Shown: in pieces, positions 1 through 64,000 of the stretch
Layout of the letters: each line of letters opens with the position of its first letter
How positions within the stretch are numbered: the stretch's first letter is position 1
DNA from: an uncultured Prevotellaceae bacterium
GTDB lineage: Bacteria > Bacteroidota > Bacteroidia > Bacteroidales > Bacteroidaceae
Assembly (NCBI GenBank): GCA_902776195.1
Contig: CACYPF010000008.1
Location: forward strand, 1 to 64,000
Reading direction: 5' to 3'
DNA: 64,000 nt
Position numbers and translations under genes: made by a program
The notes under the pieces: model-generated
Database searches by the model: none
Told to the model about the DNA's origin: nothing
What the model saw: only the letters and a program-made list of their open reading frames with translations

Positions 1-49
1 AAAGATCGCTTTTATCTTACTCGCCAGCGGGTCTCCCCGAAAGCGGATG

Positions 50-79
50 CAAAGGTACGACTATTTTTCGAACTACCAA
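50..79 (-). promoter_or_regulatory. Bacteroidota-type promoter reading off the left edge
   Basis: On the minus strand a TACCTTTG -7 element (50-57) is preceded by a TTG -33 element (77-79) with a 19-base spacer. It would start transcription near base 43 and run leftwards out of the window. Bases 1-43 would then be the 5' leader of a gene whose start codon lies outside the window. Confidence 0.6.
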
Positions 80-99
80 ATATTTTTCCCATATTTTTT

Positions 100-149
100 A
101 AAAAAACAGCAAAAAAATGTCGGGTCTTGACGAAAATCAAGCCCCGACA
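100..149 (-). terminator. Rho-independent terminator of the OmpA-family gene
   Basis: The stem TGTCGGG-CTTGA (118-130) pairs with TCAAG-CCCGACA (137-149), with a single mismatch. On the minus strand it is followed by a long U tract (plus-strand A runs at 100-117). It lies just after the stop codon of the OmpA gene. Confidence 0.8.
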
Positions 150-175
150 ACCTATACACCTTATTATATTATATA

Positions 176-1009
176 TTACTCCTCAGGAGCCTGACCAATC
201 AGTTCCATAAACTCATCCAGTTTCGGAGTGATGATGATTTGGGTACGGCGGTTACGCTGTTTGCCGACCTCGCTGGTGTTGGGCTGCAGTGGATTGTACT
301 CACCACGGCCACCGGCAGTGAGACGCTTAGGATCAACGCCATATTGATTCTGGAGAGCCTGTACTACAGAAGAGGCACGCAGACAGGAGAGGTCCCAGTT
401 ATTACGGATATTCTCACGCTTGATGGGTACATCGTCCGTATTTCCCTCGATCAACACATCATAATCCTTATAGTCCTTGATGATCTTAGCAATCTTCGAC
501 AAAGTCTCCGATGCACGGTCATTAATCTCATAAGACCCACTCTTGTAAAGCATATTGTCGGCAAGTGATATATAGACCACACCTTTCAGTACCTGAACGT
601 CAACATCCTTCAACTCCTCTTTGGAGAGGGAGCGGGTGAGGTTGTTGGTAAGTACCATGTTCAGCGAGTCGCTCTTTGACTTCACCTCAACAAGATGGCG
701 GATATACTTGTTCGACTCATTAATCTGGTCAACCAGTTTGTCGATAGACACATTATTCTGGCTGGCATTCGAGAGACTCTTGTCGAGTGCATTTTGCAAT
801 GCCTTATTAGCTTTCTCCTCTTGTGCCAGCTGCTGTTCCAGACTTGCCACACGAGCCTTCGATGCTGCCAATTGCTCCTTGGTATCCGTATAGTTTGCCT
901 GTAAAGTCTTATTCTCCTCCTGGCAAGCTACCAGTTCCTTCTTTGACGCGCAGCTGGACATCAGCATCACAGCCGCAGCGAATGTCATCATAAAAATTGT
1001 TTTCTTCAT
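176..1009 (-). CDS. OmpA-family outer-membrane lipoprotein
   Basis: 277 residues. The N-terminus is a lipoprotein signal with a lipobox ending SSC at about residue 20, so the mature protein should be lipid-anchored in the envelope. Residues 25-110 are rich in Glu, Gln, Lys and Ala in a heptad-like pattern, suggesting a coiled coil. The C-terminal part (about 150-260) has the OmpA/MotB peptidoglycan-binding fold, with the hallmark stretch around EGNTDDVPIK and the later RAxSVVxxL and GRGEYNPLxPN...RRTQIII blocks. Proteins of this family tether the outer membrane to peptidoglycan. The gene is monocistronic, with its own promoter at 1047-1077 and a strong terminator at 100-149. The family call is secure; the cellular partner is unknown. 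Confidence 0.9.
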   Translation of the reverse strand: MKKTIFMMTFAAAVMLMSSCASKKELVACQEENKTLQANYTDTKEQLAASKARVASLEQQLAQEEKANKALQNALDKSLSNASQNNVSIDKLVDQINESNKYIRHLVEVKSKSDSLNMVLTNNLTRSLSKEELKDVDVQVLKGVVYISLADNMLYKSGSYEINDRASETLSKIAKIIKDYKDYDVLIEGNTDDVPIKRENIRNNWDLSCLRASSVVQALQNQYGVDPKRLTAGGRGEYNPLQPNTSEVGKQRNRRTQIIITPKLDEFMELIGQAPEE

Positions 1010-1046
1010 TTTAATTTCCTCTTTAATTTAAACAATATTCATGGTG

Positions 1047-1077
1047 CAAAGATAATGAATTTAGCAACAATCGTCAA
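1047..1077 (-). promoter_or_regulatory. promoter of the OmpA-family gene
   Basis: TATCTTTG (-7, plus positions 1047-1054) and TTG (-33, 1075-1077) are separated by 20 bases on the minus strand, the Bacteroidota consensus arrangement. The predicted start near 1040 gives a leader of about 30 bases. Confidence 0.75.
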
Positions 1078-1129
1078 GAAGACGACTCCGATTTAGATTA
1101 TTTTAAGTTACCTGATGAAATTTTAGTGA

Positions 1130-2254
1130 TTATTTCTCCAATGTATCCACTACCTCCTCCAGCAATCGTATGATGGGCAAATGCTGCGGACACGCCTCCT
1201 CACACTGTCCACACTGGATACATGCCGAGGCTTTCTCTCCTCCAGGACGCCATGTATAGTCATTACGGACCTCACCGAGATTCCCATACATCTTATAGAC
1301 ATTCATCACGGCAAAGGTCTCGGGGATATGTATGCCCATAGGGCACCCCGGGGTGCAGTAATGGCAGGCGGTACAGGCAATGTCATTGAACTGCCGCAGG
1401 ACCTGACGAACCTCCTCCAGCACACGACACTCCTCATTGCTGAGTGGCTGAAAGTAGCGCATCGTCTTCACGTTATCCACCATCTGCTCGAAAGTGGACA
1501 TACCGCTGAGCACCATCATCACATTAGGAAGTGATGCCACGTAACGGAGTGCCCACGAGGCTGGCGACGCATCAGGGGCAGCCTTCCGCATGATATCCAC
1601 CGCCTGCTGGGGAGGATCAGCCAGTTTTCCACCTTTCACCGGCTCCATCACGACGACAGGTATGCCATGGCTTGCGGCGATCTCATAGCAACGCCGCGAA
1701 CAGACGACGGGGTCCTCCCAGTCGGTATAGTTGATTTGCAACTGTACGAATTCCGCATCCGGATGTTTGGTGAGCACCTCCTCAAGCCGTTCTGGTGAGG
1801 AATGGAAAGAGAAGCCATAATGGCGGATGAGTCCCTGCTGTTTCAACTGCTTCATATATTCCCAGATACCGAAACGCTCAAACTTGTCGTGGTTTCCCTC
1901 GTCAATACCATGCAACAGATAGAAGTCGAAATATCCTGCTCCTGTTCGCTCCAGACTCACATGAATCTGATGCTTCGCCTCCTGTTCATCCTTGCTGACG
2001 GACGCGTTGAGTTTGTCGGCTAAATAATAACTCTCACGAGGATAGCGGTCACAGAGAACAGCCTTTGTTGCCTCCTCTGAGCCCTCGTAGATATAAGCGG
2101 TGTCAAAGTACTTACCCCCAGCCTCCATAAAAGCATCCACCATTTTCTTGGAGAGTTCCAAGTCTATCGTGCCTGTACCATCTATCCTTGGAAGTCGCAT
2201 CATACCAAATCCCAGTCGCATACAGTCGTCTATCAGTTCTGTCTTCATATCCAT
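1130..2254 (-). CDS. aldo/keto reductase with C-terminal 4Fe-4S ferredoxin-like domain
   Basis: 374 residues, at the usual length for the iron-sulfur aldo/keto reductases of anaerobes. The barrel part shows the expected catalytic residues: Asp in DTAYIYEGSEE, the following Tyr, Lys in LADKLNA and His in DFYLLHG. The C-terminal 90 residues carry two cysteine clusters, CTACHYCTPGCPMGI and CIQCGQCEEACPQ, each a CxxCxxC...CP pattern for 4Fe-4S binding. The family reduces aldehydes or ketones, probably with electrons relayed through the clusters; the substrate cannot be read from sequence. The gene has its own promoter (2280-2310). A start at 2248 (second Met) is equally possible. Confidence 0.9.
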   Translation of the reverse strand: MDMKTELIDDCMRLGFGMMRLPRIDGTGTIDLELSKKMVDAFMEAGGKYFDTAYIYEGSEEATKAVLCDRYPRESYYLADKLNASVSKDEQEAKHQIHVSLERTGAGYFDFYLLHGIDEGNHDKFERFGIWEYMKQLKQQGLIRHYGFSFHSSPERLEEVLTKHPDAEFVQLQINYTDWEDPVVCSRRCYEIAASHGIPVVVMEPVKGGKLADPPQQAVDIMRKAAPDASPASWALRYVASLPNVMMVLSGMSTFEQMVDNVKTMRYFQPLSNEECRVLEEVRQVLRQFNDIACTACHYCTPGCPMGIHIPETFAVMNVYKMYGNLGEVRNDYTWRPGGEKASACIQCGQCEEACPQHLPIIRLLEEVVDTLEK

Positions 2255-2279
2255 CCTTTTTTATAAATAATCCAAGTGA

Positions 2280-2310
2280 CAAAGATAAGAAAAATATTCC
2301 ATATCTCCAA
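2280..2310 (-). promoter_or_regulatory. promoter of the aldo/keto reductase
   Basis: TATCTTTG (plus positions 2280-2287) and TTG (2308-2310) sit 20 bases apart on the minus strand, 26 bases before the start codon. Confidence 0.7.
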
Positions 2311-2408
2311 AATATCTACCTGAAAACTTCCATGTCTGCCAGCCGCCATTCAACTCACCCATTTATCATGTGAAGTTCTACAACAAGAGCAAAAAAGGAG
2401 ACCTTCGC

Positions 2409-2439
2409 TTGGATATTATAGAGAAAATGATTACCTTTG
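2409..2439 (+). promoter_or_regulatory. promoter of purL, decides its start codon
   Basis: TTG (2409-2411), a 20-base spacer and TACCTTTG (2432-2439) match the Bacteroidota consensus. Transcription would begin near 2446. The upstream in-frame start codons, the earliest at 2370, therefore lie inside or before the promoter, and translation should begin at the ATG at 2472. Confidence 0.75.
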
Positions 2440-2471
2440 CATCCAAATTAAAATTAATAAGGTATAAAGAT

Positions 2472-5400
2472 ATGATTCTCTTTTTCAAGACCGCCCAGAA
2501 GAGTGTGATTGCCACGCAGGCAGACCACTCGCTCAACCAAGATGAAGTAAAGGAACTATGTTGGCTCTATGGTGATGCCGAGTTGCTCAATGACGAGACA
2601 CTGACAGGCTACTACGTCGGTCCCCGCCGTGAGATGGTGACCCCCTGGTCGACCAATGCCGTTGAGATTACCCAGAACATGGGACTGAAAGGTATCCAGC
2701 GTATCGAGGAGTATTTCCCCGTTGCCTCAGAGGATGCTGAGCACGACCCCATGCTACAGCGTATGTACAACGGACTGGATCAAGAGATTTTCACCATCAA
2801 TATCCAACCGGAGCCCATCAAGTATGTGGACAATCTGGAAGAGTATAACGAGCAGGAAGGACTCGCCCTCTCTCCTGAGGAGATAGAGTACCTGCATAAG
2901 ATTGAGAAAGAGAACGGTCGTCCGTTGACAGACTCCGAGATATTCGGTTTTGCCCAGATCAACTCCGAGCACTGCCGTCATAAGATATTCGGAGGTACCT
3001 TTATCATCGACGGCAAGGAGATGGAGTCGAGTCTCTTTGCGATGATCAAGAAGACCACGCAGGAGAATCCCAACAAGATTCTCTCTGCCTATAAAGATAA
3101 TGTCGCCTTCGCACAAGGTCCTATTGTAGAGCAGTTTGCCCCAGCCGACCAGTCGACGAGCGACTATTTCCGTATTAAGGACATCGAGAGCGTCATCTCG
3201 TTGAAGGCAGAGACCCACAACTTCCCCACCACGGTAGAGCCCTTCAATGGTGCCGCCACAGGAACAGGTGGTGAGATCCGTGACCGTATGGGTGGTGGTG
3301 TAGGTTCCTGGCCTATTGCCGGAACAGCCGTCTATATGACAGCATATCCTCGCATAGAAGATGACGAGCGTGACTGGGAGAACATCCTGCCTGCTCGTAA
3401 GTGGCTGTACCAGACTCCTGAGCAGATATTGATCAAGGCATCGAATGGTGCCTCCGACTTCGGTAATAAGTTCGGACAGCCGTTGATCTGCGGTTCTGTG
3501 CTCACCTTCGAGCACCAGGAGAAGAACGACACCAAGTACGCCTATGACAAAGTCATCATGCTTGCCGGAGGTGTCGGTTACGGTACCAAGCGTGACTGTC
3601 TGAAGAAAGAACCCCAGAAGGGTAATAAGGTTGTTGTCGTCGGTGGTGACAACTACCGCATCGGACTGGGTGGCGGTAGTGTATCCTCCGTAGATACCGG
3701 CCGTTACAGCAACGGTATTGAACTGAACGCTATCCAGCGTGCCAACCCAGAGATGCAGAAACGAGCCTATAACCTCGTCCGTGCCCTCTGTGAGGAAGAC
3801 ACCAACCCCGTTGTATCTATCCACGACCACGGCTCAGCCGGTCACCTGAACTGCCTCTCCGAATTGGTAGAGGAGTGCGGTGGTGAGATTGACATGACCA
3901 AGTTGCCTATTGGCGACAAGACCCTCTCCTCGAAAGAGATTATCGCCAATGAGAGTCAGGAGCGTATGGGCTTGCTCATCGACGAGAAACATATCGAGCA
4001 TGTCCAGAAGATTGCCGAGCGTGAGCGTGCCCCGATGTATGTCGTCGGTGAGACGACAGGTGATGCCCACTTCTCCTTCAAACAGGGTGACGGTGTGAAA
4101 CCCTTCGACCTCGACGTGGCACAGATGTTCGGACACTCTCCCAAGACCATCATGCGCGACAATACCGTTGAGCGGAAATATGAAGATGTGGACTTAGGTA
4201 AACTGGAAAACATAGATAAACTGGTCAAGCGCGTCCTCCAGCTGGAGGCTGTCGCCTGCAAAGACTGGTTGACGAATAAGGTAGACCGCTCCGTGACCGG
4301 TAAGATAGCCCGTCAGCAATGTCAGGGTGAGATACAGTTGCCTCTGAGTGACTGTGGTGTTGTCGCCCTCGACTATCGTGGTCGCAAAGGTATTGCTACG
4401 GCAATCGGTCATGCTCCACAGGCAGGACTTGCCTCTCCTGAGGCAGGCAGTGTTCTCTCTGTTGCCGAGGCACTGACAAACATTGTCTGGGCACCCCTTG
4501 CCGACGGCATGGACTCCCTCTCACTGTCCGCCAACTGGATGTGGCCCTGCCGCTCACAGGAAGGAGAGGATGCCCGTCTGTATACTGCCGTCAAGGCATT
4601 AAGTGATTTCTGCTGTGACCTGCACATCAACGTGCCGACAGGTAAGGACTCCCTCTCGCTGAGTCAGCAATATCCCAATGGCGAGAAGATCATCTCTCCT
4701 GGTACCGTTATTGTCAGTGCCGGCGGTGAGGTCTCCGACATCCGCAAGGTAGTCAGTCCCGTCCTTGTCAACGACAAGCATGCCTCACTCTATCACATCG
4801 ACTTCTCGTTTGACGAGCAGCGCCTTGGTGGCTCCGCCTTTGCCCAGAGCTTGGGCAAGGTAGGTTCCGACGTGCCCACCGTCAAGAATGCCGAATATTT
4901 CGCTGATGCGTTCATGGCTGTTCAGCAGATGATTGAGAAGGGCTGGATCATGGCAGGTCATGACATCTCCGCCGGTGGTCTGATCACCACCCTGTTGGAG
5001 ATGTGCTTTGCCAACACCAAAGGCGGTATGCACATTAACCTCCATGACCTCTGTGCTGATGGTGATATCGTGAAGACCCTCTTCGCAGAGAATCCCGGTG
5101 TCGTCATCGAGGTCAGCGACGAGCATAAGTTTGAGTTCAAGGAGTTCATGGAAGACCTCGGCGTAGGTTATGCCAAGATCGGCTATCCTGTAGAGGACAG
5201 CCGTACCATTGTGGTAAAGGCAGGCGACAAGGAGCATACCTTCGATATTGACGACCTTCGTGACACATGGTATAAGACCTCCTATCTGCTCGACCGTAAA
5301 CAGAGTTTCAACGGTAAGGCGAAGGAGCGTTATGAGAACTACAAGCAGCAACCTATTGAGATGAAGTTCAACAAAGACTTCACCGGTATGCTGAAACAAT

Positions 5401-6188
5401 ACGGCATCTCTGCCGACCGCCGTGAGTCAACAGGCATCAAGGCAGCCATCATCCGTGAGAAGGGTACCAATGGTGAGCGTGAGATGGCTTACTCCCTCTA
5501 TCTTGCCGGTTTCGACGTGAAAGACGTGATGATGACCGACCTGATCAGTGGGCGTGAGACCTTGGAGGACATCAATATGATTGTGTTCTGCGGTGGTTTC
5601 TCTAACTCCGACGTGCTCGGTTCCGCAAAGGGATGGGCAGGTGCTTTCCTGTATAACCCGAAGGCAAAAGAGGCACTTGACAAGTTCTATGCCCGTGAGG
5701 ACACCCTCTCTCTTGGTATCTGTAACGGATGCCAGCTGATGGTAGAACTGGGACTGACAGGTGCCAAGGGTGCCAAGATGCTGCATAATGACTCCCATAA
5801 GTTTGAGAGTGAATTCATCAGTCTGACGATTCCCCAGAACAACAGTGTGATGTTCGGTTCGCTGAGTGGTAACAAACTCGGTCTGTGGGTGGCACACGGA
5901 GAAGGAAAGTTCTCGTTGCCTGAGGCAGAGAGTGCGTATAACGTGATAGCAAAGTATAACTACCACGGCTATCCCGCCAACCCCAACGGTTCCGACTATG
6001 ACGTAGCAGGTATCTGCTCTGCCGATGGTCGTCACCTTGCCATGATGCCCCACTTGGAGCGTGCCATCTTCCCATGGCAGTGCGCCTGGTATCCACGTGA
6101 CCGCCGCATGGAGGAAGTCACTCCTTGGATTGAGGCTTTCGTGAATGCGAGAAAGTGGGTAGAAGCGAAAGTGAAGAGTGAAAAGTGA
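2472..6188 (+). CDS. purL: phosphoribosylformylglycinamidine synthase (large, single-chain FGAR amidotransferase)
   Basis: 1238 residues, the normal size of the single-chain enzyme that combines PurL and PurQ. It converts FGAR, ATP and glutamine to FGAM in the fourth step of purine synthesis, in the cytoplasm. Visible landmarks are the N-terminal block GPRREMVTPWSTNAVEITQN, the catalytic region FAQINSEHCRHKIF, the ATP-binding stretch KAETHNFPTTVEPFNGAATG, and the C-terminal glutamine amidotransferase. The amidotransferase has its Cys nucleophile in LGICNGCQLM and His in PHLERAIFPW. The open frame continues upstream to 2370, but the promoter at 2409-2439 makes 2472 the likely start (MILFFKTAQ...). 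Its stop overlaps the GTG of the next gene by 4 bases, implying translational coupling with the transporter pair. Confidence 0.97.
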   Translation: MILFFKTAQKSVIATQADHSLNQDEVKELCWLYGDAELLNDETLTGYYVGPRREMVTPWSTNAVEITQNMGLKGIQRIEEYFPVASEDAEHDPMLQRMYNGLDQEIFTINIQPEPIKYVDNLEEYNEQEGLALSPEEIEYLHKIEKENGRPLTDSEIFGFAQINSEHCRHKIFGGTFIIDGKEMESSLFAMIKKTTQENPNKILSAYKDNVAFAQGPIVEQFAPADQSTSDYFRIKDIESVISLKAETHNFPTTVEPFNGAATGTGGEIRDRMGGGVGSWPIAGTAVYMTAYPRIEDDERDWENILPARKWLYQTPEQILIKASNGASDFGNKFGQPLICGSVLTFEHQEKNDTKYAYDKVIMLAGGVGYGTKRDCLKKEPQKGNKVVVVGGDNYRIGLGGGSVSSVDTGRYSNGIELNAIQRANPEMQKRAYNLVRALCEEDTNPVVSIHDHGSAGHLNCLSELVEECGGEIDMTKLPIGDKTLSSKEIIANESQERMGLLIDEKHIEHVQKIAERERAPMYVVGETTGDAHFSFKQGDGVKPFDLDVAQMFGHSPKTIMRDNTVERKYEDVDLGKLENIDKLVKRVLQLEAVACKDWLTNKVDRSVTGKIARQQCQGEIQLPLSDCGVVALDYRGRKGIATAIGHAPQAGLASPEAGSVLSVAEALTNIVWAPLADGMDSLSLSANWMWPCRSQEGEDARLYTAVKALSDFCCDLHINVPTGKDSLSLSQQYPNGEKIISPGTVIVSAGGEVSDIRKVVSPVLVNDKHASLYHIDFSFDEQRLGGSAFAQSLGKVGSDVPTVKNAEYFADAFMAVQQMIEKGWIMAGHDISAGGLITTLLEMCFANTKGGMHINLHDLCADGDIVKTLFAENPGVVIEVSDEHKFEFKEFMEDLGVGYAKIGYPVEDSRTIVVKAGDKEHTFDIDDLRDTWYKTSYLLDRKQSFNGKAKERYENYKQQPIEMKFNKDFTGMLKQYGISADRRESTGIKAAIIREKGTNGEREMAYSLYLAGFDVKDVMMTDLISGRETLEDINMIVFCGGFSNSDVLGSAKGWAGAFLYNPKAKEALDKFYAREDTLSLGICNGCQLMVELGLTGAKGAKMLHNDSHKFESEFISLTIPQNNSVMFGSLSGNKLGLWVAHGEGKFSLPEAESAYNVIAKYNYHGYPANPNGSDYDVAGICSADGRHLAMMPHLERAIFPWQCAWYPRDRRMEEVTPWIEAFVNARKWVEAKVKSEK

Positions 6189-6194
6189 AGAGTG
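6168..6194 (+). repeat. 27-bp junction repeat, copy 1 (inverted match at 9472-9498)
   Basis: A low-complexity block built from GTGAAGAGTG units. It is identical over 27 bases to the reverse complement of 9472-9498. Here it encodes the last residues of PurL and supplies the GTG start of the following gene. Confidence 0.8.
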
Positions 6195-6754
6195 TTGTGA
6201 GTAATCTCTATTGGGAATCGTTCCGCACGTTCTTTAAGATTGGCATGTTCACCCTCGGGGGTGGATATGCCATGATTCCATTGATAGAAGAGGAAGTCGT
6301 CAACCGCCACCAATGGGTGAGCAAGGACGAGATGCTCGACCTGATAGCCATTGCCCAGAGTTGTCCCGGTGTGTTCGCTATCAATATCAGTATCTTCATT
6401 GGCTACAAGCTAAGGAAGACACAGGGTGCCATTGCCACTGCCTTAGGGACAGCACTTCCCTCTTTCCTGATTATCCTTGCCATCGCCATCTTCTTCCATC
6501 AGTTTGAGGACAACAAGGTGATTGCCGCCATGTTCAAAGGCATCCGCCCTGCCGTGGTGGCACTGATAGCAGTACCCACCTTCAACCTGGGTCGCCGTGC
6601 CCAACTGAACTGGCTCACCATCTGGATCCCGATAGTGTCAGCACTGCTGATATGGCTGATGGGTGTGTCACCTATCTGGATTATCATCTTCGCCGGGATT
6701 GGCGGGTATCTTTGGGGGAAAATGAGAAATGAAAATGAAGGAATGAAGAAATGA
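6185..6754 (+). CDS. chromate transporter family protein, first half-size subunit
   Basis: 189 residues with the chromate ion transporter (CHR) signature FKIGMFTLGGGYAMIPLIEEE near the N-terminus and about five hydrophobic segments. Short-chain CHR proteins are half-size and occur as adjacent pairs that work together in the inner membrane, as with the gene starting at 6751. In anaerobic Bacteroidota the physiological substrate is unproven and may be another oxyanion rather than chromate. The start is GTG at 6185, overlapping the purL stop; an internal ATG at 6244 would cut into the signature, so GTG is preferred. It overlaps the next gene by 4 bases (ATGA). Confidence 0.88.
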   Translation: MKSVVSNLYWESFRTFFKIGMFTLGGGYAMIPLIEEEVVNRHQWVSKDEMLDLIAIAQSCPGVFAINISIFIGYKLRKTQGAIATALGTALPSFLIILAIAIFFHQFEDNKVIAAMFKGIRPAVVALIAVPTFNLGRRAQLNWLTIWIPIVSALLIWLMGVSPIWIIIFAGIGGYLWGKMRNENEGMKK

Positions 6755-7326
6755 TATTTCTGTATTTATTCATCACGTTTTTTGAGATTGGGCTGTTTGG
6801 CTTTGGTGGCGGTTATGGAATGCTGTCGCTGATTCAGCATGAGACGGTGGAGCACTGGGGATGGCTTTCGAGCAGTGAGTTCACCGATATTGTCGCTATC
6901 TCGCAAATGACGCCAGGACCTATCGGCATCAACTCCGCCACCTATTGTGGCTATACGGCAATCAAGAACGCTGGTTATGGAGTACCGCTTGCCGTCCTCG
7001 GCTCGGCAACGGCAACCTTTGCACTGGTATTGCCCTCGCTGATCCTGATGATACTGATCAGCAAGATGTTCATGAAATATATGAACTCCCGCCCCGTACA
7101 GTCTGTATTCAAAGGACTGCGACCAGCAGTCGTAGGACTCCTTGCCGCAGCCACCTTATTATTATGTACACGTGATAACTTCTCGTCTCCCTCCGAGAAC
7201 CCCTGGCAGTTCTATATCAGTGTCGCACTGTTCCTTGCCACTGCTTTCGGTACTGGAGTCATGAAGATCAATCCCATCCGCATGATTTGCTACTGTGCCG
7301 TCGCGGGATTACTGTTATTCTACTAA
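6751..7326 (+). CDS. chromate transporter family protein, second half-size subunit
   Basis: 191 residues. It repeats the CHR signature, FEIGLFGFGGGYGMLSLIQHE, and has the second typical motif ISQMTPGPIGINSATYCGY, followed by about five transmembrane segments. With the preceding gene it forms a paired short-chain CHR transporter, predicted to be coupled by the ATGA overlap. Its stop is only two bases from the stop of the convergent GH43 gene, and no clear terminator hairpin is visible between them. Family assignment is strong; the transported anion is not known. Confidence 0.88.
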   Translation: MIFLYLFITFFEIGLFGFGGGYGMLSLIQHETVEHWGWLSSSEFTDIVAISQMTPGPIGINSATYCGYTAIKNAGYGVPLAVLGSATATFALVLPSLILMILISKMFMKYMNSRPVQSVFKGLRPAVVGLLAAATLLLCTRDNFSSPSENPWQFYISVALFLATAFGTGVMKINPIRMICYCAVAGLLLFY

Positions 7327-7328
7327 CA

Positions 7329-9434
7329 TCACTCTTCCCAACGGAACACGGCACCATTACGGCGTGCCGGATCAGCCCCTGCGAAGTCCATGGAATACGG
7401 ACTCCCTGTTGTCGGACTCTTGCCGATATACTTATGTGTCCGCATGGACATTAGCATAAACTCGTGGTTGAGATAGTCCTGCCACATAAACACCTCCGCT
7501 TTCGACGCGTCGGTTGTCAGTCGCACATCACCAGCCAGTCCGTAGCCGGCACAGAAGACATAACGTCCGTCCTTACACTGCAGAATGACCTGTCCCTTCC
7601 CTTTGTCTATCAAGCGGAAATGCGTCTGAGAAGCAGATGCCGTACTATCAGCATCATACAACATACCATGCGTTAATGCCACCATCGGTTTTTTAGTTCC
7701 GAGGTTGATGATACGGAATGACTTACCATAAGGGATATTCCCGCTTCTGTCAGCCTTCGGCTCCTCAACAGTGAAGTTATCGAACTCAGCGTAGCCGCCC
7801 TTCTTGCCCTCGCGATTAAAACAGAACAAGGCATGGCGTGAGCCTTGGAAGGTGATAAGCTGATACGACAGGGGCATCTCGCGTCCCAGCGGGCGGTAAT
7901 GCTCGCCGTTCAGCGAGAACTCATAGTGGACCTGGTCGTTGTCGAAGTCGCCTACCATGCGGAGCCATACCTTCTGCAACGGTGCGTCGCAGGAGGCGAT
8001 GCCCAGAGTGACGGTGTCGTTGGTAGCTTGCTCAAAGCAGCGCAGGAGCAAGCCATAGTGACCCTGCTCGACACCAATCCAAGAGCAGGGCACGTTGATA
8101 TTGCCCAGTCCGGCAACGTCACCTTCCTTCATGCCCCCGACATACAGTTCGACAGTGGCAATACTCTTCGGACCGATGACTCGCTGGGTCAGCGTGTTGC
8201 GAGCCCACATCAACTGCTCGGCAGGCATGGACTGCAAACGCAGTCTACCGTTTGTCAGACTCCATTTCTTATCATCCGGGTTGTGGTTCCATTGCCATAC
8301 CCTGCCAAGGGTCTTGCCATTGAAATCGTCGCTACGCTGATAGGGAGCGTGGGGAGCTTTTTGTTGCTGTGGCACAGCAACAGACGTGACGTTAGGTTTC
8401 AGCCATGTACGCGGAGCACGGCCGAGGTTACCCTCCAAGCCAAGCATAGGCCAACCATCCTTCCATGTGATGGGAGCAAGGGTGACCGTTCTGCCAATGC
8501 TATGGAAGTCCATCATCAGCAGAGCCCACCACTGTCCACTCTGATCCTGCACGATACCACCCTGATGAATGTTCGTACATGCCGTAGCATCCTTGTCCAC
8601 CTCAGGGATACCGAACTTTGTCCCATCCTGCCCGATACGATATTTCTCGCCATTAGGCACCTGTGTCAATGGTGCGGCATGATAGCCGAAAGTCTCGTCA
8701 GCAGTAATGGTAATCGTCTCGTAAGGTCCCCAGATACTCTTGGCACGGGAGCACAGCGTACGTCCATTCGGCTTGTAATCAGTGGAGATCAGGTAATACA
8801 TCCCATTGATCTTGTACATGTGATGACCTTCCCCCACGGCATTACCCTCTGGTATAATGGTACGTTCCGTCTCCTCTTTCGGACCACTCATATCCGGTTT
8901 CAGCTCCGTACACTTCACCTCCCCATAACCATGGATGGCGTAAATCTTACCATCATCATCAAACAGGACGCTCAGGTCGTAGATACGCCCCTGCATATTA
9001 TGATGCTTCCATGGTCCACGGATATCCTTGGAGGTATAGCACTGCAATCCCTTACCATTGACATTCGAGTAGACATAGAACTGTCCGTTGGCATAACGGA
9101 TGCAAGGAGCCCAGATGCCCTGTCCATAAATCTCCTGATGATTCTTCAACGAGAAAGCATCATCCCCGAAGTCAAAACGGTCGAAGCAGTAACTGATATT
9201 CTCCCAGTTCACCAAGTCCTTGGAATGAAGGATGACCAGTCCCGGCACCGTGTGCATAGTGGTGCCGGCAAGATAGTAGTCATCCCCTACCCTTAGAATA
9301 TCCGGGTCAGAGAACTCATCATAGAACAAGGGATTGGTATACGTCCCATTCCCATTGTCCGCCGTCCAAGACTGCGAATAAGAGGTGAGAGGTAAGAGGT
9401 AAGAGGTAAGAAATAATATGAGAATACGTCGCAT
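7329..9434 (-). CDS. glycoside hydrolase family 43 enzyme with C-terminal beta-sandwich module
   Basis: 701 residues from the ATG at 9434; the reading frame extends upstream only to a TTG at 9443. A Sec signal peptide is followed by a five-bladed GH43 propeller. The three acidic residues are recognisable: base Asp in YDEFSDPDILRVGDDYYL, pKa-setting Asp in YDLSVLFDDDGK, and acid Glu in AVGEGHHMYK. Residues from about 370 to 550 resemble the concanavalin-like C-terminal module of beta-xylosidase/arabinofuranosidase enzymes, and a further module follows. It probably removes arabinose or xylose side residues in the periplasm or at the surface. It is the last gene of the arabinan operon. Its signal-peptide codons contain a heptanucleotide tandem repeat (9381-9415). 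Confidence 0.9.
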   Translation of the reverse strand: MRRILILFLTSYLLPLTSYSQSWTADNGNGTYTNPLFYDEFSDPDILRVGDDYYLAGTTMHTVPGLVILHSKDLVNWENISYCFDRFDFGDDAFSLKNHQEIYGQGIWAPCIRYANGQFYVYSNVNGKGLQCYTSKDIRGPWKHHNMQGRIYDLSVLFDDDGKIYAIHGYGEVKCTELKPDMSGPKEETERTIIPEGNAVGEGHHMYKINGMYYLISTDYKPNGRTLCSRAKSIWGPYETITITADETFGYHAAPLTQVPNGEKYRIGQDGTKFGIPEVDKDATACTNIHQGGIVQDQSGQWWALLMMDFHSIGRTVTLAPITWKDGWPMLGLEGNLGRAPRTWLKPNVTSVAVPQQQKAPHAPYQRSDDFNGKTLGRVWQWNHNPDDKKWSLTNGRLRLQSMPAEQLMWARNTLTQRVIGPKSIATVELYVGGMKEGDVAGLGNINVPCSWIGVEQGHYGLLLRCFEQATNDTVTLGIASCDAPLQKVWLRMVGDFDNDQVHYEFSLNGEHYRPLGREMPLSYQLITFQGSRHALFCFNREGKKGGYAEFDNFTVEEPKADRSGNIPYGKSFRIINLGTKKPMVALTHGMLYDADSTASASQTHFRLIDKGKGQVILQCKDGRYVFCAGYGLAGDVRLTTDASKAEVFMWQDYLNHEFMLMSMRTHKYIGKSPTTGSPYSMDFAGADPARRNGAVFRWEE
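9381..9415 (-). repeat. heptanucleotide tandem repeat inside the GH43 signal-peptide codons
   Basis: On the plus strand the sequence is AGAGGTG, then three AGAGGTA units, then the degenerate AGAAATA, giving five 7-base units. They encode the hydrophobic core LTSYLLPLTSY of the signal peptide. Because 7 is not a multiple of 3, gain or loss of one unit would shift the frame. Confidence 0.85.
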
Positions 9435-9471
9435 AACTATCAATATTTTTTATTTAAACCCTATAATTCTT

Positions 9472-9498
9472 CACTCTTCACTTTTCACTCTTCACTTT
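9472..9498 (-). repeat. 27-bp junction repeat, copy 2
   Basis: Exact reverse complement of 6168-6194. It occupies the gap between two GH43 genes, and the stop codon of the upstream one (9492-9494) lies inside it. Confidence 0.8.
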
Positions 9499-10508
9499 AA
9501 AAGAGGCCATCCTTCAACCGTCCAATTTATCTTACGTTGTACCAAGACAGCGGCACCTTGATGGGCAACGCTATAGCCATGACTGATATAGAAATCCTCA
9601 CCATCCATGTGGTAGGCAGCACAGTGACCGACAGCCTCAAAGGTTTTCTTATCGCCTGCAATCACAGGAGTACCACCTCCCTCTCGCATATCCGTACCGT
9701 TACGGTCTACATAGGGACCATCCACCGTCTTACTACGTCCGACGACTACCCGATAGGTACTCTTGCTACCCATGCAACAGTAGTCCCATGATACGAAGAG
9801 ATAGTAATAACCACCATGTTTCATGATGAACGGAGCCTCGATGGCATTCGTACCCGCATACTTACTGGTGGGATTCGCCATGCGGTTCTGATTCTTAGGA
9901 GAATAGCGGCGGGCAATAGTACGAGGCTTTTCCCCTTTTGCTATATGCATCGTCGTGTCTAGTTTTGCCAGTTGAATACCATCCCAGAAAGAGCCCCATA
10001 CCATCCAAGGCTGATCCTTCTCATCTATCACGAAGTTAGGGTCTATCGCATTCCAGTTGTCACGCTTAGCACGAGAGGTCACGATACAACCCTCGTCCTT
10101 CCAGATAGGGAATGACAGTGACGGACTACTCAGTAAACCGATAGCAGAGCCGTTCTTACCAAACGTCGAGCAGCTATAGGCAAGCCACCATTTGTTATGC
10201 CAACGAATGACATCAGGAGCCCACACATGATGCGTAAAGCCCGGGACAGAATCACCAGTCCACTGCGGCATCACCGTCATCACAGGCTGAGGCAACACCT
10301 TCCATGTCTTACGATCCTTGGAGGTCATCTGTTGAATACCCAATCCCGTAGCATATATATAATAGGTACTGTCCTCGTATGCCATCACGGGGTCGTGCAC
10401 CATCGGTGTCTCCGTCTCAAAAGCTTTCCGAGGTCCTTTATGATGGGACTGAGAATATAGAGTGGTGCTCACCAGGAGCACCACTACTATAGAGAGATAA
10501 CGTTTCAT
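9492..10508 (-). CDS. GH43 arabinan endo-1,5-alpha-L-arabinosidase
   Basis: 338 residues with a Sec signal peptide (cleavage near SQSHH). It is a single-domain GH43 of the size typical of endo-arabinanases. The catalytic base Asp is in MVHDPVMAYEDSTYYIY, the central Asp in WNAIDPNFVIDE, and the acid Glu in TNAIEAPFIMKHGGYYYLF. The HHVWAPDVI block and the MVWGSFWDGIQ motif fit alpha-1,5-arabinanases. It would cut the arabinan backbone into oligosaccharides for the SusC/SusD pair. It lies 16 bases after the upstream GH43 lipoprotein gene, so they are co-transcribed. Confidence 0.9.
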   Translation of the reverse strand: MKRYLSIVVVLLVSTTLYSQSHHKGPRKAFETETPMVHDPVMAYEDSTYYIYATGLGIQQMTSKDRKTWKVLPQPVMTVMPQWTGDSVPGFTHHVWAPDVIRWHNKWWLAYSCSTFGKNGSAIGLLSSPSLSFPIWKDEGCIVTSRAKRDNWNAIDPNFVIDEKDQPWMVWGSFWDGIQLAKLDTTMHIAKGEKPRTIARRYSPKNQNRMANPTSKYAGTNAIEAPFIMKHGGYYYLFVSWDYCCMGSKSTYRVVVGRSKTVDGPYVDRNGTDMREGGGTPVIAGDKKTFEAVGHCAAYHMDGEDFYISHGYSVAHQGAAVLVQRKINWTVEGWPLLK

Positions 10509-10524
10509 TATTCGGTAGGTTTAC

Positions 10525-12492
10525 TTACTCTGCTGCAGGAACCTTGTAACCCCAGATTGTAACACCTGTCTTACTGTCAAGAGCAGTGAAGCAAGGAACC
10601 TTAGTGTCTGTAGGCTCCAAAGTCTGAGGAACCATCACACCCTTGTAGTCAGAGCCAAGATTAATCGTGATATAAGAAGTACCAGTCTTGATAGACCATG
10701 TACCAGTAGCATCACCAGAGATTGTTCCGTCAGCATTCATTGTAATGTCAACAGGAACAGCATATTCTTTTGCAGCATGATCCAGTCCGTAACGGTGAGC
10801 AAGCAACTTATAGTTACCAGCGATATCAGCTGTTGCAACCTTCTGGGCAGCAGCGATACCAGCGCTCTTCACACCCTCACCAGTATACTCGAATGGAGCA
10901 GCAACCAACCAGCCCTCTTCGTTCTGATATACCTGGTGGACACGAACCTGGTGACCCTCACCCCAATCCTGGAAGCGAGTGTGGTATACCAGATAGGTAC
11001 GTCCGTCCTCAGCGGCAATGATACTGTTGTGACCCTGTGCACGCTCGCCAGAAGCCTCGTTAGCACCACCAGTCAGCAGGTTGCCCCACTTAGAGTAAGC
11101 ACCGAAGATGTTCACACCACGGTTACCATCGTTCTCACCAGCACCGAAGTTCAGCTGATAGCTGTCATAGAGTGCTGAAGAGCCCTTGCTGTCAACGTAT
11201 GGTCCGTCAGGATTCAGTGAGCGGAACACACGCATCTGATAACCACCAGCAGCCTCCAGACCACCATAGGTCATGAACAGGAAGTAGTAGCCGCCGATAT
11301 ACTCGATATAGGAAGCCTCACCAGAGACGTAGGAGCCACCGGCAATCTTCTTACCGAAGTAAGGATCAGAAGTAGCACTGAGCTCGTAGTCCACATCATA
11401 GTCACGCAGACCAGTCTCCTCGTCAAGCTGCAGCATGAAGATACCACCGCTCCATGAGCCGTAAGACATCAACAGGTTACCATCCTCGTCATAGAAGACA
11501 CAGGGGTCAATAGCGTTAGGCCAGTGGTTACCATAGTTGTCTGTTGGAGCATAACGCTCAGGCAGAGAAGCCTGCTCACCCAATACAATCTCCAAGTCGG
11601 TAGACTTATAGGAGTCACCAGAGCGGAAACCACTCATCACGACAGGAGCCTGATAGCGGTAAGGACCAGTGATGTTATCAGCTGTCAGCATGATGATGCT
11701 TGAGTACCATCCGTCACCGTTGATGCTGAGATACATACAGTATTTACCCAATTTCTTGTTGTAGATCACATCAGGTGCCCACATCATACCATCCACACTA
11801 TATGATTCACTACCACGTGCAGACCAAGCAAAGGCATTGAAGTTGAGGTCATACTCCTTGCCACCCTTCGTCACCTTCGTCACCTCAGGAGTGGTAAACG
11901 CATCAGCATTAGCAGCATCTTTGCTGGTAGCTGTAGCCCAAGGAGCAGTAAATGCCTCCCATGACATCATGTTGTTACACTTAGCGGCAGCCCGGTGTGA
12001 ACCGAAGATATAATACGTACTGGTCGCCTGATCCCAAACAATACTTGGATCATGGACACTGACACGCTTCAGTGCTGACGGACCCTCTGTCTGAGGATCA
12101 TCCTCTACGGACTCTGTTGCAGATGTCGTGAAAGACACCTCCTCAGAGTATTTCACATCAGTATTGGTTTTTGCAAAACCACGAACATAGTAGGTTGTAC
12201 TCTTGGAGAGACCACCGATAGTCAGTACCATATCCTTACTGGTGCCAAGTACCTTATCACCATCAAACGTAGGATTAGGCGATGTGGAATAACAGACACC
12301 ACGATGGGTGATGTGAGAACCCGTAGCCGTCAAGGTGACAATGGCAGAGTTACCAGAAACAGAAGTCACTGCCGGAGTAGTAACCGTCAATGGATAATTC
12401 ACCTCACAGACGTCGTTGCTACAGGCTGTTGCCATCATTCCGATGGCAAACAGCGCTAATAGTTTAGATATATATTTCATAATACGATTCAT
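10525..12492 (-). CDS. GH43 arabinanase lipoprotein with N-terminal Fn3-like domain
   Basis: 655 residues. A lipobox (ATACS) near residue 24 makes it a lipoprotein, probably displayed on the cell surface. Residues 35-125 form an Fn3-like domain (GVCYSTSPNPT..., TTYYVRGFAKT). GH43 follows, with base Asp in SVHDPSIVW, Asp in WPNAIDPCVFYDEDG, and Glu in SGEASYIEYIGGYYFLF. The C-terminal 100 residues (LAHRYGLDHAAKEY...ITINADGTISG-like) match the extra beta-barrel seen at the end of extracellular arabinanases. As a surface endo-enzyme it should make the first cuts in arabinan. It sits 9 bases after the surface binding protein gene. Translation could also begin at the fifth residue, MKYIS. Confidence 0.9.
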   Translation of the reverse strand: MNRIMKYISKLLALFAIGMMATACSNDVCEVNYPLTVTTPAVTSVSGNSAIVTLTATGSHITHRGVCYSTSPNPTFDGDKVLGTSKDMVLTIGGLSKSTTYYVRGFAKTNTDVKYSEEVSFTTSATESVEDDPQTEGPSALKRVSVHDPSIVWDQATSTYYIFGSHRAAAKCNNMMSWEAFTAPWATATSKDAANADAFTTPEVTKVTKGGKEYDLNFNAFAWSARGSESYSVDGMMWAPDVIYNKKLGKYCMYLSINGDGWYSSIIMLTADNITGPYRYQAPVVMSGFRSGDSYKSTDLEIVLGEQASLPERYAPTDNYGNHWPNAIDPCVFYDEDGNLLMSYGSWSGGIFMLQLDEETGLRDYDVDYELSATSDPYFGKKIAGGSYVSGEASYIEYIGGYYFLFMTYGGLEAAGGYQMRVFRSLNPDGPYVDSKGSSALYDSYQLNFGAGENDGNRGVNIFGAYSKWGNLLTGGANEASGERAQGHNSIIAAEDGRTYLVYHTRFQDWGEGHQVRVHQVYQNEEGWLVAAPFEYTGEGVKSAGIAAAQKVATADIAGNYKLLAHRYGLDHAAKEYAVPVDITMNADGTISGDATGTWSIKTGTSYITINLGSDYKGVMVPQTLEPTDTKVPCFTALDSKTGVTIWGYKVPAAE

Positions 12493-12501
12493 TATTTAAG
12501 A

Positions 12502-14454
12502 TTATTCAAATACCAAGTGACTTCCGTCAACGGTGAAATTGAAGTAGAAGTTGTCTGGGTCAACAGTATTAATACCCGTATAGGTCTGGGTATAGGTCTT
12601 ACCATTAGTACCTACCATCTCAACAGAGATGTCAGCAGTGCCGTCACCGTTGTTGACAATCTTGGCAGTACACTTGGCACCATCCATTGCAGGACGCCAC
12701 TCATCCCAGTTTCTATCAGCCTCCATTGCAGGAGTACAAGCAGCATAACCATCACCCCATCCAAAGTTGTCTGCACGAACTACAGCATACTCTTTGCTTC
12801 CGTCAGCAGAGCAAAGCACGATGACGAAGTTATTCCAGTTGTTAGCACATGAGCTATAGTTGGTGAAGGTAATAGTACTTACCTGATGACCAATAACCTG
12901 AATATTGGGAGAGTGAGCACCCCAGAATCCAGTAGAGTTATCCTCTGCACCAACAGTATTGTCGAATACCAAGTGGCAACCATCAACTGTGAAGCGGAAA
13001 TACAAGTTATCAGGATCGATATTCTTCATACCCTTATACTCTTGAGTATAGGTAACACCATCATTACCTACCATCACAGCCTTGACATCAAGAGAGCCGT
13101 CGCCATTATTAGTAACATAGGTAGTTACCTTAGCGCCATCCATAGCAGGACGCCAAACCTCCCAGTCACGACCGTCCTCCATGACTGGAGTGCAGGTAGC
13201 GTAGCAGTCACCCCAACCGTAGTTGTCTGCACGAACTACAGCATATTCAGAGTTGTCAGCACGGCAAAGAACAACACAGAAGTTATTCCAGTTATTTGCG
13301 CAAGAACTGTAATTAGTGAAGGTTGTCACCTTAGTCTCCTTAGGTGCAATCTTAATATTATCAGTATGAGCACCCCAGAATCCAGTAGAGTTATCTTCTG
13401 CACCAATCATGAGTGGCGTAGGAACAACCACGGTCTGAGTGAATGCGGAGAGCTCCTTCACTACGCTGAAGGTCTTGCTTGCCATGATGGGCTTGTCGGC
13501 ATTCACACCCTTGAAGGTCTTGTTATAAAGCACAACGAGGGTCTTCTGACCTAAGTCTGTCATATTAGGAATAGCCTCAAACTGTAAATCTTCTGCAGTC
13601 ACATTAGCAGTAACACCCTGCTCGAAAGTAACAACAGCAGTTACATTTGCCATCGCCTCATTCAATTCTGTTCCTACGAGAACCTCGCTTGGAACACCTG
13701 TCAACTCCATAGAAAGTGGCTGCTTGTCCTCAGCAGAAGTGCATCCGCCAATAGGTTCTAAGTTTGTAGAGATCCAGTCGATATAGCTGCCCTCAGGAAC
13801 AAGGAACACACGAATATTGGTGTTAGACTGGTCTGCATTCAGATTGGCAAGAGCCGAAGTCTGTTTGTAAGTCTTTGTCACAGTACCATTGGTCATCTTA
13901 ACAATCATACCACCTTCCGTACGGTCTAAAGTCAAAGTCACCTTACCACCCAGTTTTTCAACACCAGCATCAGTATCGGTCGAGAATGTAAGATTACTCT
14001 CAACCAGATCACGATCAATATAATCACCCCACTCAGAGTTACCACTGGGCTGATTATCGAAGCGGATAGCGCCATACTCTTTATAATTAGTTGCACCGCG
14101 ATCCTCATCATTACAGATAATCATCGCAAAGTTCTTATAAGTATTAGAAGCACTGGGGTTGATGTTCAGCGTAAACTGAGCAATCCATTTCGTTGCCTCA
14201 GGAATCACATAGTACTTAGAGAACTGCTGCCACCAGCCAGTACTGAAGTCTGTAGCACCTATGGTATACACATCCTCCATCTGACCAGACAAATCCTCCT
14301 CGTCGCCACCTTCTTCCTCTTCTTCGCCTCCCATTCCGGCAAGCCAGTCAGGAGCACCCACCTTGTAAAGATCACTGCCTTCACAACTCGTAAGTGCAAA
14401 CACTCCCAGAGTTGCAAATAAGAAGACTGATGCTAATTTATTGATATATTTCAT
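12502..14454 (-). CDS. surface glycan-binding lipoprotein with three related modules
   Basis: 650 residues, in the position normally held by the SusE/SusF-like surface glycan-binding protein, right after SusD. The signal is a lipoprotein type (ALTSCEG). Residues 44-56 are an acidic linker. I see three copies of one module. A divergent one runs from about 63 to 235 (YTIGATDFSTGWW...). Two close copies lie at about 350-500 and 500-650, each starting GAEDNSTGFWGAH and sharing TFTNYSSCANNWNNF, YAVVRADN and EWRPAMDGAK. Between the first and second is a bacterial Ig-like stretch. The conserved Trp and Tyr positions suggest sugar stacking. It probably holds arabinan at the surface. The module matches no CBM family that I can name. 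Confidence 0.75.
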   Translation of the reverse strand: MKYINKLASVFLFATLGVFALTSCEGSDLYKVGAPDWLAGMGGEEEEEGGDEEDLSGQMEDVYTIGATDFSTGWWQQFSKYYVIPEATKWIAQFTLNINPSASNTYKNFAMIICNDEDRGATNYKEYGAIRFDNQPSGNSEWGDYIDRDLVESNLTFSTDTDAGVEKLGGKVTLTLDRTEGGMIVKMTNGTVTKTYKQTSALANLNADQSNTNIRVFLVPEGSYIDWISTNLEPIGGCTSAEDKQPLSMELTGVPSEVLVGTELNEAMANVTAVVTFEQGVTANVTAEDLQFEAIPNMTDLGQKTLVVLYNKTFKGVNADKPIMASKTFSVVKELSAFTQTVVVPTPLMIGAEDNSTGFWGAHTDNIKIAPKETKVTTFTNYSSCANNWNNFCVVLCRADNSEYAVVRADNYGWGDCYATCTPVMEDGRDWEVWRPAMDGAKVTTYVTNNGDGSLDVKAVMVGNDGVTYTQEYKGMKNIDPDNLYFRFTVDGCHLVFDNTVGAEDNSTGFWGAHSPNIQVIGHQVSTITFTNYSSCANNWNNFVIVLCSADGSKEYAVVRADNFGWGDGYAACTPAMEADRNWDEWRPAMDGAKCTAKIVNNGDGTADISVEMVGTNGKTYTQTYTGINTVDPDNFYFNFTVDGSHLVFE

Positions 14455-14473
14455 AATCTTATTTTTTATACGT

Positions 14474-16300
14474 TTACTTTGTTAAATCTACAACAGGGTG
14501 AATCTTCCATCCCTTCTTTGCGAAATAGCCAGAGTTGTCTCTATTAAGGTTAGCAGAATTTCCTCTCAGGTTAGCATTGTTGTTCAATGTTGACTGATAG
14601 ATAGGAAGGAACTCGTGCCCAGGGACATAGTCGTCAAAGGAACTGATAACACCAGTATCGCCATATTTTACTTCATCCTTCACCTTTGAACAGTCAGGAG
14701 TCAGGATGTATGCAGAATGCTCTTTCATCTGCTTCAAACGATCTGCGGTATGGAAGAATCCCCAGCGAAGCAGGTCGAAGCCGCGACCGTGCTCACAACC
14801 GAATTCCGTCGGACGCTCCACGTTGGCAATCTGCTCAAATAGTCGGTCGGCGGTATTATAGTCAGACAACTGCAGGTCTTCCAAATTGGCGCGACGACGC
14901 ACCTCATTAATCCAGTCGATAGCCTGCTGTGTAGGACCGTTCACTTCATTTTCGCACTCAGCGGCACGGAGCAGGATGTCAGCATAGCGGATTATTCGCA
15001 AGTTGATACCACATCTCAGACCAGTGATAGCAGAGGAATAAAGGTTTGTGCGCAAGTTAGTCCACTTGGCAATAGGCAAACCACCATTGTCACTTGGGCG
15101 TGTGACTGACTTCACCGGTTTGGGCTTCTCTCCAGGCTTAGGTTTCACATAAATATAATCCTCTTCTGTCAGCGTCTCTGTATAGTATGAGTTACCAAAC
15201 GCATAGTTGTCCCACTCTGGCTCATAAGTAGCAATAGTCCAATAAAGGCGTGGGTCAAGAGAGTTATTCTTAGTTCTCTGGCTTTTGTAAAGATGGTAGA
15301 GCCAAGGAGAAGCAGACAGGTCTGCCCAACCACTTGCATATTCACCAGCGAAGTTAGCTTCTAAAGCATGCCCTTGGGCGGAGTTCTTAGTAACATTCAC
15401 CTGAGTCCATTCATCGTCTGAGCCCTGTTGGGTACCATAATCCATGAACTGAATCTCAAAGAGGCTCTCTGCATTGTTCTCATAAGCGGAACCTTCACGG
15501 AAGTTATCCCCATAATCCTTCACTAACTCATATTTGCCATATGTGCCGGCAATAATGGCTTTCAGCACAGCAAGAGCCTCACTGTACTTATGACGCTGCA
15601 TCAGTGCACGTGCATAGAAACCTGCGGTGGCACCCTTGTTGGCACGTCCTTTCGCCCACTCACCGCCTAATTCCTTAGTAGGTAGTAATTCAAGTGCCTC
15701 TTCAAAGTCTTTCTCCACCTGATCCATAACACGGTCGTACTGGTCAAACTCGTCCTCATCGCCCTCCTGCCAGTTATAAGCATACAGACCTGCCATGGTG
15801 GAATAGTCGTTGTAACTGGTAATAAGTGCAGGATTCTGGTAATAGTTGGCAAGATTAAAGTAAGCGACACCACGAAGGAACAATGCCTGCCCCTTAATAC
15901 GCTTCATCGTCTCCGTCAGTGCCGTATCATCCTCACCACATTTGGTGATGATAAAATTACAAACGTTAATGGCAAAATACTGGTCACGCCAAATCCAGTC
16001 TGCAGCAACGTCATAGGTAGCAGCCGCATTGAAATGGTCAATACCTAAATACCATGCATGTTGTGGGTTCCACATCTCATCACCACGAACAGCATCATGA
16101 GCATAACCGACACGAGCATAGGTACCTTCCATACGCATGTGATGGTAACATGCAATTACAGCCTCCTCCAAGTCATCTACTGTGTTACCGAAGGTTGCCG
16201 AAGACGGTTCGTTAGGGTTTGACAAGTCCAGTTTTTCGCTGCACGAAGTCAGCAAACCGATGCCCAATATCAGGGCAAGTGAAATTTTATATAGTTTCAT
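14474..16300 (-). CDS. SusD/RagB-family glycan-binding lipoprotein (arabinan locus)
   Basis: 608 residues from the ATG at 16300; the frame reaches a TTG at 16306 but the ATG is preferred. Lipobox LLTSCSEK. It shows the SusD hallmarks: an early ANEP-like region, the TPR-type segment around GQALFLRGVAYFNLANYYQNP, and the C-terminal block LRIIRYADILLRAAECENEVNG...INEVRRRA. SusD proteins form the lid over their partner SusC and capture oligosaccharides at the outer membrane. It lies 41 bases downstream of susC and is surely co-transcribed. Given the GH43 enzymes downstream, the ligand is inferred to be arabino-oligosaccharides. Confidence 0.94.
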   Translation of the reverse strand: MKLYKISLALILGIGLLTSCSEKLDLSNPNEPSSATFGNTVDDLEEAVIACYHHMRMEGTYARVGYAHDAVRGDEMWNPQHAWYLGIDHFNAAATYDVAADWIWRDQYFAINVCNFIITKCGEDDTALTETMKRIKGQALFLRGVAYFNLANYYQNPALITSYNDYSTMAGLYAYNWQEGDEDEFDQYDRVMDQVEKDFEEALELLPTKELGGEWAKGRANKGATAGFYARALMQRHKYSEALAVLKAIIAGTYGKYELVKDYGDNFREGSAYENNAESLFEIQFMDYGTQQGSDDEWTQVNVTKNSAQGHALEANFAGEYASGWADLSASPWLYHLYKSQRTKNNSLDPRLYWTIATYEPEWDNYAFGNSYYTETLTEEDYIYVKPKPGEKPKPVKSVTRPSDNGGLPIAKWTNLRTNLYSSAITGLRCGINLRIIRYADILLRAAECENEVNGPTQQAIDWINEVRRRANLEDLQLSDYNTADRLFEQIANVERPTEFGCEHGRGFDLLRWGFFHTADRLKQMKEHSAYILTPDCSKVKDEVKYGDTGVISSFDDYVPGHEFLPIYQSTLNNNANLRGNSANLNRDNSGYFAKKGWKIHPVVDLTK

Positions 16301-16341
16301 AACCAAACTTCAATTTTTTAGTTTTTAAATCATTCAATTCT

Positions 16342-19300
16342 TTAGAACGAGAAGAGAACACCAGCCATAAAAGTGCGTGCACTTGGGTAAGAGCACCAGT
16401 TGTTACCAGGCTGGAAAGAAGCACCGGCAAAGTCCACATTGTATCCCTTATACTTTGTAAAGGTATGGAGGTTCTGAGCCGAAATATAGACACGGGCACC
16501 TGAAACCACTCCCTTAAACCACTTGTCGGGGAAGTTATATCCTAACTCGATATTGGCAATCTTCCAATAAGCAGCATTTTGAATCCTACGATCGCTGAAC
16601 AAGTCGTTCCATGGCTGAGACGCAGTGTTTTCTATATAAGTACGAGGAACACTGGAAATATATGTCAGACCATCATCAGACCATCGATTGGATCCTAATA
16701 CAGAAACCTCCTTGTTGAGATAGCCATAGGAGGAGGTCAATATGTTGTACAGGCCATCTGTAACATGATAATTCAAAGCACCGTAAGTAGAGATAGCCAA
16801 GTCGAAATTCTTATACTCGAAACGTGCGCTGATACCAAAGTTCACCTTAGGCATACCGCTTCCGATAGTCGTGCGATCATAGGTATCAATTACACCATCA
16901 GGTGTACCGTCAGGACCACTGATGTCCTTGTAAAGACAGTCACCGACGTTAGCACCCACCTGTGTAGCGTGATCGTCCAAATCTGCCTGTGTACGGGCAA
17001 TACCCTCATAGATATAGCCGTAGAACTGACCAACTTCCTCACCTACCTTTGTGATACAGTCGCCTTCCAAGTATGGCTCGTCAGTAAAACCGAGCGAGGT
17101 CACTTTGTTCTTCAGAGTGCTTAGGTTGGCACTCACCTGCCATTTAAAAGGATGGTCGTTGTTTCGATAGGTAGCAGAAAATTCGAAACCACTGTTCTCC
17201 ATAGTAGCTGCATTCATTGTCACCTTATAGGCAGGGTCATTCAAAGAACCTGCGCCTGCCGTTGAGGGAACAGGAACGCTGTACAGCAACTCAGACGACT
17301 TGTTCTTATACCACTCTGCTGTAAACTCTAAGCGATTGTTGAACATGGCGAGGTCAATACCGATATTGGTTGTCTTTTTCTTCTCCCATGTAATATTCTC
17401 ATTCACATATCTCTCAATAGCAGAACCTGAAACTATATTGTTACCAAAACTATAGAGAAGGTATCCATAACGCATTGTTGCCTGATACTTATATTCACCG
17501 ATATTCTCATTACCAAGCTCACCATAGCTGGCGCGAACCTTGAACATGTTTACAATATTGCGATCAATAGGGAAGAACTTTTCCTTATCGAAACGCCAAC
17601 CAATAGAGACTGACGGGAACGTTCCCCAACGGATATTCTTGCTCAGACGGGAACTACCATCACGACGGATAACAAAAGAGAAAAGGTACTTACTGTCATA
17701 ATCATAAATCAGACGACCGATGAAAGAGGTCAAAGCATGCTTGCTTTCATAGGAGCTGGAATTTCTGTCGTTTGCATTACCCAATTGGAGGAAATAAGGC
17801 TCTGGGAAGTTCTTTCCCTCACCCCATAGAGAGTTATAGTTCTCCTCCTCATAGGTGATACCACCTAATAAATTAACATGGTGTAATCCGAATGTTCCGT
17901 CATAGGTGATAGTATTTTCCACAAGGAAGTCAGACCAATGACGTGTCTCCTTGCTTAATTTCTCATTACTCTTATCCAAATAGACTTTACCACTTTGGAT
18001 CCATGCAGATGTCCAGTTCTTATACGACGCATAGGTCTTGCTGTATGAGAGGTTGAGCTTATAGTTCAATTTGTGAGTCTTACTGTCGATGCCAATCATC
18101 TTCAGCAGGTTTACGTCAGCAGAACCTGTAGCAAGTACACGGTCAACCAAAGTATTACGTGTTATCAAGTTGTTGACCAGCAGAGGGTTGGCACGCATGA
18201 TAGGTCCATGTACCGACTCGTAATAGGTGCCATAGCCATAACTATCATAACTGTAATTCTTAGCAGCAGAAACAGCATCATCCAGATACCATGTTGACTC
18301 GTCATATGCCTTGATGGTAGGTGGCATCAGCAAAGAGTTGCTTAACACGTTGGCGCCGTCCATACCATAAAGACCTTGGATATACTCCTGGTCGTTACCA
18401 ATACCAATACCATCCTGGTTGGAATGAGAGTAAACAAGGCTGGTATGGAAGTTGATGAACTTGGTCTCCATCGTATTGTTCACACGTGCAGTGAAACGCT
18501 GGTAATTAGGACCTGCACCTTTTAAGGTTCCTTTCTGCTGGAAATAGTCAAGACCCACACTATATGTGTTATGTGCGCCACCACCACTGAGATTAATGTT
18601 ATGGTTCTGACGGACTCCTGTCTTAAATGCCTCATTTACCCAATCAGTGTTTGTGTTATCCTGGAATGCGTATCTGCCAGTCTCAGCATTATAGCTGTAA
18701 CCACCAGGCAGAGCTCTCTGGACACCTGATACCTGGCTAGTGTTGGCAAAAGCCTTTCCCAAGTATTGACTATACTGATCGGCATTCATCATCTTATACT
18801 CACCAGTAGGAATCCAGTCTACGCCGAAATAACCCTTATAGTCTACCTTCAGAGGTTGGTCCTTCTTACCATTTTTTGTTGTGATGATAACCACACCATT
18901 GGCGGCACGTGATCCGTAGATGGCACCTGCAGATGCGTCCTTCAACACCTGAATGGTCTCGATGTCGTTAGGAGAGAAGTCACGGATAGAGGTACCCATG
19001 GGCACACCGTCAATCACATACAGAGGTGCAGTGCTTCCAAAAGTACCCAAACCACGAATCTTCACTGCTGGGTCGGCACCCGGCTGTCCGTCAGAGGTAA
19101 TCTGCACACCGGCAACCTTACCTTCAAGCATCGAAGAGATGTTGGAATGTGAGACACGTTTCAGCTCATCGGCATTAACGATAGACACAGAACCGGTCAG
19201 GTCTGCCTTCTTCTGCGTACCATAACCCACGACAACCACCTGATCCAACACATGTGAATCGGCTTCCATCTGGATAGACTCGATGACGGCACGTCCACGG

Positions 19301-19584
19301 ACGGCAACCTCGCGGTCCTTGTAGCCAACATAACTGATTAACAGAGTGGCATTCGATGCTGCGTCGATGGTAAAGTTACCGTCTATGTCGGTAACGCTAC
19401 CTGTCGTAGCACCTTTCACTCTAACTGTTGCACCAATGAGGGGTTCCCCATCCTGGTCAACAACCTGACCCTTGACCTTGATGGTCTGCTGAGTCACAGC
19501 TGCATTGGCAGAAACAGGACAGACCGTTAGTCCACCCGTCATCCCCAAAGTCAGCATCAAAGAGAATAACACTTCTTTTCTCAT
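16342..19584 (-). CDS. SusC/RagA-family TonB-dependent transporter (arabinan locus)
   Basis: 1080 residues. The signal peptide is followed by a CarboxypepD_reg-like N-terminal extension (KVKGQVVDQDGEPLIGATVRVKG...). Next come the TonB box and plug region (VVVGYGTQKKADLTGSVS, then LYVIDGVPMG and ASAGAIYGSRAANGVVIITTKNGK), and the large barrel ending ARTFMAGVLFSF with a terminal Phe. It is the first gene of the six-gene arabinan operon and would import arabino-oligosaccharides using TonB energy. The -7 element at 19637-19644 lacks a well-spaced -33 box, which fits dependence on an activator. Two direct repeats at 19664-19697 lie immediately upstream. Confidence 0.95.
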   Translation of the reverse strand: MRKEVLFSLMLTLGMTGGLTVCPVSANAAVTQQTIKVKGQVVDQDGEPLIGATVRVKGATTGSVTDIDGNFTIDAASNATLLISYVGYKDREVAVRGRAVIESIQMEADSHVLDQVVVVGYGTQKKADLTGSVSIVNADELKRVSHSNISSMLEGKVAGVQITSDGQPGADPAVKIRGLGTFGSTAPLYVIDGVPMGTSIRDFSPNDIETIQVLKDASAGAIYGSRAANGVVIITTKNGKKDQPLKVDYKGYFGVDWIPTGEYKMMNADQYSQYLGKAFANTSQVSGVQRALPGGYSYNAETGRYAFQDNTNTDWVNEAFKTGVRQNHNINLSGGGAHNTYSVGLDYFQQKGTLKGAGPNYQRFTARVNNTMETKFINFHTSLVYSHSNQDGIGIGNDQEYIQGLYGMDGANVLSNSLLMPPTIKAYDESTWYLDDAVSAAKNYSYDSYGYGTYYESVHGPIMRANPLLVNNLITRNTLVDRVLATGSADVNLLKMIGIDSKTHKLNYKLNLSYSKTYASYKNWTSAWIQSGKVYLDKSNEKLSKETRHWSDFLVENTITYDGTFGLHHVNLLGGITYEEENYNSLWGEGKNFPEPYFLQLGNANDRNSSSYESKHALTSFIGRLIYDYDSKYLFSFVIRRDGSSRLSKNIRWGTFPSVSIGWRFDKEKFFPIDRNIVNMFKVRASYGELGNENIGEYKYQATMRYGYLLYSFGNNIVSGSAIERYVNENITWEKKKTTNIGIDLAMFNNRLEFTAEWYKNKSSELLYSVPVPSTAGAGSLNDPAYKVTMNAATMENSGFEFSATYRNNDHPFKWQVSANLSTLKNKVTSLGFTDEPYLEGDCITKVGEEVGQFYGYIYEGIARTQADLDDHATQVGANVGDCLYKDISGPDGTPDGVIDTYDRTTIGSGMPKVNFGISARFEYKNFDLAISTYGALNYHVTDGLYNILTSSYGYLNKEVSVLGSNRWSDDGLTYISSVPRTYIENTASQPWNDLFSDRRIQNAAYWKIANIELGYNFPDKWFKGVVSGARVYISAQNLHTFTKYKGYNVDFAGASFQPGNNWCSYPSARTFMAGVLFSF

Positions 19585-19636
19585 TGCTAATTGTTTTTAG
19601 GTTAGAATTTTGTTAGTAATAAAAATTATCTACCCG

Positions 19637-19644
19637 CAAAATTA
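19637..19644 (-). promoter_or_regulatory. -7 element of the arabinan susC operon
   Basis: TAATTTTG on the minus strand, 53 bases before the susC start. No TTG occurs at the 19-21 base spacing; instead the direct repeats at 19664-19697 begin 20 bases upstream. This suggests an activator-dependent promoter. Confidence 0.6.
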
Positions 19645-19663
19645 GCAATAATATGCGCATCGG

Positions 19664-19697
19664 AGGTGGACAAAACAAAAATTAAGGTGGACAAAAC
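19664..19697 (-). promoter_or_regulatory. paired 13-bp direct repeats, candidate operator of the AraC-type regulator
   Basis: AGGTGGACAAAAC occurs exactly twice, at 19664-19676 and 19685-19697, 21 bases start to start, or two DNA turns (minus strand GTTTTGTCCACCT). The pair lies between susC and the divergently placed end of the regulator gene, adjoining the susC -7 box. Direct repeats at two-turn spacing are typical of AraC-family binding sites. Confidence 0.65.
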
Positions 19698-19731
19698 AGC
19701 GTATTAGCGCATTTTACACCTCATTGGCTTT

Positions 19732-22710
19732 TTATTGGTCTTCACCAACATAATTACTGGGGCTGCACCCATACTGATGGGTGAAGCATCGGGTGAAGTA
19801 CTTGGGGTCATTGAAGCCTACCTTATAAGCAATCTCAGTAATGTTACGGTTCGCATGGTTTTCAAGCAACAGCCGTTTGGCAATGGTCAGACGATAGTTG
19901 CGGATAAACTGACCGGTGCTCACACCAGCCTCGGCATTCAGACGTTTAGACAATAACGGTTTACTCATACCCATCGCCTCTGCGAATTCCGTCACACCGA
20001 AATCACTCTGAGAGTAGTGTTGCTCAAGGATCTCCGTCGCATGATCCATGAAAGGTATGTTATGCGACATTACCTCCTGCTTGTCTGCCTCCACACTCTT
20101 ATGATAACTCTGTTTGAGTTTCTCATGGTTATCGAGGATATTCTGAATACGCGACTGCAACTGCTGGGGCTCCTCCGCCTCCTCTAACACCTTACGGATG
20201 GGAGTCAGCAGCTTCTCCGCTTCCTGACGTTTCCACTCCTGTTCCTTGTAGCGATAGAACCACACACCAAGACTTACTAAAATAAAAAAGAGTAATAAGT
20301 TAAACCACCAGCTCTTCCAGAAATAGGGAGTAACCTGCACTTTCACTTCTATCTTATGCTCATCATCACCATTCAGATGGGTACTATATTTCACCTCAAA
20401 GGTATAGTTACCAGGCTTCAAACTGGTGTAACGCACGGAATGCTCACCGGGTTTCAGACTGATCCACTCGTCCTCAAAGCCTTTCAGCCGATAACTATAA
20501 TGCCCTGCCGTCTCGCTGGCATAGGTCAAGGCAGAGAACTCAATGGCAAAGGACTTCGTTGACTCATGAAGATGGATGACATCTGTACATGAGATATCCT
20601 CATCGATAAAGTCGCTGTTGTTGGAAGGAGTAACCACTTGATTGTCGACCATCAGACGGGTGAAAGTAAGATGGACAGGATAAACAGCCTCCTTGTTTTC
20701 GTCCACCACCTCTATCAGACCTTTCATGCTACCTAAATAGATAGTGCCGTCAGCTCCTTTCTCTGCCGAGTTCCAATAAAACCGCTGGCAAAGAAGTCCG
20801 TCCCGCTCTCCATAATTAATAAAGGTACGCGCGCGAGGATCATAGACTGACAGACCGTTAGCGGTAGTAATCCACAAACGCCCCCGGGCATCCTCCACAA
20901 TATCTTTCACTGAATTATTAGCAAGACCGTCATCGGTGGTCAGTGCATGGAAGGTCTCTTTTCCCTTGTTATCCACCACACGCTGATAAAGTCCATAACC
21001 ATTGGAACCCAACCATAAAGTGCCGTCTTTAGTCTCATAAAAACAACTGATCTTATCGACTACACCTGACTCTGGATGATCAAGCTTCGTATAAAGGCTC
21101 CTGACACGGAACTTGCCCCCTCCTGCTTGACGAGAACGCAGGTCTATGATTCTGACTCCCGTCATACATCCCATCCACAACATGCCCTGCCTGTCTATGA
21201 TGGTACCTATACATCCCCGGACATTACGGTTATCCTCAAAGGGATTCTCCAGTCTGCCCGTCTTTAAGTCATAGTAGAAGACACCATCGTTCGAGCCTAT
21301 CCACAAGGCATCATTATACTTGTCATAGGCAAGTGAGCCTATATAGTTTGTCTGTGCCACCATATCGGCAGGCATATCGACATGAGTGACCCTCTGGTGA
21401 TCGCCAAGCGTAATCTTATTCAGTCCGCCACCCCAGGTACCTATCCATAATTGTCCATGGGCATCAGCCTTTAACACGGAAATAGAGTTATGCGACAAGC
21501 CAGAGTTCTGCGTTGTCCAGTGGACGAAGTCCCTGTCTCCTGCTCCCCGGCGGTTCAGCCCACCCTCTACCGTTCCAGCCCATAAGGTACCGTCAGGCTC
21601 CACATACATCGCATTCACAGGACGGGGTGAAAGAGAGCCTGCATCAGCCGGATTATGGGCATTGTTACGAAGCAACAGCGGACGAGGGGACAATTTGACG
21701 ATACCTGCCGTCTCGGTTCCTATCCATATCTGTCCGTCACGGACCATCAGGCAGTGCACGAAATCACTGGGCAAGGGGGTGACAGGTGTGGAATTGTCCC
21801 AATGGATAAACGTACCCTGCCGCTCATCAAGGATATTGACTCCACGCAGGCTGCCTATCATCAGTCTGCCATCAGGGGCCTCCGCCAACGAGGTCGTGAA
21901 ATCATGGGCTATGGATGTGGCATCGGCAGTATGACGATACACTTGCATAGTACGGGTATACTGATCGTAAGCATAAAGTCCCTGATTGGTGGTAATCCAT
22001 ATCTTACTGCCCCTTTTAAGGATGTCTGTCACATAAAGTCCTTGTAACTGACTCATCACCGGAGCAATATCCTCACGAACCAGTTTTCCGCCCCTCTCAG
22101 CGAGGCGATAGAGTCCGCCATCCACACAAGCCCATACCGTTCCGTTCTCCTCAATATCCTTCACACAGATGTCAGGCACATTGCCAATATAGTGTATACG
22201 TCCTATATGCACAATATCTCCGCTATCATCAAAGGTATAGCGGAAGATCGTGTCACCCGCTACCTGCCAGAGCGCATCCTTGCTGTCGCTATAGACCCTG
22301 ACAGACAATCTGCCCAGCATACTGCTGATGTCACCGTCCTTGCTTCTGGGTGTCGTACGACTCATGGTCCGCATGTCTATCACATCCGTTCGCTCGTCGT
22401 ATGCGATCCACAGGCGACGGTGTTTATCTTCCGCAATACTTTTGCAGGAATTACTGCTCCACCCATGAGGATTCGCCAAGGCGGTGGTCATAAACGAGAA
22501 ACCGTCGTAACGCACGGCACCACCGCCATAGGTGGAGATCCAGACGAAACCCTTGCTGTCAACAAAAAACTGGTTAACGTGGTTGTGCGGAAGACCTGCC
22601 GAGAGGTCGAGCGTAGTCATCTGATAATGCTCCGTCAGCACATTCTGTGCTGACAAAGGGCTTGCCAAAAGGGCAAGAAACATACAGACTAACCGTACCA
22701 TTTGCTTCAT
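19732..22710 (-). CDS. membrane-spanning propeller sensor fused directly to an AraC-type DNA-binding domain
   Basis: 992 residues. A signal peptide (1-21) precedes a periplasmic two-component-regulator propeller of roughly 650 residues with repeated DGxLWxGT/GLYxYDxxTG blades. A Y_Y_Y domain follows (about 700-785, YSYRLKGFEDEWISLKPGEHSVRYTSL), then one transmembrane helix (about 797-818, WWFNLLLFFILVSLGVWFY), a charged coiled coil, and an AraC/XylS helix-turn-helix at the C-terminus (NITEIAYKVGFNDPKYFTRCF). Classic hybrid two-component systems carry HisKA, ATPase and receiver domains between the helix and the DNA-binding domain; here only about 70 residues lie there. It is therefore a one-component transmembrane regulator, presumably activating the arabinan operon. 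It has its own promoter (22719-22749). Confidence 0.88.
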   Translation of the reverse strand: MKQMVRLVCMFLALLASPLSAQNVLTEHYQMTTLDLSAGLPHNHVNQFFVDSKGFVWISTYGGGAVRYDGFSFMTTALANPHGWSSNSCKSIAEDKHRRLWIAYDERTDVIDMRTMSRTTPRSKDGDISSMLGRLSVRVYSDSKDALWQVAGDTIFRYTFDDSGDIVHIGRIHYIGNVPDICVKDIEENGTVWACVDGGLYRLAERGGKLVREDIAPVMSQLQGLYVTDILKRGSKIWITTNQGLYAYDQYTRTMQVYRHTADATSIAHDFTTSLAEAPDGRLMIGSLRGVNILDERQGTFIHWDNSTPVTPLPSDFVHCLMVRDGQIWIGTETAGIVKLSPRPLLLRNNAHNPADAGSLSPRPVNAMYVEPDGTLWAGTVEGGLNRRGAGDRDFVHWTTQNSGLSHNSISVLKADAHGQLWIGTWGGGLNKITLGDHQRVTHVDMPADMVAQTNYIGSLAYDKYNDALWIGSNDGVFYYDLKTGRLENPFEDNRNVRGCIGTIIDRQGMLWMGCMTGVRIIDLRSRQAGGGKFRVRSLYTKLDHPESGVVDKISCFYETKDGTLWLGSNGYGLYQRVVDNKGKETFHALTTDDGLANNSVKDIVEDARGRLWITTANGLSVYDPRARTFINYGERDGLLCQRFYWNSAEKGADGTIYLGSMKGLIEVVDENKEAVYPVHLTFTRLMVDNQVVTPSNNSDFIDEDISCTDVIHLHESTKSFAIEFSALTYASETAGHYSYRLKGFEDEWISLKPGEHSVRYTSLKPGNYTFEVKYSTHLNGDDEHKIEVKVQVTPYFWKSWWFNLLLFFILVSLGVWFYRYKEQEWKRQEAEKLLTPIRKVLEEAEEPQQLQSRIQNILDNHEKLKQSYHKSVEADKQEVMSHNIPFMDHATEILEQHYSQSDFGVTEFAEAMGMSKPLLSKRLNAEAGVSTGQFIRNYRLTIAKRLLLENHANRNITEIAYKVGFNDPKYFTRCFTHQYGCSPSNYVGEDQ

Positions 22711-22718
22711 TACGAAAG

Positions 22719-22749
22719 CAAAGTTAATAGAAAATACTCAATAAACCAA
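22719..22749 (-). promoter_or_regulatory. promoter of the propeller/AraC regulator
   Basis: TAACTTTG (plus positions 22719-22726) and TTG (22747-22749) with a 20-base spacer on the minus strand. The -7 box ends only 8 bases before the ATG, so the leader is very short or absent. Confidence 0.65.
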
Positions 22750-22755
22750 ATTTAT

Positions 22756-22788
22756 ATAAAAAAAATGCGCCCCCTTTAAAGGAGCGCA
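22756..22788 (-). terminator. terminator of the outer-membrane barrel protein gene
   Basis: The stem TGCGC..CC (22766-22773) pairs with GG..GCGCA (22781-22788) around TTTAAA. On the minus strand it runs into a U tract (plus-strand A run 22758-22765). Confidence 0.8.
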
Positions 22789-22821
22789 CCTATTTCTTTA
22801 TTGATTAACTGCTAACTCAGA

Positions 22822-23421
22822 TTAGAGGGCGAACTTGTAACCCAGAGTGATTGAGAACAGACTAGTCTTGTTCTTCTCCATATTTTTAAGAGTCTTAGTC
22901 AAACCGATGTTGTAACGAGCGTCCAGCACGAAACTCTTGTACTCATAAGAAGCACCTACAGGTATAGAGAAGTTGAAACTCTGAACTTTAGTATCCCAAC
23001 CAACTAAATCAAAGAAATCATTGGCGTTCATAGAATTTCCGTCATAAGAGAATTTCTTACGTACATTGAAACCGAACTGAGCACCAGCCTTAATAGCCAA
23101 GCCAGGAATTACGTAATACTGAGCCATGATGGGGATATTGATATAGTCAGTATTAAACTTCAGACTTTTACCATCAATTTTTTCGCTCTTAGAACCCTCC
23201 ATAGAGTAGAAAATACCAGCAGTAACACCGAAATTCTCAGCTACGCCATACTCTGCCTCAACACCAGCAACCACACCAACCTTAGCCTTGTTACCACTAC
23301 CGGTCAGGTTAGCAATGTTGATACCGACCTTAGGCTGCAAGGTAATCTGACCAACCTCATTCTGTGCGTTTGCGCTTACTGCTGCGATCATCATAGCAGC
23401 GATCATCATTAATTTTTTCAT
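22822..23421 (-). CDS. outer-membrane beta-barrel protein (PorT-like family)
   Basis: 199 residues with a Sec signal peptide (cleavage after VSANA). The rest alternates hydrophobic and polar residues in short strands. It begins LQPKVGINIANLTGSG..., contains GVVAGVEAEYGVAENFGVTAGIFYSMEGS, and ends in YKFAL, as in small eight-stranded outer-membrane barrels of the Bacteroidota outer-membrane beta-barrel family. Its function is not known. It has its own promoter (23464-23493) and terminator (22756-22788), so it is probably not part of the arabinan operon despite lying inside the cluster. Confidence 0.82.
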   Translation of the reverse strand: MKKLMMIAAMMIAAVSANAQNEVGQITLQPKVGINIANLTGSGNKAKVGVVAGVEAEYGVAENFGVTAGIFYSMEGSKSEKIDGKSLKFNTDYINIPIMAQYYVIPGLAIKAGAQFGFNVRKKFSYDGNSMNANDFFDLVGWDTKVQSFNFSIPVGASYEYKSFVLDARYNIGLTKTLKNMEKNKTSLFSITLGYKFAL

Positions 23422-23463
23422 AATTCTATTCTTTTTAGTGAATAATGTTTATTAACTCTGTCG

Positions 23464-23493
23464 CAAAGATAACACAAATTTTTTAAATGGCAA
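23464..23493 (-). promoter_or_regulatory. promoter of the outer-membrane barrel gene
   Basis: TATCTTTG (plus positions 23464-23471) and TTG (23491-23493) with a 19-base spacer on the minus strand. Confidence 0.7.
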
Positions 23494-23566
23494 TAAAATT
23501 TAGTTAAATTTTGCAGAAAACGTTTGATTTTTCTTGTATTATGTCATATTCCGACCCAATATTTAA

Positions 23567-25633
23567 CTAATAATTACCTAAAGCTGCCACCGTTTGAGGC
23601 ATCCAGACCTCCATCAGTCCAGGTCCGCGATGGTTCCATGCATAATACGGAATCATCGTCAGTGTGGCATCCTTGATGACAGGATTACCCTGCGCATCTT
23701 GTTCTACGGCTTTTCCCTTCACTGAGATTGCCTTCACTGAGAAACGCACGTCACGCTTACCGTTTATCTGCTGGTCAGCAACCGTAAACTGAGGCTGACG
23801 GGGCATCAGGAAATCAAAGATACTGAAGCCCTGATTGTCAGCGCCCTCCGCACAATACACTAACGGACCGCGCTCCACAGCGATTCTGCCTTGGTCTGCC
23901 TTCACCTTCTCATGGGCGGTAATGGTGCGGACAGGCATATCGAAATGGATGCTCACCACATCACCTTTCTTCCACTGACGGTTGATGACGAGGTAGCCTT
24001 TTACTAATTTCCCGCTGACCGGTTGACCATTGACCTTCACACTATAGTTTCCCTTCACGCCATCATTGAACTGGTACAGGTCACTGGGTACTGGTGTGCC
24101 ATTCACCCATTCGGGGATGCGTACCAACATATCGAATGCCTTCGCCTGGTTTTTCTTAACGGTGATGGTGATGTCACCATCCCATGGATAACTGGTCTGC
24201 TGCTCCAGCACCACGTCCTTACCTCCCACCTGCATGGTGGCGGTATTACCTGCAAACAGGTTGATGTATAGCTGACGGTCCTTCACCGCATACATATACC
24301 CTGGGAAAGAAGGGATGAAACGGCAGAGGTTAGAGGGACAGCAGGCACAGCCGAACCACGGCTGACGCTCTACGGTGTTATCGGCATTGAAGGCATACTT
24401 GCCGTCACTTGACAAGGGATTAGGATAGAAGAAGCGTCCACCGTCCACCGACATACCACTGATCACACCATTATATAAGGTGCGCTCCAAACAGTCGATA
24501 TATTTCGCATCTCCGTGCAACAGGAACATACGATGGAACAGATACACCATCGAGATGGCGGCACATGTCTCGTTATACGATGTCAGGTTGGGCAACTCAT
24601 AGTCAGCACCGAAAGCCTCTCCCTCATGGCGGGCTCCCACTCCACCAGTGATATAGTATTTCTTCGATACGATATTGTTATAGATGGCATCAATAGCTTT
24701 CAGGTAATCCTTGTCACCTGTCAGGGCTGCCACGTCAGCCATACCGGCATACATATAACCGGCACGGACAGCATGCCCCCATGCCTCCGTCTGCTCAACG
24801 ACGGGTTTGTCACTCTGAGAATAGAGGTCACGACGACCCGTCTTGCCACGGTAGTCCAACAGGAACTTCGCTTCATCAAGATATTTCTTCTCACCTGTCA
24901 GCACATAGAGGCGAGCCAGTGCCATCTCCGCGATCTGATGACCTGGCACCACACAAGCCTGACCTGCATTCGGTCCCACCTCACGGATGACACAGTCAGC
25001 ATAACGCTTGGCGATATTCAGGAATTTTTCGCTTCCTGTCGCCTGATAGTGGGCGCAGGCAGCATCCACCATGTGACCGAGGTTATACAGCTCATGGCTC
25101 AGGAAGTCCTCCACTTCCCAGCGTTTCTTGCCTGCCCAATGATGTGGATGCGCCGGGTTGATGGTACGGGCGGTATACAGGTAGCCGTCAGGTTCCTGGG
25201 CTGCACCCACCACGTCCAGCACCGAGTCGATATAAGCCTTCAGTTTCTCGTCAGGATAGGTCTGCAGCACATAGCTCGCCCCCTCGATGGTCTTGTAGAC
25301 ATCCGTATCGTCGAAGGAGAACCCCATGAACTTCGACACATCCCACTCCTTGGTCTGTAAGCCCGGATGGTTAGGATGTTGCAACGTATAGGCAGCCATC
25401 TCAAAATTCTTATAACGGTGCTCACTCTCACACTTGGAGAAAGCAAGCGGTATCGTCACCTCACGAGCCGCATGGATACGGTCGCCCCAGAAGGTGTTCG
25501 GTGTCACTTTCACTGCTGTAAATGGCACCTGTGTGATAGGATAGCCGTTACTACGTGTCTCTGTCTTCGATTTTGCCATACACCCTGCGGTGATAAGCAG
25601 AACCGACATAGTTAAGGTAAATAATCTTTTCAT
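23567..25633 (-). CDS. GH127 beta-L-arabinofuranosidase
   Basis: 688 residues, slightly longer than usual because of the Sec signal peptide (TAGCMAKS; a lipobox is possible). The fold is the (alpha/alpha)6 barrel of the former DUF1680 family. The metal and catalytic site are visible: Glu in EGEAFGADYELP and the zinc cysteines in WFGCACCPSN, where one Cys acts as nucleophile in characterised members. GH127 enzymes release beta-L-arabinofuranose from plant glycans and glycoproteins. The gene follows the C10 peptidase gene by 31 bases on the same strand, so they may share the promoter at 27823-27852. The arabinan genes nearby suggest a role in complete arabinose removal. Confidence 0.92.
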   Translation of the reverse strand: MKRLFTLTMSVLLITAGCMAKSKTETRSNGYPITQVPFTAVKVTPNTFWGDRIHAAREVTIPLAFSKCESEHRYKNFEMAAYTLQHPNHPGLQTKEWDVSKFMGFSFDDTDVYKTIEGASYVLQTYPDEKLKAYIDSVLDVVGAAQEPDGYLYTARTINPAHPHHWAGKKRWEVEDFLSHELYNLGHMVDAACAHYQATGSEKFLNIAKRYADCVIREVGPNAGQACVVPGHQIAEMALARLYVLTGEKKYLDEAKFLLDYRGKTGRRDLYSQSDKPVVEQTEAWGHAVRAGYMYAGMADVAALTGDKDYLKAIDAIYNNIVSKKYYITGGVGARHEGEAFGADYELPNLTSYNETCAAISMVYLFHRMFLLHGDAKYIDCLERTLYNGVISGMSVDGGRFFYPNPLSSDGKYAFNADNTVERQPWFGCACCPSNLCRFIPSFPGYMYAVKDRQLYINLFAGNTATMQVGGKDVVLEQQTSYPWDGDITITVKKNQAKAFDMLVRIPEWVNGTPVPSDLYQFNDGVKGNYSVKVNGQPVSGKLVKGYLVINRQWKKGDVVSIHFDMPVRTITAHEKVKADQGRIAVERGPLVYCAEGADNQGFSIFDFLMPRQPQFTVADQQINGKRDVRFSVKAISVKGKAVEQDAQGNPVIKDATLTMIPYYAWNHRGPGLMEVWMPQTVAALGNY

Positions 25634-25664
25634 GATAACATATAATTTTAATATTGATAGGCAA

Positions 25665-27797
25665 TTATTTCACATACACTTTCTTCACCTCATCACCCTG
25701 CCGGCGGATGACAAGTCCACGATAGGCAGGAGTGACGGGAATACCCTGAAGATTATAGTTCTTTGTCACGGGGTATTGTCCGTATACGCTTGTCATCTGG
25801 ATACCGTCAGTTCCTCCTGTCACTTTGATCATTCCCAATTCCGTTTCTACCTCAGAGACCCCGTTCCGTGCAATGACCAGATAGTCGCCAGCCTCCAAAG
25901 AACTGAGTTTACAGGGCAGGTCAAACTCCACTCCCTCGTCCACATAATACATCTCTTTTACAGAAGATTCGGTTTCCTGCCTTGTATCGTCCATGCTACC
26001 ATCATCATTGACCGGGACAGCACGGACACTGACAACGTCATGTAAGGAGCCCTGCTCAACCTTCAGCCGGTAGGTAATCACCACATCCTCATTATAGGAA
26101 TACTCCGCTTTAGCATCACTGTCCAGGACTGACAAAAGACAATCCGTCTTACAACTGATGGATGCCTCATCGCCATGAACACTTAATAATGCCATGAAGT
26201 TCTCATAGCCAGCACAAGGCTCCCATGCCGCCTCACTGTCCGTCGTACGGAAACAGGGGTATAGTTTATAGTCGCCATCCACCAGTCCTGTCAATGTCAG
26301 CTTATAGTCCCCACCATCTTGCTCTGTGTCCAGTAAGTCGTACATCACCATGTCTTTAAACTCAGACAAGATATAATATTGCTTTTCACCCTGACCTTCG
26401 AGACAAAAGCCTACCTGACAGTTCTTGACAAGAGGACATGACACAACCTGAATATTATAGTCTAATGACAGTGTACAACTCTTGTCCACCACCTCCACCG
26501 TCTCATCACTGGAATGGAGCATCAGCACATGTATTGCAGGCTTATCCGCAGGCTCTTTAGCGTTAGGATAGAGTCCTGTAGAGAAAACCTGTCCCATTCT
26601 GAAGCCATCCGGAGAGAGCGACCCTCCTGTCCCTTGGCTTGTCGGGAACAGCGAACCGATACGATAGTACGAATCAGCATGTCCGCTCCATCCCCAGTTA
26701 ATATGGAAAAAATCATCCGAATCATAACCGTCAATCACAAAAGCGTGCCCGCTACTGGAACTCTGACCAGTGAAAAAGACAGCCCTTGCCACTTTGACCT
26801 CGTCATAGAGCAACTGCAACCACTCCTGATAAGGATGGAGCTGCTGAATACGGAATCTGACATTCTCAAACCCCAAATGATTGAAAGCCCCCAAGCCACC
26901 ACCAGCGTCAGAAGAGGAAGAGCCAGAACCGTAGGTGACTCCATAATCCATCTCCATGGCAGCCCCGCAAATATGCATCAACTGGGCTACTGCCGCTTTC
27001 TGTGCGTCTGTCACACCTTCTTTGCCATAGTCATCTATCAGATTTCCCCAGTCAATCACTGTACCGGCAGGAATCGCCTCGTCACTGAACTGCAACCAGG
27101 CAGGTGCCCGCTTACCATCTTGACTGACATTCGGGTCTTCCCATTTGTGACCTACTCTCTCCGGGATGTCCTTGACAACTTTGGCACCAGCAGCCTGATA
27201 CTCCTCCTTCCAGGCATAAAGCACTTGCGCCAATGCCGTTGCGGAACATCCTGTCACTGCCTGTTGGGCATCTCTCAGCTTTTGTGTACATTCCTCATCG
27301 CTATAGGAGGTGACCATAGGACATTGCAGGTTATAAGGACTCCTCTGGTCCCATTTGCACGTGATCTGCACGGGAATAGAAGGACCTAAATAGACGGCAG
27401 CCCGCTGGGGTACTGTGATATTCTGTTGCTGGATGACAGCAATCTCGTCCGCATAATGCTGAATCCATGAGCGAAGGTTCTGAGGTATCTCCACCTCATC
27501 AAACACACCATCCTCGCAATAGCCGAGTATCGCCGGCGTACGGTCGTCACCGCTGACCACGACATAACCTTTCTGGTGGTCCGCATTAAACACATAACAA
27601 TAGGCATTTGTTCCAGAAGAGACATTCGCTGCACGCCGCTGCTGTGTGATACTCCTCCCCTTTGCCCCCATAAACTGGCGTGCCCTCTGCAAGGCGGTCT
27701 GCTGGTCAACAGGCTGGGCATACAAAAGTGAGTAAGGCTGCCACAACATACAGATGACGAGAAACAGAATGATGTGTATATAGAACCTCATTTTCAT
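25665..27797 (-). CDS. C10-family (streptopain-like) cysteine peptidase, secreted
   Basis: 710 residues. The signal peptide is followed by an inhibitory propeptide (about 30-135, with the typical GYVVVSGDDRTPAILGYCEDGVF). The peptidase domain has the nucleophile Cys184 in VTGCSATALAQVLYAW and the catalytic His in GHAFVIDGYDSDDFFHINWGW near residue 360. About 300 residues of beta-rich modules follow. The C-terminus (YNLQGIPV...GLVIRRQGDEVKKVYVK) resembles the Por-type sorting tail often seen on secreted Bacteroidota proteins. Family C10 includes streptopain of Streptococcus and PrtT of Porphyromonas. It should degrade protein outside the cell. It starts from a promoter at 27823-27852. Confidence 0.9.
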   Translation of the reverse strand: MKMRFYIHIILFLVICMLWQPYSLLYAQPVDQQTALQRARQFMGAKGRSITQQRRAANVSSGTNAYCYVFNADHQKGYVVVSGDDRTPAILGYCEDGVFDEVEIPQNLRSWIQHYADEIAVIQQQNITVPQRAAVYLGPSIPVQITCKWDQRSPYNLQCPMVTSYSDEECTQKLRDAQQAVTGCSATALAQVLYAWKEEYQAAGAKVVKDIPERVGHKWEDPNVSQDGKRAPAWLQFSDEAIPAGTVIDWGNLIDDYGKEGVTDAQKAAVAQLMHICGAAMEMDYGVTYGSGSSSSDAGGGLGAFNHLGFENVRFRIQQLHPYQEWLQLLYDEVKVARAVFFTGQSSSSGHAFVIDGYDSDDFFHINWGWSGHADSYYRIGSLFPTSQGTGGSLSPDGFRMGQVFSTGLYPNAKEPADKPAIHVLMLHSSDETVEVVDKSCTLSLDYNIQVVSCPLVKNCQVGFCLEGQGEKQYYILSEFKDMVMYDLLDTEQDGGDYKLTLTGLVDGDYKLYPCFRTTDSEAAWEPCAGYENFMALLSVHGDEASISCKTDCLLSVLDSDAKAEYSYNEDVVITYRLKVEQGSLHDVVSVRAVPVNDDGSMDDTRQETESSVKEMYYVDEGVEFDLPCKLSSLEAGDYLVIARNGVSEVETELGMIKVTGGTDGIQMTSVYGQYPVTKNYNLQGIPVTPAYRGLVIRRQGDEVKKVYVK

Positions 27798-27822
27798 AAG
27801 CCAAGTTTTTAGTTTAATGATG

Positions 27823-27852
27823 CAAAGGTAGCATAAATCAGACAGAACACAA
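27823..27852 (-). promoter_or_regulatory. promoter of the C10 peptidase (and perhaps GH127)
   Basis: TACCTTTG (plus positions 27823-27830) and TTG (27850-27852) with a 19-base spacer on the minus strand, 25 bases before the start codon. Confidence 0.7.
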
Positions 27853-27857
27853 AGAAA

Positions 27858-27885
27858 TCGGGCAGGAATTTGAGTTCCTGCCCGA
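27858..27885 (-). terminator. terminator of import operon A
   Basis: The perfect 11-bp stem TCGGGCAGGAA (27858-27868) pairs with TTCCTGCCCGA (27875-27885), with loop TTTGAG. It ends the minus-strand operon. Its stem is the same as that ending operon B (52803-52836). Confidence 0.85.
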
Positions 27886-27912
27886 AGTTTGATTATCTGT
27901 AACGCTACCGAA

Positions 27913-29334
27913 TTAATTTGCCTTGATAGTAGCAGGTCTGTTTAATTCGAGAGGTTTGGCATTGGCATATTTGCTGATGCGAGAAGCTCTGTTTCCTGTA
28001 GCACGTGAAGCGGAAGCAGACATCTGAACAAGCTCCATGTCATAGATGCGGGTCAGGTAACCCAGACTAGCCTCAGTAGTAAAGCTTTGCTCTGACATTG
28101 CCTGGAAGTTCCAACCATCAAATGGATAGGTATCCAACAGTGCGCCTTCGAACTTTCCACCTACAGTGAAATTGCCTTCCTCATCAATATCTGCCTCAAT
28201 AGTAGCTGACATGGTCTGATTCTCTGAAAAACTTTGTCCGATACCAGTCCAATAGCCTCCATCAGCCATATCCATAAAAATCAGATAGATAAAGTAAGGA
28301 CCATAGGCTCCTACGTAAGAGCCGGAAGTCATGGTAAATGTTGCTGTCGCCTCGTCACATACCAAAGGTATTGACCATGGATACTTAGAGTACAATGCGA
28401 AATCAAGAGAGGTCGTCGAAAGTTTGGCAGGCACATAGTAGAAGTCCCCCGAACCTTGTTCCTGCGTAAAGAAGAGAGCGTAATCTCCCAAGAGATCCTT
28501 AAACTCGTACTGGATGAAAGCTACTGTCTTCACTACCGGACCGGAGGTGATAGTCACCGTTCCCACACGAGGTGCACCAGTATCATTTGCAGTTACTGAG
28601 CAGCTCAGGACATTGGTTCTTGCATTCCATTCAGCGGTTACCCACTCATCGTTACTCTTCACGGTAACGGCTCTTGAATGGCTGACTGCAATAGTAAAGT
28701 CAGCAGCCTCATTCGTTGACTTAATCTTATCCGTCTCTGGCTCCAGCAGGAATCCTTGCTGGGTAATCACGATATCGTTAGAATAATCACCCATGGTGAC
28801 AGTAACAATACCGACACGGGGATCTGCCTCGTTATTGTCCTCAGCGACAATCTCAATCTGGCTGGTCTCCTCGTTAAAAGTGGCGGTAAGCCATTCTGAC
28901 TGACTCTCAACGGTCACTGTCTGATTATGAACAACGTCAATGCCAAGGGATGCCTGATAGTCGCCAATCTCATACTCCAAAGACGGAACACCATAGACAC
29001 TGCTCTTCTGGGTAGCTGTCACCTGGGCTTCAGTGCTGCCAGAAACGAGTTTGATAACTGCGGAACGTCCATCAAGGGTGAGGTTCGGCTGGGCAGTCAC
29101 AATGACCTGACTCCCTTGAACACTCAGAGTAAGCCAACTGGCATCGGTGGTGGCAGTAACTGTGCCACTGCCGTTCACAACGATACTACCATCGCCGCCA
29201 TCAGCCTCGAACAGCACATCTGCACTGGCAATCTCGAGCTTAGGGGTTGCCTGATAGGTCGCATCGTCATCGCCGCAGGACGTGAACATAGTCACGCCTG
29301 CCAGCAATACGATAAAACTTAATATCTTTTTCAT
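27913..29334 (-). CDS. lipoprotein with tandem BACON domains (operon A)
   Basis: 473 residues, lipobox MFTSCGDD. At least three BACON-type Ig-like domains lie in tandem between residues 35 and 280. Each contains a D/E-x-W-L/V-T-A/L strand and ends with a V.Q pair (SWLTLSVQGSQVIV...ATQKS; EWLTATF...ITQQG; EWVTAEW...IQYE). The remaining 190 residues (LGDYALFFTQEQGSGDFYYV...) show no family I recognise. BACON domains commonly occur in surface proteins that hold glycans or mucins. It is the last gene of operon A and has no counterpart in operon B. Its ligand is unknown. Confidence 0.8.
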   Translation of the reverse strand: MKKILSFIVLLAGVTMFTSCGDDDATYQATPKLEIASADVLFEADGGDGSIVVNGSGTVTATTDASWLTLSVQGSQVIVTAQPNLTLDGRSAVIKLVSGSTEAQVTATQKSSVYGVPSLEYEIGDYQASLGIDVVHNQTVTVESQSEWLTATFNEETSQIEIVAEDNNEADPRVGIVTVTMGDYSNDIVITQQGFLLEPETDKIKSTNEAADFTIAVSHSRAVTVKSNDEWVTAEWNARTNVLSCSVTANDTGAPRVGTVTITSGPVVKTVAFIQYEFKDLLGDYALFFTQEQGSGDFYYVPAKLSTTSLDFALYSKYPWSIPLVCDEATATFTMTSGSYVGAYGPYFIYLIFMDMADGGYWTGIGQSFSENQTMSATIEADIDEEGNFTVGGKFEGALLDTYPFDGWNFQAMSEQSFTTEASLGYLTRIYDMELVQMSASASRATGNRASRISKYANAKPLELNRPATIKAN

Positions 29335-29356
29335 AATCTAATTCTTTAAGATGTGT

Positions 29357-30907
29357 TTAATTATCAAATGGATTAGAAACAGGAGCAGTGGTCAACTTGA
29401 AGGACTTCGTTGAATCCTTGCTGTCTGTCAGGATCATGTAGCTCGGATTATCCTCGTTGTCAGCACTCAGGATAAAGGTCGTGCTTTCCAGATAATCTAT
29501 AAGAACATAGTATCCATGATTATAATACCAGGTACCACTACTGTAGTTACGATCTCCCTCGTAGGTGAACTTTATCTCCGTACCACTGACAGGTGTCACT
29601 TTAAGACCTAACAGACCACCGTAAGAGCCACTGGTGAAGAAGAGACCATAACCATTCTCTGCATTATAATCAACGAATGCCATCACACCAATATTCTCAC
29701 TTTCACTGTCAGACAGTGCCTTACATACGTCAAAGTATGGACGGGCAGCCTCACTGATATTGCTATAAGCCACATAAAGTTCCAATGTCTCAAACAATCC
29801 GCTCAGAGGAACCTGATTGATGGTGATAACGGCAGTCTGACCGTCAACCTCAGCAGTGACATGACCAGTACGTGCCACACCGGTATTCTGTGCTACATTG
29901 ATAGTAACTACCTTACCTGATGCACTAACGGTAATCCAGTCAACGTCAGAGGTATATGTAAACTTATCAGCCAAGTTGAACTCATAAGTAAGGGTCTTGG
30001 CATTATTACTGAGAGTAATACTCTCTCCGATATTATTGGTGACGATAGAAGTGGTCAGTAATGCGCTGAATACGACACTATTGTCTTCCTGAGCCGTGAA
30101 TGTACCCTCAGTCTCATCGTATTTGAACACCTTGACCTCTTTACCAGCTATCGTGACGGGCTCATAGAAAGAGAAACCATCAATGTCAAAACAGAAGGGA
30201 GTCTCAATAGACTCTTCTTCAGCCTCTTCATCTTCACCGACAACCGGTGAGATGGTCATATATCTGTCATCTGCGGCAATACCCAGATGATATGCCTGTC
30301 CATCAATGACACCAATAGCCTGGTCAAAGACCAGATTCTTCTTGAATTCTTCCATTTCTGACTGATAGTCTTCGACACTCTGAGTCAGCTTGTGCATATA
30401 CATCACATTACCAGAGCGGTTACCCTTCAGCGTTATGGTATTCTCATCCTCACTGATATTCATGACAATGAAGATAAAGTCACCATCGTATGCCTGATAG
30501 CCACCAGCACCAGATGAACCTGTCGGGGTGGCAAAGTAGTGCATATAGTCATTATAGGTGTCAAACGCCAGAACGGGTCCACCCTCATTAGTCAAGGAAT
30601 AGGTGGAGGTGATAGACTGGGTGACATCATCTGCCAGCTCAAAGCATACCTTCACATTCTCCTCGTCGAATTGCATTGTATAGGCATATCCTCCATAGCT
30701 CTGCTCACGGTCGGGGAAATAGTTCAGTACCCATCCGTACTCCGCACTGGTCAATACTCTTTCTACATTTGACAGATACTTGGCAGAACGCGCAGAGGCA
30801 GAGTCCGTAAACAAATCCTCCTGATCTTTCAAGCACGATGTCAGCAACAACGGAAGTGCCAGCAGGAGATAAATGAATATATTCTTCTTATTCATAGTCG
30901 TTTTCAT
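29357..30907 (-). CDS. DUF4302-type lipoprotein with an inserted BACON domain (operon A)
   Basis: 516 residues from the ATG at 30907 (MKTTMNKKN...); a second ATG at 30895 is also plausible. Lipobox LLTSCLKD. Residues 35-240 match the family that follows SusC, SusD and an HExxH lipoprotein in many Bacteroidota loci (SAEYGWVLNYFPDREQSYGGYAY..., FDTYNDYMHYF). Residues about 300-365 form a BACON-like domain (DVDWITVSASGKVVTINVAQNTGVARTGHVTA...INQV). The paralogue in operon B, which is 86 residues shorter, lacks this domain. The protein presumably sits with the SusCD complex at the surface; no enzymatic motif is seen. Confidence 0.82.
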   Translation of the reverse strand: MKTTMNKKNIFIYLLLALPLLLTSCLKDQEDLFTDSASARSAKYLSNVERVLTSAEYGWVLNYFPDREQSYGGYAYTMQFDEENVKVCFELADDVTQSITSTYSLTNEGGPVLAFDTYNDYMHYFATPTGSSGAGGYQAYDGDFIFIVMNISEDENTITLKGNRSGNVMYMHKLTQSVEDYQSEMEEFKKNLVFDQAIGVIDGQAYHLGIAADDRYMTISPVVGEDEEAEEESIETPFCFDIDGFSFYEPVTIAGKEVKVFKYDETEGTFTAQEDNSVVFSALLTTSIVTNNIGESITLSNNAKTLTYEFNLADKFTYTSDVDWITVSASGKVVTINVAQNTGVARTGHVTAEVDGQTAVITINQVPLSGLFETLELYVAYSNISEAARPYFDVCKALSDSESENIGVMAFVDYNAENGYGLFFTSGSYGGLLGLKVTPVSGTEIKFTYEGDRNYSSGTWYYNHGYYVLIDYLESTTFILSADNEDNPSYMILTDSKDSTKSFKLTTAPVSNPFDN

Positions 30908-30914
30908 TTTAGCA

Positions 30915-31865
30915 TTAATCAACGGTAATATCAGTTAAATCAACCAATCCGCTAGTAACATTGCCCTGACGACGCAAGACACAGTCACGCAGTTCATCAA
31001 GGTCAACACCCCAAGTGTCACTCATATAGGCACGTACAATGTCCAGCTTCTGCTCGATGAGGGCACGACCTGTCTGGATCTGATCCTGGTCAGCCTCGTA
31101 CATCGTGTCGGCTGCCTGCATCTGTGCCTCCCACCATTCTGGTGTGTTCGTCACATACATTGACATCATCTCCGCAAAATCCTCATTGTAGTTTGTCTGT
31201 GCATAGGCAGTGATGAAACCACGCTGCAGATACACAGAAACGTATGGTTCAGAGAACTGGCTGTCACTGACATAAGAAGAAGGGGTCACCTCTCTGAAAG
31301 ACGTTGGGAAATCCTGTGTCTGGTTCAGAATGTGGGTGAACTCATGATGAATGGTCTTAATATAATAGAAATTCAGACCATCAGCAAGACCGAATCTGGG
31401 ATTATAACTTCCATCAAGCACCTGATCAAGGTAATTGATACCCATCAGACAGATTTTCTTTCCTCCCTCAGCGGTACCTAACTCATAAGTACCATTGTTA
31501 CGGAAATGCCATGTGCCGTCCAAGAAGAACATCTTAGGAAAATGAGCACGGGTAAACTCAATGCCTGCGACTTCATTATAGGTCTCCACGCAAAGGTATT
31601 TCACCAAATGAGCCATCTTCACGGACTGCCAGAATTCTGCAGGAACAGTATAATAGTCCATATCACTCTCAATCTCCTCGTAACGATACTTGAAGTCGAT
31701 GTTATAGGGATTGCGGAAGTTAGCCTCCAGCCATTTATCAAACTGATTCTGCTTATAACTGTCGGCAGTGATGACACTTTCGCTCTTAATCTCATCCTTG
31801 CTACAGGATGTGAGCACCAGCCCCATCAATACAAATGGCAACAAATATAATATATTCTTTTTCAT
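30915..31865 (-). CDS. substrate import-associated HExxH zinc metallohydrolase lipoprotein (operon A)
   Basis: 316 residues, lipobox VLTSCSKD. It belongs to the putative zinc metallopeptidase lipoproteins encoded beside SusC/SusD genes. The zinc motif is HEFTH in IKTIHHEFTHILNQTQ, followed by a downstream acidic EDFAEMMSMYV that could supply the third ligand. The N-terminal part has the family-typical YKQNQFDKWLEANFRNPYNIDFKYRYEE. It may act on peptides or modified glycans before import; no member I can name has a proven substrate. It follows SusD by 9 bases. The operon B paralogue (50361-51467) has a 50-residue insertion that this one lacks. Confidence 0.87.
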   Translation of the reverse strand: MKKNILYLLPFVLMGLVLTSCSKDEIKSESVITADSYKQNQFDKWLEANFRNPYNIDFKYRYEEIESDMDYYTVPAEFWQSVKMAHLVKYLCVETYNEVAGIEFTRAHFPKMFFLDGTWHFRNNGTYELGTAEGGKKICLMGINYLDQVLDGSYNPRFGLADGLNFYYIKTIHHEFTHILNQTQDFPTSFREVTPSSYVSDSQFSEPYVSVYLQRGFITAYAQTNYNEDFAEMMSMYVTNTPEWWEAQMQAADTMYEADQDQIQTGRALIEQKLDIVRAYMSDTWGVDLDELRDCVLRRQGNVTSGLVDLTDITVD

Positions 31866-31874
31866 ATCTCTGTC

Positions 31875-33530
31875 TTACTTTTCATTAATACATGTAGCAA
31901 CAACCTCATCGCTGGGCTCTGTGGTCTGGCGTGGATTAGGTACGTAACCAGCCTCGCGTACCTTCTGAGGAATCTGAATGGCACGACGGGGATCGTCTAC
32001 TTTCAGCCAGTCTGTAATTTTAAGAGGAACACCTGATGCGTCCATGGTACGTCTTGGAATCTCAATACCCCAGCGTTTGATATCAAACCAACGCTTACCC
32101 TCTGGCATGGTCTCAAAACGGCGCATGGCAAGAACGAGTTGTATCATGCTCTCCTGCTCAGAGCCTTCCGCATCAATCGTAAATTTCGGATGCAGGTGCT
32201 TTTTCAGAGAAGAGCCCATGCCTGTGGCATCATCATAAGCATATTCCTGCGCATTCATGAACGCTTTAACCTTATCCAACGTAGCAGTATAAGATTTATA
32301 GTTGGTTCCCACGGCATTATGTATCCAGAGGTTCATGTCAGCAAGTGCCTTATCATACTGTTTCAACATAATATAGGCTTCCGCACGGTTCAGCAGCACC
32401 TCATCACCAGTGAACGCATTGTAAACGGTTTTACGATATCCGTTACCTGTCACTGGATCAGTCTCCTCAAACAAGTACGGCAGACGCCACATGCTCCATG
32501 CATTAAGGTTACTTCCTGAGTATCGCTTTACCTGATATGCAAATGAGGTATAGTTTCCACCCCACAGTCTTGCCAGTGCACTGACGGTCTCATTGGTGCC
32601 AAGGTAGGCATTATGAGAATAACGGTGCCAAACGGAGAAACCACCGAAACTTAATCCTCCATTAGAAAAAGAAGTCAGCAGTAGAAGATTGCACTTGAGC
32701 GTGGCATCGACAAAGTGGTTGGCGACATTATCCTGCTGATAACGGGTTCCATAGGGCAGTCCCTGAAGCACAGCCCAGTCGCGAAGCATGGTCTCAGGGT
32801 TCGTTCCTAATACCTTGTTGGCATACTCGATGGCCTTCTCATACTTCTCATAATAGAGATAGAAACGGGTAGCAAACGCATAGGCTGCATTTCTGTTGAA
32901 ATGGTACTTAGGCACCGTATAGTAGCTTTCGCCCACGTAGGGTAATGCTGCCTCAAGATCCTCAGCGATGTGCGCATAATTCTCATGGACGGTCTCACGC
33001 TGATACTGAGGATTCAGTTCTTTTTCCGTCTCCGTCACATAAGACACGCCAATAGCGTCGGGGTCGTTTGCGTTATAGTGCTGGGCAAACACATTCACCA
33101 GCATGAAGTGGGCATAGGCACGACAGAGCAAAGCCTCTGCCTGAGCCTCTTTCAGCGTAGTAGTGGTAGCACCACCCATAGACTCGATACCCTCAAGCGC
33201 CATATTGGCTGTCTCGATACACTGATAGAGATCCATCCAGTAGCCTTCGGGATCGGCATTGTTGGTCTCAGTAACATCTGTCCAGCTGTAGATCTCGTCC
33301 AGAAAACGCTCGGTGTTAGGGTTGGTCTCACCCATATCGTCCACGTTGTCTGAAGCGAATTCCGTGAATGCCATGTGCTCATGAGATGGATATGCAGCCA
33401 CCAACAGTTTCTGTATCTTCTCTTCCGTATTCGCCTCGGTACGGTTATCGGGCAGTTTGTCAAGGAAGTCACCGCACGATGTCAGTCCCATGCCCAAGGC
33501 AATGATGGATAATCCAATATATTTCTTCAT
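31875..33530 (-). CDS. SusD/RagB-family lipoprotein (operon A)
   Basis: 551 residues, lipobox GLTSCGDFLDKLPD, the usual start of SusD/RagB proteins. The SusD core is clear: EALLCRAYAHFMLVNVFAQHYN, VPKYHFNRNAAYAFATRFYLY and the C-terminal MRRFETMPEGKRWFDIKRWG. It pairs with SusC A 45 bases upstream and is paralogous to the operon B SusD: both share MKKYIGLSIIAL, LPD.R.E.DTE.K and the ending of the SusD core. RagB-type members bind peptides in Porphyromonas. The zinc lipoprotein partner makes a peptide ligand possible but not shown. Confidence 0.93.
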   Translation of the reverse strand: MKKYIGLSIIALGMGLTSCGDFLDKLPDNRTEANTEEKIQKLLVAAYPSHEHMAFTEFASDNVDDMGETNPNTERFLDEIYSWTDVTETNNADPEGYWMDLYQCIETANMALEGIESMGGATTTTLKEAQAEALLCRAYAHFMLVNVFAQHYNANDPDAIGVSYVTETEKELNPQYQRETVHENYAHIAEDLEAALPYVGESYYTVPKYHFNRNAAYAFATRFYLYYEKYEKAIEYANKVLGTNPETMLRDWAVLQGLPYGTRYQQDNVANHFVDATLKCNLLLLTSFSNGGLSFGGFSVWHRYSHNAYLGTNETVSALARLWGGNYTSFAYQVKRYSGSNLNAWSMWRLPYLFEETDPVTGNGYRKTVYNAFTGDEVLLNRAEAYIMLKQYDKALADMNLWIHNAVGTNYKSYTATLDKVKAFMNAQEYAYDDATGMGSSLKKHLHPKFTIDAEGSEQESMIQLVLAMRRFETMPEGKRWFDIKRWGIEIPRRTMDASGVPLKITDWLKVDDPRRAIQIPQKVREAGYVPNPRQTTEPSDEVVATCINEK

Positions 33531-33575
33531 AATCTTCTTTTCTTTTTTACCTTTTTTCTTTATTACCTTATTATA

Positions 33576-36500
33576 TTACAGTCCCAGACGGAGTGTCATC
33601 GTGAACTGCTTAGGCATAGGCACGGCAACACCACCAGTATTGAAGAACTCAGGATCCTGACCGTTCAGTTTCTTGTCGGCATAAATCAGGAACAGGTTGG
33701 TAGCCTGCAACTTCAGGGAGAGATTGTTCAGCTTCAGCTTAGAGATCCACTTCTTGGGGAAATCATAACCGATGGAGATTTCCTTCATGCGGATGAAGTC
33801 ACCCTTGGCGATACGCTCTGTAGAGTAGTTATAGGCATTATAAGCATAGCTCAGGTCAGAGTCGTTCTGGTTCTGACGGCTTGAAGCGATCACCGGAACG
33901 GTGGTGACAGCCTCGTCACCGGGCACCATCCAGCGGTTGGCAAACTCCTTCGGCATGGAGTTCAGGTCGTTGTACGAATTCCTGAAGACAGGATCGAGGC
34001 GAACGACGTTACCGAAGCTGTAAGTAATGAAGACATTCAGCGTAATGCCTTTATATTTGAAGATATTACCAAACGAACCGACATCGGTAGGATCAACACT
34101 ACCACTATACTCCAAGAATTTCAGCTTTTCCTTGTCCTGTGTCTGGAAATAGATACCTGTCGTCGTGATGTTTCCATCCTGATCGAGGAAGGTAGGAAGA
34201 CCCTCGCTGTTCAGTCCCTTGAAGGGGATGGAGAACAGGGCACGTACGGGATAGCCCTCCAGGGCGAAACCGGTACCCGAGACAAGGTCGATGACACGCT
34301 TTACATTCTCCAGCTCCGTCACCTCGTTGTGGGTGTGAGAGTAGATGAAGTTAGTAGTCCAACTGAAGTCCGGGGTCTTGATCGGTGTGGCAGAGATAGA
34401 CATCTCGACACCTCTTGATTTCATGGAGGCTACGTTACCGTATTTCTGTCCACCCATCTGGGTATTGACGATACCGATCAGGTCATAGTTGTTACGCCAG
34501 TAGACATCAGCCTCGAAGTTGATGCGGTTGTTCAGGAAACCTAACTGGACACCCAGGTTGAACTCATGCTTCTTCTCGAAGGTCAGTTCACCGTTGGCAC
34601 GTTCGTACTCCTCCAATCCGCTCTCACGCAGACCGGCAGAGGGACGCCAGGGATTGTAACTGCGGATAACCGGCAGAGAGTTCGTAACCCATGAGGGACC
34701 GCTCTCAGCTGTCAGTGAGTAAGATGCCTTCAGGGTGGCTGTGGTCAGCACGTTCTTGAAAGTCTTCTGGAACCAAGGCTCCTCATGGGCATTCCATGCA
34801 CCAGATACGTTCCAGGTAGGCAACCAGCGTGCCTTCGTGGATTTTCCTAATTTGTTGGTACCCTCATAACGGATGGTACCGTTGATAGTATAGCGTCCCT
34901 TATAAGAATAGGTGGCGGTTCCGAAGAAAGCGGCACGACGCTCATGGGTATTGTCTAAGGTGAAATAGTCGGTATTCATTTCCGCACCCTTCTTGAACAC
35001 CTGATAAGCATAGTTAGGAATCTCACCTAATGAGTACTGCAAGCCCCAGCCACGGAACCAGTCTGCGGTACGGTCGATGCTGTTCACCTCCATACCACCA
35101 TACAGGTTGACAATATGGTCGTTAGCATAAACATCATTATAAGCAGCGGTGAGACGGAAGTCCCATGCACTCATCTTATTGGTATTCTTATTCATGATAC
35201 CACCATTGGGCAATATGGATATGGGCTGTGCATAAGGGTTCTCAGGATCGGTATAAAGGTATTGGTTATTATCACGGATCTTGGTATTACCCATGGCACG
35301 ATAAGCATTCGCCTGGTTAGAGTCGTCCAGAATATGGTGATTACGTGTTGCCTGATTGAACTTGAAGGCACCCAACACACCAAGTTCCACCTTCTGGATG
35401 GGCTTGTACTTCAACTCACCTTGTACACGAATATCAAAAATATCGAGGTCGATATTGTTGTTTTCCAACTCATGCAGAATATTGAAAGGTGCGTAGTTAC
35501 GGGTATAGAAGGTATTTGGATCCAGAGCACGGGAAGTGTTCAGGGCGTATGAATACGGGTTGATATCGAAGGAACGGTTCACCTGTCCTGATACCACGTC
35601 GGTCTCGGCAGACAAGGTGCCGGGGGCTTTCTGCTTACGATAGCTGGCATTGGCAATCATACTGAAGGTAACCTTGTTGGAGACCTTAAACGTATTATTC
35701 AGGTTAGCGGTGTAACGCTCTACCTTCGACTGCTTAGTCCATCCCGGGTCAAACATAGCGGAAACAGAGGCGTAGGTCTGGGCACGCTCAGTACCCGTAG
35801 AGATACTGATAGAGTGGTTGTGCTGAATAGCATTAGAGAACAACTCATCAAACCAGTCAGTATTGCGGTACTCAGCCTGGCGCAGATAATCGGCACGGGC
35901 CTCTAACGTATTTGCCAAACCGTATTGTCCGTTAGTAGCGTCATACTCACCAATTAACTGGTACATCTTACCATATACACCACTGGAAGCGGCATTAGAG
36001 GTCTCCGCATAGTTCAGGTAACCCTTCTGCTGCATCTCCTGGTAGATAGACATCTGATCCTGGGAGTTCATGATGTTGAAGGTGCTGTAAGAGGGTTTCA
36101 GACGCATGGTGTACTCACCGGTATAGTTGATGCGAGCCTGACCAGCCTTACCTTTCTTGGTGGTGATGACAATCACACCAGCCATGGCACGGGCACCGTA
36201 GATAGAGGTGGCACTACCGTCCTTCAGAATATCGAAGGTCTCAATATCGTCGGAGTTCAGACCTGCGATAGCACTGGATATCAGGGTATTGGCATCACCA
36301 GAAGACAAGTCGTCGGCACTCACGTCCGTCACATCCTCCATGATGACACCGTCAACCACCCACAGGGGCTTGGAGTTACCATAGATAGAGGTAGCACCAC
36401 GCACACGGATCTTCGGAGCTGTACCGAAGGTACCACTGACATTCTGTACCGATACACCGGCGGCACGTCCTTCCAGTGAGCGGGAGATATCTGCCATACC

Positions 36501-36836
36501 GTCAATCTTGGCGTCTGAGGCACTGATCTTGGTGGATGAACCAGTAAACAGTCGCTTGTCCACTTTCTGCATACCTGTGACAACCACTTCCTCAAGGGCT
36601 GCACTGGGCTGCAGCGTGATGGTCATACCGTTCTTGGGGGTCACTGTCTGAGACTCCAGACCAATATAACTCACTACAATCTTCTTACCCGAGGGCACGT
36701 TGATTGTGAAGTGACCATCGGCATCCGTTACCGTACCAGCCTTCTGTCCCTGCACCAGGACGGTAGCACCGATGATGGGCTGGTTGTCCTCGCCAGAGAT
36801 AACGGTACCAGTAACTTTTGTCTGGGCAAATGCCAT
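33576..36836 (-). CDS. SusC/RagA-family TonB-dependent transporter A, signal peptide missing
   Basis: 1086 residues beginning MAFAQTKVTG. The carboxypeptidase-regulatory-like domain, plug (VVDGVIMEDV..., DGSATSIYGARAMAGVIVITTKKGK) and barrel are all present, and the C-terminus is QFTMTLRLGL. Compared with paralogue B, the first 19-20 residues that would form the hydrophobic signal peptide are absent. The leader sequence AAATAATA is joined straight to GGAATGGCATTTGCC, and an in-frame stop (TAA) lies four codons before the ATG. As written the protein would not be exported. B has the signal peptide but lacks 24 residues that A keeps. The promoter at 36930-36960 drives it across the 18-bp recombination-like site. 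A misassembly here should be excluded. Confidence 0.9.
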   Translation of the reverse strand: MAFAQTKVTGTVISGEDNQPIIGATVLVQGQKAGTVTDADGHFTINVPSGKKIVVSYIGLESQTVTPKNGMTITLQPSAALEEVVVTGMQKVDKRLFTGSSTKISASDAKIDGMADISRSLEGRAAGVSVQNVSGTFGTAPKIRVRGATSIYGNSKPLWVVDGVIMEDVTDVSADDLSSGDANTLISSAIAGLNSDDIETFDILKDGSATSIYGARAMAGVIVITTKKGKAGQARINYTGEYTMRLKPSYSTFNIMNSQDQMSIYQEMQQKGYLNYAETSNAASSGVYGKMYQLIGEYDATNGQYGLANTLEARADYLRQAEYRNTDWFDELFSNAIQHNHSISISTGTERAQTYASVSAMFDPGWTKQSKVERYTANLNNTFKVSNKVTFSMIANASYRKQKAPGTLSAETDVVSGQVNRSFDINPYSYALNTSRALDPNTFYTRNYAPFNILHELENNNIDLDIFDIRVQGELKYKPIQKVELGVLGAFKFNQATRNHHILDDSNQANAYRAMGNTKIRDNNQYLYTDPENPYAQPISILPNGGIMNKNTNKMSAWDFRLTAAYNDVYANDHIVNLYGGMEVNSIDRTADWFRGWGLQYSLGEIPNYAYQVFKKGAEMNTDYFTLDNTHERRAAFFGTATYSYKGRYTINGTIRYEGTNKLGKSTKARWLPTWNVSGAWNAHEEPWFQKTFKNVLTTATLKASYSLTAESGPSWVTNSLPVIRSYNPWRPSAGLRESGLEEYERANGELTFEKKHEFNLGVQLGFLNNRINFEADVYWRNNYDLIGIVNTQMGGQKYGNVASMKSRGVEMSISATPIKTPDFSWTTNFIYSHTHNEVTELENVKRVIDLVSGTGFALEGYPVRALFSIPFKGLNSEGLPTFLDQDGNITTTGIYFQTQDKEKLKFLEYSGSVDPTDVGSFGNIFKYKGITLNVFITYSFGNVVRLDPVFRNSYNDLNSMPKEFANRWMVPGDEAVTTVPVIASSRQNQNDSDLSYAYNAYNYSTERIAKGDFIRMKEISIGYDFPKKWISKLKLNNLSLKLQATNLFLIYADKKLNGQDPEFFNTGGVAVPMPKQFTMTLRLGL

Positions 36837-36894
36837 TCCTATTATTTATACTATTTAATTATACTTTCACCTTATTTTGTGGTAAATTTGCATC

Positions 36895-36912
36895 CACCTC
36901 CCCGCAAGAGGT
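36895..36912 (+). repeat. left 18-bp inverted repeat, putative recombinase site
   Basis: CACCTCCCCGCAAGAGGT, the exact reverse complement of 45332-45349. Arms CACCTC and GAGGT flank the 7-base core CCCGCAA. It lies in the 5' leader of SusC A, between promoter and start codon. Confidence 0.85.
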
Positions 36913-36929
36913 CAGCACACATGATTTTG

Positions 36930-36960
36930 CAAAATTACAACAATTATTCACAATCTGCAA
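36930..36960 (-). promoter_or_regulatory. outward promoter at the left border, drives SusC A
   Basis: TAATTTTG (plus positions 36930-36937) and TTG (36958-36960) with a 20-base spacer on the minus strand. Transcription would start near 36923 and pass through the 18-bp repeat into SusC A. The block from -33 to -7 closely matches the promoter of the middle SusC at 41698-41728. Confidence 0.75.
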
Positions 36961-37072
36961 ATAAATTTTATAAAATCATGTCATTTTAAGCCAAAATTTA
37001 ACAAATCGGCTCTCTTTTCTTCCTTTTTGGTGCATTTTTATGCCAAAAAGTTCCGAAATGACAAATCAAAAT

Positions 37073-37107
37073 GAGCCGGGATGTCTCATGACGAGGTATC
37101 CCGGCTC
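37073..37107 (-). terminator. terminator of the middle SusC/SusD operon
   Basis: The 10-bp stem GAGCCGGGAT (37073-37082) pairs with ATCCCGGCTC (37098-37107) around a 15-base loop. On the minus strand ATTTTGATTTG follows. It separates the middle SusD from the operon A promoter. Confidence 0.8.
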
Positions 37108-37128
37108 ATATATAAATAAGGTGTAGGA

Positions 37129-38529
37129 TTAGTAACCTGCGTTCTGTACCAAAGATGGGTCGTAGTCAATCTCTCTCTGAGGGATAGGCATGATAGTACG
37201 TGGGTTATCGTAGTTGATCACGTTGCCTACCTGGTTCGTCACGCTCTGCTTGTTACGCCAGTAAGCGAAAGCGATCTGGTTCTCAGCGAAGAACTCCTTG
37301 GAATACTCGAAGATGATATCGTCGATGGTGACGGAGGGCTCATCAACATAACCGTCGATACGGTTCTTTCTCAGCTCGTTGATATAGGTGGCAGCTGCGG
37401 CAGCATCACCATTACCCACCAACTCAGCCTCGGCGGCAATCAGATACATCTCAGACAGACGGATGATCTTGGGGTTGTTGACATACAACATACCACGTCC
37501 AGGATATTTGGCAGGGAAATAGTAGGTGCCGCTCATACCAGAGATACTCTGCGCCTTGACGAGCGCTCCACGGATGTCATTGACAGGACCTGTCAGATAT
37601 TCATATAGTTTACCATCCTCATTGAAGGCACACTCAGGATATCCGTTGCCATCCGTGTAGTAACCTGCAGAGTTACGCTGAGGATTGTGCGTGTCTGTAA
37701 TCAACACTTCGAAGATAGACTCTGAGGTACCTTCCTTACCCCATACCTCTAAGTAATTGTCACGAGTGTACAACTTGTAAGCGCCACTCTGGATAACTGC
37801 TTTGGCGTCAGCGAGGGCTGAGTCGTAATCACCCATATAGAGAAAAGCACGAGCACGGAGTGCCTGGGCGGCATAATAGTTCATATAACCAGTGCCATTG
37901 TCCTCGTACATCATCTCCATACCCGTTGTCAGGTCTTTCACGATCTGGGTATAAGTCTCCTTCAAGGATGCACGTGAGCCTTTATAGTCAGCGTCATAGA
38001 CATCTGTTGAGAGGACGATACCGGAGTTGGCGGCATCCATATCGACTGTTGAAGGGATATGGGCGAACATACGGGCGATGTCGAAGTGCAGGAGACCTCT
38101 CCATGCATAGAGCTGTCCACGGAGATTCCTGATGTCACTTTCAGCATCCTCGTCATCAAGATCCTTAGACAACGCCAGTGCCTTGTTACAGTTGGCAATA
38201 GCCCGGTAGAAGTACCTGTAAGCATAGTCGGGCAGCTCATCATACTTCGTCATGGTATAGTTGGAGATAGGCTTGCTCTGACCGTAGTCATCCGCAATGG
38301 CAAACTCGTTGGTCAGCAAGTCAGCGTAAATAGCAAACTCAGCGCCGTAGGTCATACGCTCTTCCGACTGCAGATAGCCGATACCGTTTACCGCATTCTG
38401 CAGGTCTGACACTGTTGTGATAGCATCATCCACGGGAAGTGATGCAGAGGGCTCTGCGTCAAGGCTGCAGGAAGAGAGTGTCAGTCCGGCAACCAGTCCT
38501 AATGCTAAATATATCTTTTTCATATTCAT
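37129..38529 (-). CDS. SusD/RagB-family lipoprotein (middle pair)
   Basis: 466 residues, lipobox LTLSSCSLD, about 80 residues shorter than the SusD of operons A and B. The SusD fold is clear from NLRGQLYAWRGLLHFDIARMFAHIP and the C-terminal PKIIRLSEMYLIAAEAELVGNGDAAAAATYINELRKNR. It follows its SusC by 19 bases and ends in a terminator, so this is a two-gene operon with no enzyme partner. It lies inside the putative invertible segment. The ligand cannot be inferred. A start at 38523 (MKKIYL) is equally possible. Confidence 0.93.
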   Translation of the reverse strand: MNMKKIYLALGLVAGLTLSSCSLDAEPSASLPVDDAITTVSDLQNAVNGIGYLQSEERMTYGAEFAIYADLLTNEFAIADDYGQSKPISNYTMTKYDELPDYAYRYFYRAIANCNKALALSKDLDDEDAESDIRNLRGQLYAWRGLLHFDIARMFAHIPSTVDMDAANSGIVLSTDVYDADYKGSRASLKETYTQIVKDLTTGMEMMYEDNGTGYMNYYAAQALRARAFLYMGDYDSALADAKAVIQSGAYKLYTRDNYLEVWGKEGTSESIFEVLITDTHNPQRNSAGYYTDGNGYPECAFNEDGKLYEYLTGPVNDIRGALVKAQSISGMSGTYYFPAKYPGRGMLYVNNPKIIRLSEMYLIAAEAELVGNGDAAAAATYINELRKNRIDGYVDEPSVTIDDIIFEYSKEFFAENQIAFAYWRNKQSVTNQVGNVINYDNPRTIMPIPQREIDYDPSLVQNAGY

Positions 38530-38548
38530 GTCTTTTCTTTATGATTAA

Positions 38549-41500
38549 TTAGAAACTCAAGTTTAAACCGAACAAGAACTGACGGGTTGGAGGTGTGTCT
38601 GTCTGACGATAGCCATTGACATCGACATCCGGATCGACACTCTTCGACGCACAGTAAATCATGAACGGATTGGTGGTGCGGAAGTAGACACGCAGGTTGT
38701 TGATATACTTCTTGAACAAAGGAACATTGTAACCGAAGGTGATGTCACGGACACGGATGTTGTCAGTAGAGCGGATCTCACGAGAAGAGAACTTATCCCA
38801 ACGGTAGGGGTTGCCATAGATAGGTTTCGGGAACTCCACCACGTCACCTGGTTTCTTCCAGTAGTTTCCTACCACGTCGCTGTGCATGTTGAATGAACCG
38901 ATGCGCACACCGTCACTGTAGGTCAGGAAGTAGCCGGGATAGTCGAACATGTCAGCACCGAACTGATAGGAGATCATGAACGACAGGTCGAAGTCCTTGT
39001 AACGGAAGGTATTGGTGATACCACCCAGTACATCGGGTACAGCCTTGCCGACGATGGTCTTGCCAGCCTCTGCATAGGAGTTGGTGATTCCCTTGGACTC
39101 GTCCTCTGGGTCAATCCAGAACTCACCGAGTCCAGTCTCCGGGTCAACGCCTTTCCACTTAGGCAGGTAGAAGGTATGCATAGACTCCCCCTCACGGAGC
39201 AGGTACATATTACCGTCACCATACTGTACGTCGTCACCGCTAGGAAGCTGGTCGACCTTGATCTTCTGCCATGTCAGGTTGAAGTCTGTGTTCCAGCTGA
39301 AGTCCTTGGTCTTGATGTTCTGTGAGCTGACAGTGAACTCCAGACCGCTGTTCTTCAACTTACCGATGTTGGTGAGCTGACTGGGGAATCCTGTCACATA
39401 GGATACAGGTGTTGAGAAGAGCAGGTTGTCAGTGAGCTTGTTGTAGTACTCGAGTGTCAAGGTGACGCGGTTGTACAATGTCCAGTCAATACCCACGTTG
39501 AAGTTCTTGGACTTCTCCCAGCTCAGACTCTTATTACCGATATTATTATAATAGTAGGCGCTGCTGTTGCCATAACCGCCAGTAGTGGCATAGGTTGCCA
39601 TGTACTCGTAGAGGTCGGTGGGCAGGTTACCATTGGTACCGTAAGACAAACGCAGCTTCAGGTCACTGAACAGGTCGTTGTCCTTCAGGAAGTTCTCGCC
39701 AGAGAGACGCCAAGCACCTGATACAGACCAGAAGGTAGACCAGCGGTTGCCGGAAGCCAGACGAGAAGAGCCATCACTACGGAAGCTCAGTGAGAGGTAG
39801 TATTTGTTGTCGTAGTTATAGTCAACCTTACCGAGCCATGAGCTCAGGATAGACTCATAGGTAGCACTGCTGGCATCGTAGGGCTGACCGTTGGCAAGCT
39901 CGGGGAGCTTGTTGGTGCCGTATCCTTTAGCGGAAGCTGTCATATAGAGGAGTTTGCGGTTCTCATACTCATAACCTACCAGGGCATTGATAGAGTGGAG
40001 ACCGAACTTGTTGTCATAGCTCAGTGTGTTAGAGCTGGTCAGGGTCTTGCTGGTGAAGTCCCAACGCTGTCCCAGACCCTGCAGTGACTCACCATTCACA
40101 CTGTTGGGTGACCAGAACTCCTGGAGCTTATTGTTCGTGTAGTCATATCCGAAGATGGTACGTGCTGTGAGGTTATAAGGCAGTTTCACCTCAGCCTCGA
40201 AGTTACTCATGCTACGCATGATGTTTGACTTCACGAACTCGACATACTCACCAACCTCAGGACCAAACATATTGTTGGGGTTGCCTACCTTACCGAAGGC
40301 GACATCGTTGTTATAGGTGCCGTCTTCCAACTTGTTCTCGGCTGTTGGGTCGAGGGAGTAGAGTACAGACCATGGAGTAGTGGTGGCAAAACCTTGCTCC
40401 TGACTGCTCTGGTCACGATGACCCTTGGTGTCGGCGAAGGAGATCATCTGCTTCACACCCACCTTCAACCAGTTGTTCACCTGATGGTCTAAGTTAATAC
40501 GTCCGCTGTAACGCTTGAAGTTGCTGCCCCGGACGACACCATCTGTGTCTGAGTAACCCAGACCAACATAGAACTTCGTGCGGTCAGTACCTCCGTCGAT
40601 GGATACCTGGTGGTCCTGAGTCAGTGCGGAGCGATATACCTGGTCATACCAGTTAGTGTCTGTTGTTCCATCATAGTCACCCCAGAACCAGCCGTTACGT
40701 ACCTCCTCGTTAGCCAAGTCGATGGCATCCTGACCAGTGGCTCCATAGTACTCACCGAAGAAGTTCTTGATACCCTCGAAATAGTACTCCTTCAACTGGG
40801 CGGCATTCATCGTGTTCAACGCACTCTTCACAGCAATCTGCTGCCAACCGATCTGCATGTCATAATGAACATTGGTCTTACCGGTCTTACCTTTCTTGGT
40901 GGTGATGATGACAACACCATTGGCGGCACGGGAACCATACAGAGAGGCAGCGGCGGCATCCTTCAGGATGGTCATGCTCTCAATGTCGTTAGGGTTCAGG
41001 GATGCCAGAATAGACTGTGAGCGGATAGACGATGACATATAACCGTCTGAGTTTGCCAGCACGGGGACACCGTCAACGACATACAAAGGCTGGGTGGAAC
41101 CATTGATAGATCCGATACCACGGATCAGGATGTTCTGGTCAGCACCCGGGTCACCTGTAGAGGAACCTACACGTACACCGGCAACCTTACCCTCCAATGA
41201 TTTTACCAGAGATCCCTTCTCTGCCGACATGTCCCTGTCTTTCATGCTGGCTGCAGAACCAATGAAGGATGCCTTCTTTGCCGTACCATAAGCTACGACA
41301 ATCACTTCGTCCAGAGCCTTCTGGTCACTTGTCAGCACAATTCGCATGTTAGGACGGGCACTTACCTCGATGGGCTCCATACCCACATAGGTGATGCGAA
41401 GTGTATTCTTACCAGCGGGAACGGTCAGTGAAAACTTACCGTTAGAGTCTGTTACTGTACCTGTCGTTGTTCCAGCCACAAGAACAGAAGCACCGATAAC

Positions 41501-41611
41501 GGGCTCGTTATCCTCTTGTGAGACGACGGTACCATTAACTTTCATTTGTGCCAGTGCCATTCCCATACTGAGGGACAGGCAGGCAAGAAAAGTCATTAGT
41601 CTTTTTTCCAT
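38549..41611 (-). CDS. SusC/RagA-family TonB-dependent transporter (middle pair)
   Basis: 1020 residues with an intact signal peptide (MEKRLMTFLACLSLSMGMALAQ) and an intact regulatory-like domain (KVNGTVVSQEDNEPVIGASVLVAG...). The plug has LYVVDGVPVLANSD and AAAASLYGSRAANGVVIITTKKGK, and the barrel ends FLFGLNLSF. The signal peptide is related to that of SusC B, but the rest is a different subfamily from A and B. The promoter at 41698-41728 resembles that of SusC A. With its SusD partner it would import an unknown ligand, and its transcription should not depend on the orientation of the segment. Confidence 0.95.
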   Translation of the reverse strand: MEKRLMTFLACLSLSMGMALAQMKVNGTVVSQEDNEPVIGASVLVAGTTTGTVTDSNGKFSLTVPAGKNTLRITYVGMEPIEVSARPNMRIVLTSDQKALDEVIVVAYGTAKKASFIGSAASMKDRDMSAEKGSLVKSLEGKVAGVRVGSSTGDPGADQNILIRGIGSINGSTQPLYVVDGVPVLANSDGYMSSSIRSQSILASLNPNDIESMTILKDAAAASLYGSRAANGVVIITTKKGKTGKTNVHYDMQIGWQQIAVKSALNTMNAAQLKEYYFEGIKNFFGEYYGATGQDAIDLANEEVRNGWFWGDYDGTTDTNWYDQVYRSALTQDHQVSIDGGTDRTKFYVGLGYSDTDGVVRGSNFKRYSGRINLDHQVNNWLKVGVKQMISFADTKGHRDQSSQEQGFATTTPWSVLYSLDPTAENKLEDGTYNNDVAFGKVGNPNNMFGPEVGEYVEFVKSNIMRSMSNFEAEVKLPYNLTARTIFGYDYTNNKLQEFWSPNSVNGESLQGLGQRWDFTSKTLTSSNTLSYDNKFGLHSINALVGYEYENRKLLYMTASAKGYGTNKLPELANGQPYDASSATYESILSSWLGKVDYNYDNKYYLSLSFRSDGSSRLASGNRWSTFWSVSGAWRLSGENFLKDNDLFSDLKLRLSYGTNGNLPTDLYEYMATYATTGGYGNSSAYYYNNIGNKSLSWEKSKNFNVGIDWTLYNRVTLTLEYYNKLTDNLLFSTPVSYVTGFPSQLTNIGKLKNSGLEFTVSSQNIKTKDFSWNTDFNLTWQKIKVDQLPSGDDVQYGDGNMYLLREGESMHTFYLPKWKGVDPETGLGEFWIDPEDESKGITNSYAEAGKTIVGKAVPDVLGGITNTFRYKDFDLSFMISYQFGADMFDYPGYFLTYSDGVRIGSFNMHSDVVGNYWKKPGDVVEFPKPIYGNPYRWDKFSSREIRSTDNIRVRDITFGYNVPLFKKYINNLRVYFRTTNPFMIYCASKSVDPDVDVNGYRQTDTPPTRQFLFGLNLSF

Positions 41612-41697
41612 AAAAATACTATAAAATAAATATAATAATTGAGTTGTATCTCTTTTTACCTTTCTCTAATATCAGCAAACATACTAGCTGTGGGCTG

Positions 41698-41728
41698 CAA
41701 AAATACAACAATTATTCACAATTCGCAA
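41698..41728 (-). promoter_or_regulatory. promoter of the middle SusC/SusD operon
   Basis: TATTTTTG (plus positions 41698-41705) and TTG (41726-41728) with a 20-base spacer on the minus strand. The spacer contains GTGAATAATTGTTG, also found in the operon A promoter. A second -7-like box, TATGTTTG, lies closer to the gene at 41676-41683. Confidence 0.7.
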
Positions 41729-41907
41729 ATAATTTTATTAAAAATTCTTCTAATGGTGCCGTTTTTTAACTTTTCCACCCCATTTTCGATGCACTTTATT
41801 ATAAAAAAACGCAAAAAGTTTCCAAAGTGCAACTGCAAAAAAGAAGGGTCACCACAACCTCTTCAGCCACACTCCTCTATAATAATAAGGTACGCGCGAG
41901 AAGACTC

Positions 41908-42007
41908 TACATAAAGTTTTTTACCCTTGTTACCGTTGCCACCTTGCAACACGACCTGAAAATCAGGCGTTTAGATGTGGCAACGAGGTGACAAGGGTGA
42001 CAACGAT
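41908..42007 (+). repeat. left 100-bp inverted repeat of the VirE-like element
   Basis: Aligned without gaps to the reverse complement of 44211-44310, 88 of 100 bases match by my count. It begins TACATAAAGTTTTTTACCC and ends GGGTGACAACGAT. It is itself an imperfect palindrome: ACCCTTGTTACC..GTTGCCAC near 41923-41942 pairs with the stretch ending at 41998. Confidence 0.88.
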
Positions 42008-42040
42008 TCGCATTTTTACGCTTTTTTAGGAGTGTTTTTC

Positions 42041-42071
42041 TTGCATTTCCACTCATTTTTTTGTATCTTTG
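42041..42071 (+). promoter_or_regulatory. promoter of the VirE-like gene
   Basis: TTG (42041-42043), a 20-base spacer and TATCTTTG (42064-42071). Transcription would start near 42078, leaving a leader of about 285 bases that contains the 22-bp repeat array. Confidence 0.75.
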
Positions 42072-42118
42072 CAATTGATATCTCAAATCAGACTAAAACC
42101 TATTATTGATTATTCAAT

Positions 42119-42307
42119 ATGGTAGAGAACGACTTTATTTTCAACGAAAGCAAAGGTGTTTCCGGGTTGGTACCCTGGGGGAAACCAAAGAACCCCTTGG
42201 GTGGGACCAGTGGATTCCCTTGGAGGAACCAGTGGTTTCCTACGGGGAATCCATTGGTTTCCTACGGAGAAACCGATGGTTTCCCCTATGGGAACAAACT
42301 ATTCTGA
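42119..42307 (+). CDS. possible 62-residue leader protein encoded across the 22-bp repeats
   Basis: An open frame begins at an ATG about 40 bases after the predicted transcription start (MVENDFIFNESKG) and continues through the repeat array. It gives a Gly-, Trp-, Phe- and Pro-rich tail (repeats of GFP, NQWFP, GNPLVSYGE). Alternative frames through the array are also open because the units lack stops. It might be a small protein, a translated leader that controls the downstream gene, or simply an open frame created by the array. I recognise no family. Confidence 0.3.
   Translation: MVENDFIFNESKGVSGLVPWGKPKNPLGGTSGFPWRNQWFPTGNPLVSYGETDGFPYGNKLF
42165..42296 (+). repeat. six tandem 22-bp palindromic units
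   Basis: Units start at 42165, 42187, 42209, 42231, 42253 and 42275, with no spacers. Most follow the pattern (A/G)(T/A)TGGTTTCC-TACGG-GGAAACC, so each can form a small GGTTTCC/GGAAACC hairpin. Units 3-5 are most alike; 1, 2 and 6 are degenerate. The array lies in the leader of the VirE-like gene, 68 bases before its start codon, and looks like an iteron or protein-binding array. Confidence 0.85.
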
Positions 42308-42363
42308 TAGGGCGGAGCACCCCGACAAGCCATTTCATCAACCTAGTATAACTATTGAAGATT

Positions 42364-44211
42364 ATGAAACTAACATGTATCAAAACTGACAAGAGAAACA
42401 AGCAACACGTAAACCTGATGCCCCTTGAGACCTTCATGGAGCGGGTACTGGAAGACAATTATTTCGAGGATGTGGACGCACTGCGTACCTTCGTGCGGTA
42501 TGCGGAGTCGTGGAGTATCTTTGAAAGGATGCACAGACTTGCCGTCATCTACCCGTCGGCAGTGATGAAACCGAATCAGGAGGGCAACCTCGTCGCCCAG
42601 CAGTTTAACGGACTCTTCACCTTAACCATCTCACCGCTCAAGGACGAGGAGGAAGCAGAGGCTGTGAAACAGATGACCGCCATCCTGCCCTGCACGATGC
42701 TCTCCCTGCTGGGAAGTAGTGGCAGGAGTCTGAAAGTCATCGTGAGAGCATGCCGCCCAGACGGTTCACTGCCCCAGACGGAGGAGGAGATGGAGGTGTT
42801 CTGCAAACAGGCATACCCTATCCTCTGCGGACTCTACGAGCCGTTGGTAACGATGGCGCAGACAGCGGACTCTCTGCAAGTGGCACCTGCCGTCCGGGGG
42901 GAGGGGCTCCCGCTATGGATGACGGGGTTCCGCATGACGGTAGACCAGCACCCATACTACCATGCGGAGGCTACTCCCCTGCGGATTCCCGATGGTATCT
43001 CGATGCAGGAGAAAGGGAAGGTGACACCCGACGACTCACAGGAGAATGCCTCGGGTGCCGTCATCCAGAACACGAAAGACCTTATTTCCCTGCTGGACCG
43101 CCGCTATGCCTTCCGCATGAACATGGTGATGGGCTATGTGGAATACCGCCCGAAGGAGAAATGGCACTTTGGGTGGCGACCGGTCGACGAGCGAGTGCAG
43201 AACGGACTCGCCATGGAGGCACGGCTGGCGGGACTGAACGTATGGGACAAAGATGTCAGCCGGTACTTGCATTCTAACCTAGTACGTGCGTATAATCCTG
43301 TGGAGGAGTACCTCTGGGGACTCTACCGCAAATGGGACGGACACGACTATATCGCCGACCTGGCAAGACGGGTACCTACCAGGAATCCGCATTGGGAGGA
43401 GTGGTTCCGCATCTGGTTCCTGGGAATGGTGGCGCAATGGCTGGGAAAGAGCCGCCGCTATGGTAACTCCATCGTGCCCCTGCTCATCTCCAAACAGGGC
43501 TATAACAAGTCGACATTCTGCAAGTCGCTGATTCCCACGGACATGCAGTGGGGGTATAACGACAGCCTCGTGCTCTCGGAACGCAAGTCGGTGCTGCAGG
43601 CGATGAGTCAGTTCCTGCTCATCAACCTCGACGAGTTCAACCAGATATCACCCAAGGTGCAGGAGGGCTTCCTGAAGAATCTCGTGCAACTCGCCTCTGT
43701 GAAGGTGAAACGTCCCTACGGCAAACATGTCGAGGAGTTTCCGCGCCTCGCCTCCTTCATCGCCACGGCAAACGTGACGGATATCCTCTCCGACCCCACG
43801 GGGAGCCGCCGCTTCATCGGCATCGAGCTGACGGGACCTATCGACATGTCACAACCTATCAATTATAACCAGCTCTATGCGCAGGCTATGGCACTGATAG
43901 ACCAGAACGAGCCCTATTGGATGGATGACCGGCAAACCCTGGAGGTCATGGAGTCAAACCGCCAGTTCAAGCGCAGCACCCCCGAGGAGATGTTCTTCGA
44001 GGAGTGCTTTATGATACCGGAGCATGAGGGAGAAGGACAGTATATGACCACTGCCGCCATCTTCGCTGCCGTCAAGAAGAAGGGCGGCTCCGCCATACGC
44101 ACCGGTAATATACGCATCTTCGGACAATTCCTCTCCAATATCGAGAATATCAAGCGCAGACGTACCCGCGTGGGGACGGAATATCTCGTGATTCCAACCC
44201 CAAAAAGCTAA
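42364..44211 (+). CDS. VirE/DUF3874-type protein (BT4734/BF3469-like primase-helicase-like)
   Basis: 615 residues from the ATG at 42364; the frame extends only to a TTG at 42355. It resembles the Bacteroidota family with an N-terminal BT4734-like (VirE-N) domain, a central VirE/P-loop region and a C-terminal DUF3874 part. The N-terminal 230 residues include FVRYAESWSIFERMHRLAV-type segments. The centre has RNPHWEEWFRIWFLGMVAQWLG, the P-loop-like KQGYNKSTFCKSL, and an acidic LLINLDEFNQI Walker-B-like strand. TANVTDILSDPTGSRRFIGI resembles phage and plasmid primase-helicases. It may act in DNA replication or repair; no function is proven. Its GC-rich codon use and flanking 100-bp inverted repeats suggest acquisition as a unit. 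Confidence 0.82.
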   Translation: MKLTCIKTDKRNKQHVNLMPLETFMERVLEDNYFEDVDALRTFVRYAESWSIFERMHRLAVIYPSAVMKPNQEGNLVAQQFNGLFTLTISPLKDEEEAEAVKQMTAILPCTMLSLLGSSGRSLKVIVRACRPDGSLPQTEEEMEVFCKQAYPILCGLYEPLVTMAQTADSLQVAPAVRGEGLPLWMTGFRMTVDQHPYYHAEATPLRIPDGISMQEKGKVTPDDSQENASGAVIQNTKDLISLLDRRYAFRMNMVMGYVEYRPKEKWHFGWRPVDERVQNGLAMEARLAGLNVWDKDVSRYLHSNLVRAYNPVEEYLWGLYRKWDGHDYIADLARRVPTRNPHWEEWFRIWFLGMVAQWLGKSRRYGNSIVPLLISKQGYNKSTFCKSLIPTDMQWGYNDSLVLSERKSVLQAMSQFLLINLDEFNQISPKVQEGFLKNLVQLASVKVKRPYGKHVEEFPRLASFIATANVTDILSDPTGSRRFIGIELTGPIDMSQPINYNQLYAQAMALIDQNEPYWMDDRQTLEVMESNRQFKRSTPEEMFFEECFMIPEHEGEGQYMTTAAIFAAVKKKGGSAIRTGNIRIFGQFLSNIENIKRRRTRVGTEYLVIPTPKS

Positions 44212-44310
44212 TCGTTGCCACCCTTGCCACCTCGTTGCCACACGTAAACACCTGATTTCCAAGCAGTGTTGCAAGGTGACAACGGTTGCAAGGGTAAAAA
44301 ACTTTATGTA
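44211..44310 (-). repeat. right 100-bp inverted repeat of the VirE-like element
   Basis: Inverted copy of 41908-42007 (88 of 100 matches). It starts on the last base of the VirE-like stop codon and ends 5 bases from the stop of the recombinase gene. It contains short internal repeats of TTGCCACC/GTTGCCAC. Confidence 0.88.
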
Positions 44311-44314
44311 GGGA

Positions 44315-45277
44315 TTATAGCATCAGGCGATCAAGCAGTTCTTTGTTCGCCATGTCAATACGGTTGTCGTCAATCTCACGGATATAAGTCAGTGTCGTAT
44401 TGGGGGAGGTATGTCCCAAAGCCTTGGAGATGACTGAGAGGTCGACATTGGCATGATAGGCAATGCTCGCCCAGGAGTGTCGTGCGACGTATGATGTCAG
44501 TCGGCGACCTAATCCCATCATCTCTCCCAGTTTCCTCAGATGCCGGTTATAGCGGGAGCGGACTGACTCATACTCCTTTTCCCTGGCATCCCTGTCCGAA
44601 GCAGTCAGTATTGGGAATACATAGATGCTGTCTTCTCTGCTGTAACGGTCGATGATCTGTTGCATAAGAGGCTCTATCCTTACACGAACCCGCTGTCCAG
44701 TCTTATGCCGGTCATACACGATATAACCGTCTTTGCACTGTTGTTTCTGCAAGAAAGCCACATCCACGAAGGGCATCCCCAAGGCATAGAAACTGAAGAG
44801 GAAAATGTCACGGGAGAAAGCCAGAGGGGAAGAGGGAGGCAGCAGGATATGGCGCAACCGGGCAATCTCATCGATAGCGATGGAGCGTTTGTCGGTACAC
44901 ATCTTTCCAGTATAGATATTGTCAAACAAATCCTGGTGACGGCAGGACGGCTGCATCTGATAGAGTAAGGAGCGGATGGAGCGCATATAGCATGAGATGG
45001 TGTTTGGTGAGACATGCTGCTCCAGCAGCCACTGTTGGAAACCCTCCAGCAGATGGGCATCGACAGCACTCGTCACCACTTCCGTCCCAGCATAATGACC
45101 GAAGACACGCAAGGCTGTCTGGTAATTATTAATGGTACTCTTTGCCCGCAACCCAGTCAGTGACTGTACCAATTGAGTTGCCGAAGGAATAAACTGAGGG
45201 CTTACACAACCCTTTTTCTTGTTCTGCTTGTCACTGCCATACAAGCGGAATTTCAGACTAATTGAAAACTTAAACAT
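44315..45277 (-). CDS. tyrosine recombinase (phage-integrase family) at the segment border
   Basis: 320 residues from the ATG at 45277 (MFKFSISLKFR); the open frame extends to 45325, but that would cross a likely promoter (TATTTTTG, 45313-45320). An N-terminal SAM-like core-binding domain (TQLVQSLTGLRAKSTINNYQTALRVFG...) precedes the catalytic domain. Recognisable residues are the beta-hairpin Lys in RHKTGQ, Arg II in SYVARHSWAS, His in LGHTSPNTTL and nucleophile Tyr in TLTYIREID. Arg I, normally in an FYTRGMSF-type motif, is replaced by Leu (FYALGMPF). It reads away from SusC B and sits just inside the right 18-bp repeat, as expected for an invertase of SusC loci. The Leu substitution may reduce activity. 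Confidence 0.9.
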   Translation of the reverse strand: MFKFSISLKFRLYGSDKQNKKKGCVSPQFIPSATQLVQSLTGLRAKSTINNYQTALRVFGHYAGTEVVTSAVDAHLLEGFQQWLLEQHVSPNTISCYMRSIRSLLYQMQPSCRHQDLFDNIYTGKMCTDKRSIAIDEIARLRHILLPPSSPLAFSRDIFLFSFYALGMPFVDVAFLQKQQCKDGYIVYDRHKTGQRVRVRIEPLMQQIIDRYSREDSIYVFPILTASDRDAREKEYESVRSRYNRHLRKLGEMMGLGRRLTSYVARHSWASIAYHANVDLSVISKALGHTSPNTTLTYIREIDDNRIDMANKELLDRLML

Positions 45278-45331
45278 CTTTCTTGTTGTTTTAAATGAAA
45301 CGATTATAAAGGCAAAAATAATCAATTATCC

Positions 45332-45349
45332 ACCTCTTGCGGGGAGGTG
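45332..45349 (-). repeat. right 18-bp inverted repeat, putative recombinase site
   Basis: Reverse complement of 36895-36912. With base 45331 it reads CACCTC-TTGCGGG-GAGGTG, perfect 6-bp arms around a 7-base core. It lies between the recombinase gene and SusC B. Confidence 0.85.
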
Positions 45350-45420
45350 TAGATACATATACTACAAAAAATGAGATAGAATAATCATTAAATAGTTTAA
45401 ATAATAACAAGAGAGTGTTT

Positions 45421-48400
45421 ATGGAAAAAAGACTAACGATGTTTATGGCATGTCTGTTCCTCAGTTTAGGAATGGCATTTGCCCAGACAAAAGTTACTGG
45501 TACCGTAACGGATGCCGATGGTCACTTCACAATCAGTGTACCCTCGGGTAAGATGATTGTAGTGAGTTATATTGGTCTGGAAACCCAGACGGTGACTCCA
45601 AAGAATGGAATGACCATTACTTTGTATCCCAGTGCAGCCCTTGAAGAGGTGGTTGTAACAGGTATGCAGAAAATGGACAAGCGTCTGTTCACTGGTGCCA
45701 CATCAAAGGTGGATGCGGAGAAGGCGAAACTGGATGGTGTTGCCGATATATCCCGTTCACTGGAAGGACGTGTAGCAGGTGTATCAGTACAGAACGTCAG
45801 TGGTACTTTCGGTACTGCTCCCAAGATCCGTGTACGTGGTGCCACGTCAATCTATGGTTCATCTAAACCTTTGTGGGTTGTTGACGGAGTTATCATGGAG
45901 GATGTGACAGAGGTTGATGCCGATGCGCTGTCGTCTGGTGATGCAGAGACACTGATTTCATCTGCTATCGCAGGTTTGAACTCTGACGATATCGAGTCGT
46001 TCCAGATTCTGAAAGACGGTAGTGCGACCTCTATCTATGGTGCCCGTGCCATGGCTGGTGTGATTGTCGTTACTACTAAAAAAGGAAAGCAGGGACAGAC
46101 CCGCATCAACTATACCGGTGAGTATACCATGCGTCTGAAGCCCAGTTATTCCAATTTCAATATCATGAACTCACAGGAGCAGATGGGCATCTATCAGGAA
46201 CTGGAGAACAACGGTCTGATATCATTTGGTCGTACCTATCGTGCCACAAGTAGTGGTGTCTATGGTAAGATGTATCACTTGCTGAATACTTATGATCCTA
46301 CTACAGGTACCTACGCCTTGGCAAATACCCCTGAGGCAAGAAATGCTTATTTGAGGGAAGCAGAGATGCGTAATACAGACTGGTTTGATGAGTTGTTCTC
46401 AACTGCCATCATGCACAACCATTCTATCTCTATGTCAACGGGTACTGACAAGGCTCAGTACTATACTTCTTTCAGTTACATGAACGACCCAGGATGGACG
46501 GAGGCATCAAAGGTAGAGCGATTCACAACCAATATCAACGCCAACTTCAATATCTCAAAGAAGGTGACTATCAACATGATTGGTAATGCCAGTTACCGTA
46601 AGCAAAAGGCTCCTGGCACGACAAGCCAAAGCAGCAATGCGGTAACAGGTGCCACCAGTCGTGACTTTGACATCAACCCATATAGTTACGCTTTGAACAG
46701 TTCACGTACACTGGACCCCAATGCATTCTATATACGCAACTATGCGCCATTTAACATCCATAATGAGTTGGCAAACAACTATATGGATCTGGATGTAGTA
46801 GACATGAAAATTCAGGCTGAATTGAAATACAAGCCCATCCGACAGGTGGAGTTAGCCGCTCTGGCATCTTACAAATACTCTGGAACCACTCAGGCACACC
46901 AGATTCGGGAGAACTCTAATCAGGCGATGTCATTCCGTGCCATGGACGATGCCACCATGCGTGATGCCAACCCATGGTTATACACAGACCCTGATGATGC
47001 CAACTCATTACCTATCAGTGTGCTGCCAAATGGTGGTTTCTACAACGAAACAAAGTATAAGATGAACAACTGGAGTCTCCGACTGACAGGAAGTTATAAC
47101 GATGCCTTCAATAATGACATGCACATCGTGAACTTTTTCGGTGGTATGGAGATTAACAATACTGATCGTAGCCGCAGTCGTTTTGACGGTGTAGGTATGC
47201 AGTATGCCATGGGTTACCTTCCCAACTATGACTATCGCTACTTCAAGCAATCCAGTGAGCAGAATGCCGATTACTATGGACTGAGCAACAGTTATGGTCG
47301 TGAGGTATCGTTCTTCGGAACTGCTACCTATTCTTATAAAGGACGCTATATTGTTAACGGAACTGTTCGTTATGAAGGCTCTAACCGTTTGGGAAAAGCC
47401 ACCAGTGCTCGTTGGTTGCCTACATGGAACGTATCTGGAGCATGGAATGCCCATGAGGAGCCTTGGTTCCAAAAGACTTTCAAGAATGTGCTGACCCACG
47501 CCACACTGAAAGCCTCATACTCTCTGACTGGTGACAAACCTGCTACCAACAACGCACAGGTTATCATTCAGAGTTACAACCCTTGGCGTCCGTTTACCAA
47601 TGTCAAGGAGTCTGGACTGGAAATCTATGATTTTGCCAACCCAGATTTGACCTATGAGAAGAAGCATGAGTTCAACCTGGGTATTGACCTCGGTTTCCTG
47701 AATAACCGTATCAATGTACAGTTCGACTGGTACAAGCGTAATAACTATGACCTCATTGGTCCACGTGTACTCAACGGTACTACAGGTACGCTTCGTGATT
47801 ATGCCAATGTTGCCTCAATGCGTTCTCATGGTGAAGAGTTGAGCATTTCTACCAAGAATATTCTTACAAAAGATTTCCAATGGAGCACAGACTTCATTTT
47901 CGCCCATGTGAAAACCAAGGTAACAGATTTGGAAACTCATACGCGAGTCATCAGTATGATTAGCAATTCAGGCTTCACCATGCCAGGATATCCTTATCGT
48001 TCACTTTTCTCTATGGATTTCAAGGGGCTGAACGAGAATGGTGTCCCCACCTTTATCAACACGAATGGTGACCTGACCACCAGCGACCTTGACTTCCAGT
48101 CTTATGATACCGACTATTTGATTTATGAAGGTCCAACAGATCCGACCGTTACAGGTTCACTGGGTAACACTTTCAAGTATAAAGGTTTCACGCTGAATAT
48201 CTTTGCGACCTATTCGTATGGTAATGTGATTCGCCTTGACCCGTCGTTTGCCGCTTCTTACTCTGACTTAGACGCCATGCCGAAAGAGTTTAAGAACCGC
48301 TGGACGATGGCTGGTGATGAGAAATTCACAGATATCCCAGCAATTGCCGATTTGCGTATGTTGCAAAACGACTCACGTCTGGCATATGCTTATAATGCCT

Positions 48401-48657
48401 ACAATAAGTCTTCTGCTCGTGTGGCAAAGGGTGACTTCATCCGCATGAAGGAGATTTCGCTGAGTTATGACTTCCCCAAGAAGTGGATTGCCGCTCTGAG
48501 TCTGAACAGTCTCTCTCTGAAACTTCAGGCAACTAACCTCTTCCTGATTTACTCCGACAAGAAATTAAATGGTCAGGATCCTGAGTTCTTCAACACGGGT
48601 GGTGTTGCCGTGCCTATGCCTAAGCAGTTCACCTTCACCCTCCGCGTAGGACTTTAA
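45421..48657 (+). CDS. SusC/RagA-family TonB-dependent transporter B, partial loss of the N-terminal domain
   Basis: 1078 residues from the ATG at 45421; the frame also offers a GTG at 45415. The signal peptide is intact (MEKRLTMFMACLFLSLGMAFAQ). The mature start reads KVTGTVTDADGHFTI, whereas paralogue A has 24 further residues between the two GTV triplets. Those carry the first strands of the regulatory-like domain. The plug (VVDGVIMEDVTEVD, DGSATSIYGARAMAGVIVVTTKKGK) and barrel are complete, and the C-terminus closely matches A (LNGQDPEFFNTGGVAVPMPKQFT). No TAnnTTTG promoter lies between the recombinase gene and the start codon, so it may be silent in this orientation. Confidence 0.93.
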   Translation: MEKRLTMFMACLFLSLGMAFAQTKVTGTVTDADGHFTISVPSGKMIVVSYIGLETQTVTPKNGMTITLYPSAALEEVVVTGMQKMDKRLFTGATSKVDAEKAKLDGVADISRSLEGRVAGVSVQNVSGTFGTAPKIRVRGATSIYGSSKPLWVVDGVIMEDVTEVDADALSSGDAETLISSAIAGLNSDDIESFQILKDGSATSIYGARAMAGVIVVTTKKGKQGQTRINYTGEYTMRLKPSYSNFNIMNSQEQMGIYQELENNGLISFGRTYRATSSGVYGKMYHLLNTYDPTTGTYALANTPEARNAYLREAEMRNTDWFDELFSTAIMHNHSISMSTGTDKAQYYTSFSYMNDPGWTEASKVERFTTNINANFNISKKVTINMIGNASYRKQKAPGTTSQSSNAVTGATSRDFDINPYSYALNSSRTLDPNAFYIRNYAPFNIHNELANNYMDLDVVDMKIQAELKYKPIRQVELAALASYKYSGTTQAHQIRENSNQAMSFRAMDDATMRDANPWLYTDPDDANSLPISVLPNGGFYNETKYKMNNWSLRLTGSYNDAFNNDMHIVNFFGGMEINNTDRSRSRFDGVGMQYAMGYLPNYDYRYFKQSSEQNADYYGLSNSYGREVSFFGTATYSYKGRYIVNGTVRYEGSNRLGKATSARWLPTWNVSGAWNAHEEPWFQKTFKNVLTHATLKASYSLTGDKPATNNAQVIIQSYNPWRPFTNVKESGLEIYDFANPDLTYEKKHEFNLGIDLGFLNNRINVQFDWYKRNNYDLIGPRVLNGTTGTLRDYANVASMRSHGEELSISTKNILTKDFQWSTDFIFAHVKTKVTDLETHTRVISMISNSGFTMPGYPYRSLFSMDFKGLNENGVPTFINTNGDLTTSDLDFQSYDTDYLIYEGPTDPTVTGSLGNTFKYKGFTLNIFATYSYGNVIRLDPSFAASYSDLDAMPKEFKNRWTMAGDEKFTDIPAIADLRMLQNDSRLAYAYNAYNKSSARVAKGDFIRMKEISLSYDFPKKWIAALSLNSLSLKLQATNLFLIYSDKKLNGQDPEFFNTGGVAVPMPKQFTFTLRVGL

Positions 48658-48696
48658 TAGAATAAAGGTAAAACAAGATATAAGTAAATAATGATT

Positions 48697-50322
48697 ATGA
48701 AGAAATATATAGGACTTTCAATCATTGCGCTAAGCATGGGACTTGCTTCCTGCAACGACTATCTGGACAAATTGCCCGATGACCGTGCAGAAATAGACAC
48801 AGAGAAGAAGGTAGCGCAATTCCTGGTATCCGCCTATCCTAACCGTTCTGCTGATTACGTCATGGAAATTGCCTCAGATAATGTACAGGACAATGGTGCC
48901 CAATATACGGCACAGGACTACCAGACGTTTATCTATCGCTGGGAACCAGTACTTACCACCAGTTGGGAGAGTACCCAATGGATTTGGAATTATCACTACA
49001 TGGCAGTTGCTGCTGCTAATCAGGCACTGGCGAGCATCAGTGAACTGGGTAATCCTGAAAGTCTGAACGGATGCCGCGCCGAGGCTCTGTTGTGTCGTGC
49101 CTATGCCATCTTCCGTATGAGCAACGTTTTCTGTATGGCATATGATCCCACAAAGGCAGATAAGTATCAAGGGCTGCCCTATCCTACGACTCCTGGTGTG
49201 AGTGTGGATGAGCGTGGAACACTACAAGAACTCTACGAGAACATCAACGCAGACATAGAGGAGGCTCTACCGTTATTGAATGATGCTCATCTGGTATCAC
49301 CTAAGTATCACTTCAACAGTAAGGCCGCTTACGCTTTCGCTGCCCGTTTTAACCTATACTACCACAAGTACGACAAAGCTATCCAGTATGCCACTGCCGC
49401 CATTGGAAGCAATCCCCTCGGCGTTTTGCGTAACTACGCACAGTATCTGAACTTGGCTGGTGTTGACGATGTGAATAATGCTTATGTATCAGCCTCAGAG
49501 CCAGCAAACTTCCTGATGATACCAGCAAATTCATTGGTTGGACGTGCTTTCTATTCTTCCAGTTGGCGTCGTTATGCCACCCATATTGACCTATGGAGAA
49601 ATGAATTGACACGTGCCGTTGGTATGCCTTGGGGTGAGGGTTATGATAATAACACACTCTACCAAGCAAAACTTCTCTATGGCAATACGCAAGCCGCATA
49701 TATGCCTTTCATGGTAGAGTTCTTTGCCGTGACCGACAAAGTAGCAAATACAGGTACACCTTATATTGTTGATGTTGTGTTTAAGTCTGACGAGACCCTG
49801 CTTGTCCGTGCAGAGGCTTATGCACTGCAAAAGAACTACACAAAGGCACTTGAAGACATGAATTATTGGATTACGAGCCATTGTGAGGAATCTTGCGGAA
49901 CGGCAAGGCGCCCGACATTAACAGAGGAGTCGGTCAACAATGCTATCAGCAAGATAAATTATACTCCTGAAATTGTCAATACGACCAAAGAGCGTACAGC
50001 GAAGAAACACTTACAACCACAAGGATTCACCGTAGAAAGTGGTACACAGGAGAATATCATTCAGTTGATACTACATATGCGCCGCATAGAGACATGGCAG
50101 CAAGGTCTACGCTTCCAGGATTTGAAGCGCTACGGTATCGCTTTCAGCCATAATGTCAGTGGTGGTGAGCCCATCGTATTCAAGGCAGGAGACTCACGTG
50201 GTGCCTTCCAGATTCCACAGGATGCCATCGAGGCTGGTATCGCCCCCAATGTCTATGAGGACGCAACGACTACCGATCAGGATCCTAATGAGATGCAGAA
50301 TGCAAGGGAAGTTCTTCGCTAA
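48697..50322 (+). CDS. SusD/RagB-family lipoprotein (operon B)
   Basis: 541 residues from the second ATG (MKKYIGLS), matching its operon A paralogue; the first ATG is at 48691. Lipobox GLASCNDYLDKLPDDR. The SusD core includes CRAEALLCRAYAIFRMSNVFCM, SPKYHFNSKAAYAFAARFNLYYHKYDKA, and a C-terminal HMRRIETWQQGLRFQDLKRYG. It begins 39 bases after SusC B. It is clearly homologous to the operon A SusD but diverged in the middle, where ligand contacts would lie, so the two operons may select different ligands. Confidence 0.93.
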   Translation: MKKYIGLSIIALSMGLASCNDYLDKLPDDRAEIDTEKKVAQFLVSAYPNRSADYVMEIASDNVQDNGAQYTAQDYQTFIYRWEPVLTTSWESTQWIWNYHYMAVAAANQALASISELGNPESLNGCRAEALLCRAYAIFRMSNVFCMAYDPTKADKYQGLPYPTTPGVSVDERGTLQELYENINADIEEALPLLNDAHLVSPKYHFNSKAAYAFAARFNLYYHKYDKAIQYATAAIGSNPLGVLRNYAQYLNLAGVDDVNNAYVSASEPANFLMIPANSLVGRAFYSSSWRRYATHIDLWRNELTRAVGMPWGEGYDNNTLYQAKLLYGNTQAAYMPFMVEFFAVTDKVANTGTPYIVDVVFKSDETLLVRAEAYALQKNYTKALEDMNYWITSHCEESCGTARRPTLTEESVNNAISKINYTPEIVNTTKERTAKKHLQPQGFTVESGTQENIIQLILHMRRIETWQQGLRFQDLKRYGIAFSHNVSGGEPIVFKAGDSRGAFQIPQDAIEAGIAPNVYEDATTTDQDPNEMQNAREVLR

Positions 50323-50360
50323 TAGCAGTATTTAGTCATCTAATAAAAAAGAGAATAGTT

Positions 50361-51467
50361 ATGAAAAAAACAATATTATCACTACTGAGCATGTTGGCAC
50401 TGGCTGTCTTAGTGACATCATGCAGCAGCGACGATGTTTCCAGTGAGAGCATTTTCAAAACTGAGGAGCAGCCCAAGAATGAGTTTGATACATGGCTCTA
50501 CAATAATTTCACGGTACCTTATAACATCGAGTTCCGCTACCGCTACCAAGATAGCGAGACTGACAACGACTATAATGTCGTTCCTGCTGACCCGGAAAAG
50601 GCAAAGGCACTGGCCATTTTGGTCAAGGAATTATGGATTGGAGCCTACGAGTCCGTTTTTGGACCGGAGTTTATCAAACAATACGGACCTAAGGTGTATC
50701 AACTTTTGGGTTCCCCTGAGTTCAACTCAAATGAGAGCATCGTTTTGGGATATGCTGAGAGTGGTGTAAAGATAACCTTATTCCGTGTCAATGAGATAGA
50801 TGTGGACAATATCTATGTCAACACTACGGATGCCTTCCGCGATCACTATGCACTACCCATGGACCTGAATCACTGGTTCTTCCACACGATGCACCATGAA
50901 TTCTGTCACATCCTGACTCAGACGAAGAACTATCCTACTGACTTCCAGGAAATTTCTGCTGGCAAATACCATACCAGTGATTGGGTTAACGTGAAAGATG
51001 CCGATGCTCCAAAACAGGGCTTTGTAACAGGATATGCAAGTGGAGAGTATAACGAGGACTTCGCAGAGGTGTTCGCAACTTACGTCACTTCCACCGATGA
51101 GGTATGGAACCAGATACTGAATGCTTCGCGTATTGTGACAGGTTCAACAACCAAACTCGACAAGGATGGTAATCCTGTGTATAAACTCGACGCTGATGGC
51201 AACCGGATTATCAAGGATTATCTGTATGATCAGGATGGTAACCGTCTCGTACAAGTGATTGACGGCAAGTTGTATTACGCCTATGAGTATGAGGTGGAAA
51301 CGATTGATACCTACGATGACACCTATTATAATATTATTCTCCAGAAACTGGACATGGTCAGAGACTATATGAAGGATAGTTGGGGCATCAATCTTGATGA
51401 TCTGCGTGATGAGGTTCTGCGTCGTACAGAGAATGTGTATAATCTGGATTTGAAAACCCTTAAATAA
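50361..51467 (+). CDS. substrate import-associated HExxH zinc metallohydrolase lipoprotein (operon B)
   Basis: 368 residues, lipobox VTSCSSDD. It is paralogous to the operon A protein: both share QPKNEFDTWLYNNFTVPYNIEFRYRYQD-type starts, the zinc site (here HEFCH in TMHHEFCHILTQTKNYPTDF) and the ending LDMVRDYMKDSWGINLDDLRDEVLRR. Between the EDFAEVFATYV block and that ending it has about 50 extra residues with DKDGNPVYK, DADGNRIIK and DQDGNRLVQ, an acidic DxDGN repeat resembling calcium-binding or RHS-like loops. Its substrate is unknown. It follows SusD by 38 bases. Confidence 0.87.
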   Translation: MKKTILSLLSMLALAVLVTSCSSDDVSSESIFKTEEQPKNEFDTWLYNNFTVPYNIEFRYRYQDSETDNDYNVVPADPEKAKALAILVKELWIGAYESVFGPEFIKQYGPKVYQLLGSPEFNSNESIVLGYAESGVKITLFRVNEIDVDNIYVNTTDAFRDHYALPMDLNHWFFHTMHHEFCHILTQTKNYPTDFQEISAGKYHTSDWVNVKDADAPKQGFVTGYASGEYNEDFAEVFATYVTSTDEVWNQILNASRIVTGSTTKLDKDGNPVYKLDADGNRIIKDYLYDQDGNRLVQVIDGKLYYAYEYEVETIDTYDDTYYNIILQKLDMVRDYMKDSWGINLDDLRDEVLRRTENVYNLDLKTLK

Positions 51468-51479
51468 CACTACAAGCGT

Positions 51480-52772
51480 ATGAAAAAGATATTAAATATT
51501 TTGATGATACTGGCTCTTACAGTAGTATATACATCTTGTAGCAACGAAGTTGACGATGTATTCGACAAGTCTTCCGCTCTACGTATGCAGGAAGCCCTGA
51601 AGAACTATAAGACTATCTTGACAACTCCTGCTAATGGTTGGCTGATGGAATATTATGGCAATACCGACTACGGTGGCTACAACATGTTTGTCAAATTTAG
51701 CGATAACGACATGGTAGAGGTTGCCAATGAGGTATATGGAGCGGGAAAGACTGCTACCTCCCACTACAAATTGGAGCAAAGCGGTGGTGTAATTCTATCG
51801 TTTGACGAGTTTAACGAGGTCTTTCATTTCTTCTCTGATCCCGACAACATATTAGAAATCGGTGACAAGGGTAAGGGCATGGAAGGTGACTTGGAGTTCC
51901 GCATTATATCTGCCACGGCTGACAGCATTGTGATGACAGGTAAGAAGCATGGTAGCAAGATTGTCATGACTCCAGTTAAAGCAGACACCGATTGGGATTC
52001 TTACCTTGCTAAAGTCAATCAGGCAGAGTCTGATATGGCTTTTGCTTCATATTTCTTCAATGTCGGTGACGAGGTCGCTGACGTCAGTGCCTCATATCAC
52101 ATGCTGACATTCACCTACACCACTGAGGATGGCGAATTGGTAACCGTTGACGCTCCCTACATCCTAAGACCTGATGGATATCATCTGTACGAGCCTGTCA
52201 CTATACTTGGTAAGACTATTACCGATTTCACCTATAAGGGCGGTGAGGATTATCTGTTCACCACCAATGATGCCGATGCCATCATGAAAGGCTATGTTAT
52301 GCCACTGAGCGAGGCGTTCCTAACTGGTAACTGGTATATCAGTTATGCCAATATGTGTGATGCCATGAAAGGTTATTGGGACTTTGCTGCTCCTGGACAT
52401 CTGGCAAAAGAAGGTGAAACCATTGGTTATGCCTATTACTCAAGTGGTGATCTTTATGTAAGAAGTGGTAACTACTGGTCTGGCTTTGACATGGCTCCTG
52501 AGGCTCTGTCCGATACTCAGATCAAATTGACACTTACCGGTTGGGCTGGATCAAGTACACAACAAGGTAATGCAAGTTACTACTGGAGTAGCCGGTCAGA
52601 TGATGGCGTTTACTATTTCCGCTACTTCATCTTACCACTCCCAGGTACTTATAACATGGAGGCAAACGATGTTCGCAACCCGACTATGATTAAGCTTACT
52701 GATGTTGACGATCCTACATATTACTACGTTTTAACTAAGCAGGCATACCCTGCTACACAAGGAATGAAATAA
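51480..52772 (+). CDS. DUF4302-type lipoprotein (operon B)
   Basis: 430 residues with a lipoprotein signal (VVYTSCSNE). The N-terminal two thirds match its operon A paralogue: LTTPANGWLMEYYGNTDYGGYNMFVKF corresponds to LTSAEYGWVLNYFPDREQSYGGYAY, and LSFDEFNEVFHFFSDP to LAFDTYNDYMHYF. The BACON-like domain of A is absent. The C-terminal part (NWYISYANMCDAMKGYWDFAAPG..., YWSSRSDDGVYYFRYFILPLPGTYNME) is shared in outline. It begins 12 bases after the zinc lipoprotein gene and ends operon B, 30 bases before a hairpin terminator. Its role in import is inferred only from position. Confidence 0.82.
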   Translation: MKKILNILMILALTVVYTSCSNEVDDVFDKSSALRMQEALKNYKTILTTPANGWLMEYYGNTDYGGYNMFVKFSDNDMVEVANEVYGAGKTATSHYKLEQSGGVILSFDEFNEVFHFFSDPDNILEIGDKGKGMEGDLEFRIISATADSIVMTGKKHGSKIVMTPVKADTDWDSYLAKVNQAESDMAFASYFFNVGDEVADVSASYHMLTFTYTTEDGELVTVDAPYILRPDGYHLYEPVTILGKTITDFTYKGGEDYLFTTNDADAIMKGYVMPLSEAFLTGNWYISYANMCDAMKGYWDFAAPGHLAKEGETIGYAYYSSGDLYVRSGNYWSGFDMAPEALSDTQIKLTLTGWAGSSTQQGNASYYWSSRSDDGVYYFRYFILPLPGTYNMEANDVRNPTMIKLTDVDDPTYYYVLTKQAYPATQGMK

Positions 52773-52802
52773 TAGTAGGTTGTTTATTCCATATTCTTAG
52801 AC

Positions 52803-52836
52803 AAATCGGGCAGGAATTTATGTTCCTGCCCGATTT
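52803..52836. terminator. bidirectional terminator between operon B and the metalloprotease
   Basis: The perfect 14-bp stem AAATCGGGCAGGAA (52803-52816) pairs with TTCCTGCCCGATTT (52823-52836) around TTTATG. It lies between convergent genes. The central 11 bp of the stem equal the terminator of operon A at 27858-27885. Confidence 0.88.
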
Positions 52837-52845
52837 CTTTGTCGT

Positions 52846-54213
52846 TTATCTCTGAACGGTCGGCAACTTCTTAACCGGAACCTTAGGACAAGGCTTTGGC
52901 TTGCCGAAACCGGTGGGTAATGACCCGGCACGCATCACGGTGCCTGTAGTATTGTAGTCGACGAGTTTCGGACCGGGCACCAAGGGGGAGTATTTCAGCA
53001 CGTGACGGGTACGGTCGAACTGTTGCTTGGTGAACTCCGTACATAAAGTATACATATAGTCAAGGATGTTCTTTGCCACAAACTCCTCACCCGTCTTACA
53101 GTCGTTGCGGGTGGCAAGCTCTGTGATCGTGAACGTCCTGTTCTTGTCCTTTGCAAGCTCTCTCGTGATATAGTTCAGAATATAGGTGGAATAATTCTCA
53201 TAATCACTGATATTCGTATCATCACAATAGTCATCGTCCTCACACTCTGTCTCGGAGAAAGTGTGGAGCAGTCCTAAGTAGTGTCCCAGCTCATGTGCCA
53301 AGGTGGAGACGATATAATACGTATTGACCGATTTCCCGTCCTGCCACTCGTTGATATATTCACTGTTGATGCACACAGCCCACGTCTGTGCCAGATAGGC
53401 ATAGTCTTTTGCCTTATCATCCTGAGGCAGTCCTTCCAGCGGATACTCAGAGGTGGCAAGAGGAAGAGCTGTCAGTCCCAATGAGGTTGTCTCATTGTCC
53501 TCCTGCTTAAAGGGGAACACAAAGATATTGATATACTTCTTGAGATTTAACTGATAGTCGGCAAACTCCTTGTACTTGCTGTCAGAGCTCCCAAGGAAGT
53601 CACCGGCATCCAACTCATCGAAATCCACCTGATGGCGGATAATACCGGACTCAGCGAGTTTCTCTCCATCCTTGTCATACTGTGCCATCTCGAAGACGAT
53701 GTTCATGCCATTGGCGGCATAGAGCTTGTTGACCTCCGTGATGATATTGTTGAACTGACTGGCTGGAGCATTCTGTGTCTCGCTCTTGGCATCCTTGTAG
53801 AGCACATGGAAGACGACGGGCAGGTGATAGACATACTCGTCAACATCACCAGTGAAGGCTGGCTGGGACACATTAATAGTATGAGCCCTGCCACCCACCG
53901 TGACAGTTACCTTCCCGGAGCGTGCCTTATTCGTGATATTCGGACTAACCCACAAGGGAATGGAAGCACTGTTGCCACTCTCCTTCACAGGATAGCACCA
54001 GTTCCGGCAGTCAGCGTCGCAGGAAACACGCCAGTTGGCAGTACCTGTCAACTGGATCTCCTGCGAGCGGACATCAGAACCCCATGTGAAAGACTCTTGT
54101 CCTGCCACTACACTGATACTCTCAGTGGAAGACGATGAAGAAGCATCGTCTCCTCCGCAATTAACAAGGCAAAGTGCCAGTCCTGTCAATAGCAGGAGTT
54201 TTTTCCCTTTCAT
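52846..54213 (-). CDS. zinc-dependent metalloproteinase lipoprotein with BACON-like N-terminal domain
   Basis: 455 residues, lipobox LCLVNCGGDD. Residues 30-120 form a BACON-like domain (TANWRVSCDADCRNWCYPV...TVTVGGRAHTINVSQPAF). The protease part has the extended metzincin motif HELGHYLGLLH in VSTLAHELGHYLGLLHTFSETE, which supplies the three zinc His ligands and the catalytic Glu. A methionine-turn-like NILDYMYTLCTEF follows. This fits the pappalysin-like lipoprotein proteases of Bacteroidota (BF0631-type). It should cut proteins at the surface. It is the last gene of the rsmI operon, 3 bases after the coiled-coil lipoprotein gene. Confidence 0.88.
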   Translation of the reverse strand: MKGKKLLLLTGLALCLVNCGGDDASSSSSTESISVVAGQESFTWGSDVRSQEIQLTGTANWRVSCDADCRNWCYPVKESGNSASIPLWVSPNITNKARSGKVTVTVGGRAHTINVSQPAFTGDVDEYVYHLPVVFHVLYKDAKSETQNAPASQFNNIITEVNKLYAANGMNIVFEMAQYDKDGEKLAESGIIRHQVDFDELDAGDFLGSSDSKYKEFADYQLNLKKYINIFVFPFKQEDNETTSLGLTALPLATSEYPLEGLPQDDKAKDYAYLAQTWAVCINSEYINEWQDGKSVNTYYIVSTLAHELGHYLGLLHTFSETECEDDDYCDDTNISDYENYSTYILNYITRELAKDKNRTFTITELATRNDCKTGEEFVAKNILDYMYTLCTEFTKQQFDRTRHVLKYSPLVPGPKLVDYNTTGTVMRAGSLPTGFGKPKPCPKVPVKKLPTVQR

Positions 54214-54216
54214 CTT

Positions 54217-55068
54217 TTAACTGACTAATATAACCAGGTATTTGCTGGTAGACCAGAAAAGCTGTGGGTTTGTAATGCGGAGCACATACTGCTTGTTGGC
54301 ATCACGCTCCAAGACATAGCTGGAAGCAGGATGAGCCGTCAACAGCTTGGCGGAACGGGAATAGAGCTTGATCTCCTTGTCGACACGGATATCAATCTTC
54401 GTAAAGTACTCGCGGTTGAAGTTAGACTGGAGCACCTTGCCATTCTCGATGATATGCTGCTCTTTCAGTTCCTTCTTCGTACCAAAGACGAACCATGCGG
54501 TATTGAGAGCCTTATCCTGTGCAGAGATGGTCTCTGTCTTCTGGGAGATCTCTGCTTTCTGCTGGGAAGTCTCCACAGTGAGGTCAGCCACCTCATTACC
54601 CAGTTCGGCAAGGCGGATGTCACGAGACTTCAAGTCCAGACGCAGCTGGTTGATCTCCTTGTCTTTCTCCTCCATCTGCTGCACGAGGTTCTCGATAGTC
54701 TTCCGCAACGCATCACCCTTGACAGAGCTCTGGCGCAACTGGCTCTTCAACTTATTGATCAACTCACGGTTGTGCTGCATCGTCTGCTGGATCTGTGCGA
54801 TATTGTCACGGATACGCTCGGTGCGGTTGGCACCCTCACCGTCCTTGGCAAGCGTCACACGGTCCTGTGCGGCATTGATAACACGGAAACCCTCCTCTAT
54901 CTCGTTGAAGGTTGCCATCATGTCGTTAATCTCATTATCTTTCTGTTGGATGATACGGTTCAGCGAGTCAGCCTGCTGCGCCATCATCAACTCCTCAGTT
55001 TTCGGTCCCTGCTGCTTGCAGGCTACCACTGCTACGGCACCAAGTGCCAAAATCAATAACTTTTTCAT
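54217..55068 (-). CDS. coiled-coil lipoprotein of unknown function
   Basis: 283 residues, lipobox AVVACKQQ. Residues 25-185 are almost entirely helical and charged, with Gln, Glu, Lys and Leu spaced in heptads (RIIQQKDNEINDMMATFNEIEE..., LVQQMEEKDKEINQLRLDLKSRD...), so a long coiled coil is likely. The last 90 residues are a compact domain (NTAWFVFGTKKELKEQHII...FTKIDIRVDKEIKLYSRSAKLLTAHPASSYVLERD) with no catalytic motif. I recognise it only as a conserved Prevotella/Bacteroides envelope protein. It lies between rsmI (22-base gap) and the metalloprotease (3-base gap), so the three genes form one operon. Confidence 0.75.
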   Translation of the reverse strand: MKKLLILALGAVAVVACKQQGPKTEELMMAQQADSLNRIIQQKDNEINDMMATFNEIEEGFRVINAAQDRVTLAKDGEGANRTERIRDNIAQIQQTMQHNRELINKLKSQLRQSSVKGDALRKTIENLVQQMEEKDKEINQLRLDLKSRDIRLAELGNEVADLTVETSQQKAEISQKTETISAQDKALNTAWFVFGTKKELKEQHIIENGKVLQSNFNREYFTKIDIRVDKEIKLYSRSAKLLTAHPASSYVLERDANKQYVLRITNPQLFWSTSKYLVILVS

Positions 55069-55090
55069 ATCATTTCTAATTTCTCATTAC

Positions 55091-55768
55091 TCATTTCTCA
55101 TTTCGTCCTGCAAGGACGATGACAAACTCTCCCCGCGGTTCCTGCTCCGTGAAATGGGCTATCACCTCTTGCAGGGTGCCACGGACACTCTCCTCGTGTA
55201 CCTTACTGATCTCCCGGCAGACACTCACCTGACGGTCGGGACCCATCACCTCGGCAAACTGCTGGAGGGTCTTCAGCACCCGGTAGGGTGACTCATAGAA
55301 CACCATCGTACGCTCCTCGTCCGCCAGACTCTGTATCTTCGTCTGCCGTCCTTTCTTCTGAGGCAGGAAGCCCTCGAAACAGAAACGGTCGCAGGGCAGT
55401 CCACTGCTTACCAAGGCGGGTACGAAAGCGGTGGCACCGGGTAGTGTCTGCACCTCAATACCAGCCCGGACAGCCTCCCTTACCAGGAAGAACCCCGGGT
55501 CGGAGATACCTGGTGTTCCCGCATCACTGATCAGGGCAATGGTCTGACCTGCCCGCAGTCGCTCCACGACAGCAGCACTGGTACCATGCTCATTGAACTT
55601 ATGATGGGAAAGGAGATGCTGCTGAATCTGGAAATGCTTCAGCAGGATGCCCGATGTCCGTGTGTCCTCCGCCAATACAAGGTCGGCTTCCTTGAGGATA
55701 CGGATGGCGCGAAGAGTCATATCTTCCATGTTTCCCACAGGGGTGGGTACAATATATAATATGCCCAT
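55091..55768 (-). CDS. rsmI: 16S rRNA (cytidine-1402 2'-O)-methyltransferase
   Basis: 225 residues from the ATG at 55768 (MGILYIVPTPVGNMEDMTLRA), the usual family start; the frame extends 11 codons further but through the predicted -7 box (55777-55784). Family blocks seen are YIVPTPVGN, AEDTRTSGILLKHF, ISDAGTPGISDPGF and LVSSGLPCDRFCFEGFLP. RsmI uses S-adenosylmethionine to methylate the ribose of C1402 in the ribosomal decoding centre, in the cytoplasm. It appears to lead an operon with two envelope lipoproteins, an unusual pairing. The last codons are encoded by a low-complexity repeat of (T)AATGAGAAAT. Confidence 0.95.
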   Translation of the reverse strand: MGILYIVPTPVGNMEDMTLRAIRILKEADLVLAEDTRTSGILLKHFQIQQHLLSHHKFNEHGTSAAVVERLRAGQTIALISDAGTPGISDPGFFLVREAVRAGIEVQTLPGATAFVPALVSSGLPCDRFCFEGFLPQKKGRQTKIQSLADEERTMVFYESPYRVLKTLQQFAEVMGPDRQVSVCREISKVHEESVRGTLQEVIAHFTEQEPRGEFVIVLAGRNEK

Positions 55769-55879
55769 GACGGCTGCAAAAATACAAAAAAATAATAACA
55801 ATAGTAGAAGTATTAAGATTATTTTTATATCTTTGACTATCGTCGAAGATACTCACGCTTGAGAAAACTCAAATTTTAT

Positions 55880-55910
55880 TTGGATTTCTTCTCGCTTATT
55901 CGTATCTTTG
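55880..55910 (+). promoter_or_regulatory. promoter of the DUF4836-type lipoprotein gene
   Basis: TTG (55880-55882), a 20-base spacer and TATCTTTG (55903-55910), giving a leader of about 40 bases. Confidence 0.75.
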
Positions 55911-55957
55911 CCACATGATTTAAAATTATATCAATCTTTAACCAAAACATGATGATT

Positions 55958-57364
55958 ATGAAACAGAGGAAAATTAATCTGATGTACCTGCTGCTGATTG
56001 CAGTATTCGTACTGAGTTCGTGTGCGAAATCTTCCAAGAACGCCAAGTTCATCCCTGCCGATGCCGCCGTTGTCAGCCTCGACGTGAAGCAGATGTTCGA
56101 GAAGAGCAAGATGGGAGACAACGAGGAGGCAAAGAAGAAATTGCTGGAGACCATGGAAGGCAATGCCAAGAGTCAGGAGGCTAAGGACCTGATCAAGAAG
56201 ATCGTGGAAGACCCTGCCAAGGCTGGTGTTGACCTGCGTGAGCCTATCTACATCTTCGGAAACAGCGAAGGGAAGGTTGGTGTCATCGGTACCATCCTCG
56301 ACAAAGATGACTTCGCCCAGTTGCTGAATGCCCTTGCCAAAGATGGGGGCTTTGAGGCCGTGAAGGAGAAAGACGGCATCCAGTATTGCACTGACGGCAA
56401 CAAATACACCATTGCTTTCGACGATGCGACTTTCTATGGCTCTGAAAGTACTATCGACGATATCGTTGCCAAGTTCAAGAATGACGATACCCAGAATACC
56501 ATGGCGGAGAGTGAGGACTTCACGAAACTCACTACAGCCCAGGGGTACATTAAGGTACTCATCCCCATGGCTATCGCAGAAGGACAGATCAGTGATATCA
56601 AGAAGAATCTGCCGGAGGGTGCTGAGCTGAAAGACCTCAGTATCATCATGAACCTCACTTCCGACAAGGGTGTCGCTAAGCTCGGCATCGAGTGTCTCGC
56701 CAAGTCTGACGCTTGGAAGAAGTCTATCAAGGAGGGTAATGACATGTTCGGAAAGGTAAGCGGTGACTACCTGAAATATATAGAAAAAGGTGCTTTCGCT
56801 TTCTTTGCCAACTTCGACGGCAAGAAATTATACGAATACCTGGATAAGAAGGAAGTCTTCAAAAACGCAGGTTTTGATGCCCAGAAGGATATGATTAAGA
56901 AGGTGTTCGAATCCATTAACGGTGATATCGCCCTCGGTGTCGGTGAGTTCAAGGGTGGCATGCCCAATGCTGCTCTCTATATCAAGTCTAAGGACCAGAG
57001 TATTGTCGACCTTGCTAAGGAGACTGGCATGAAACCTGAGAAGGGTATGGACTTCGGCTTTAAAGACGGTGCCACCTATATCGCTGTTGGTGAGAGTGCT
57101 GCCTTCACGGAGGCGAAGGAGACTTATCAGAATGCGAAGGGTCGTCGTTTCTACGTGGCCTGTGACATCGACCTGATGTCTAATCTGGCTGGTATGGTCA
57201 ACAACATGGCAAGCGAGGGTGCTAAAGCCGTCGGGGAGCATGTCAGCAGCGCCGAGCTGTATGACACCAGCGACACCAATGTTGAACTGGTACTGAACAT
57301 GAAGGACAAGGAGAAAGATCCATTGGAGTACTTCATGCAGCTGCTCATGAAACAATTCATGTAA
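55958..57364 (+). CDS. DUF4836-type lipoprotein
   Basis: 468 residues from the ATG at 55958; two earlier ATGs at 55949 and 55952 are in the same frame. Lipobox VLSSCAKS, then FIPADAAVVSLDVKQMFEKSKM, the typical opening of the DUF4836 family common in Bacteroidetes. The protein alternates lysine-rich helices and strands (DLREPIYIFGNSEGKVGVIGTI, KGAFAFFANFDGKKLYEYLDKK) and ends YFMQLLMKQFM. No catalytic motif is visible. Function is unknown; envelope location is inferred from the lipobox. It is followed after 11 bases by an FtsX-like permease gene, probably co-transcribed. Confidence 0.82.
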   Translation: MKQRKINLMYLLLIAVFVLSSCAKSSKNAKFIPADAAVVSLDVKQMFEKSKMGDNEEAKKKLLETMEGNAKSQEAKDLIKKIVEDPAKAGVDLREPIYIFGNSEGKVGVIGTILDKDDFAQLLNALAKDGGFEAVKEKDGIQYCTDGNKYTIAFDDATFYGSESTIDDIVAKFKNDDTQNTMAESEDFTKLTTAQGYIKVLIPMAIAEGQISDIKKNLPEGAELKDLSIIMNLTSDKGVAKLGIECLAKSDAWKKSIKEGNDMFGKVSGDYLKYIEKGAFAFFANFDGKKLYEYLDKKEVFKNAGFDAQKDMIKKVFESINGDIALGVGEFKGGMPNAALYIKSKDQSIVDLAKETGMKPEKGMDFGFKDGATYIAVGESAAFTEAKETYQNAKGRRFYVACDIDLMSNLAGMVNNMASEGAKAVGEHVSSAELYDTSDTNVELVLNMKDKEKDPLEYFMQLLMKQFM

Positions 57365-57375
57365 TTCATTCATAC

Positions 57376-58584
57376 GTGAACAGGTTGCTCTATCGGCTGT
57401 TAAGCCGACATCTTAACGCAGGACAGTTGGCGGGCTTCGTGCTCGCCAACCTCTGTGGTATGACCATCGTGCTTGCCGCTGTCCAGTTTGCCACCGATAT
57501 CATTCCACTGTTCACCGGCAGCGACAGTTTCATGAAACCGGGACAGATGGTGATGGCGAAGCATGTGAGTACTGTTCGCACCCTGACGGGCAAGGCACCG
57601 ACATTCACTCCGGAGGAGATTGCCGATGTGCGCCATCAGCCTTTTGTCAGTGACGTGGGTACTTTCACGCCCTCACTCTTCAGTGTCGTTGCCACCCTGG
57701 GCAGTCAGAAACTGGGGGTGGAGTTCTCCACGGAGATGTTCTTCGAGGCGGTCCCCGATGCCTTTATGGATGTCGATATCTCTCGCTGGCATTGGAAAGA
57801 GGGAGACGAGGAAGTACCCATCGTACTGCCCCGTAACTACCTGAACCTCTACAACTTCGGTTTTGCCAGCAGTCAGGGACTGCCTGCCCTCTCCGAGAGT
57901 CTGGTGTCCATGGTGAAGATCCGCTTTATCCTGCGTGGCTCTGCCGGTCGCAAGGATCTGACGGGACGAGTGGTGGCTTTCTCCAAGAAACTCAATACCA
58001 TCCTCGTGCCACAAGCTTTTATGGACGAGATGAATGCCACACTGTCACCAGAAAGGAAACCAGAGCCAGCACGACTGATAGTCACCGTCAGCAACCCCGC
58101 CGACGAGCGGATCGCCAACTATCTTGACGACCACAGTTACGAGACGGAGGCGGATGACGCTGAGGCAGCACGTACCGCCCACCTTCTGCGTATCATCATC
58201 ACTATCGTCCTCGTTGTAGGACTCATCATCAGTGCACTGGCGTTCTATGTCCTCCTGCTCAGTATCTTCCTGCTGCTGCAGAAGAACACGGAGAAGATAG
58301 ACACCCTGTTACTCATCGGTTACTCCCCACAGGCAGTGGCACGCCCCTATCACCTGCTGACCATCAGCCTCAACACACTGGTACTCATCCTGTCTATCAT
58401 CATCGTATTACTGTTGCGAGGATACTACCTCCCTCTTTTCGGACAACTGTATCCCAGTTATAGTGCGGCAAGCCTCTCACCTGCCCTTCTGACAGGTGTG
58501 GCACTCTATCTGTTAGTGACACTGCTCAACTACGTTGCCATCCGCCGGAAAGTGATGAGCGTATGGCATCTTCATGAGCACTAA
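57376..58584 (+). CDS. FtsX-like ABC transporter permease without adjacent ATPase
   Basis: 402 residues, start GTG at 57376. One N-terminal transmembrane helix (LAGFVLANLCGMTIVLAAVQFA) is followed by a periplasmic domain of about 220 residues. Three helices then lie near the C-terminus (IIITIVLVVGLIISALAFYVLLLSIF; LLTISLNTLVLILSIIIVLLL; LSPALLTGVALYLLVTLLNYVAI), with the loop LLQKNTEKIDTLLLIGYSPQAVARPY typical of FtsX/MacB-type permeases. These usually work with a LolD- or MacB-like ATPase in lipoprotein handling or mechanotransmission, but no ATPase gene is nearby. The DUF4836-type lipoprotein just upstream may be a functional partner. Confidence 0.8.
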   Translation: MNRLLYRLLSRHLNAGQLAGFVLANLCGMTIVLAAVQFATDIIPLFTGSDSFMKPGQMVMAKHVSTVRTLTGKAPTFTPEEIADVRHQPFVSDVGTFTPSLFSVVATLGSQKLGVEFSTEMFFEAVPDAFMDVDISRWHWKEGDEEVPIVLPRNYLNLYNFGFASSQGLPALSESLVSMVKIRFILRGSAGRKDLTGRVVAFSKKLNTILVPQAFMDEMNATLSPERKPEPARLIVTVSNPADERIANYLDDHSYETEADDAEAARTAHLLRIIITIVLVVGLIISALAFYVLLLSIFLLLQKNTEKIDTLLLIGYSPQAVARPYHLLTISLNTLVLILSIIIVLLLRGYYLPLFGQLYPSYSAASLSPALLTGVALYLLVTLLNYVAIRRKVMSVWHLHEH

Positions 58585-58606
58585 GATAAAAAACATCCCG
58601 ATAAAT

Positions 58607-58637
58607 TTGGCAGATTCATTTTTTATATGTAATTTTG
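58607..58637 (+). promoter_or_regulatory. promoter of tRNA-Lys
   Basis: TTG (58607-58609), a 20-base spacer and TAATTTTG (58630-58637), with transcription expected about 25 bases before the tRNA. A small hairpin, GATTTC-GAT-GAAATC (58643-58657), lies in the leader. Confidence 0.75.
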
Positions 58638-58670
58638 CACCCGATTTCGATGAAATCGCATGAAAAGGTT

Positions 58671-58743
58671 GATCCGTTAGCTCAGTTGGTAGAGCACAAC
58701 ACTTTTAATGTTGGGGTCTTGGGTTCGAGCCCCAAACGGATCA
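58671..58743 (+). tRNA. tRNA-Lys (anticodon TTT)
   Basis: The cloverleaf folds fully. Acceptor GATCCGT (58671-58677) pairs with ACGGATC (58736-58742). The D arm is around GCTCAGTTGGTAGAGC. The anticodon stem is CAACA/TGTTG with loop CTTTTAA (58702-58708), giving anticodon TTT. The T arm is TTGGG-TTCGAGC-CCCAA. The discriminator base is A (58743). CCA is not encoded. Confidence 0.97.
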
Positions 58744-58744
58744 C

Positions 58745-58775
58745 AAAAAGAGAGACTGGAATGGTCTCTCTTTTT
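58745..58775 (+). terminator. terminator after tRNA-Lys
   Basis: The perfect 12-bp stem AAAAAGAGAGAC (58745-58756) pairs with GTCTCTCTTTTT (58764-58775) around TGGAATG, ending in a U run. It also lies downstream of the convergent sulfoxide reductase gene and may serve both. Confidence 0.88.
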
Positions 58776-58782
58776 GTATTAT

Positions 58783-59226
58783 TCATAAATAACGAACAAT
58801 CTCTTCCAACCACTTCTGGTCAATCTCATCGAAGGTGTTGAGTTCCTTGCTGTCAATATCCAGGACGGCTTTGACTTTACCTACTGCATCAAAGACGGGA
58901 ACGACAATCTCGGAACGGGAGAGACTACTGCAGGCGATATGCCCAGGGAACTCCTCGACATCGGGAACAACAATGGTCTTTGCCTCTTTCCACGCCGTAC
59001 CACATACTCCCCGTCCGAAAGGGATATGCATACAGGCAACACTGCCTTGAAACGGTCCTAAATGCAACTCGTCACCATGGACGATATAAAAACCAGTCCA
59101 AAAGAAGCCCATCGCCTCATGGACAGCGGCACTCACATTAGCCATGACAGAGACACTATCCGTCTCTCCCTCTATCAAGGACTTGACCTGAGCGGTCAAT
59201 AACCGGTAATTCTCTTCTTTCCTCAT
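58783..59226 (-). CDS. msrC: free methionine-(R)-sulfoxide reductase (GAF-fold)
   Basis: 147 residues, the whole of a single GAF domain. The fRMsr signature is present: GFYIVHGDELHLGPFQG, then ACMHIPFGRGVCGTAW with the two cysteines, and the catalytic Cys in FPGHIACSSLSRSEIVVPVF. It reduces free methionine-R-sulfoxide to methionine in the cytoplasm, protecting against oxidation. It is monocistronic and converges on the tRNA. The -7 box TACCTTTG (plus positions 59232-59239) ends 5 bases before the start codon, so the transcript may be leaderless. Confidence 0.93.
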   Translation of the reverse strand: MRKEENYRLLTAQVKSLIEGETDSVSVMANVSAAVHEAMGFFWTGFYIVHGDELHLGPFQGSVACMHIPFGRGVCGTAWKEAKTIVVPDVEEFPGHIACSSLSRSEIVVPVFDAVGKVKAVLDIDSKELNTFDEIDQKWLEEIVRYL

Positions 59227-59285
59227 GGGTGCAAAGGTAAGAAAAAAAGTTCATAATTCATAGTTCATAGTTCACAATTATTTAG

Positions 59286-59293
59286 TAACTTTG
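59286..59293 (+). promoter_or_regulatory. -7 element upstream of metG
   Basis: TAACTTTG, 28 bases before the metG start. No TTG lies at the usual -33 distance; that region is a short direct repeat of TTCATAGTTCATA, so the call is weaker than for other promoters here. Confidence 0.5.
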
Positions 59294-59321
59294 CAGGCAA
59301 ATATAAATAAATAAGGAAATA

Positions 59322-61388
59322 ATGGCAGAAAAGAAATTTAAGCGGACAACGGTGACCTCTGCACTCCCATACGCTAATGGTGGTGTGCATATCGGTCATC
59401 TGGCAGGTGTGTATGTACCGGCTGATATCTATGTACGCTATCTGAGACTGAAGAAGGAGGAAGTATTGTTTATCGGTGGCAGTGATGAGCATGGTGTGCC
59501 CATCACGGTGAGGGCCCGCAAGGAAGGCATCACCCCACAGGATGTGGTAGATCGCTACCATAAGATGATCAAGGACTCTTTCGAGGAGTTTGGCATCTCT
59601 TTCGACATCTATAGCCGTACTACCAGCGAGACCCATCACCAGTTCGCCGCCGAGTGGTTCCGCAAGCTCTATGACGAGGGAAAACTGGTGGAGGAGACGA
59701 CGGCACAGCTCTATGACGAGGAAGCGAAGCAGTTCCTTGCCGACCGCTATGTGACAGGTGAGTGTCCCCATTGCCATAACGAGGGAGCCTATGGTGACCA
59801 GTGCGAGAAATGCGGACGTGACCTGAGTCCTACGGAACTGATCAATCCCAAGTCGACCATCAGTGGCTCTACCCCTGTGCTGAAGGAGACCAAGAACTGG
59901 TATCTCCCCCTGAACGAGTATCAGGACTGGCTGAAACAGTGGATCTTAGAAGAACATAAGGAATGGCGTCCGAATGTCTACGGACAGTGTAAGTCATGGC
60001 TCGACATGGATTTGCAGCCCCGTGCCATGACCCGCGACCTTGACTGGGGAATCCCCGTACCTATTGAGGGAGCTGACGGCAAAGTGCTCTATGTATGGTT
60101 TGACGCACCTATCGGTTACGTCAGCAATACCAAGGAACTCTGTGACCGTGAGCCGGAGAAATGGGGACCTTGGCAGAAGTGGTGGCAGGACGAGGACACC
60201 CGTCTGGTACATTTCATCGGCAAGGACAATATCGTGTTCCACTGTATCATCTTCCCTGTGATGATGAAGGCACATGGCAAGTATATCATGCCGGATAACG
60301 TACCCGCCAACGAGTTCCTGAACTTGGAGAACGACAAGATCTCTACCTCCCGCAACTGGGCGGTATGGTTGCATGAGTACCTCGTGGACATGCCCGGCAA
60401 ACAGGATGTGCTGCGCTATGTGCTGACAGCCAATGCGCCAGAGACCAAAGACAACAATTTCACTTGGAAAGACTTCCAAGACCGTAATAACAATGAGCTG
60501 GTAGCCGTCTATGGCAATTTCGTGAACCGCGCCCTGCAGTTGACGAAGAAATACTGGAACGGCATCGTCCCTGCCTGTGGTGAACTGCTTGATGTTGACC
60601 GTCAGGCACTGGAGGAGTTCAAGGATGTCAAACAGAAGGTGGAGGCTCTGCTCGACCAGTTTAAGTTCCGTGATGCCCAGTTTGAGGCGATGAACCTTGC
60701 CCGTATCGGCAACCGCTATATCACCGAGTGTGAGCCATGGAAGGTATGGAAGACCGACCCCAAGCGCTGTGAGACCATCCTGAATATCTGTCTGCAACTG
60801 ACGGCAAACCTTGCCATCGCCTTCGAGCCCTTCCTGCCTTTCAGCAGTAAGAAGCTGCGTGAGATGCTGAACATGGAGAGTTTTGAGTGGAACCAGTTGG
60901 GCAGCACCGACTTGCTGAAAGCAGGTCATCAACTGAGTGAGCCCTCCCTGCTCTTCGAGAAGATCGAGGACGAGGTCATCCAGAAACAGCTCGACAAACT
61001 GGAGGCAACCAAGAAGGCAAATGAGGCTGCTACTTACCAGGCTGCCCCTGTCAAGGATACCGTCAGCTTCGAGGACTTTGAGAAGCTCGACATCCGTGTG
61101 GGACTTATCAAGGCTTGTGAGAAGGTGAAGAAGTCGAAGAAGCTCTTGCAGTTTACCATCGATGACGGCACTGGTACCGACCGCACCATCCTCAGTGGTA
61201 TTGCCGCTTTCTATGACGACCCCTCCGTACTGGTAGGCAAGCGCATCCTCTTCGTGGCAAACTTCGAGCCTCGCAAAATGATGGGTATCGAGAGCCAGGG
61301 TATGATCCTCTCTGCCGTTGACTTTGACGAGAGTCTCAGTGTAGTGACCACGACGAAAGACGTAAAGCCAGGAAGTCAAGTAGGATAA
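59322..61388 (+). CDS. metG: methionyl-tRNA synthetase
   Basis: 688 residues. Class I signature HIGH is in [15 protein letters not shown], and the KMSKS-equivalent is ISTS in [11 protein letters not shown]. The zinc knuckle of the long MetG type is [18 protein letters not shown] (about 146-163). The last 110 residues form the EMAP-II-like tRNA-binding domain ([27 protein letters not shown]...). It charges tRNA-Met in the cytoplasm for all protein synthesis. The nucleobase permease follows after 18 bases, probably in the same transcript. Confidence 0.97.
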
Positions 61389-61406
61389 AGAATAAGCAAA
61401 AAACAC

Positions 61407-62756
61407 ATGATAACAAATACTCCCAAGGAAGGCATCACAGATGCCAGACAATTAGGTATGCCTAAGTACACCATCTTAGGCATACAACACCTTTTCGCCA
61501 TGTTTGGCGCCACCATCCTGGTTCCTGTACTCACAGGTCTCTCCGTGTCGACGACCCTACTGTTTGCCGGTATCGGGACCTTGGTTTTCCACTGCATCAC
61601 CAAGTTGAAGGTACCCGCATTCCTGGGCTCCTCGTTCGCATTCATCGGAGGCTATCTCTCTGTCAAGACACTGGGTGTCGAGCAAGGTATGACAGAGACT
61701 TTGGCATTGAGTTATGCGTGCATCGGTGTTTTCTTTGCCGGGTTGTGCTATTTTATCATGGCTGGTTTGATCAAGACTTTCGGTATCGATAAGATAATAC
61801 GTTACTTCCCGCCAGTAGTGACAGGGCCTATGATCATTGCCATCGGACTTGTCCTGTCGGGTAGTGCCATACACAACTGTACCACCAACTGGACACTGGC
61901 ACTTGTTGCCATCCTGACTGTCATCATCACCAGTGTATGGGGCAAGGGCATCATTAAGATTATACCCATCCTCCTTGGTGTACTGGTCAGCTATGTCCTG
62001 GCTGCGGTAACTGGTGAAGTAGATTTCTCGGCATTACACAAAGCAGCATGGATTGGCTTGCCTGTCAACAGAGAACAGACAGCACTCGCCGTCTTCGACC
62101 ACATGGACACGACCTTTCTTGTATCCACCATCATTGCCATCATGCCCATAGCCATTGCAACCATTATGGAACACATTGGTGACATGTGTGCCATCTCGTC
62201 TACCGTAGGCAAGGACTTCCTGAAGGAACCAGGTCTGCACCGTACCTTGATGGGCGACGGTCTTGCCACCGCACTGGCATCTCTCTTCGGAGCCCCAGCC
62301 AATACGACCTACGGAGAGAATACTGGTGTACTGAACCTCACCAAGGTCTATGACCCTGCCGTCATCCGACTGGCAGCCATCTTGGCAATACTCCTGTCCT
62401 TCTGTCCTAAGTTCGCCTGCTTGATAGGTCTGATGCCTGCTGCCACCATTGGCGGTGTCAGTCTCATTCTCTATGGCATGATATCAGCTGTCGGTGTACG
62501 CAACCTGGTTGAGGAAGGCGTAGATTTCAGCTCATCACGTAATGTGTTTGTGGCTGCCTTGATCCTGGTAATTGCCATTGGTGTGAAATATGGTGCTGAG
62601 GACAATGTAAACATCGGTCCCATCCACTTCTCCGGACTGGCACTCTCTGCCCTCGTGGGTATCGTTCTCAACGCCTGTCTCCCTAACAAGCTCGGCATGA
62701 AGGTAAAGAGTTTCCATGGCAAGGATAAGCCCCAAGACAACAGTCATGTAGGATAA
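61407..62756 (+). CDS. nucleobase:cation symporter-2 family (uracil/xanthine) permease
   Basis: 449 residues with about 12-14 hydrophobic segments. It begins with the NCS2 opening KYTILGIQHLFAMFGATILVPVLTGLSVSTTLL. It contains AFIGGYLSV and PPVVTGPMIIAIGLVLSGSAI, plus the transport-site motif GDGLATALASLFGAPANTTYGENTGVLNLTKVYDP, whose ANTTYGENTG core is typical of the uracil permease branch. It would take up uracil, or possibly a purine, across the inner membrane with protons. It lies between metG and the nucleotidyltransferase gene with gaps of 18 and 19 bases. Confidence 0.93.
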   Translation: MITNTPKEGITDARQLGMPKYTILGIQHLFAMFGATILVPVLTGLSVSTTLLFAGIGTLVFHCITKLKVPAFLGSSFAFIGGYLSVKTLGVEQGMTETLALSYACIGVFFAGLCYFIMAGLIKTFGIDKIIRYFPPVVTGPMIIAIGLVLSGSAIHNCTTNWTLALVAILTVIITSVWGKGIIKIIPILLGVLVSYVLAAVTGEVDFSALHKAAWIGLPVNREQTALAVFDHMDTTFLVSTIIAIMPIAIATIMEHIGDMCAISSTVGKDFLKEPGLHRTLMGDGLATALASLFGAPANTTYGENTGVLNLTKVYDPAVIRLAAILAILLSFCPKFACLIGLMPAATIGGVSLILYGMISAVGVRNLVEEGVDFSSSRNVFVAALILVIAIGVKYGAEDNVNIGPIHFSGLALSALVGIVLNACLPNKLGMKVKSFHGKDKPQDNSHVG

Positions 62757-62775
62757 TCTTCTAAAACGGTAAGAC

Positions 62776-64000
62776 ATGCAGGCAATCATCTTAGCGGCTG
62801 GTATGGGTCGCAGACTCGGAGAATGGACAAAGAACCAGACGAAATGTATGGTTCCTGTGAATGGGGTGCGACTGATTGACCGTGTGCTGGGACAGTTGTC
62901 GAAGCTCTCACTGCATCGTGTCATCATCGTTGTCGGCTATCAAGGGAAAGCCCTTCGTGACTATATCGGTCACCGTTATGACGACCTGTTGAAGATAGAA
63001 TATGCAGAGAACCCCATCTACGACAAGACAAATAATATCTATTCTTTGTCGTTGGTGAAGGAACAACTGCAGGAGGATGACACGTTGCTCATCGAGAGCG
63101 ACCTCATCCTCAGCGACCGCCTCTTCAGCATGCTGATGGAGAACCCCTATCCCGACCTTGCCCTCGTCGCCAAATACGAGACATGGATGGACGGCACGAT
63201 GGTACGCATCGATGCCGACAACAACATCGTCAACTTCATCTCCAAGGATGCCTTCGACTATAACGATGTCGCCTCTTATTACAAGACTGTCAATATCTAT
63301 AAGTTCAGTAAGCAGTTCCTGAAAGAGAAATACGTGCCTTTCCTCGATGCTTATACCAAGGCGGTAGGACTAAACGAATACTACGAGAATGTGTTGCGTA
63401 TCATCTCACTGCTGAGCGGTCATGAGCTGAAGGCACTGCCCATCGGTCATGAGAAATGGTACGAGATAGACGACAAACAAGACCTGGATATTGCCGAGGC
63501 ACTGTTTGCCGACGAGCAGGACGTGCTACGTAAATACTATGGTCGCTATGGTGGTTTCTGGCGTTTCCCCCAGATGCTCGACTACTGCTATCTGGTGAAC
63601 CCCTATTTCCCCAGTCAGCGGATGAAAGACGAGCTGCGTGCCAATTTCGACACCCTGCTGACGGAGTATCCGTCGGGAATGAAGGTCAACACCCTCATTG
63701 CCAGCAAATGCTTTGGGGTCAGCGAACCCTATATCGTACCGGGTAATGGTGCTGCCGAACTGATCAAGATACTGATGGAGGAGTCGCAGGGTAAGATAGG
63801 CTTTGTGCGTCCTACTTTTGAGGAATATCCCAATCGCTACGACAAAAGCCAGCAGGTGACCTTCGTGCCACAGAATGACGATTTCCGCTATACTGCCGAT
63901 GACCTGATGGCATTCTTTGCCGATAAGGACATCCGCCAGCTGATGGTCATCAACCCCGACAACCCCTCTGGTAACTTCATCCCCAAGAGTGACGTACAGC
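62776..64000 (+). CDS. nucleotidyltransferase-aminotransferase fusion, cut by the right edge
   Basis: 408 codons are visible and the frame is open at the edge. Residues 1-240 are a sugar-phosphate/choline-phosphate type nucleotidyltransferase: MQAIILAAGMGRRLGEWTKNQTKCMVPVNG, then the acidic LLIESDLILSDR and the late WYEIDDKQDLDIAE. From about 265 a fold-type I PLP aminotransferase begins (YPSGMKVNTLIASKCFGVSEPYIVPGNGAAELIKILM, then VINPDNPSGN), similar to histidinol-phosphate-type enzymes. Such fusions join a CTP-dependent cytidylyltransferase to an amino-group enzyme, as in phosphocholine- or aminoethylphosphonate-type head-group pathways. The true substrate is unclear. The PLP lysine lies beyond the window. 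Confidence 0.85.
   Translation, partial: MQAIILAAGMGRRLGEWTKNQTKCMVPVNGVRLIDRVLGQLSKLSLHRVIIVVGYQGKALRDYIGHRYDDLLKIEYAENPIYDKTNNIYSLSLVKEQLQEDDTLLIESDLILSDRLFSMLMENPYPDLALVAKYETWMDGTMVRIDADNNIVNFISKDAFDYNDVASYYKTVNIYKFSKQFLKEKYVPFLDAYTKAVGLNEYYENVLRIISLLSGHELKALPIGHEKWYEIDDKQDLDIAEALFADEQDVLRKYYGRYGGFWRFPQMLDYCYLVNPYFPSQRMKDELRANFDTLLTEYPSGMKVNTLIASKCFGVSEPYIVPGNGAAELIKILMEESQGKIGFVRPTFEEYPNRYDKSQQVTFVPQNDDFRYTADDLMAFFADKDIRQLMVINPDNPSGNFIPKSDVQ

What the first reader, a model, noticed from the sequence alone, without database searches (positions are those of the whole stretch)
36895..45349. Candidate either/or DNA inversion switch between two paralogous import operons
Two homologous four-gene operons (SusC, SusD, HExxH lipoprotein, DUF4302 lipoprotein) diverge from an 8.4-kb segment. 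The segment is bounded by an exact 18-bp inverted repeat, CACCTCCCCGCAAGAGGT. At 45331-45349 the site has perfect 6-bp arms around a 7-base core; at 36895-36913 one outer arm base differs. This is the layout of a tyrosine-recombinase crossover. Homology continues outward from each repeat through the leader and the genes, and stops inward. A recombinase gene sits at one border. SusC-locus inversions are known in Bacteroides; a two-way switch choosing between complete paralogous operons, with a third SusCD and a VirE-like element carried in the flipping segment, would be a notable variant.
Basis: partly seen in the sequence, partly recalled or inferred. Interest (0 to 1): 0.85.

Follow-up and report, generated by a model that had tools for sequence, protein, structure and literature searches.

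The report
Two-way promoter switch between transporter operons
A Prevotella-like bacterium carries a DNA segment with a promoter and its own recombinase that appears able to flip between two rival nutrient-import operons, switching on only one at a time, and related bacteria carry the same kind of switch, in some cases in the opposite orientation.

Summary
Two divergent SusC-SusD-HExxH-DUF4302 operons flank an 8.4-kb segment bounded by an exact 18-bp inverted repeat (palindromic ACCTC-N7-GAGGT), with a tyrosine recombinase at one border. The segment has one outward Bacteroidota-type promoter motif, at its left end only.

Comparison turned one locus into a family. In 29 loci of the window's genus a related recombinase lies between divergent SusC genes. 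Paired sites were placed in 26 of these plus one locus cut by a contig end. The two 7-bp cores are identical in 25 of these 27; those 25 hold 21 different cores. Exactly one inner end carries the promoter motif in 26 of 26 scored. Opposite orientations occur between species: G248/G275 keep both flanking operons while the segment is inverted; G131/G169 is similar but weaker. The window's right operon is promoter-distal here and promoter-proximal in G037.

It is a new variant of a known kind (promoter inversion, SusC/SusD phase variation): unlike the B. fragilis shufflon, promoter and recombinase flip between two fixed operons. Not shown: inversion in this strain; expression. Both outer SusC genes appear 5'-truncated, probably assembly damage, but real lesions are not excluded.

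The parts
36895..36912 (+). left crossover site (ACCTC-CCCGCAA-GAGGT), inverted copy of the right site
45331..45349 (+). right crossover site (CACCTC-TTGCGGG-GAGGTG)
36930..36965 (-). only outward promoter motif at the two ends of the segment (TAATTTTG, 25 bp inside the left site), pointing at the left operon
   Evidence: no such motif within 160 bp of the right site pointing out
44315..45325 (-). tyrosine recombinase (Phage_int_SAM_5 + Phage_integrase); probable ATG start at 45277
33576..36836 (-). left SusC; as assembled it lacks the normal start codon and most of the signal peptide
31875..33530 (-). left SusD-like protein
   Evidence: SusD-like_3 3.1e-40
30915..31865 (-). left HExxH lipoprotein (TIGR04549, Peptidase_Mx1)
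29357..30922 (-). left DUF4302 (+BACON) lipoprotein
37129..38529 (-). inner SusD (cargo of the segment)
38549..41611 (-). inner SusC (cargo), full-length N-terminus
41696..41743 (-). inner SusC's own promoter-like region, 88% like the left-end promoter region
37071..37109 (-). inverted repeat just after inner SusD, probable terminator separating the cargo from the switch promoter (inferred)
42355..44211 (+). VapE-like / DUF3874 protein (the 'VirE-like' element)
41907..42016 (.). 110-bp dispersed repeat left of VapE (inverted partner 44202-44311)
44202..44311 (.). 110-bp dispersed repeat right of VapE
45415..48657 (+). right SusC; signal peptide present, 22 residues of the N-terminal extension missing relative to G037
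48691..50322 (+). right SusD-like protein
   Evidence: SusD-like_3 3.2e-30
50361..51467 (+). right HExxH lipoprotein
51480..52772 (+). right DUF4302 lipoprotein

Best explanation
The 8.4-kb segment is an invertible either/or promoter switch. The recombinase encoded inside it recombines the two ACCTC-N7-GAGGT sites within their identical 7-bp core and flips the segment. The one outward promoter then lies next to either the left or the right SusC-SusD-HExxH-DUF4302 operon, so only one is transcribed. In the assembled orientation the left operon is ON and the right one OFF. The inner SusCD and the VapE-like gene ride along; the inner SusCD has its own promoter motif. Shown by sequence: sites, promoter asymmetry, recombinase gene, recurrence, opposite orientations between species. 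Inferred: catalysis by this recombinase, flipping in this strain, transcription, and the purpose (varying surface transporters against phage, immunity or changing nutrients).
For: Exact inverted sites at both operon leaders. In 29 loci with divergent SusC genes around the recombinase, sites sought without using core identity had at most 2 arm mismatches on both sides in 25; cores matched in 23 of those 25 (G340 at one of two tied candidates), and in 16 of the 16 with perfect arms. In the final table cores match in 25 of 27 loci, with 21 distinct cores among the 25. G248 and G275 are counterparts in both flanking operons, yet have different cores, each matched within its locus: both sites changed together. 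Exactly one inner end has TAnnTTTG 20-90 bp from the site in 26 of 26 (G406 left out; the range was set); background 31 of 1394 windows. G248 and reversed G275: flanks direct at 84.6% and 82.9%, the recombinase part of the segment inverted at 72%, direct homology ending and resuming at the sites. G131 and G169: right flank about 90% direct, segment 95.6% on the opposite strand. The counterpart of the window's right operon (98.5% over 3401 bp) is next to the promoter motif in G037 and away from it in the window and G035; in RGIG1062 (84.4%) it is also away.
Against: No read data; the orientation in G035 is the same as here. G131's arms share an exact block of about 300 bp, so its assembled orientation could be arbitrary. 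As assembled, the ON SusC (left) lacks a normal start and signal peptide, so the switch may be damaged here, if the assembly is right. In 3 of 26 loci (G040, G138, G257) the promoter motif sits at the other end of the recombinase gene. In G234, G390 and G351 (3 of 29) no acceptable pair of sites was placed; G406 has two nested, different site pairs and motifs at both ends; G291's cores differ by one base. Outward of the sites, similarity of the two leaders is low in G367 and G377 (0.57, 0.59). The loci were found through the recombinase, so its linkage to the sites is not independent evidence.
Confidence: 0.83

Rival explanations
1. The palindrome is an operator or a 5'-UTR stem-loop shared by two duplicated operons; the segment does not flip.
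For: The site lies in the leader, 25 bp downstream of the promoter motif on the left, and could form a short hairpin in RNA.
Against: A regulator site should keep its centre across loci; instead arms are nearly constant while cores differ between loci and match within a locus. The right copy has no outward promoter motif before it. Segments are inverted between species at these sites.
Confidence: 0.06
2. Inversions happen, but by ordinary homologous recombination between the similar leaders; the recombinase is incidental.
For: Leaders are similar outward of the sites in most loci, with an exact block of about 300 bp in G131.
Against: The longest exact block shared by the two arms is 40 bp in the window, 56 in G248 and 62 in G275; direct homology between G248 and reversed G275 ends and resumes at the sites; a palindrome with a matched core is what a tyrosine recombinase needs, not homologous recombination.
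Confidence: 0.07
3. The locus is an assembly product: two homologous operons joined wrongly, with the deletions in both SusC 5' ends as traces.
For: Window L and R, G035 L and R, G020 L and R and G169 R have different apparent 5' deletions (frameshifting in G020 and G169), within the region shared by the two copies.
Against: The same layout recurs in 29 loci with other genes; the window and G035 share the right half at 96.7% over 10.5 kb across the right site. The deletions may well be artefacts, the layout not.
Confidence: 0.04

Closest known systems
Bacteroides fragilis SusC/SusD shufflons (region EE; invertase Tsr0667)
   Same: DNA inversion choosing which SusC/SusD pair is expressed (passages of PMC5729914 and PMC4747536); that Tsr0667 is a tyrosine recombinase is recalled.
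   Different: There, gene pairs sit in the inverting segments and are brought downstream of an invertible promoter, with inverted repeats overlapping the susC start codon, and Tsr0667 acts on three clusters and nine other regions. Here the outer operons stay put, promoter and recombinase flip between them, and cores differ from locus to locus.
Mpi-type invertible polysaccharide promoters of B. fragilis
   Same: Promoter inversion; [quoted passage not shown]
   Different: A master invertase acting at distant regions; on/off control of one operon (recalled). Here either/or, with the recombinase inside the segment.
Salmonella Hin switch (recalled)
   Same: Recombinase gene and promoter inside the invertible segment.
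   Different: Serine recombinase; only one side has the driven operon, the other choice works through a repressor.
Campylobacter fetus sapA inversion (recalled; one search gave no paper on it)
   Same: A multi-kb segment with one promoter flips between two divergent surface-protein genes that share a 5' region.
   Different: Homology-driven, as recalled, and an S-layer protein rather than transport operons.

Membership tests
Site-specific promoter inversion (inverton) | paired inverted recombination sites around the segment | tested here: met
Site-specific promoter inversion (inverton) | promoter inside, pointing out at one end only | tested here: met
   motif level only; 26 of 26 scored loci, G406 left out
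Site-specific promoter inversion (inverton) | both orientations observed | tested here: inconclusive
   seen between species (G248/G275, G131/G169); not testable in this strain; G035 has the same orientation
Site-specific promoter inversion (inverton) | orientation sets expression | not testable with these tools
   needs RNA data
Tyrosine recombinase | Phage_integrase domain with SAM-like N-domain | tested here: met
   PF00589 8.7e-11, PF13102 2.2e-10
Tyrosine recombinase | catalytic residues R-K-H/R-H-Y | tested here: inconclusive
   K208, R282, H305, Y314 invariant in 29 sequences; in the alignment to 4a8e the profile has GmPF where 4a8e has GLRV, and YvaR where it has HQLR; invariant R147 may stand in (inference); catalytic roles recalled
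B. fragilis SusC/SusD shufflon | SusC/SusD pairs inverted into place behind a promoter | tested here: not met
   the outer operons lie outside the sites
B. fragilis SusC/SusD shufflon | served by the Tsr0667 master invertase | not tested
   Tsr0667 sequence not at hand; its paper is not held
SusC/RagA TonB-linked import operon with HExxH lipoprotein | TIGR04056 SusC and TIGR04549 lipoprotein above cut-off | tested here: met
   (P0003-P0005, P0009, P0010)

The most novel reading that the evidence does not exclude
A genus-wide family of self-contained, mutually insulated two-way switches in Prevotella: recombinase and promoter flip as one module between two whole transporter operons, each locus has a private 7-bp core, changed at both sites in concert, so that it recombines only with itself, and operons are exchanged as partners between loci and species (for example the window's right operon with other partners in G037 and RGIG1062), sometimes with further transporters or VapE genes loaded into the flipping segment.
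Probability: 0.55. Interest if true: 0.74.

Novelty: new variant of a known kind. Interest (0 to 1): 0.64.

Why it matters
SusC/SusD transporters are major surface proteins of gut and rumen Bacteroidota and help decide what a cell can eat; some are thought to be phage or immune targets (general knowledge). A switch that forces a choice between two complete operons, carried with its own recombinase and a short readable site, gives a genome-readable rule (matched core, one promoter) for finding and testing such switches in metagenomes, where B. fragilis is the usual model. Seven-base cores that match within and differ between loci make insulation between parallel switches directly testable.

Tried and rejected
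Looked for the opposite orientation of this very locus: G035 has the same one. A scan of viral contigs for the 18-bp site gave one contig, a chance match with no blastn homology to the window or three related loci.

First thought about the SusC 5' ends: that the 40-bp identical block (36802-36841 / 45467-45506) is a second crossover. Dropped: any two offset deletions leave such a block, a full-length counterpart exists in G037, and frameshifting lesions in G020 and G169 point to assembly damage. Not proven.

Looked for the same layout outside the genus: of 11 regions fetched around recombinase relatives in other genera of the family (G674, G505, G449, G552, G486 three times, G474, G488, G645, G696) none had a divergent SusC pair; some were cut by contig ends. 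No regions were fetched around the hits outside the family. Recombinase loci in or near the genus without such a pair in the sequence held: G118, G322, G220, G023, G100, G288, G334, G075, G042, G233, G359 (two), G318, MN60 (two), HUN156, G306, and a second recombinase each in G248 and G377; G519, second loci of G322, G291, G027, G312 and G377, G024, G266; and 11 of the 12 regions. Two regions held no recombinase, my coordinates having missed it (G406, G118). Several of these stretches are short or end at a contig end, and SusC genes were recognised only by blastp to the three window SusCs.

Literature: the papers listed (25 of 57 shown; 15 of 29 shown), 55-58, 80 and 81 include none whose title or opening abstract is on SusC inversion in Prevotella; the library lacks most subscription papers and preprints, so absence from print is not claimed.
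Full report
OBSERVATION. The 18-bp inverted repeat is exact at 36895-36912 and 45332-45349; shuffles give a mean of 0.10 matches at up to 3 mismatches in the window, and 2 are found. The sites read ACCTC-TTGCGGG-GAGGT toward each outer SusC gene. Outer operons: SusC 33576-36836, SusD 31875-33530, HExxH 30915-31865, DUF4302 29357-30922 on the left; SusC 45415-48657, SusD 48691-50322, HExxH 50361-51467, DUF4302 51480-52772 on the right. Inside: an inner SusD/SusC pair, a VapE-like gene with DUF3874, and a tyrosine recombinase whose longest open frame (336 residues) begins 7 bp from the right site.

PROMOTER. The Bacteroidota -7 motif TAnnTTTG (motif recalled) occurs pointing outward only at the left inner end, 25 bp from the site (TAATTTTG, 36930-36937); the 160 bp before the right site have none. 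The inner SusC has a similar promoter region of its own (41696-41743, 88% like 36928-36975), and an inverted repeat just after inner SusD (37071-37109) may end its transcript (inference).

RECURRENCE. A scan of 150 genus genomes for the site (up to 1 mismatch) found it in three, the window's included; a second form of the pattern in 399 genomes gave the same three. G035, whose contig has the length of RUG037's OMWH01000007.1, has the same locus and orientation; the right half matches at 96.7% over 10.5 kb, the left operon at about 78%, and its inner SusC is only 28% identical to the nearest window SusC. G040 has a minimal form: SusC, site, recombinase, site, SusC with 1.5 kb between the sites, both cores carrying the same substitution.

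A search with the alignment of these three recombinases gave matches at E <= 1e-40 in 124 of 399 genus genomes. I fetched flanks of the best matches and of some weaker ones, not of all. In some searches, 29 loci have SusC genes diverging from the recombinase. Searching each SusC leader for the best site without regard to the core, both sides had at most 2 arm mismatches in 25 of 29; the cores were identical in 23 of these 25 (G340 counted with one of two tied candidates); the misses are G390 and G291. All 16 loci with perfect arms on both sides had identical cores. The final table has 27 loci: 26 of the 29, plus G073, whose right side is cut off by the contig end; G234, G390 and G351 were dropped for want of a site pair. 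Some of its pairs were chosen from inverted repeats or from near-identical sites, so its 25 of 27 identical cores (21 distinct among the 25) is a less independent count than that. Exactly one inner end had the motif 20-90 bp from the site in 26 of 26, a range set; G406, with two nested site pairs and motifs at both ends, was left out; background frequency was 31 of 1394 windows. In 23 of the 26 the promoter motif points the same way as the recombinase gene; G040, G138 and G257 differ. Four pairs are close or fairly close relatives (window/G035, G131/G169, G312/G051, G248/G275), so independent cases number about 23. Inward of the sites the two ends are about as alike as shuffled sequence, G406 excepted; outward, identity over 150 bp is 0.57 (G367) to 1.0 (G131) and above 0.8 in 19 of 27.

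OPPOSITE ORIENTATIONS. G248 and G275 keep both flanking operons. With G275 reversed, direct homology covers 4310-9079 (84.6%) and 11836-16794 (82.9%) of G248 (sites at 9095 and 11828), while 8912-10034, the recombinase part of the segment, aligns on the opposite strand at 72%; the rest of G248's longer segment has no counterpart. The promoter motif thus points at different operons in the two species. Their cores differ from each other (CCGCGCG, TGACGGG) but match within each locus. The exact blocks shared by the arms are 56 and 62 bp, short for an assembler to confuse. G131 and G169 share the right flank (about 90%) and the segment, the latter on opposite strands (95.6%); G131's exact block of about 300 bp makes that case weaker. 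The counterpart of the window's right operon (98.5% over 3401 bp) is promoter-proximal in G037; in the window and G035 this operon is promoter-distal. G312 and G051 share segment and right operon, but their left operons are not each other's counterparts, which suggests partner exchange.

A CAVEAT. As assembled, left SusC starts at MAFAQ without a signal peptide, and right SusC lacks 22 residues that the G037 counterpart has. G035 shows other deletions in both copies; G020 (both) and G169 (right) show frameshifting ones; G313 right has a stop codon. They lie in stretches that the two copies of a locus share, where short-read assembly is weakest, so I favour assembly damage. How these genomes were sequenced is not known to me. 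Real deletions are not excluded, and then this particular switch may be partly broken.

THE RECOMBINASE. It matches Phage_integrase and Phage_int_SAM_5. K208, R282, H305 and Y314 are invariant in 29 sequences. In the alignment to 4a8e the profile has GmPF opposite GLRV and YvaR opposite HQLR, so the first arginine and the histidine of HxxR are not in the usual places (roles recalled); an invariant R147 may serve. The best-matching solved sequences are a XerC-like protein and XerA.

COMPARISON WITH WHAT IS KNOWN. Passages of PMC4747536 describe Tsr0667 as responsible for shufflon-type inversions at three SusC/SusD clusters and nine other regions of B. fragilis. Passages of PMC5729914 describe inversion of large segments that brings alternative SusC/D-like pairs downstream of an invertible promoter. 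Passages of PMC10939037 report inversions near SusC/SusD whose orientation differs in IBD; the word Prevotella does not occur in its main text. Passages of PMC12632263 review inversions in Bacteroides. The mechanism class is therefore known; the arrangement (two fixed complete operons, a flipping promoter-recombinase module, cores private to the locus) appeared in none of the passages I read. Two primary papers on B. fragilis could not be read.

RANGE. Relatives of the recombinase at E <= 1e-60 occur in 128 of 301 family genomes and 38 of 295 order genomes, but none of the 11 regions fetched from other genera had the SusC-pair layout. So far I have seen the layout only in the window's genus, within this limited sample.

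VERDICT. It is best described as a new variant of promoter inversion and one of a recurring family; flipping in this strain and its effect on expression remain to be shown.

Noticed in passing
window 41907-42016 and 44202-44311: The VapE-like gene is flanked by a 110-bp inverted repeat (87%) that belongs to a dispersed repeat with 23 matches in the genome, these two included; G035 has the same pair around its VapE. Possibly a mobile or repeat-targeted unit.
   Followed up: partly
window 36730-36860 and 45415-45560; G035, G020, G169 leaders: Different short 5' lesions in SusC genes at these switches, some frameshifting, in the stretch shared by the two copies: assembly damage or a deletion hotspot.
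   Followed up: partly
L081 (G406) 8883-10912: Two nested inverted site pairs with different cores around one recombinase, and promoter motifs at both ends; may be a more complex switch.
   Followed up: no
L077 (G112) 6665-10365: A VapE-like gene also lies inside this switch segment, so loading VapE into the flipping DNA is not unique to the window.
   Followed up: no
window 44315-45325: The recombinase lacks the usual first catalytic arginine and the HxxR histidine in their normal positions, as do the 28 relatives aligned with it.
   Followed up: partly
L185 (G027:C58) 4977-10121: A related recombinase without SusC neighbours in the stretch held is flanked by an exact 23-bp inverted palindromic repeat (AACTC-N7-GAGTT); it may control something else.
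   Followed up: no
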